A stretch of 25,586 nucleotides of DNA, from positions 1-25,586 of the IMG/VR virus record IMGVR_UViG_3300010151_000142; one strand, given 5' to 3'. Positions 1 through 25,586 of this stretch are shown in pieces; the first letter of the stretch is position 1, and each line of letters starts with the position of its first letter. Both the position numbers and the translations under genes were made by a program. Origin of the DNA: a virus. The notes beneath the pieces are model-generated. The model did not search any database. It was not told the origin of the DNA and saw nothing but the letters and a program-made list of their open reading frames with translations.

Positions 1-666
1 GTCGTCGGACGAGGAGGATCTCAGCCCGGCTGTGCATCTCCTTTGCACCCATCTTTCATAGGAAGAAATTCGGACTGTGCCAGAATTTATATAAGCCAAA
101 AGGCTAAAATTGATCAATATTTTAATCTTACAGGGGGAAATGTCGGCTCAGCTGTGGGAACTTCTGCCATTGCAATGAAGGCTGACGATATTCGCATAAT
201 GTCGAGACAAGGTGTGAAGATTGTCACGGGAGTGGACTCTCATAACTCAAAAGATGTTAATCTTGCCTCGACATATGGGATTGATCTGATTGCGGGCAAC
301 AATGATGACGACTTGCAATCGCTTGTCAAGGGTGAAAATCTTGTTGAGTTTCTGACGAAAGTGGTAGCAAATCTTAATGCGTTAAACGCAGTTGTGGAAC
401 AACTGTCTAGTGTTGTCAACACTATTAATACTGGGGTCATGAGCCACACGCATCAAGCCGCGCCCGGCCAAACTCTTCCTTCAGTTCAATATGTGGGCGC
501 ATCAGGCATTACTGCAGGCTTACGGAATCTCGTCACCGTTAATCATTCCCTCGGCGTTGCTAGGCTCAACAACATGGGCTTAGAGGTCACATATCTCGGC
601 ATTAATGGTGAAGGCACTCAAGGCGCTCCAAAATGTATTCTAAGTAGATTTAATAAAACGAATTAA
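1..666 (+). CDS. C-terminal part of a phage spike/hub-like structural protein (5' end outside window)
   Basis: Reading frame 1 is open from the first base to TAA at 664-666, so at least 221 residues are present and the true start lies upstream. The TTG at 43 is only an in-frame codon, since coding continues unbroken before it. The middle (about bases 160-235) reads AIAMKADDIRIMSRQGVKIV, an alternating-hydrophobicity strand pattern like the repeated strands of phage spike and VgrG-type proteins. Next comes GIDLIAGNN, then DLQSLVKGENLVEFL leading into a long helix, then an HxH (His-Thr-His, bases 445-453). I recall similar 'LVKGxNL ... HTH' segments in tail and baseplate proteins of marine T4-like phages, but could not check this. 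Its place upstream of gp25 and gp6/J matches the spike position in P2-type gene order. A virion structural role is fairly likely; the exact component is uncertain. Confidence 0.6.
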   Translation, partial: VVGRGGSQPGCASPLHPSFIGRNSDCARIYISQKAKIDQYFNLTGGNVGSAVGTSAIAMKADDIRIMSRQGVKIVTGVDSHNSKDVNLASTYGIDLIAGNNDDDLQSLVKGENLVEFLTKVVANLNALNAVVEQLSSVVNTINTGVMSHTHQAAPGQTLPSVQYVGASGITAGLRNLVTVNHSLGVARLNNMGLEVTYLGINGEGTQGAPKCILSRFNKTN

Positions 667-679
667 AAGCACGGAACAG

Positions 680-692
680 CTAATTATTTTAG
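680..692 (+). repeat. Intergenic motif CTAATTATTTTAG (copy 1)
   Basis: This 13-base AT-rich motif lies in the 29-base gap before the 2642-residue gene and ends three bases before its ATG. It matches CTATTTATTTTAG at 9015-9027 at 12 of 13 positions, and both copies are followed within a few bases by ATGG. No clear Shine-Dalgarno sequence is present here; the nearest purine stretch is GGAAC about 17 bases upstream. It could be a regulatory or translation-enhancing element, or chance similarity of AT-rich gaps. Confidence 0.35.
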
Positions 693-695
693 ATT

Positions 696-3600
696 ATGGC
701 AACTTATACATTTGACTCTGCTGGTGAAGCAGTAACATCCTCCGTTGGACTCGAAAATGCGCTGGCATCGAAAGGGACAATTGTCTCTTCTTTAGCCCAG
801 CTTGCGGACGAGTGCGCAACCGAAGAGGTTGAGGAACTTGAAGAAGAGGAAGACTGCTCGGGATGTCAACCTGACGATAATGCCATGGTTCCAATTTGGA
901 CCGACATGCAGCATGGGGAGTGCTATTTTAATGGAAAGGTCTGCGAGTATCAAACTGTAATCGCAACTGAATACACATCCACTGGCGGCGATGAACTCGG
1001 AGCTAGAATGACCGCCTCTATTTCGGGTGCTGCTGAAAAGCTTCTTGAATTTTATGATAAGGCCGAAGAGTTCGATTTGATGTGGACTCAAGGCGGCGGC
1101 GGAGCTACAAATGACACTCTTGAATATCTTCGTGAAAACATAACCCCACTCCAGTGGCATATGCCCCTTGAGGAATACTTGCCGATCAAAGTATTGCACG
1201 GCATTGATGCGGACATATTTGATGGTATTCCGGCAGCCCCTCCGCTCTCTCCCTCGGAATCGGAAACGATTATAAGTTCTGGCTCTGTCTCTATAAAGGC
1301 TGAAGAGCTTCCTCATATGATTCGAAGAGTGTCGAGGCTTTTGAGAATATATTCTGATTATTCAAAATTTTGGTTATTGGAAGATATTAAAGGCCCAGCC
1401 AGAATGGAACCAGTTGATTTAAAAGAAGAATCAGAAAACCTAAAGCTTTTTAAGGTGGAATTAAAAAAGTTTATCGAAGATAACGGATATTATCTTCCCC
1501 ACGCGATTCGCCTTGGCGGTGTCCAAGAAGTCGAAAATATTGAAATGGGCTTTGACGAAGGTTGGGTCATCTCTTATATTAGGGTGAATGGTCGTGGCTG
1601 TGAGCAAGTCGAACTTAAAAAGGGCTGGAAAACATTTCTTGAAAAAGAGCCTATTAATCTATCGAGAACGGTAGGGTATTTTGCAAAACTTGTCGAAATG
1701 GATCAGGACGCCCGAGCACGGACCCCACGGGACTGGAGAGAATTTGTTGAAGAGTATACCTATCCTCCAGTTGAGTACGCAGTGTATGAGGATGATTTTG
1801 ACGTAAATGAAGATCTTGGCGCTGCTGGCTGCGCCCTTGATAAGATGGGTGCAGCAATCGCCAACATGGCACAAAACGGACTCATGTCCGCTATAGAAAT
1901 CTTCTCAGGAGAATTAAGGAACAACATATGCCTCTCGCTCGACAATCAGATGATTGCTGAAGATGAATTTTTGAGAGATGCCGAGATTATAAGAAAAATT
2001 GCATCAACACAAGCTTTGGTTAAGCACGCCTATCAGGACAAAGTAATGGGCCAGATGAGAGAGATGGGCTCTGCGTTTATCAACCGTATTGATAATCTTG
2101 ATGATCTGTGGAATTTTACACTTTCTCCGCTCGGAAAGTGTGGGTTTGCCGCACTATTTCAGGCCGCGATGGGGTGTTTTATGGACGGTCTTGGTTTTGA
2201 CAAGGTTATTGAAAAACTTGTTAAGGCTGCTGTTAATGCGATGAATGAAGAGGTGATTGGTCGATTGATTGGATTCCTCCCGCCAGAGCTACAGGCAGAA
2301 ATCAAAGCAGCCGCCTTCCAAACAATCGACCCTGATCAAATGGCTCAATTCTTGGAAGATAATGCAGGCCAGACCAGCGATCAAATGGCGACACTACAGG
2401 CACAAATTGACGAGCTTCAAGCTCGCTATGATGAACTTGACGGGATGGAAGAAGATGCCTATGATACGACAAATTCGTTTGATGGCGGAACTTATGCAGA
2501 CAAGCATTACGAAAAGGGCGAGATCACGAACCTTCTCACTGATGACTCCGAGGGTTCTTTAAATTCACAAATGCTTGCCCTTAGCGGCTCGTTAGAGTCG
2601 TTTGAGAGCATGTCTGCTGACCTCGAAGAGTTTGGAGACACAACTGCCGCCGCATCTTGGCTGGGCCAAGGAATCACGGGAACATATAATGGACAAGTTT
2701 TTGATATTGTGATCGATACAGCTTCTACCGAAGCAACTGCAACCTCGGTAACTGCTGAAGATGTCGAGACGGCTCTTGCTGAATATGAAAACGGCCAAAC
2801 AAATCACGAGTTAGGCACAATAACAGATGAAGACCTCGCCGCTTTGCAGGAAACTTATGATTCACTGGCCAACCAATATGCAGAGTCTGAGTCAAATGTT
2901 GAAGTGGAAATTTCCGATGCAATCTTCGGCCTTCGCATTATCGTGTATGACCCGGACACTGACTTCTCTTCTATGGATTACGAGGCTGATCCAAGCTCAA
3001 CTGCAGTTACGCTTGGAGGTTCGCCGCTTGGGTATATTACTTCCTCTCCTTCTGACGTTAGTCTTGGAAGTGCAGAACAATTTTATTATAGACAAGTTGA
3101 CGGAAATGGTGGATACACTTATAACCAATATTATAATACTGATGGAAATTGGATTGAAATAGTTAGAGGAGAACTTGGCTCTGGAGAAATGGTCGGAGAC
3201 GGAGATACTCCAGTCGCTTCTGGGGAAGGATTTTTTGTAGACACTGGAGTTGACGCGGAAGCCTTTCTGGCCATCGTTGGCGAGATTGGTGAGATCCCTG
3301 ATGATGAAGCAGAGATTTTTTCAGCACTTATGGTTTCTGGGGGAGCTATAGACATAGGCGGAGGCTCACAGGGCCCGATTATGACTTTGGACGAAATTGA
3401 CCGAGCGGCCTATGGTCTTGAAATGACCTCTCATGCCGATTCATCTTATGAGATCGATTCCGCTGGCGTTGGCACAGGCCAAGCTACGGTCAATTTTGAT
3501 CAGTTTGTAGCAATCGACCCATCGACTACGCAGACAGAAATTGCCTTTGCACCAATCCCTCCAGATGCGGAGCATGCTGAAGCATTTGAGATATTCAAGA

Positions 3601-6600
3601 ATATTATCGCCGAATCTGTTATTGGCCCGCTGGTCGAAGTTTCGGTCTCTGATTCTGAAGCAATGACTGCTTTAGATTTGGTACTGACCACTCCCGGCGC
3701 AAACCCAAGCATTCATGTTAAGGAATATGGCTCAGGCACCGGAGGTTCGGGAAGTGAAGCCTCGACTTTGGCGCAAGAGTTAGAAGAATTGGAAATAGAG
3801 CTGGCAAATGCACAATCTTTAGCAGAAGAAGAAGGCGGCGAAATGCTGGCCGACAATATCGCCGAATTAGAAAACTCTATCGAACAAGTTCAAAACGAGA
3901 TCGATGCTGGCGTTGATGCGTCTGAGATATTCCTTGGCGGAGGAATGTCCATGGAAGGTGTCGGCGGCGCCGGTTCAATCGAAGGATTCCCAGACCCTTT
4001 TGGTGTCGGAGTCGCATTCGATGGCGAGGCGATGCTCGATGCAATGCTTGATGCTTTTAAGGCAGCAATTATTGAATATTACAAAGGAGCATATGAAGAG
4101 CTAATGGAGCAAATCGAAAAGCTCCCCGGTTATGAATTGGTGCAAAGGATTATGGCCTTCTTAGATTGTGGAGACAAGCCTCCGTTGTTTAGTCCGCCAC
4201 TTGACACTTGGCTAAAAGACTTAGATCTAAATTTCTGCCGCGAACTGGAGCCTATCGTCTGGCCAGAAATAAGAGAAATAAATTTTATTTTCCCTGACTT
4301 GAAGAAAATCTTAATTGAAGCCGCAAAAGCGACTTTACGAAGGCTCTTGCTACAAGCACTCACATGGATCATAATGAAGCTTCTAAGATTCTTAGAGTTC
4401 AGCCTTTGCGATGCGATGAAAAAGCTTGGCGCTATGACAGCAGATATGATGAAGAACGGATTCGACGCCTTTACAGCAGAGTTGACTGCGCTCCTTGGCT
4501 GCGGAGAAGACTTATCAGCCGAAGAACTCGAAGATGCCGTTGCCGATATTATGGAGTCTGCCGGATTTGCTGCAGCTAGCGTCTCAGCAGGTACGGAAGA
4601 AGAAGGGACGGTCATGTCTAGATGGATTCAGTCTATACAAGCCGTCATTACAGAAGAAGAGTTTCACGCTTGTATCAATGGAGAGGCATCAGAGACCACA
4701 TTGGGCACCTTGGCGGAAGTTACTAAAATCCAAACTCCAGAGTTGGCAGAAACGGGTTTGGGAACAAAATCTGGTATTAGAAAGTTTTTTAATGGCATTG
4801 GGGCACTTACAAACCTCCCGCTTTTCAACAAAAGATTTGATGAGGCTAAATTTACAAATGAAGAGTTTGAGTTTGATGGCAATGAGATGAAAACGTTTCT
4901 GTTGTCCAGCATGGATCGCCCAATGAATCCGCAATACTGCGAACCAGACAATTATACAGAATTTATTAGCATGAGAAAAACTTTGTTGAGAGACAAAGAT
5001 CCTGAAATGACTGACGAACAAATCGAAGAGCAGATTAATAATTATGAGGTTGTACTTGATGAGATGTTGGGAGAATTTGCAGAAGGCATGGCAGATCAAG
5101 ATGCAATGTTGGAAAATCTTTTGCCACCTTTCCTTAGCGAGAGCAACACATGCCCCGGAGTTACAGGCGATGGCCTTTTGGCCGCACCGTCAGACTCCCC
5201 CATGCAGTCCGCCAAAGCACAACAGCTTGCAGAAGATCTATTTGGAGCAATTCAGTCTTCTTACTATGAAGAATTAATGGGCCGACGCGGCTTTTTTAGT
5301 ATGATCTTGGCCAATGCTAACGGAACTTCTTTAAGGACACACTACTCTCTCTGGAACACTTTTGGCTGGATTTTGCCTATCCCCGGCGAAGGATTGCCAG
5401 AAACCGTCGCAACGTATTTGAAAATGGAGTTAATGAATCAAGACCACTTCACATTCTCGCCAGTTTCGACAGATGATGCTTTGTCAAAACTTAATGATCG
5501 AGAGCCAGATTGTGTGTTAAAATATTCTGACGAAGGGGCGACCCAACAGCAAGGATATTCTTTTGATGTAAATTATTGGAATTATATGTTTGAAGACGAC
5601 GGCTCAATTTCAACACAAGACAAATACCGCATTCAAGTGACAGACAGTCCATCTATCCCCCCAGAGTTGCAAGAATATTTAATCGCGCAGGCTGAAGCAG
5701 TTGGCAATCCGGTTCCGACTTTTGATGAAAATTATGGCACGGTTCTTGTTGACGGGGTTGGGACAGCAAGCATTGAGGAAGATGTCGAAGAAGTTTTGGA
5801 CGCTCTCGACGGATTCGATATGTCAGCAGGTTATAGCCGCCAAGCAGAGGCTTTTGCCGCATTGTTTTGTGAGTCATGGAACGATCTGTTTGGAGATAAT
5901 GCTTCGACATATATTCGCACAACCGTGAGAGAGCATGCAAGAAGAGACATTTTTAGCACAATAAACGAAAGATTCCTTGAGATGATGGCAATGGAGATTT
6001 CCTATCCAGAAATTCCGCATGACAAAACTTATTCTGCAGGTTCAGGAGAGGCAGCAGAAATGCCAGCATATTATTATGGTGACAAAGAGCCAGCAAGCGA
6101 GCTTTGGGGGGGAATGTTCTTTAAGTCTCCGAATTATGGCCGAATTAACGAGAACGAAGGCGGCCTCATCGATCTTGCATCAGAAGACGAAAGTCGGATA
6201 AATGCAGCAGACCAAGGCGCTTATTATGGTTTGGTCTCTGGTTCTCTTGCCTCTGCCCGTGGCCTTTCGTCAATCGCTGGAATGTTTATCCCGCCTTGGC
6301 ACGGCTGCGAGCCCGGTTTTCCAGATCCGATCAAATGGCAAGATATTGGAAATCTTGCATCAGGCGTTGGAGAAGACGATGAGCGTTTACAAAACAATCC
6401 TGCCTGTCGAAGAGAGCCTCCGTTTTCGCGAATCCACTCTAAGGTTAGTCGTGGAATGATTCATGCCACTATTAAATCTTATATTCGTCTTAATTTAGTG
6501 GAAATGTTGCTTAAGGGCTTAGGTCCGTTTAGCACGTTTAAAATTAACGCTCCAAATAATTTAGATCACGTTTTAAAATCCTATGCATCTTCCAAGATAG

Positions 6601-8624
6601 AGCAAACCCTTAAGGATGATAGTAGCCTAGTCCTCTCCCCCGGAGAGTTCTTTGAGCGCCTCGGAGGCTTGCCAGAAGATGAATTAAATTATTATTATGA
6701 ATTCATGGAGCAGGTTACCCAGATGACACTGGATCGGGTTGAAGCTGGAGACATAACACTGGAAGACCTTCCAGAAGCTGTTAAGGCTTCTGTTGAAAAT
6801 ATTCAAAAGCAGGTTAAAAAGTGGGTCGAACCAGTTCCGTTTGGACTGGATCAGACAGATCCAAGAATCGCAGCCTTAATAACCATTTGCTTGACTGCGC
6901 CCGGCTATGCACCGTTTATCCCAATTGTTGGAACTGTGATCAAAGCTTTCTTAAGAGAGAGAAAGACAACATGGAGAAATGCAATAAATGACAATCTTGA
7001 GGACGCAAGGACCATAATGAGATATGTCATAGAGGAGGAATTTGATGAAGTCGCCGATGGATTTTATGAGCTGATCGGAGAACCTGCACAAGACGACCTA
7101 AATAAACTCATTTACAATGTCTATAACAACAACTGGATTCCTACAATGGACGTTCCGTCAAATCTGTCCCTCACATCTGAAGAAGGCTCAGAAGAGGCCC
7201 CAGATGGAAGATTTGGAAATTTTTTGTTTAACGAAGAAGCACAGTTTGCGGGAAATCAGATTGAAGGTGAACGCGGGGCAGAAACAACAATTACTCCCGA
7301 TAGATTTGGCAAAGGATGGTTCGTCCTTGAAAAGTATGTTCGCATTACTGAAAAATACGAGGAAGATGACATATATGAGACCAGTGGTTATTACGAGTCT
7401 GGCGGAAGAACAGACCTTGACGCATATCTGGCAGAACAGGTTCAGTTCGCTATTGACTCTTATGAAGACACCGACGCTTTAGCGGCAGCATACGGCGAAT
7501 ATATTGGAAAAACAGTTGAGATTAGAAAAGTCGATGAAGGTGGCGTAAGGTCTTACGCCATTTACATTGATGGAGAATTGTGGCAGACTGCAGAAACAGA
7601 TGATCTGAGCCTAATTGGATATCAGCCATACGAAAGAGACTCAAGACTTTATGGAGTTGTGAATCTGAATACATGGCAAGAATTTCTTGCAACCCAATCC
7701 GATCTCGCAGATGAAACAATTCAGTCGCTTTTTGAAGGGTGGAATTGGGGTCTTAGGCTTTCATATGTTGCTCCAATGGAAACAGTGGAAGATTGGGACA
7801 ACCAACCAGCAGATATTTATGAGCCAATATTGAACAATGAAACCGGAAACATGGCAAGAGCCGAAGGTTTTACGACAGTAAACGCAGGCCGAGCTTCGGC
7901 CTGTTTAAAAGAGAAAGCGTATGGGGTCCCAGAAGATCCGGCATATTCTGGAGGTTCCTCTGGGACAGAAGAGACGCCAGAAGAGCCAATTGCATCCGAA
8001 ACTCAGTCAGCTAACGGAAGAGTTTCGCAGTCGAGCGCTGACTCAACTTATGCGACCGGAAAAAACTATATCATTCCTCTGATTTCAATTGAGAAACAAA
8101 TCGAGGGAACAACGAAAATGTCAGAATTCGACGCGGAAGATCATGAATATTGGTGCTTGTGGAATGAGTTGGTAAAATCTCCGCACCACAAAATGTTATT
8201 CGATTATTGTTTCCCTGTCAAAAGAATGTTGGGCCTTGCGACTATTTACAACATTCATGGGCTTCTGCCATCTGTTGGGATCCGAGACGGTGAATGGACA
8301 AAAGGCACAGGCGGCCCCGGAGGCCAGTTCGGTTATCGCATGTGGGATCAGGAAGTTCTTACAGACACCAGAAAATTGCTCAAAAAAATGTTTAATGCAA
8401 ACTATAATATTAAAGATGAAAGTTACAAAGATGAAGAAGAGTCTAGCGAAGGCGCTGGCGGAGGAGTCGGAAGAACCAGAGAGCGCCTTCAATTTGCAAA
8501 CAAAGAAAAACAATGGAGCCCATGGTGGCTCAGAAAGAGGTCACTCAATTGGGGCGTAAGCGCGAAGGGAGACTTTTGTGGAGATTCTGGAGAATATAAT
8601 AGTTCTGAAGAGGAGGACGAATAA
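696..8624 (+). CDS. Giant virion structural protein, 2642 residues, function unknown
   Basis: This uninterrupted frame starts at ATG 696, 29 bases after the previous stop, and would encode roughly 290 kDa. I do not recognise a named family. The N-terminus has an acidic run at residues 43-53 and cysteines at 40, 54, 57, 76 and 83, including CSGC. Coiled-coil-like stretches lie at about 562-588 (LQAQIDELQARYDELDGM) and 1023-1073 (LAQELEELEIELANAQ). Residues of about 640-1000 look beta-rich with many Gly, Ser and Asp. A basic, hydrophobic helical stretch lies at about 1212-1242, inside a region (about 1150-1330) with spaced cysteines. Residues 2059-2086 are strongly hydrophobic. The tail is acidic (SSEEEDE) and its codons carry the ribosome binding site of the next gene. 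Sitting between a spike-like gene and gp25 makes a baseplate or tail-tip component likely. A tape measure is possible but less likely, given the long beta-rich stretches and the position. Confidence 0.75.
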   Translation: MATYTFDSAGEAVTSSVGLENALASKGTIVSSLAQLADECATEEVEELEEEEDCSGCQPDDNAMVPIWTDMQHGECYFNGKVCEYQTVIATEYTSTGGDELGARMTASISGAAEKLLEFYDKAEEFDLMWTQGGGGATNDTLEYLRENITPLQWHMPLEEYLPIKVLHGIDADIFDGIPAAPPLSPSESETIISSGSVSIKAEELPHMIRRVSRLLRIYSDYSKFWLLEDIKGPARMEPVDLKEESENLKLFKVELKKFIEDNGYYLPHAIRLGGVQEVENIEMGFDEGWVISYIRVNGRGCEQVELKKGWKTFLEKEPINLSRTVGYFAKLVEMDQDARARTPRDWREFVEEYTYPPVEYAVYEDDFDVNEDLGAAGCALDKMGAAIANMAQNGLMSAIEIFSGELRNNICLSLDNQMIAEDEFLRDAEIIRKIASTQALVKHAYQDKVMGQMREMGSAFINRIDNLDDLWNFTLSPLGKCGFAALFQAAMGCFMDGLGFDKVIEKLVKAAVNAMNEEVIGRLIGFLPPELQAEIKAAAFQTIDPDQMAQFLEDNAGQTSDQMATLQAQIDELQARYDELDGMEEDAYDTTNSFDGGTYADKHYEKGEITNLLTDDSEGSLNSQMLALSGSLESFESMSADLEEFGDTTAAASWLGQGITGTYNGQVFDIVIDTASTEATATSVTAEDVETALAEYENGQTNHELGTITDEDLAALQETYDSLANQYAESESNVEVEISDAIFGLRIIVYDPDTDFSSMDYEADPSSTAVTLGGSPLGYITSSPSDVSLGSAEQFYYRQVDGNGGYTYNQYYNTDGNWIEIVRGELGSGEMVGDGDTPVASGEGFFVDTGVDAEAFLAIVGEIGEIPDDEAEIFSALMVSGGAIDIGGGSQGPIMTLDEIDRAAYGLEMTSHADSSYEIDSAGVGTGQATVNFDQFVAIDPSTTQTEIAFAPIPPDAEHAEAFEIFKNIIAESVIGPLVEVSVSDSEAMTALDLVLTTPGANPSIHVKEYGSGTGGSGSEASTLAQELEELEIELANAQSLAEEEGGEMLADNIAELENSIEQVQNEIDAGVDASEIFLGGGMSMEGVGGAGSIEGFPDPFGVGVAFDGEAMLDAMLDAFKAAIIEYYKGAYEELMEQIEKLPGYELVQRIMAFLDCGDKPPLFSPPLDTWLKDLDLNFCRELEPIVWPEIREINFIFPDLKKILIEAAKATLRRLLLQALTWIIMKLLRFLEFSLCDAMKKLGAMTADMMKNGFDAFTAELTALLGCGEDLSAEELEDAVADIMESAGFAAASVSAGTEEEGTVMSRWIQSIQAVITEEEFHACINGEASETTLGTLAEVTKIQTPELAETGLGTKSGIRKFFNGIGALTNLPLFNKRFDEAKFTNEEFEFDGNEMKTFLLSSMDRPMNPQYCEPDNYTEFISMRKTLLRDKDPEMTDEQIEEQINNYEVVLDEMLGEFAEGMADQDAMLENLLPPFLSESNTCPGVTGDGLLAAPSDSPMQSAKAQQLAEDLFGAIQSSYYEELMGRRGFFSMILANANGTSLRTHYSLWNTFGWILPIPGEGLPETVATYLKMELMNQDHFTFSPVSTDDALSKLNDREPDCVLKYSDEGATQQQGYSFDVNYWNYMFEDDGSISTQDKYRIQVTDSPSIPPELQEYLIAQAEAVGNPVPTFDENYGTVLVDGVGTASIEEDVEEVLDALDGFDMSAGYSRQAEAFAALFCESWNDLFGDNASTYIRTTVREHARRDIFSTINERFLEMMAMEISYPEIPHDKTYSAGSGEAAEMPAYYYGDKEPASELWGGMFFKSPNYGRINENEGGLIDLASEDESRINAADQGAYYGLVSGSLASARGLSSIAGMFIPPWHGCEPGFPDPIKWQDIGNLASGVGEDDERLQNNPACRREPPFSRIHSKVSRGMIHATIKSYIRLNLVEMLLKGLGPFSTFKINAPNNLDHVLKSYASSKIEQTLKDDSSLVLSPGEFFERLGGLPEDELNYYYEFMEQVTQMTLDRVEAGDITLEDLPEAVKASVENIQKQVKKWVEPVPFGLDQTDPRIAALITICLTAPGYAPFIPIVGTVIKAFLRERKTTWRNAINDNLEDARTIMRYVIEEEFDEVADGFYELIGEPAQDDLNKLIYNVYNNNWIPTMDVPSNLSLTSEEGSEEAPDGRFGNFLFNEEAQFAGNQIEGERGAETTITPDRFGKGWFVLEKYVRITEKYEEDDIYETSGYYESGGRTDLDAYLAEQVQFAIDSYEDTDALAAAYGEYIGKTVEIRKVDEGGVRSYAIYIDGELWQTAETDDLSLIGYQPYERDSRLYGVVNLNTWQEFLATQSDLADETIQSLFEGWNWGLRLSYVAPMETVEDWDNQPADIYEPILNNETGNMARAEGFTTVNAGRASACLKEKAYGVPEDPAYSGGSSGTEETPEEPIASETQSANGRVSQSSADSTYATGKNYIIPLISIEKQIEGTTKMSEFDAEDHEYWCLWNELVKSPHHKMLFDYCFPVKRMLGLATIYNIHGLLPSVGIRDGEWTKGTGGPGGQFGYRMWDQEVLTDTRKLLKKMFNANYNIKDESYKDEEESSEGAGGGVGRTRERLQFANKEKQWSPWWLRKRSLNWGVSAKGDFCGDSGEYNSSEEEDE
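7541..7560 (+). other. Perfect intragenic inverted repeat (hairpin)
   Basis: TGGCGTAA and TTACGCCA are perfectly complementary around the four-base loop GGTC, inside the 2642-residue gene. The following bases, TTTACATTG, make a poor T-tract, so this does not look like an effective intrinsic terminator. It may be an mRNA structure or chance. Confidence 0.4.
7885..7903 (+). other. Perfect intragenic inverted repeat (GC-rich hairpin)
   Basis: CAGGCCGA and TCGGCCTG form a perfect 8-bp stem around the loop GCT, followed by TTTAAAAG. It lies 325 bases downstream of the similar hairpin at 7541-7560, in the same coding frame. The stem is terminator-like but the T-run is only three bases, so an mRNA-structure role or coincidence is more likely than true termination. 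Confidence 0.4.
8611..8616 (+). promoter_or_regulatory. Strong Shine-Dalgarno AGGAGG for the gp25-like gene
   Basis: AGGAGG lies seven bases before ATG 8624, within the Glu-Glu codons of the preceding gene's acidic tail. With the TAATG stop/start overlap it supports translational coupling and fixes the gp25-like start. Confidence 0.85.
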
Positions 8625-9001
8625 TGGGAGGATATGGGCCAAAGATTCCGATAACGGTTTCTGCTGAAGACGGGTTTTCGCTTCTTGACTCAATCCGTGA
8701 GACTGTTAAGCAAAATATTAAAATGCTTTTGCTTACGGTGCCGGGCGAAAGAACTATGATGCCAAACTTCGGCGTCGGTCTGAAAACATACCTATTCGAA
8801 CAGAACACAGAACAGCTGAGAGAAGAAATTTCTTCAAAGATCAACGAGCAAATGAAAACTTATTTGCCGTTTGTAAAAATTATTTCAGTGGACTATTCAG
8901 ACATCGATTCAATGGATACGGATCTCAATAAGCTTAGGGTCGCCATTAAATATAGGATAAATAATGCTAAGGCAGCAGATATGCTAATATTAGAGCCATA
9001 A
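8624..9001 (+). CDS. 25: gp25-like baseplate wedge subunit (GPW/gp25 family)
   Basis: The 125-residue product matches the length of T4 gp25 (about 132) and P2 gpW. The diagnostic core is at residues 36-60: LLLTVPGERTMMPNFGVGLK followed by TYLFE, the pattern shared by gp25, gpW and the type VI secretion protein TssE. Flanking segments also fit: an N-terminal DGFSLLDSIRETVKQNI helix and a C-terminal strand pattern around KIISVDYSDID and LRVAIKYRI. In the family, this protein sits in the inner baseplate next to the gp6/J-like wedge protein and helps start sheath assembly. The start is supported by a strong AGGAGG and a one-base TAATG overlap with the giant gene upstream. The gp6/J-like gene follows after 46 bases, the usual W-J or 25-6 adjacency. 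Confidence 0.93.
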   Translation: MGGYGPKIPITVSAEDGFSLLDSIRETVKQNIKMLLLTVPGERTMMPNFGVGLKTYLFEQNTEQLREEISSKINEQMKTYLPFVKIISVDYSDIDSMDTDLNKLRVAIKYRINNAKAADMLILEP

Positions 9002-9014
9002 AAACAGAAAAATA

Positions 9015-9027
9015 CTATTTATTTTAG
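9015..9027 (+). repeat. Intergenic motif CTATTTATTTTAG (copy 2)
   Basis: This is the second copy of the 13-base motif seen at 680-692, with one mismatch. It lies in the 46-base gap before the gp6/J-like gene, 20 bases upstream of its ATG and five bases before an ATGG that opens a four-codon mini-frame. Function is unknown; a leader or regulatory element is one possibility. Confidence 0.35.
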
Positions 9028-9032
9028 TGCTC

Positions 9033-9047
9033 ATGGAAACAGAATAA
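9033..9047 (+). other. Four-codon mini-ORF (M-E-T-E-stop) abutting the gp6/J-like start
   Basis: ATG GAA ACA GAA TAA fills 9033-9047 and is followed directly by the ATG of the wedge gene at 9048, in the same frame. It could be a chance mini-frame or a short leader that delivers ribosomes to the next start. The GGAAAC inside it (9036-9041) may instead serve as a weak ribosome binding site for 9048. Confidence 0.25.
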
Positions 9048-10856
9048 ATGCCAAGAAATATAAAACCACAAATCGACTATACTTCAAGAGATTATACTTC
9101 GATCAGGGACGAACTCCAAAGGTTCGCAAAAAGATACTATCCAGATACTTATAAGGATTTTAATGACGCCTCCTTTGGCTCATTAGTGCTGGACATGGTG
9201 TCCTATATTGGAGATCAACTTTCATTTTATATGGACTTTCAGGCTAATGAAAGTTTTATTTCAACTGCAATGCAGCGAGAAAATGTCCATAGACATGCAC
9301 AAGATTTGGGATGGAACGGAGTTTCTGCCCAGCCATCTGCTGCGGGAATGTGCGATTTTTATGTTAGAGTGCCGGGAAAGGCCACTGGCCTTGGGCCAGA
9401 TCTAAAATATATACCAACACTGTTGGCTAACTCAACAGTTAGCTTGGCAGGTCAATCATTTATTTTGACACAGGACGTGGACTTTTCAAACTCGGCTAAC
9501 GAGGTTGTGGTGGCCAACACAAATGCTGCAACGGGAGTTCCCACCTCCTATGCAATCAAGGCCACTGGTCCAATAATCTCTGGCCAATTTACGAGAACCA
9601 ATATCAGTACAGCCGGCTTTCAAAAATTCAAAAGAATAACAATTGACGATCCTGATCTCGCGGAAATAATCAGCGTCCAAGACAGCTCAGGGAATTACTA
9701 TTATCAGGTTGAATCATTGGATCAGAACACCATATATTTGCCAATTAAGAACCATCAGGCCGCTACAGACTCAGACCCGAAGAGAATACTTAGGCCCTTT
9801 GTGGTTCCAAGAAGATTCATCTTAAGAAGAAAAATAAACGGCAGATCTCAAGCAGCTAAATATGAACTTATATTTGGGTATGGCTCCTCTTCTCGTTCTA
9901 TTACTGTAGCAGAGCCCGGAAAGACGACAATGAATCTTTATGGCAAAGAATATATATCCGACACTAGTTTCGCACCCGAGCAGCTTTTAAAAACAGATAA
10001 GTTTGGCATATGTCCAGAAAATACTACGCTAACCATAGTATATAGAAAAAACGCCAATATATCTAATATAGGATTGTCCGCTCAAGGAAAGATTCTGAAT
10101 GCAAAGTATTATTTCAAAGAGACACAAAACCTGTCACCGGGAAAGATTGCAGCTGTAAAAGCATCAGTTGAGTGTACTAATAGTGAGCAGATTATTACTT
10201 CAAAACGCAGTGAAGGCATGTCTGACATAAAAGCACATGCTGCTTCTATTTTTTCAAGACAGAAGCGTGCAGTTACCATGCAAGACTATCAAGCTTTGGT
10301 TTATTATATGGAACCGAGATTTGGCTCCGTTTATAGGTGTTCGATTATGCAGGATTCCGACTCATTTAAGAGAAACTTAAACTTATATGTTCTATCAACA
10401 GATAATAAAGGCAAATTTATAACAACACCCGCCGTGACTAAGAATAATTTAAAAACTTGGATAAATGAGTTCAAAATGATCAATGATACAATTGATATAA
10501 TGGACGCCAAAGTGGTCAATTTAGCTGTAGAGTTTAATGTTAGTATCGCGCCCACAGAAGATAAAACAAAGGTTCACAGAAAGTGTGTGGCAGCAATATC
10601 CAGAATAATGAGTATAAAATATGAAATTGGTCAAGATTTTCCAATCGGCCAATGTTACCGCTCACTGGGTCAAGTCAACGGAGTTATAGACGTTAAATCG
10701 GTTAGAATCAAGCGTGCTATCGGAGCGAGGTATTCTGATATTAGATTCAATATTGAAGAAAATACCAGCGCAGACAGTCAGTTTCTTGTGGCCCCGAAGA
10801 ATGTGGCGTTCGAAATAAAGTATCCCAGCCTCGATATCACGGGAGTTATATCATAA
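9048..10856 (+). CDS. 6: gp6-like / baseplate J-like wedge protein
   Basis: The product has 602 residues, close to T4 gp6 (about 660). The N-terminus reads IDYTSRDYTSIRDELQRFAK, then YPDTYKDFNDASFGSLVLDM and SYIGDQLSFYMDFQANESF, the hallmark opening of gp6-like wedge proteins in T4-related phages. Around residues 395-425, FSRQKRAVTMQDYQALVYYM and EPRFGSVYRCSI fit the baseplate-J core. The C-terminal part has the expected alternation of helices and strands, ending at GVIDVKSVRIKR. In the family, gp6 dimers form the inner ring of the baseplate wedge and bind gp25 and gp7-type partners. The start follows a 46-base gap with only weak Shine-Dalgarno similarity (GGAAAC). The next gene starts after one intervening base, so the two are probably co-transcribed. 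Confidence 0.92.
   Translation: MPRNIKPQIDYTSRDYTSIRDELQRFAKRYYPDTYKDFNDASFGSLVLDMVSYIGDQLSFYMDFQANESFISTAMQRENVHRHAQDLGWNGVSAQPSAAGMCDFYVRVPGKATGLGPDLKYIPTLLANSTVSLAGQSFILTQDVDFSNSANEVVVANTNAATGVPTSYAIKATGPIISGQFTRTNISTAGFQKFKRITIDDPDLAEIISVQDSSGNYYYQVESLDQNTIYLPIKNHQAATDSDPKRILRPFVVPRRFILRRKINGRSQAAKYELIFGYGSSSRSITVAEPGKTTMNLYGKEYISDTSFAPEQLLKTDKFGICPENTTLTIVYRKNANISNIGLSAQGKILNAKYYFKETQNLSPGKIAAVKASVECTNSEQIITSKRSEGMSDIKAHAASIFSRQKRAVTMQDYQALVYYMEPRFGSVYRCSIMQDSDSFKRNLNLYVLSTDNKGKFITTPAVTKNNLKTWINEFKMINDTIDIMDAKVVNLAVEFNVSIAPTEDKTKVHRKCVAAISRIMSIKYEIGQDFPIGQCYRSLGQVNGVIDVKSVRIKRAIGARYSDIRFNIEENTSADSQFLVAPKNVAFEIKYPSLDITGVIS
9420..9443 (+). other. Two overlapping, mutually exclusive small hairpins
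   Basis: CTGTTG (9420-9425) can pair with CAACAG (9433-9438), or GCTAACT (9426-9432) can pair with AGTTAGC (9437-9443). The two share bases, so they cannot form together. This lies within the gp6/J-like coding sequence and is most likely incidental. Confidence 0.2.
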
Positions 10857-10857
10857 G

Positions 10858-12342
10858 ATGTCTATTCTAAGATATACGGCCAGTCTTGACACGACAATAA
10901 CTAATGCTTATAAAGAGAACCTGTCCACTAGGGGCACTGGCTCTAATATGGGAATGTCCGATTCGTTGGAAGCATTTTCGATATACGGCCAAACTTCTTC
11001 TTCTGTGGGAGGAAGATCTTCGGAACTGTCTAGAATATTGGTTAAATTTGCAGCCACTGGTTCTTCTGGAATTTCTGCAGACAGGACCGCAGGAAAGCTC
11101 CCGGCCTCGGGCAGTGTTAGTTTTTATCTTAGGATGTTTAATGCAGTTCATCCGTACACGGTTCCAGAGAATTATAGCATGGTCATCTCGGCGGTTTCGG
11201 GCTCAGACTGGCAAGAGGGCTACGGCCTCGACATGGAAGGGTACAAGGATTCTGGAGTTACAAATTGGATTAGTGCCTCTACTGGCAATGCTTGGGTAAA
11301 CGAAGGTGGTGACTATTGGGCAACAATTAGTGGCTCATTTACTGCATCTTTCAAGGAAGGCCCAGAAGACATGGAATTCGATATCACACAAATTGTTGAG
11401 CAGTGGGTCACGGACGGCCTTGAAAATTACGGCCTTGGCATAATGATGACTCCTGCAGAAGAAGCAGCTTCGCGCTCATATTACACAAAAAAGTTTTTCG
11501 CAAGAGGGACTGAATTTTTCTTCAAGAAGCCCGTGATCGAGGCTCGTTGGAACTCAGCCAAGAAGGATGATCGCGAGAACTTTTATTATAGCAGTTCTTT
11601 GGCGCCGTCAGATGACAACTTAAATACGCTTTACCTTTATAACGAGATTAGAGGAAGACTCGTAAACATCCCAGAAATTGGAACAGGCGAGATCTATATT
11701 GATCTATATTCGGGATCACTGGATAACAATAATCCAACTGGCCCGATTCTGAGCCAGAGCAATCCCAATATGTATACCACATATGCAACTGGCGGCTGGG
11801 TCGAGACAGGGGTCTATTCCTGCTCGATATGCACAACTTCTTCGGCCACACCATTAACAAAACTGTTTGATGTGTGGCATAATGGTTCTGGAAGTCAATA
11901 TTTTACAGGCTCAATCTATCCTCGCCTTCTTGGAAAGCAAGGAGAGCTATCTTATAATCCAACCCCACAATATGTGAGTTCAATCACTAACTTAAGGGCT
12001 AAATATTCGACATCTGAGACAGCAAGGTTCAGAATTTTCAGCAGATTAAAAGATTGGAATCCAACTATTTACACCAAGGCAGTGTCTACTGTCAAGCCTA
12101 CAGTACCAGAAAGTGGGTCTTATAAGGTTGTGAGGGTTGTCGATGGCTACGAAGCAATTGGCTATGGCACAGGAAGCGATTTGCATACGCAACTATCGTA
12201 TGATGTGTCAGGCAGTTATTTTGATTTAGATCTGTCGATGTTTGAGCCCGGCTATTCTTATGAGATTTATTTGGCATATTATAATGGTTCAGTTGGCGCG
12301 TGGGTGGAACAACCACACACGTTTAAATTCAGAGTCGAGTAA
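10858..12342 (+). CDS. Phage structural protein with DNRLRE-like module, 494 residues
   Basis: It begins one base after the wedge gene's stop; GGGAG at 10841-10845 is a distant, weak ribosome binding site. The product is rich in Ser, Gly, Thr and aromatic residues, typical of beta-structured virion proteins. Residues of about 170-231 read DITQIVEQWVTDGLENYGLG, then a SYYTKKFFARGTEFFFKKP segment ending in VIEARW. This is the pattern of DNRLRE-type modules (a helix before 'WxxxxxxNxGlxl', closing with a 'P.(l/i)e..w' strand) found in extracellular and phage surface proteins. The last 90 residues look like an Ig-like strand domain ending in TFKFRVE. Its place between the J-like wedge gene and the LamG giant suggests a connector or fibre-base protein. 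Partners are inferred only from position. Confidence 0.7.
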   Translation: MSILRYTASLDTTITNAYKENLSTRGTGSNMGMSDSLEAFSIYGQTSSSVGGRSSELSRILVKFAATGSSGISADRTAGKLPASGSVSFYLRMFNAVHPYTVPENYSMVISAVSGSDWQEGYGLDMEGYKDSGVTNWISASTGNAWVNEGGDYWATISGSFTASFKEGPEDMEFDITQIVEQWVTDGLENYGLGIMMTPAEEAASRSYYTKKFFARGTEFFFKKPVIEARWNSAKKDDRENFYYSSSLAPSDDNLNTLYLYNEIRGRLVNIPEIGTGEIYIDLYSGSLDNNNPTGPILSQSNPNMYTTYATGGWVETGVYSCSICTTSSATPLTKLFDVWHNGSGSQYFTGSIYPRLLGKQGELSYNPTPQYVSSITNLRAKYSTSETARFRIFSRLKDWNPTIYTKAVSTVKPTVPESGSYKVVRVVDGYEAIGYGTGSDLHTQLSYDVSGSYFDLDLSMFEPGYSYEIYLAYYNGSVGAWVEQPHTFKFRVE

Positions 12343-12350
12343 TTTAAAAC

Positions 12351-15300
12351 ATGAGCATTAAAGACCTTTTTAATAAAAAATACAAGGTTTCTCCTACAAA
12401 CAATGACAAACGTTCTGTAAAAGAAGATGCAGAATCCCCTTTGCGTGCAGTAGTTGTTCGGCGGGAACAAAAAAAAGTCAATTACAGAGTAGACTATACT
12501 TCTGCATCAAATTTTGCGAGATACGGCCTTGCAGAAGAGTATTATGTAAATGCCATAGACAGGATAACGAATCAGTTTCCTTATGATGGCTCGCTTTTAG
12601 AAAAAGAGCTATTTTTTGCCAATTCTCGCGGTCTTGACAAATACATATATGATGAGCTATATCCAAAAACTACTGGATATGTAATTCTGGGCAGCAACAA
12701 TATTGCTTGGTCTTCGAAAACAAAAGGCTATGGAGTCCCAGTACTCAAAGAGTACATTGAAGTCCGAGGCGGCCCTCATACTGCATCTGAAGGTATGGAC
12801 GGTAAACCGCTTAATACTACTTTTACTGGTTCAAATTATTACGACGAGGACATCTACAATGGCGGTGAGGATTTCGGTGGCTCTCGCACAACAAATTTAA
12901 AAACATATTTATCGGGCGGCGTGACTCTTGAGTTTTGGTTGAAGAAAGATGCATGGTCCACGGCCAACACAGAAAAAGAAGTAATTTTCGATCTATGGAA
13001 TGGTCATGAATCTTCAAGCGCCGACTACGGACGTTTAACTCTTGAATTAAGCGGAACTGCAACATCGGGAGAATCACCATTTGTTCTAACTTGTATGTCT
13101 GGCACTTCTGGCTTTTCGCGACAACACATCGGCTCAAGCATAACCACTTCTTCGATTACTGACTGGACACATGTCGCCGTATCTTTGCTAAATGAAGATG
13201 CTTCTATTAGAACAATGTTTTATGTCAACGGAGATCTTAATGAAAGTAAGACAGTTGGCTCTTCAGTGGACGACATCACGGGCTCTATAAATGCATATAT
13301 TGGGGCACTTAGAACGGCCCCTTCTGGAAATGTTTATGAAGCCGTAGATTCCACAGCAGCCAATCTTTGGGACGGTAGAGGGAGGTTGTCAGCTTCTCTT
13401 GATGAGTTTAGGTTTTGGAAGACGCAAAGAAGTTCAAAACAGATAGGCAGACATTGGTTCACTGATTATGCTGGCGGAACAAACCGCGACTCGGCAAACG
13501 CTACTTTAGGAGTCTATTACAAGTTCAACGAGGGGATAACTAATACCTCATCGATGGATTCTAACGTGCTTGACTATTCGGGCAGAATTTCAAATGGACT
13601 GTGGTACGGATATCTTGCAGGTTCAAGAAATTCAGGCTCGGCGATTGTTTCGGCCAGTGCTGGGACTGAATTTGAAGAGCCAATTATATATGAAAATAAT
13701 CAAGAAGTTATTAATTTGAGAAGTCGCTTGGCTGCGTCTGGTTCTTTGTGGGATGATGTAAACACAAGCAACATATATAACTCTTTTCCATATTGGATCG
13801 TAGAAGAGGACAGCCTATCCGATAAAAATCTTAGAATTTTCGCCCAAATTATGGGTAGCTACTTTGATACGGCGATGCTTCAGCTTGATTCCTTACCCAA
13901 GGTGCATAGCAAAGAATACGTTTCTGGAAGTGAAAAGCCAAGAGTGTTCGCAGACAGGCTGTTGGAAAGCGTAGGATTAGAAGTCCCAGACTTGTTTAAT
14001 GATGCTAATTTATTAAATTTAGTTTCCAGCAGAGACGAAGAGAGGAACTATGAACAGTCTATCCAAGAAGTAAAGAACTTAATATACGAAAACATATACA
14101 ACAATATCGACAGCATTTATAAATCCAAAGGAACAATGAGGGCCTTTAGGAACATGATGCACTGTTTTGGGTTTGACGAAGAATTAATAAACATAAACAT
14201 ATACTCGAACAACACGGCATACGAGTTTAAAGAAAGCTTTAACAATATTGCGGTTAAAAAGGTATATGCTGATTTTAACGATCCAGATCGTTATGATTCG
14301 ACCATATATCAACAAACATCAAGCCTTGAGCCAGACACCGTGAGTTATATATCTGGCACGAACCAAGTTGGGTATGAAACCGAGCTTGGAATGACTGCAC
14401 AGGCTGAAGTAATATTTCCGCATAAATATGAAAAAGCAGATCTTCTTTGGAGAGCTACTCCATTTTTGACGGCTTCTATTTTTGGAATGCACACTGCAAA
14501 CGGCGACAGCCCAACCGATTTTACATACGTCTCCCCAGACGTTGCAAACTTTCAGGTCTATGCCGTCCGCGACGAAGAGGAGTCTAAAGACATTAGATTT
14601 CTTCTATCTTCTTCTACTCCTTTCCCGATTTCGGAACTAACCTCTACCACATACAGAGAGACATATGATGGCGAACGATGGAATCTGTCTGTTCGTGTAA
14701 GACCTAATAAATATCCAATGACGCAGGATGTCACAGGCTCCAGCACCACCACCTATGCTGTTGAGTTCCATGGCGTGAGCATGATAAACGGAACTCCGTT
14801 AAACGAATTCTTGTTAACAGCTTCAATGTCACAGGCTGAAGGAGAAAATTTTCTTAAGTCTGGAAAACGACTTTATGGCGGCGCCCACAGACAGAACTTC
14901 ACTGCCTCGCTGGTAGACTACCAAAATAATGCTCACGATGCCCTCACAGACGTACACATAGCCTCAGTCAGATACTGGTCGACGTATTTAGAACAAGACA
15001 CCATCAACGCACACGCCCGAGACCCCGGTCGCTATGGAGTCAGAAACCCTTATAAGAGCGTGCATCTGACGGACAACATCCACATCCCTCAATCTGAAAT
15101 GCTTGCCCTCAATTGGGATTTTTCGCAGATCACGTCTTCTGACGACGGAGGCATAGATGGCCTCGGAGTCGCTGGCTCAAGCAATGCTGGGTTCTTCGTT
15201 AAGGATATTAGTTCTGGCTCTGCGACCAAACGCAGCCGCTGGGACTGGATTGGCGGCGTTACTGGTAATAAGCACTCTGCCCGCGCCAGCTATTATATCG

Positions 15301-18300
15301 CTGGCGATACTGGCAGCGTGAACACAAACTACATCTTCTCATATCGCCAAAATATGCCAGAAACCGTTCAAAGTTCGGATATGGTGAATATTTTGCGCGA
15401 CGATGATAATCAGTTTACGCGAGAATCCAGCCCGATCACTCACTATTTTTCTTTCGAGAAAAACATGTATAGAACAATTTCAGAAGAAATGCTAAACATG
15501 TTTGCGACAATTGTTGACTTTAATAATATTATTGGTGAGCCTGTAAACAGATATCGTCAAGAATACAAGAGCATGGAAAAGCTTAGAAGTCTATTCTTTG
15601 AAAAAATACAAAACGAGCCCAGTCTTGACAAATATGTTGATTTTTATAGATGGATCGACGGCGCGGTTTCGACCCTGCTTCTTCAGCTTGTTCCAGCTTC
15701 GGCAGAAACATCGGGCGAAATCAGGACGATGATTGAAAGTCACCTTCTTGAGAGAAACAAATATTGGACGAAGTTCCCGACTCTTGAGTCTAAGGCTGGT
15801 GATCCAACTGCTGGCATCCGTGGTGTTAATGAACTTCTTTATGATTGGGAACATGGACACAAGAATCCAGACGGAGCCGAGCGCGACAACGCACTTTATT
15901 GGAGAGACCGAGCACTAAGAGGAGACGCCCCGTTATCTTCTTCCAATGCAGATGTCAATTCCAACAAGGAAACGGTCAGGAACATCAGCGGAAAGCACCG
16001 CAACGACACACCTCCGACACTTTATGACACGGCGACAGCAACGACTTATCAGGGCTCAGCATATGCGATTGACCGTTTCACCAAGCCATATCGTTTAGCA
16101 ACACACGAATCAAGAGAGATCAAAGGCGGCGTAAACTTCCCCAGAAACAAGAAGGCCAACTTGGTCTATGATGCGGTTCGTCCACACGGACCCCGTTCAG
16201 ATGGTGAGCAGGCGAACATCCCATTAAATGTTATGCTCGCACAAAGCTCGTCTGTCGAGGCAATGCCAGAGATCAGCGATAGAATTGATCCATTAATGAA
16301 GGACTCCGACGCAGTTGTTGGTCCGCTTAAAACACCAGCGGTGAATGAGAAGAGAAGATTTAACTTTGAAGTTATGCAAGGTCGTGACTTCTGTGTTGAT
16401 TATGCAGGCATTGCCAAAGATAATCTTTTGTTCCCATTTAATATTCACAGTTCTTCTGCCACAGGCGGATATAATGAGGAAATCACCTGCGGCTTTTATC
16501 AAGGCGCCGAACTGACGAACCTCCACCACGACACATATGGCGAGGGTCATGAAGTTCCAATGCAGGGCCCATTCACTGAAAAGTGGGTTGGTGGTCACCA
16601 ATCCCGCCACGTTGAACTTAATGTCGGAAGCGACAACCAAATGTCCCGTCCAGAAGCCTTTAGAATCGTTACTGGAGATTGTAAGACAGGTGGGTTCATT
16701 GGAATCGTCGGAGCCGATTACCCGTTCCCAGAGGGCGACTGTGAGGTATCTGGGGGCTTCCCCGTTAAGAAACATCCAAGGGCATCCATGTATCGCTCTG
16801 TCACAGCCAAGCGTCCTGTCAATATCGCGTATATTAAGCAAACAGGATCTGCCAAGGGTGTCACAAGCATCGGAAACTATGAATATATTTATCAAGCTCT
16901 TCAGGCCAGTTCCCGCGCCACCCAGCGCCGAGCCTTTGTTAAGACAGGGGGTGCCGCTCTGTTTATCTCTGCGTCTGCATGGGTTTCTGGAGCCGTAGAT
17001 TACACCAGACTTGATCAAGTTTCTAACACATCCAAGCACGTTTTTGTTGAAAGGTTCTCCGCCCCCGGCGGCCCTGAAACTTCTGGCGATGCGAACGGCG
17101 GCTTCGGCCTCGATGCCGTCTCTGGCGAATATTCCCCATATAACTCTCTGAACAATCGGAACTTGTTGGTTCGTTCGACTATGCGAGAACTGTTCAGAGC
17201 ACACACAAACGCTTTCGGATATTCTGGTTACACCAACTCCCTCGTTACAGAGGTTGAGGCAAACGAGTCAGACTATTCTGGAAGAGCAAATTATCATAAG
17301 ATCCACCGAAACAACCTCAACAGAATGACCCAGCAGGAAAGCTATTCTCCTGTTTATAGTGGTTCGGTGCTGATCAACAAGAAACTTGTTCACTTCCCGA
17401 ACACCGATCTCGACAGCGGCTCTTGTTTCGCACTGGCCTCATATGATGTCGTTGATTCTGAGATTCTTACTAATTCTGATACTTTCATGACAAAGGTTTG
17501 GTCGGCCTATTCAGGTTCGGGCTTCTCTTTTACGGGCTGGCTCAAGCCTCAAGATACGGCAATTCCTGACGGCGCAATGACTATTTTCGCAGCAGGAAAG
17601 GCGAACTCTAATCCCGTAATGTGGGCCGAGGTGGATCGTAATCCAAACACTGCTGACGGAATTGAGCGCGTGTTGTTTGGCCTTTCCTCCACAACAAACG
17701 GACAAGGAGCAAATGGCGAAACAATGTGGGAAGTCAAGGCATCTTCTTCCTTTTTGAATGACTGGGCTCATGTTGCGATCACATGGACATCCCAGCCCAG
17801 CGGCGCTCTTGGTTCTTCAAATCAAGTTGAAGGCGAAGCAATGGAGCGTGCTGTTACGATTTACATTAACGGTGTCTCTGCATCAAGTGAATTCACTGTG
17901 ACTCGCCCATTCGCAACAAGAAATTGCTATTTATCGACTGCCAGCATGACCTCAAAGCTAAATTATAAGGCTTTTGGTAATCTCGATTACGCAGGCCGCC
18001 GGATGTTTACGATTGGTGGATATCACACAGACGCAAGCAACATGTGGTCTGGCTCTATGGATGAGTTAACCTTCTGGAAGATTCCGCTTGACGCAAATCA
18101 GGTTACTGAGATTTACAACAACGGTATCCCTTGTGACATAACTGCTTCAAGCCTTTATTCCGCAACTGGCTCAAACATGTTAGAGTGGATTAGATTTGAG
18201 CCTCAAATTGGCCAATGTGACCTCACCATCGACCCGGCAAACCCCGGCATTTATTCAGAGGGCGGCAACTTCTTAAATAATTTTACTGGAACAAAGTTCT

Positions 18301-21300
18301 TCCCAGTTTGTGTATCGGCCAGTCTCAACAATGGCTACACTGCCTCGGCAGAAGTTCAGGGATGCACACGACAGTTCGATTATATGCATCGCTCGTTCTC
18401 GTACATCACCGCATCTGTTCAGGATAATTATTATGTTTCTCACACAATTCCGAGAGCAGAGCACCAATATTCATGGTTGACTGCCTCACTTCTGCCAAAT
18501 ACAGAAAAGTTCCTTGGGTTTGCGCCAGCAGACGGAATGGTCACGAACTCATCAGGATATGTTCCTGCGCTCGATTTTGTTTCTTCAAGTGAAGCGGGAA
18601 CGCACTATCCCGGCTCTAACGTGGCGAACGGAAGAATCTTCGGGAACGATCATGGCGAAGGCAAGGCAGGTCACCTCCCGACTGACTTTGTTGGGATGAA
18701 CCATAATATTTATGAACCAATTTCTTCCAGTGCAAACACTGTTGGATATGACTCCATGACCCTCATCGACCATGTGGGGGGCAATGTTGCTGGTTATAAC
18801 AATTATCTTAATGTGTCGCACGTTGTTCGAAACACTTTTGGCGGAGAAAACGTTTTTAGTTCTGGCTCCGCTGGCGGTGACCGAAACGCAATGGTGTTTA
18901 ATGGACTGCTTTTGCACAGAAACGGTCCATATGGATATCCAAGTTGGAAACAAATTCGAACTGGAGAACATGCGGTCGCAAGATATAACAGAAGAAATAA
19001 TATTATTTCGACTTATGAGGCTCCCACCGATTACACAACAGACGATGGAAGAGTGTTCACCGACACAATTCGACCGAGTTCCTTTGTAAATTATGAAGAG
19101 CCGCCAGTTGGTTCATCACAATATCCAATTCTTGCCTCGCTCATGGGAAACATTATTCAAACAACGTATGGCACAAACTTGGTCTACTTTAATAATGCGA
19201 CCCTTAATGAGAGGTTGGGGCTTTCGATAACAGATGACATGGAGAATCAGTCTTACACCAATCTTATCGCGATGTATGGTGCCGGCCCTTCAACATTCCA
19301 GTCCTCTATGCCTGCTTATCATAATTACGGCCTCGTTTATCGCGAACAGGTCTATCCAAAAGACCGTTACGCCTTCACTTCTGGAGTCCGCAAAAGAGAA
19401 AACTTTTATGTTAGCTTCTGGACCCCTCTTGATGAAGATCGTCGACAGACACACAGGATAGATTCACAGGGCCAAACGACAAGAACAGGAAGTATTTGGG
19501 GCATGGATGGCCCATCAGACACTTATTGGAACTCAATGCGACTGCCAAGAGAATATGACGGTGGTTCCACCACCACATATTTGGCAGGAGAGATTTATTC
19601 GACATACAGAAACTCCAGCGGCTCAGGAGAGCTTCAAGATATAACAAAGCAGCTTTGGGGCAATTACGATTCTGCTGGAACGCAATACACCTATAAAAGA
19701 GGCGGCCCACTTTATTATTATTTCAACACACATTACACAGCCTCTGCCAATTTATCTCCCTCAAACGGCTTCAGCGAAGCACAATTAGAAAAGTGGGGCT
19801 TTAAATACACCGACACGTCACTGGCGATCACTCCTATCTTTGGTGGATACACAAAATTTGAAGCACACATTCAAGCTGGCCGCGCACCATTTTATAAATC
19901 ATATGATGAATATGTCCAAGACCTTCGCTTGAGGGCAAAGGACCACACAATTGTTCCAGAGTTTAGAATTAGCGAACATATGCCTTTTTATATACTCGAA
20001 AACGGTGGGTATTTTATCGCAGAAAATTCTGGCTCTTTGAGCTTGACTGGTTCGGCTATTTCGTCCAGCACTGAAGATGGCTTCTATCGAACTTATGCTC
20101 ATGCTGAGTTTATGAGACACTTCGACAAGATCGAGTCAGATCACGATTTCGACGGCGGAGTCCGAGGTTTAACCCTTAAATGCAAGGCCCAAATGAAGTT
20201 GTTGCCTTATGATGGCTTCTTTCCAATGGACAGGACCATTCAACTTGCGAGCTTATTTTCGCAGTCTTATGGATCAAATATAATAGACTCACCACAGTTC
20301 AGGTCTTCGTCGACCACTTTTGCTGAATTTGGCGCAGCCGAACATGCTCAGGCCCAGAAAGACAGATGGTCGATTTGGTCTCGCCCGTTCATGGCTCCCG
20401 GCATTCTATATAATACGATCAAGTCTGGGATGGCAGTCGATTATCCGATCATGACGGGCTCTTGGAACAAAAAGTTTAAAGGGATGTCAGGTGATTTTAA
20501 AATTTCTGCCTCTTACGAATGGCCTCACACCGGCAGCACTTTCCAAATACACAGCATCAATTTTATGGAAAAATACGATGCAGCAGTTGGATATCGCTAT
20601 AACATGGGAACTTCAGACAATATCACTGGCTCTTTCATATCGCGTGGTTACGGATCTTATGACTTAACTGCGATATCTGGCGCAGTTGTTCAGATGGATA
20701 ATTATAACATGAGGCTCCCGTTTGAAGCAATTATCGATCCATCTGAATATGTCAGGGGTCTGCCAATCGCAGATTGCGGGCACACATCCTCGCAACCGGG
20801 ATTTGGTGTTCAGGACGGTAACCCATTCGCAAGAAGGGGAATGCTCGGAGCGTCCAGTAAGCCACTTTATAAAATGGCAATGTCAAACTTCTTGGCAAAT
20901 GTCCCAGAGTTCTTTCTTAATGGCAAAAACTTTTCAACGATCACTTCGACAACGGAAGATAAGTTTTTGGCAGCCAAGCCCGGCAAGGTTTACGGAGCAC
21001 TCGTTAGATTAAGAAAATCAGTCGATACAGCTTCCACTGCTTCGCATGGATTCCATCCAGATTCGCTGGATAGAATGATGGCAGTTAATCCAAGCAACAC
21101 GGAAGAATGGGTTCCAGAACAGTCAAAAGAAGTTGTTCCTTGGACAGAGCACAAGGAAACGATGACAATGTATAGTCGTCCCACTGCTTTTGGACCTGCT
21201 CATGGCTGGGGCTCCTTCGCTGGCTATAACACTCCATTCACACCATCATATTATGATGGCGAAGGTTGGGCCGTGCTTTATTGGACCCCGCCAACAGGCT

Positions 21301-23138
21301 CCGGTATGGGCAAAATGGATAAACTGTCGGCTAAGAAGTACTCATTAGATGAAATCATGGCGAATCTCGACATCATGTATCTTAGACATGCTCCGATCTT
21401 AAATTCTACACGGATGCACAGCCTTTCTGAGTCCGCTGGAACTGGTTTCGGAGGCCACGGCTGGATGGCGAGCGACATGTCTCTTTACAGTAACCAGACA
21501 ATTCTGACAAACGCGGATCTTGAGCGATTGGGCTTGTCTTCTGAAATCGGAAAAGATATTGCCGAAGGAGAAGGCACATATACCAAGAACGCTAATAATT
21601 ATTATTATCCTCGCCCAACAACGGGAAGTTATCTTTATGATCCAGAGTCCAACGCAATGCAGGTTTCTGCATCATTAAACTTGACTTTGAAAGCAGGAGT
21701 TGCAAGCCCAACATATGATCCTGAAACGGGACAAATGACTTCTGCCCAGTTCGATCAGAACTCGGACACCAAGGTCTGGGCTATCCAAGCTAAGTTCGAA
21801 ACCCCAATGCTAAACTTCAAAGACGTTGATGCTTCGATGCCCACAAGCTATAAAGGAACAGACTGGGGATCAGATCCTCTCGATGCACCACCATCTTCCT
21901 CTGTCGCAAAGGGAATGTGGCATCAATATGGAAGACTCCCAGCAGAGGACGAAGGAATCTATATGCAGATCGGAGATATCCCAGAAATGTGCAAGAGCGC
22001 ATGGGCATTCGGACATGTTGACGCAAACGTTCCAGTCTTTGGTTATTTCCACACGGCATCAAACCCATCTTACAAGGACAGCACAACATTCAGAACGCTT
22101 TCCTCACTGTTTAGCGATTACACCAATCCTTCTTTCGATGGCACAATCTATGATGACACATATGTTCTCGACTGGAATGGTTCAAGCACTCTCAAGAGAG
22201 AAGGTCTTGTCCTCCCAGAACAGTGGGAATCACTTTGTGACTTGGTTGGCTTCCCGAAGGCGTCAAAGAAAATGGGACAAATTGCACAATCTCAAGAGAT
22301 CAAAGAAGCAGTTGTCGCAATTCCCTTTATTGAGCACGAAGGTGAGAGGCAATTCTTTGAAATCCCAAGAGAGACGATTGAAAAAGCAGGGCAGCTTATT
22401 GATGGAACGGCGATGTCCTCTTTCCAAGATCAGACTTTAGAACCCGGCGGCAGCGTTGTCGATATGATTCGGAGAATGAGAAGTTATGTTTTCCCACCAA
22501 AGATGGACTTTTTAACTTATGAAGCGATCAACCCATTCGCCATGTATATTTTTGAGTTCTCATATGAGCTAAACCAACAAGATCTATCTGATATTTGGCA
22601 AAATATCTTGCCAGAGCACGGAACAAGAATGAAAGAGTCAACAGCAACCATTAGTCATACGCTTATGGAAGAAGAGCTTAGTGGCCAGAACCAACAATTA
22701 CTCGGCTGGAGAGCCGCAGCCAGCGGCAAGAGAATTCCTTCTAACTTGCAGTGGCTGGTCTTTAAGGTGAAACAGCGCGGAGAGTCCGACTATTTCGCCA
22801 AGGTCTTTGGCTCCGACGCTCAAGAGACTTCCGTCCTTCAGGGAGGAATACAGAAAAAGATGACCACTTTCGCGGCTCTTGACAATTCTGCTGTTTTAGA
22901 CTCTTCAGGTCAATCCGAATACAGTTATAACTGGCCATATGATTATTGCTCTGTTGTCGAGCTTGCCAGCCTTGAAACTGCGGTATCTTATGGGACAGAA
23001 GGGATTACAGGATATGATCCTCCCGCACCCGATTACACAACGCCAACTGGTGAGTTAACAACTGTCCTTGATGGGGCATCCGATCTGGCCGCCCAAGCTA
23101 TGGTTGAATCCGCACTAAATTGGTCAGATTCTGAATGA
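12351..23138 (+). CDS. Giant LamG-domain tail/adsorption protein with gpI-like motif, 3595 residues
   Basis: One unbroken frame starts at ATG 12351, eight bases after the previous stop, and would encode roughly 395 kDa. Residues 44-111 form a distinct N-terminal block (NFARYGLAEEYYVNAI ... QFPYDGSLLEKELFF ... YPKTTGYV). Residues of about 185-400 form a first LamG/concanavalin-like domain (VTLEFWLKKDAW, WTHVAVSLLN, FYVNGDL, LDEFRFWK). Residues of about 450-620 carry YKSKGTMRAFRNMMHCFGF, with KGT at 593-595, resembling the 'KGT ... G' signature of P2 gpI tail proteins. Residues of about 1035-1170 are helical (EPVNRYRQEYKSMEKLRSLF, LLERNKYWTKFPTLE). A second LamG-like domain spans about 1720-1930 (GFSFTGWLKP, WAHVAITW, IYINGV, MDELTFWK). 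A conserved-looking block near 3387-3425 reads INPFAMYIFEF ... NQQDLSDIWQNILPEHG. I recall a similar architecture in large structural proteins of marine myoviruses, unverified. Host glycan binding is inferred from the LamG domains. Confidence 0.8.
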   Translation: MSIKDLFNKKYKVSPTNNDKRSVKEDAESPLRAVVVRREQKKVNYRVDYTSASNFARYGLAEEYYVNAIDRITNQFPYDGSLLEKELFFANSRGLDKYIYDELYPKTTGYVILGSNNIAWSSKTKGYGVPVLKEYIEVRGGPHTASEGMDGKPLNTTFTGSNYYDEDIYNGGEDFGGSRTTNLKTYLSGGVTLEFWLKKDAWSTANTEKEVIFDLWNGHESSSADYGRLTLELSGTATSGESPFVLTCMSGTSGFSRQHIGSSITTSSITDWTHVAVSLLNEDASIRTMFYVNGDLNESKTVGSSVDDITGSINAYIGALRTAPSGNVYEAVDSTAANLWDGRGRLSASLDEFRFWKTQRSSKQIGRHWFTDYAGGTNRDSANATLGVYYKFNEGITNTSSMDSNVLDYSGRISNGLWYGYLAGSRNSGSAIVSASAGTEFEEPIIYENNQEVINLRSRLAASGSLWDDVNTSNIYNSFPYWIVEEDSLSDKNLRIFAQIMGSYFDTAMLQLDSLPKVHSKEYVSGSEKPRVFADRLLESVGLEVPDLFNDANLLNLVSSRDEERNYEQSIQEVKNLIYENIYNNIDSIYKSKGTMRAFRNMMHCFGFDEELININIYSNNTAYEFKESFNNIAVKKVYADFNDPDRYDSTIYQQTSSLEPDTVSYISGTNQVGYETELGMTAQAEVIFPHKYEKADLLWRATPFLTASIFGMHTANGDSPTDFTYVSPDVANFQVYAVRDEEESKDIRFLLSSSTPFPISELTSTTYRETYDGERWNLSVRVRPNKYPMTQDVTGSSTTTYAVEFHGVSMINGTPLNEFLLTASMSQAEGENFLKSGKRLYGGAHRQNFTASLVDYQNNAHDALTDVHIASVRYWSTYLEQDTINAHARDPGRYGVRNPYKSVHLTDNIHIPQSEMLALNWDFSQITSSDDGGIDGLGVAGSSNAGFFVKDISSGSATKRSRWDWIGGVTGNKHSARASYYIAGDTGSVNTNYIFSYRQNMPETVQSSDMVNILRDDDNQFTRESSPITHYFSFEKNMYRTISEEMLNMFATIVDFNNIIGEPVNRYRQEYKSMEKLRSLFFEKIQNEPSLDKYVDFYRWIDGAVSTLLLQLVPASAETSGEIRTMIESHLLERNKYWTKFPTLESKAGDPTAGIRGVNELLYDWEHGHKNPDGAERDNALYWRDRALRGDAPLSSSNADVNSNKETVRNISGKHRNDTPPTLYDTATATTYQGSAYAIDRFTKPYRLATHESREIKGGVNFPRNKKANLVYDAVRPHGPRSDGEQANIPLNVMLAQSSSVEAMPEISDRIDPLMKDSDAVVGPLKTPAVNEKRRFNFEVMQGRDFCVDYAGIAKDNLLFPFNIHSSSATGGYNEEITCGFYQGAELTNLHHDTYGEGHEVPMQGPFTEKWVGGHQSRHVELNVGSDNQMSRPEAFRIVTGDCKTGGFIGIVGADYPFPEGDCEVSGGFPVKKHPRASMYRSVTAKRPVNIAYIKQTGSAKGVTSIGNYEYIYQALQASSRATQRRAFVKTGGAALFISASAWVSGAVDYTRLDQVSNTSKHVFVERFSAPGGPETSGDANGGFGLDAVSGEYSPYNSLNNRNLLVRSTMRELFRAHTNAFGYSGYTNSLVTEVEANESDYSGRANYHKIHRNNLNRMTQQESYSPVYSGSVLINKKLVHFPNTDLDSGSCFALASYDVVDSEILTNSDTFMTKVWSAYSGSGFSFTGWLKPQDTAIPDGAMTIFAAGKANSNPVMWAEVDRNPNTADGIERVLFGLSSTTNGQGANGETMWEVKASSSFLNDWAHVAITWTSQPSGALGSSNQVEGEAMERAVTIYINGVSASSEFTVTRPFATRNCYLSTASMTSKLNYKAFGNLDYAGRRMFTIGGYHTDASNMWSGSMDELTFWKIPLDANQVTEIYNNGIPCDITASSLYSATGSNMLEWIRFEPQIGQCDLTIDPANPGIYSEGGNFLNNFTGTKFFPVCVSASLNNGYTASAEVQGCTRQFDYMHRSFSYITASVQDNYYVSHTIPRAEHQYSWLTASLLPNTEKFLGFAPADGMVTNSSGYVPALDFVSSSEAGTHYPGSNVANGRIFGNDHGEGKAGHLPTDFVGMNHNIYEPISSSANTVGYDSMTLIDHVGGNVAGYNNYLNVSHVVRNTFGGENVFSSGSAGGDRNAMVFNGLLLHRNGPYGYPSWKQIRTGEHAVARYNRRNNIISTYEAPTDYTTDDGRVFTDTIRPSSFVNYEEPPVGSSQYPILASLMGNIIQTTYGTNLVYFNNATLNERLGLSITDDMENQSYTNLIAMYGAGPSTFQSSMPAYHNYGLVYREQVYPKDRYAFTSGVRKRENFYVSFWTPLDEDRRQTHRIDSQGQTTRTGSIWGMDGPSDTYWNSMRLPREYDGGSTTTYLAGEIYSTYRNSSGSGELQDITKQLWGNYDSAGTQYTYKRGGPLYYYFNTHYTASANLSPSNGFSEAQLEKWGFKYTDTSLAITPIFGGYTKFEAHIQAGRAPFYKSYDEYVQDLRLRAKDHTIVPEFRISEHMPFYILENGGYFIAENSGSLSLTGSAISSSTEDGFYRTYAHAEFMRHFDKIESDHDFDGGVRGLTLKCKAQMKLLPYDGFFPMDRTIQLASLFSQSYGSNIIDSPQFRSSSTTFAEFGAAEHAQAQKDRWSIWSRPFMAPGILYNTIKSGMAVDYPIMTGSWNKKFKGMSGDFKISASYEWPHTGSTFQIHSINFMEKYDAAVGYRYNMGTSDNITGSFISRGYGSYDLTAISGAVVQMDNYNMRLPFEAIIDPSEYVRGLPIADCGHTSSQPGFGVQDGNPFARRGMLGASSKPLYKMAMSNFLANVPEFFLNGKNFSTITSTTEDKFLAAKPGKVYGALVRLRKSVDTASTASHGFHPDSLDRMMAVNPSNTEEWVPEQSKEVVPWTEHKETMTMYSRPTAFGPAHGWGSFAGYNTPFTPSYYDGEGWAVLYWTPPTGSGMGKMDKLSAKKYSLDEIMANLDIMYLRHAPILNSTRMHSLSESAGTGFGGHGWMASDMSLYSNQTILTNADLERLGLSSEIGKDIAEGEGTYTKNANNYYYPRPTTGSYLYDPESNAMQVSASLNLTLKAGVASPTYDPETGQMTSAQFDQNSDTKVWAIQAKFETPMLNFKDVDASMPTSYKGTDWGSDPLDAPPSSSVAKGMWHQYGRLPAEDEGIYMQIGDIPEMCKSAWAFGHVDANVPVFGYFHTASNPSYKDSTTFRTLSSLFSDYTNPSFDGTIYDDTYVLDWNGSSTLKREGLVLPEQWESLCDLVGFPKASKKMGQIAQSQEIKEAVVAIPFIEHEGERQFFEIPRETIEKAGQLIDGTAMSSFQDQTLEPGGSVVDMIRRMRSYVFPPKMDFLTYEAINPFAMYIFEFSYELNQQDLSDIWQNILPEHGTRMKESTATISHTLMEEELSGQNQQLLGWRAAASGKRIPSNLQWLVFKVKQRGESDYFAKVFGSDAQETSVLQGGIQKKMTTFAALDNSAVLDSSGQSEYSYNWPYDYCSVVELASLETAVSYGTEGITGYDPPAPDYTTPTGELTTVLDGASDLAAQAMVESALNWSDSE

Positions 23139-23167
23139 GCAGATATTTACTGTGAGAACACAAGAAC

Positions 23168-24232
23168 ATGTCATTTTTTAATAAAAAAGAAGAAGTCTTA
23201 CACATTAAGCCAACTCAGTATGGCAAGTATCTTATTTCGCAAGGAAAATTCAAGCCTACCTATTATGCGTTCTTTGATGATGACGTGGTTTATGATTCAA
23301 AGTACATGGGCCCCGCTCACGAAGAACAGCAAAATAATGCAGAGCCGAGAATTCAAGAAGATACACCAACAATGAAGGTGCAGCATGTGTTCACGGGAAT
23401 TGAAACAAACATTAAAAAATTGAATCGAGAGATTCGATCTGGCAAGGTTGCTCTCGGTTCAGAACAAACCCTTCCGGTTGCAGAGCAGCATTTTGGCCTT
23501 TCTTCACCAATAGGCAATAGTTCTGTTGGAGAGCAAAACGCACCAGCATTTGAAGTTCAGTTTTGGAATGGGACCATAACGGGTTCCGTTTCGCACTTAA
23601 CTGGTTCTCACGCTACTATGAAGATTCCGCAACTTGATACAGAAGTTATGTTTGAAACCTCAATAGGTTCCACCGCAGAAGACTCTTCCGCCGCACCGGG
23701 TCTGCCGGGCACCATTTACGAAGACGAGACTTTTATTAAGATAGAAGATGATTATCTGATCATCGAGTTTCTGGAGCACAATACTGAATTTCAAATGGCC
23801 AATTTTGATATTGAAGTGTTTCTTGTAGAGGAAGAAGACGTTTCTGGCTCTATTAAAACCCCCGGCCTTCCCGAGTTGTCACAACGTAAAAGAACTCACC
23901 TACTTCCGCTATCTTTTGTAAAATCACCAGAACAGGTTGTAAATGGAATTTTGGTAGACCAAAGACCAGCGTCAGAGTATAGACTCCCAGATCCGGGCCC
24001 TGCTTATATCAATTACTTTTTAGATCTTCATGTAGATCATGAAATAGATCCAGTTACACTTTGCGATTCAGTTCCAGAATCAAGAACTAAAGATCCCTTG
24101 TTTGACTCCCCAACAATCTGCGCAGAAAGAAAAGCATCAGTGGCCACAGATTCAGAGATTCGAGAAACGACAGGAGAAGGCGATATGTACAGTTCGGAAG
24201 TCTCGACTGAAGACTTTGAGGAGTGCGACTAA
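23168..24232 (+). CDS. Conserved-type phage structural protein, 354 residues
   Basis: ATG 23168 follows a 29-base gap with no strong ribosome binding site. Residues 12-48 read HIKPTQYGKYLISQGKFKPT followed by YYAFFDDDVVYDSKYM, then RIQEDTP, MKVQHVFTGIET. I recall this opening (YG+.L...GKFKP.YYAFFDDDV.YD) from uncharacterised tail-module proteins of T4-like marine phages, not verified here. The remainder is acidic, with strand-like stretches (DDYLIIEFLEHNTEFQMANF, IEVFLVEEEDVSGSI), a Gly/Ser-rich TGSVSHLTGSH loop near residue 140, and an acidic C-terminus (STEDFEECD). No catalytic motif is visible. The last codons carry GAGGAG, the ribosome binding site for the next gene, and the two genes overlap by one base as TAATG. 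A role in the tail or fibre assembly is inferred from the neighbours. Confidence 0.75.
   Translation: MSFFNKKEEVLHIKPTQYGKYLISQGKFKPTYYAFFDDDVVYDSKYMGPAHEEQQNNAEPRIQEDTPTMKVQHVFTGIETNIKKLNREIRSGKVALGSEQTLPVAEQHFGLSSPIGNSSVGEQNAPAFEVQFWNGTITGSVSHLTGSHATMKIPQLDTEVMFETSIGSTAEDSSAAPGLPGTIYEDETFIKIEDDYLIIEFLEHNTEFQMANFDIEVFLVEEEDVSGSIKTPGLPELSQRKRTHLLPLSFVKSPEQVVNGILVDQRPASEYRLPDPGPAYINYFLDLHVDHEIDPVTLCDSVPESRTKDPLFDSPTICAERKASVATDSEIRETTGEGDMYSSEVSTEDFEECD
24218..24223 (+). promoter_or_regulatory. Shine-Dalgarno GAGGAG for the right-edge gene
   Basis: GAGGAG lies eight bases before ATG 24232 and encodes the Glu-Glu pair in the preceding protein's tail. The TAATG overlap indicates translational coupling, as at the gp25-like gene. 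Confidence 0.8.
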
Positions 24233-25586
24233 TGGCCGATTACCTTATTGAGCAAATGGGAATTGTAGGAGATATTCTGCCGAATGTTTATATAAAGGCA
24301 ATCACACTCAACAAAAAGGGTGGAGAGGTTATTGAACAGCTGAACCCCCATGTAGACGTTTCGGAATACTCTCGTTTCAACAAGCTAAACGGCGAAACTG
24401 TAATAATATCGCCACCAGTAAATTATTCTGGAAAAGCAAAGACATCAGAAACCCTTCTTGTTAGTGTTGAGCTTGTTATGAAAGACTCGCCGACCCCTTC
24501 TGGGTCTGCCACATGGATAAATAATGAAGAGATACTAAAATATTTGAGAGTCCGTGTAGTTCAGAGCACACATGCTAGCTTCACTAGAGCTATAAGTTCG
24601 GGATTAATGGCATTAGAGCCAGAAGCCTATAAATCTCATCCAAAATCAGATTTTGCATTTGAGCAAGTTTATGCAGTGAGCAATTATGTTGTAAAGACTG
24701 ATTCAAAAAGGCCTATGGTTTTGCCAGAAAAAAGTGGAGATCCCCACACAGATCAGCCGGGACAAAATAGACTACAAGCCTATTACGCGACTACGGACTC
24801 TCAAGGAAACACTGTTTATGATGTCCCAATCGTTGCTACGTTTGCACATAACGAAACAGGTCCAAAGCATCTCTCATATTTCGCAACAACATATTTTGAC
24901 ACAGAGCAGATGATTGAAGATTATGGTCTTGACTTAACTAACAAAATGAAGAGGTCGATAATGGGAAAAACCTCTGCAGAAAAAGTGATAGATAGAAGCC
25001 AAGTTGTCGTTAACGCATATGTTTATTACCTATTGGATGGCTCTATTTGGACAGGAGCTGTTCAGAAGACCGGCTCCAAGTGGTTCACCCAAGGGAGTGC
25101 TACAGATTTACAGCTACGCCGCCGCCGTGTTCCAAACAAGACGGTGAAGGACTTGAGAAAGACAGGGGAAATAGAAGATATAACAATAGATTTTTCCATG
25201 GTTCAGGCAGAATTGTTGGGCATCGCCAGCACAATTGGTATCGTTAGCAACGATTCCCTATCTCTTAATTCTCAGCAAACTCATTTTTCAGATGATATGA
25301 TTGCGAGAGACAGTTCTGGCCAGACAAGATTTATTTTATCAGTAGACTACCAAGATTTGTTGCGTGATAATACTTTGTATGGAAAGTTTTTTACGCACCC
25401 ACGGAGTCAAGTTACCGAACTTGTTCAGCAATATACAAATCTTAAGGCGATTAGGGTTTATCGGAAAAGAGTAAAAACAAGCCAAAGAAAGAACCGTCTG
25501 GGCATGGACGCAGATTTTACAGATTGGTTTGACCCAACACAAGGTCCAGAGCTTGTTGCTCTTTCGGAAGATGCTACAAACAAAAC
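24232..25586 (+). CDS. Phage structural protein, partial (3' end outside window), at least 451 residues
   Basis: Translation from ATG 24232 gives MADYLIEQMGIVGDILPNVY and stays open to the window edge: 451 codons plus two bases. The start is supported by GAGGAG and a TAATG overlap with the upstream stop. Segments include INNEEILKYLRVRVVQSTHA, then FTRAISSGLMALEPEAYKSH, and YVYYLDGSIWTGAVQKTGSK followed by LQLRRRRVPNKTVKDLRK (four consecutive Arg at residues 296-299). The 'YYLDG..WTG ... R.V.N..VKD.R' pattern reminds me of uncharacterised structural proteins in the tail modules of marine T4-like phages. No enzyme motif, signal peptide or membrane segment is seen in the visible part. Position suggests another tail or fibre-assembly component, but the product is otherwise unrecognised. 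Confidence 0.75.
   Translation, partial: MADYLIEQMGIVGDILPNVYIKAITLNKKGGEVIEQLNPHVDVSEYSRFNKLNGETVIISPPVNYSGKAKTSETLLVSVELVMKDSPTPSGSATWINNEEILKYLRVRVVQSTHASFTRAISSGLMALEPEAYKSHPKSDFAFEQVYAVSNYVVKTDSKRPMVLPEKSGDPHTDQPGQNRLQAYYATTDSQGNTVYDVPIVATFAHNETGPKHLSYFATTYFDTEQMIEDYGLDLTNKMKRSIMGKTSAEKVIDRSQVVVNAYVYYLLDGSIWTGAVQKTGSKWFTQGSATDLQLRRRRVPNKTVKDLRKTGEIEDITIDFSMVQAELLGIASTIGIVSNDSLSLNSQQTHFSDDMIARDSSGQTRFILSVDYQDLLRDNTLYGKFFTHPRSQVTELVQQYTNLKAIRVYRKRVKTSQRKNRLGMDADFTDWFDPTQGPELVALSEDATNK

Follow-up and report, generated by a model that had tools for sequence, protein, structure and literature searches.

The giant gene lying directly before gp25 in the window (the whole stretch of 25,586 nucleotides analysed here) belongs to a protein family that fills the same slot in related phages. 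This family is without a named relative in the resources searched and without a PDB fold match, and its setting in a baseplate locus is already known. The reading that we favour, with slightly better than even confidence, is that the giant protein is a clade-specific brace of the contractile-tail baseplate, situated between hub and wedges and stiffened by disulfides.

The giant gene and its neighbours

The giant gene (696..8624; all window features given here are on the + strand) is a single ATG-started ORF encoding 2,642 aa, with exact coordinates. Its 3' end is overlapped by 1 nt by the baseplate wedge subunit gp25 (8624..9001; Pfam GPW_gp25, 2.4e-17; PHROG 261, 1.9e-21), followed by a gp6-like baseplate wedge subunit (9048..10856; PHROG 219, 1.2e-18; full-length tblastn matches to immuto, Mel-JY01 and LR756508), a 494-aa gene (g494) and a 3,595-aa gene (g3595). 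The IMG/VR record (25,586 bp) is classed as linear and is thus probably a fragment. The upstream neighbour (1..666) is truncated by the contig end, and its homologues in relatives (~296-340 aa) are found directly 5' of the giant. The earlier note had called it spike-like; the gene is indeed conserved in the clade, but it matched no known family, spike families included, so the name reflects position only and we keep 'spike' as a label.

Searches of Pfam, PHROGs, NCBIfam and PDB sequences returned no family match for the giant, and none was found among 50,697 phage records or in a single-sequence IMG/VR search (query P0001). The three longest giants were also compared with Pfam to identify inserts, without any match, and our literature search recovered no paper on this gene. 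The earlier description of one giant ORF of 2,642 aa, lacking a recognisable family and placed directly before gp25, thus holds, and the result that would have spoken against it, similarity by profile to a family of tape measures, hubs or fibres, was looked for and not found.

The 3,595-aa gene (12351-23138), 3' of gp6 and g494, is a second giant with clade counterparts of about 2,960-4,093 aa. Its profile columns about 442-624 are homologous to a protein of 1,265-1,400 aa of other Far-T4 phages (hhalign, 98.6%), and it carries putative LamG-like segments, as judged by eye. Profiles of g494, 'spike' and g3595 were compared with single T4 proteins as candidates for gp7 or gp8 and gave no match; therefore we withheld those names. 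In relatives, the gene 5' of 'spike' (L047:1200-2423) contains a Peptidase M23 domain (Pfam, 2.1e-21) and perhaps encodes a tail-associated wall-cutting enzyme.

A protein family in the same slot of other phages

The family was revealed by searches baited with alignments of gp6 and with P0002, the 3,595-aa protein; more than 200 loci were recovered. In the clade resembling the window, the slot before gp25 holds a very large ORF, and 79 out of 91 slot ORFs were linked by BLAST. The window giant aligned with several of them in collinear blocks (BLAST E 1e-19 to 1e-35), the slot homologues being about 20-29% identical in sequence. Since homologous ORFs occupy the identical slot in many other contigs, a chance ORF is excluded. 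The window giant shows both collinear homology and the position between the upstream gene and gp25 that characterise the family; its membership rests independently on BLAST, because the profiles of the six domains described below (D1-D6) come from alignments that contain the window.

We then considered 106 loci with both the upstream gene and gp25, from which most duplicates had been removed. A family member filled the slot in 103 of them, a count that is inflated because some loci were fetched with the giant as query; among the loci obtained from the gp6 bait or the P0002 bait alone the pattern was unchanged, and the slot was filled in nearly all. The protein was encoded by one ORF in 97 loci (1,654-2,998 aa, median 2,162) and split over 2-3 ORFs in six, two of which (L050 and L139) are one contig. 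No member was recognised in L076, which is an outgroup contig, or in L145 (contig identical to L059) and L051, which contained ORFs (about 1,290 and 930 aa, respectively) that were not recognised. The longest slot ORF (L044:3-9518) has at least 3,171 aa, is open at the contig end and matches D2, D4 and D6.

A scan of IMG/VR with the family alignment identified 394 related stretches. Only one was found across 84,980 prokaryote species: a family member (L328:125-2992) on a short, 4.6-kb Flavobacteriales MAG contig (DTRI01000081), which is probably a binned phage contig. The distant members L029 and L016 gave no tblastn match in the phage records. Synteny searching, which the earlier note had proposed, was therefore positive, with giants directly 5' of gp25 in other phages; the accompanying idea that the gene is inserted is valid only in comparison with other Far-T4 phages, since the gene is standard within its own clade.

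Judged from its baseplate genes and from the capsids of relatives, the window phage belongs to an uncultured marine Far-T4 clade. A T4-type capsid gene (PF07068) was present in all 8 large relatives, while the window contig carries no capsid gene. The capsid protein of one relative was compared, and its nearest matches were LR756508, Flavobacterium phage immuto, Microcystis phage Mel-JY01 and RM378, which are Far-T4 phages as described in PMC4360716. Marine Far-T4 phages have been linked to Bacteroidetes (PMC7198788); the Flavobacteriales MAG contig and immuto agree with this host link, as a weak hint. In G001, a related 203-kb contig, three consecutive genes just 5' of the baseplate genes (L243:1327-4072) match the nucleotide-sugar epimerase family PHROG 540, and they perhaps serve glycan synthesis.

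That the giant serves as an assembly factor, or is carried inside the virion and then ejected into the envelope of the host, appears improbable to us. The cysteines described below would suit a protein ending in the periplasm, but the position next to gp25 is fixed and no enzymatic or chaperone family was matched in Pfam, PHROGs or NCBIfam.

Domain architecture and natural splits

Six domains and a lineage-specific insert were delimited in the window giant. D1 (aa 50-545; 843..2330) was recovered by profile matches in relatives and stands as a separate gene in L014 and L016, and partly in L050; the first part of its counterpart in the relative L019 is a confident alpha/beta domain in the AlphaFold2 model. 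It is followed by an acidic insert (aa 551-1097; 2346..3986), identified from its composition and from an occupancy of 5-19% in an alignment of 33 full-length relatives. D2 (aa 1100-1600; 3993..5495) is helical, according to profile matches, alignment A3 and predicted helices. It includes the counterpart of a 56-residue predicted hydrophobic helix (L019 730-785; window about aa 1201-1256; 4296..4463), located by model, hydropathy and mapping, and the counterpart of a predicted helical hairpin whose cysteine pair changes rungs in relatives (L019 927-973; 4947..5093), located by model and Cys columns. D3 (aa 1601-1860; 5496..6275), D4 (aa 1861-2160; 6276..7175), the variable D5 (aa 2161-2450; 7176..8045) and D6 (aa 2451-2642; 8046..8621) were all recognised by profile. 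D4, further supported by alignment A4, contains C1871 and C1904, which correspond to covarying Cys columns 1450/1486, and D6 is a separate gene in L014, L017, L028, L031, L033 and L039.

The natural splits thus fall between D1 and D2 (L014, L016, L050) or before D6 (the six loci just listed), and the junctions are 4-nt overlaps or short gaps, like those of ordinary operons. As the split sites coincide with domain borders, the giant behaves as a fusion of at most three units. The earlier note had expected a multi-domain virion protein, perhaps a baseplate scaffold or tail-tip shell, and this is partly supported: the view of a protein of many domains stood, from a family not previously known that is syntenic with baseplate genes and was not seen in the other T4-type phages examined. 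Presence in the virion is suggested by that synteny alone, and no observation pointed specifically to a tail-tip shell. The spaced cysteines and hydrophobic segments that it had pointed out are there (the latter at aa 1217-1235 and 2057-2082, by hydropathy), as is the acidic middle (551-1097). What goes beyond the note is that the protein is conserved throughout a family, that cysteines are conserved and some of them covary in pairs, and that split versions occur naturally.

A reading of the giant as a membrane protein was dropped, despite the hydrophobic D2 helix, since Foldseek transporter matches appeared only at E above 1. The highest 19-residue Kyte-Doolittle mean was 1.1-2.6 across members, and the peak was not always in D2.

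The very divergent sequence and the lineage-specific inserts could also fit a receptor-binding or adhesin-like protein on the baseplate, whose variable insert contacts the host. We regard this as rather unlikely, given that variability is spread beyond one end, that the gene stays before gp25, away from the downstream fibre region, and that no fibre family was matched in Pfam or PHROGs, including the Pfam search with the three longest giants.

Great length, helices and hydrophobic segments are features that the giant would share with a tape-measure protein, but this identity is very improbable: the protein has many conserved cysteines and domains of mixed alpha/beta type, it is naturally split into 2-3 genes in some loci, and no profile match was obtained in Pfam or PHROGs. 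In addition, the gene order in G001 is sheath, tube (PHROG 4542), hub (PHROG 150) and a 912-aa protein (L247:4365-7103, corresponding to G001 144365-147103) that is Cys-free, Ala/Leu-rich and without PHROG match. This 912-aa gene is likely the tape measure of the clade, as it occupies the place expected after the tube, which makes the giant an unlikely candidate.

Predicted structure

The AlphaFold2 target was the relative L019 (2,097 aa), modelled as two overlapping 1,200-aa segments in place of the window protein itself. The N-terminal segment had an overall pLDDT of 68 and a pTM of 0.63, with a good alpha/beta domain at residues about 40-360 (block pLDDT mostly 80-95), and the C-terminal segment was predicted as a confident multi-domain structure (pLDDT 82, pTM 0.80). 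Foldseek searches with both segments found no PDB match below E 0.5 (best E 0.59); the queries were whole 1,200-aa models, from which small shared domains can escape. Among the predicted viral structures of BFVD, the C-terminal model matched UniProt A0A516M7H3 (E 9.5e-33, TM 0.53/0.57) and A0A1B1IUZ9 (E 9e-8, TM 0.26/0.22), neither of which has a name or function recorded in the BFVD table; the former is probably a member of the slot family, according to the model comparison. PDB profile matches obtained with A7, A8 and A4 were weak and unrelated (spectrin, 0.017; pyocin immunity protein, 0.031) and were rejected.

Conserved cysteines

Out of 24 Cys-consensus columns, 19 were conserved at 90% or more (Trp 38%, Gly 27%), and the window giant retains all 19 near-invariant cysteines. 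No conserved Cys column was found in gp25, gp6, g494 or 'spike', so conserved cysteines are not general to these virions.

The best-supported pairing lies in the predicted helical hairpin of D2. Cysteines 934+954 (L019 numbering) were present in 52 of 98 sequences and 938+950 in 39, both pairs together in none; the exceptions were 5 sequences with neither pair and 2 with a mixed state. Changes were counted on a tree built without the hairpin region: 934+954 changed jointly in about 10 out of 10 independent comparisons (sign test, p about 0.002) and 938+950 in 11 out of 13 (p about 0.001), and never in the opposite direction for either pair. The two rungs are thus mutually exclusive, with about ten independent switches, and this pattern suggests a disulfide able to occupy either of two neighbouring rungs. 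The pairs 375-799, 475-759 and 1450-1486 also covary, but on only 2-3 independent changes each, so the hairpin pair is the only phylogenetically well-supported one. The window has neither the hairpin pair nor the 475/759 pair; it keeps 375/799 (C379, C1269) and 1450/1486.

The N-terminal cluster C40, C54, C57 and C83 (813..944), with a CxxC motif and near-invariant columns L019 21, 33, 36 and 61, may bind metal. Extending this to the whole protein, the cysteines of a baseplate protein otherwise as we propose could bind zinc or an iron-sulfur centre and form no disulfides. We give this a low chance, though the highest among the alternatives to our favoured reading: besides the CxxC with its two further near-invariant cysteines, virion assembly takes place in the reducing cytoplasm, but the hairpin cysteines vary strictly pairwise and hop between rungs, as expected of a bond between two partners more than of a site with four ligands. 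The odd number of invariant cysteines was counted against the disulfide reading.

Proposed role and significance

According to the baseplate-brace reading, the giant is encoded together with the upstream 'spike' and gp25/gp6, and its product would most likely act as a large brace fitted between the hub and the wedges, in which the helical parts would form the core and the variable insert would be exposed. The fixed cysteines would most likely be paired largely as intramolecular disulfides, stiffening the protein after the virion exits the reducing cytoplasm, and the N-terminal CxxC cluster may hold metal instead. A bolder version, to which we give only about one chance in a handful, is that the giant is a brace of 1,650-3,000 residues with a new fold, stapled by some nine or ten disulfides that form once the virion has reached oxic seawater. 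It would be a redox lock in one protein, whose oxidation state may set the time of tail firing.

If the giant is part of the baseplate, many uncultured ocean phages would have an extra conserved component two to three times larger than those of T4, and a giant without PDB match would bring a new architectural element to contractile baseplates. From the Cys pattern one would predict that one baseplate protein is stapled by disulfides and that its neighbours are Cys-poor. The gene can also mark this phage clade, and its product, having a confident model and no known fold, is a folding target.

Comparison with known systems

In the other Far-T4 phages of our set (L002-L004, L071-L083), gp25 is immediately preceded by a gene of 119-223 aa, in contrast to the giant, and the family profiles recognised no member there. 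Immuto, Mel-JY01 and LR756508 have the gp25-gp6 order in common with the window but no giant before gp25, and the stretches of RM378 that were read contain no gene of its size.

The proteins of the T4 baseplate, the best-known contractile one, range from roughly 130 to 1,030 residues. The T4 wedge and hub proteins (gp5, gp6, gp7, gp8, gp10, gp27, gp53) share with the giant the class of genomic neighbourhood and the presumed location, but no profile similarity to them was found, and the L019 models had no fold match in the PDB. Comparison by hhalign of the family profile with the baseplate genes of T4 and the Far-T4 outgroup gave nothing credible, single-sequence targets limiting the sensitivity; the best match (57%, about 40 columns, among ~1,400 comparisons) was treated as chance.

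A contractile-tail phage to which disulfides give stability, also in the baseplate, has a precedent in Agrobacterium phage Milano, without any claim of sequence relation: its tail, neck and baseplate are held by disulfides, and many of its virion proteins are rich in cysteines, which link subunits (PMC10811340, PMC10491603). The window clade, by contrast, has its conserved cysteines gathered in a single giant, beside neighbours that have none.
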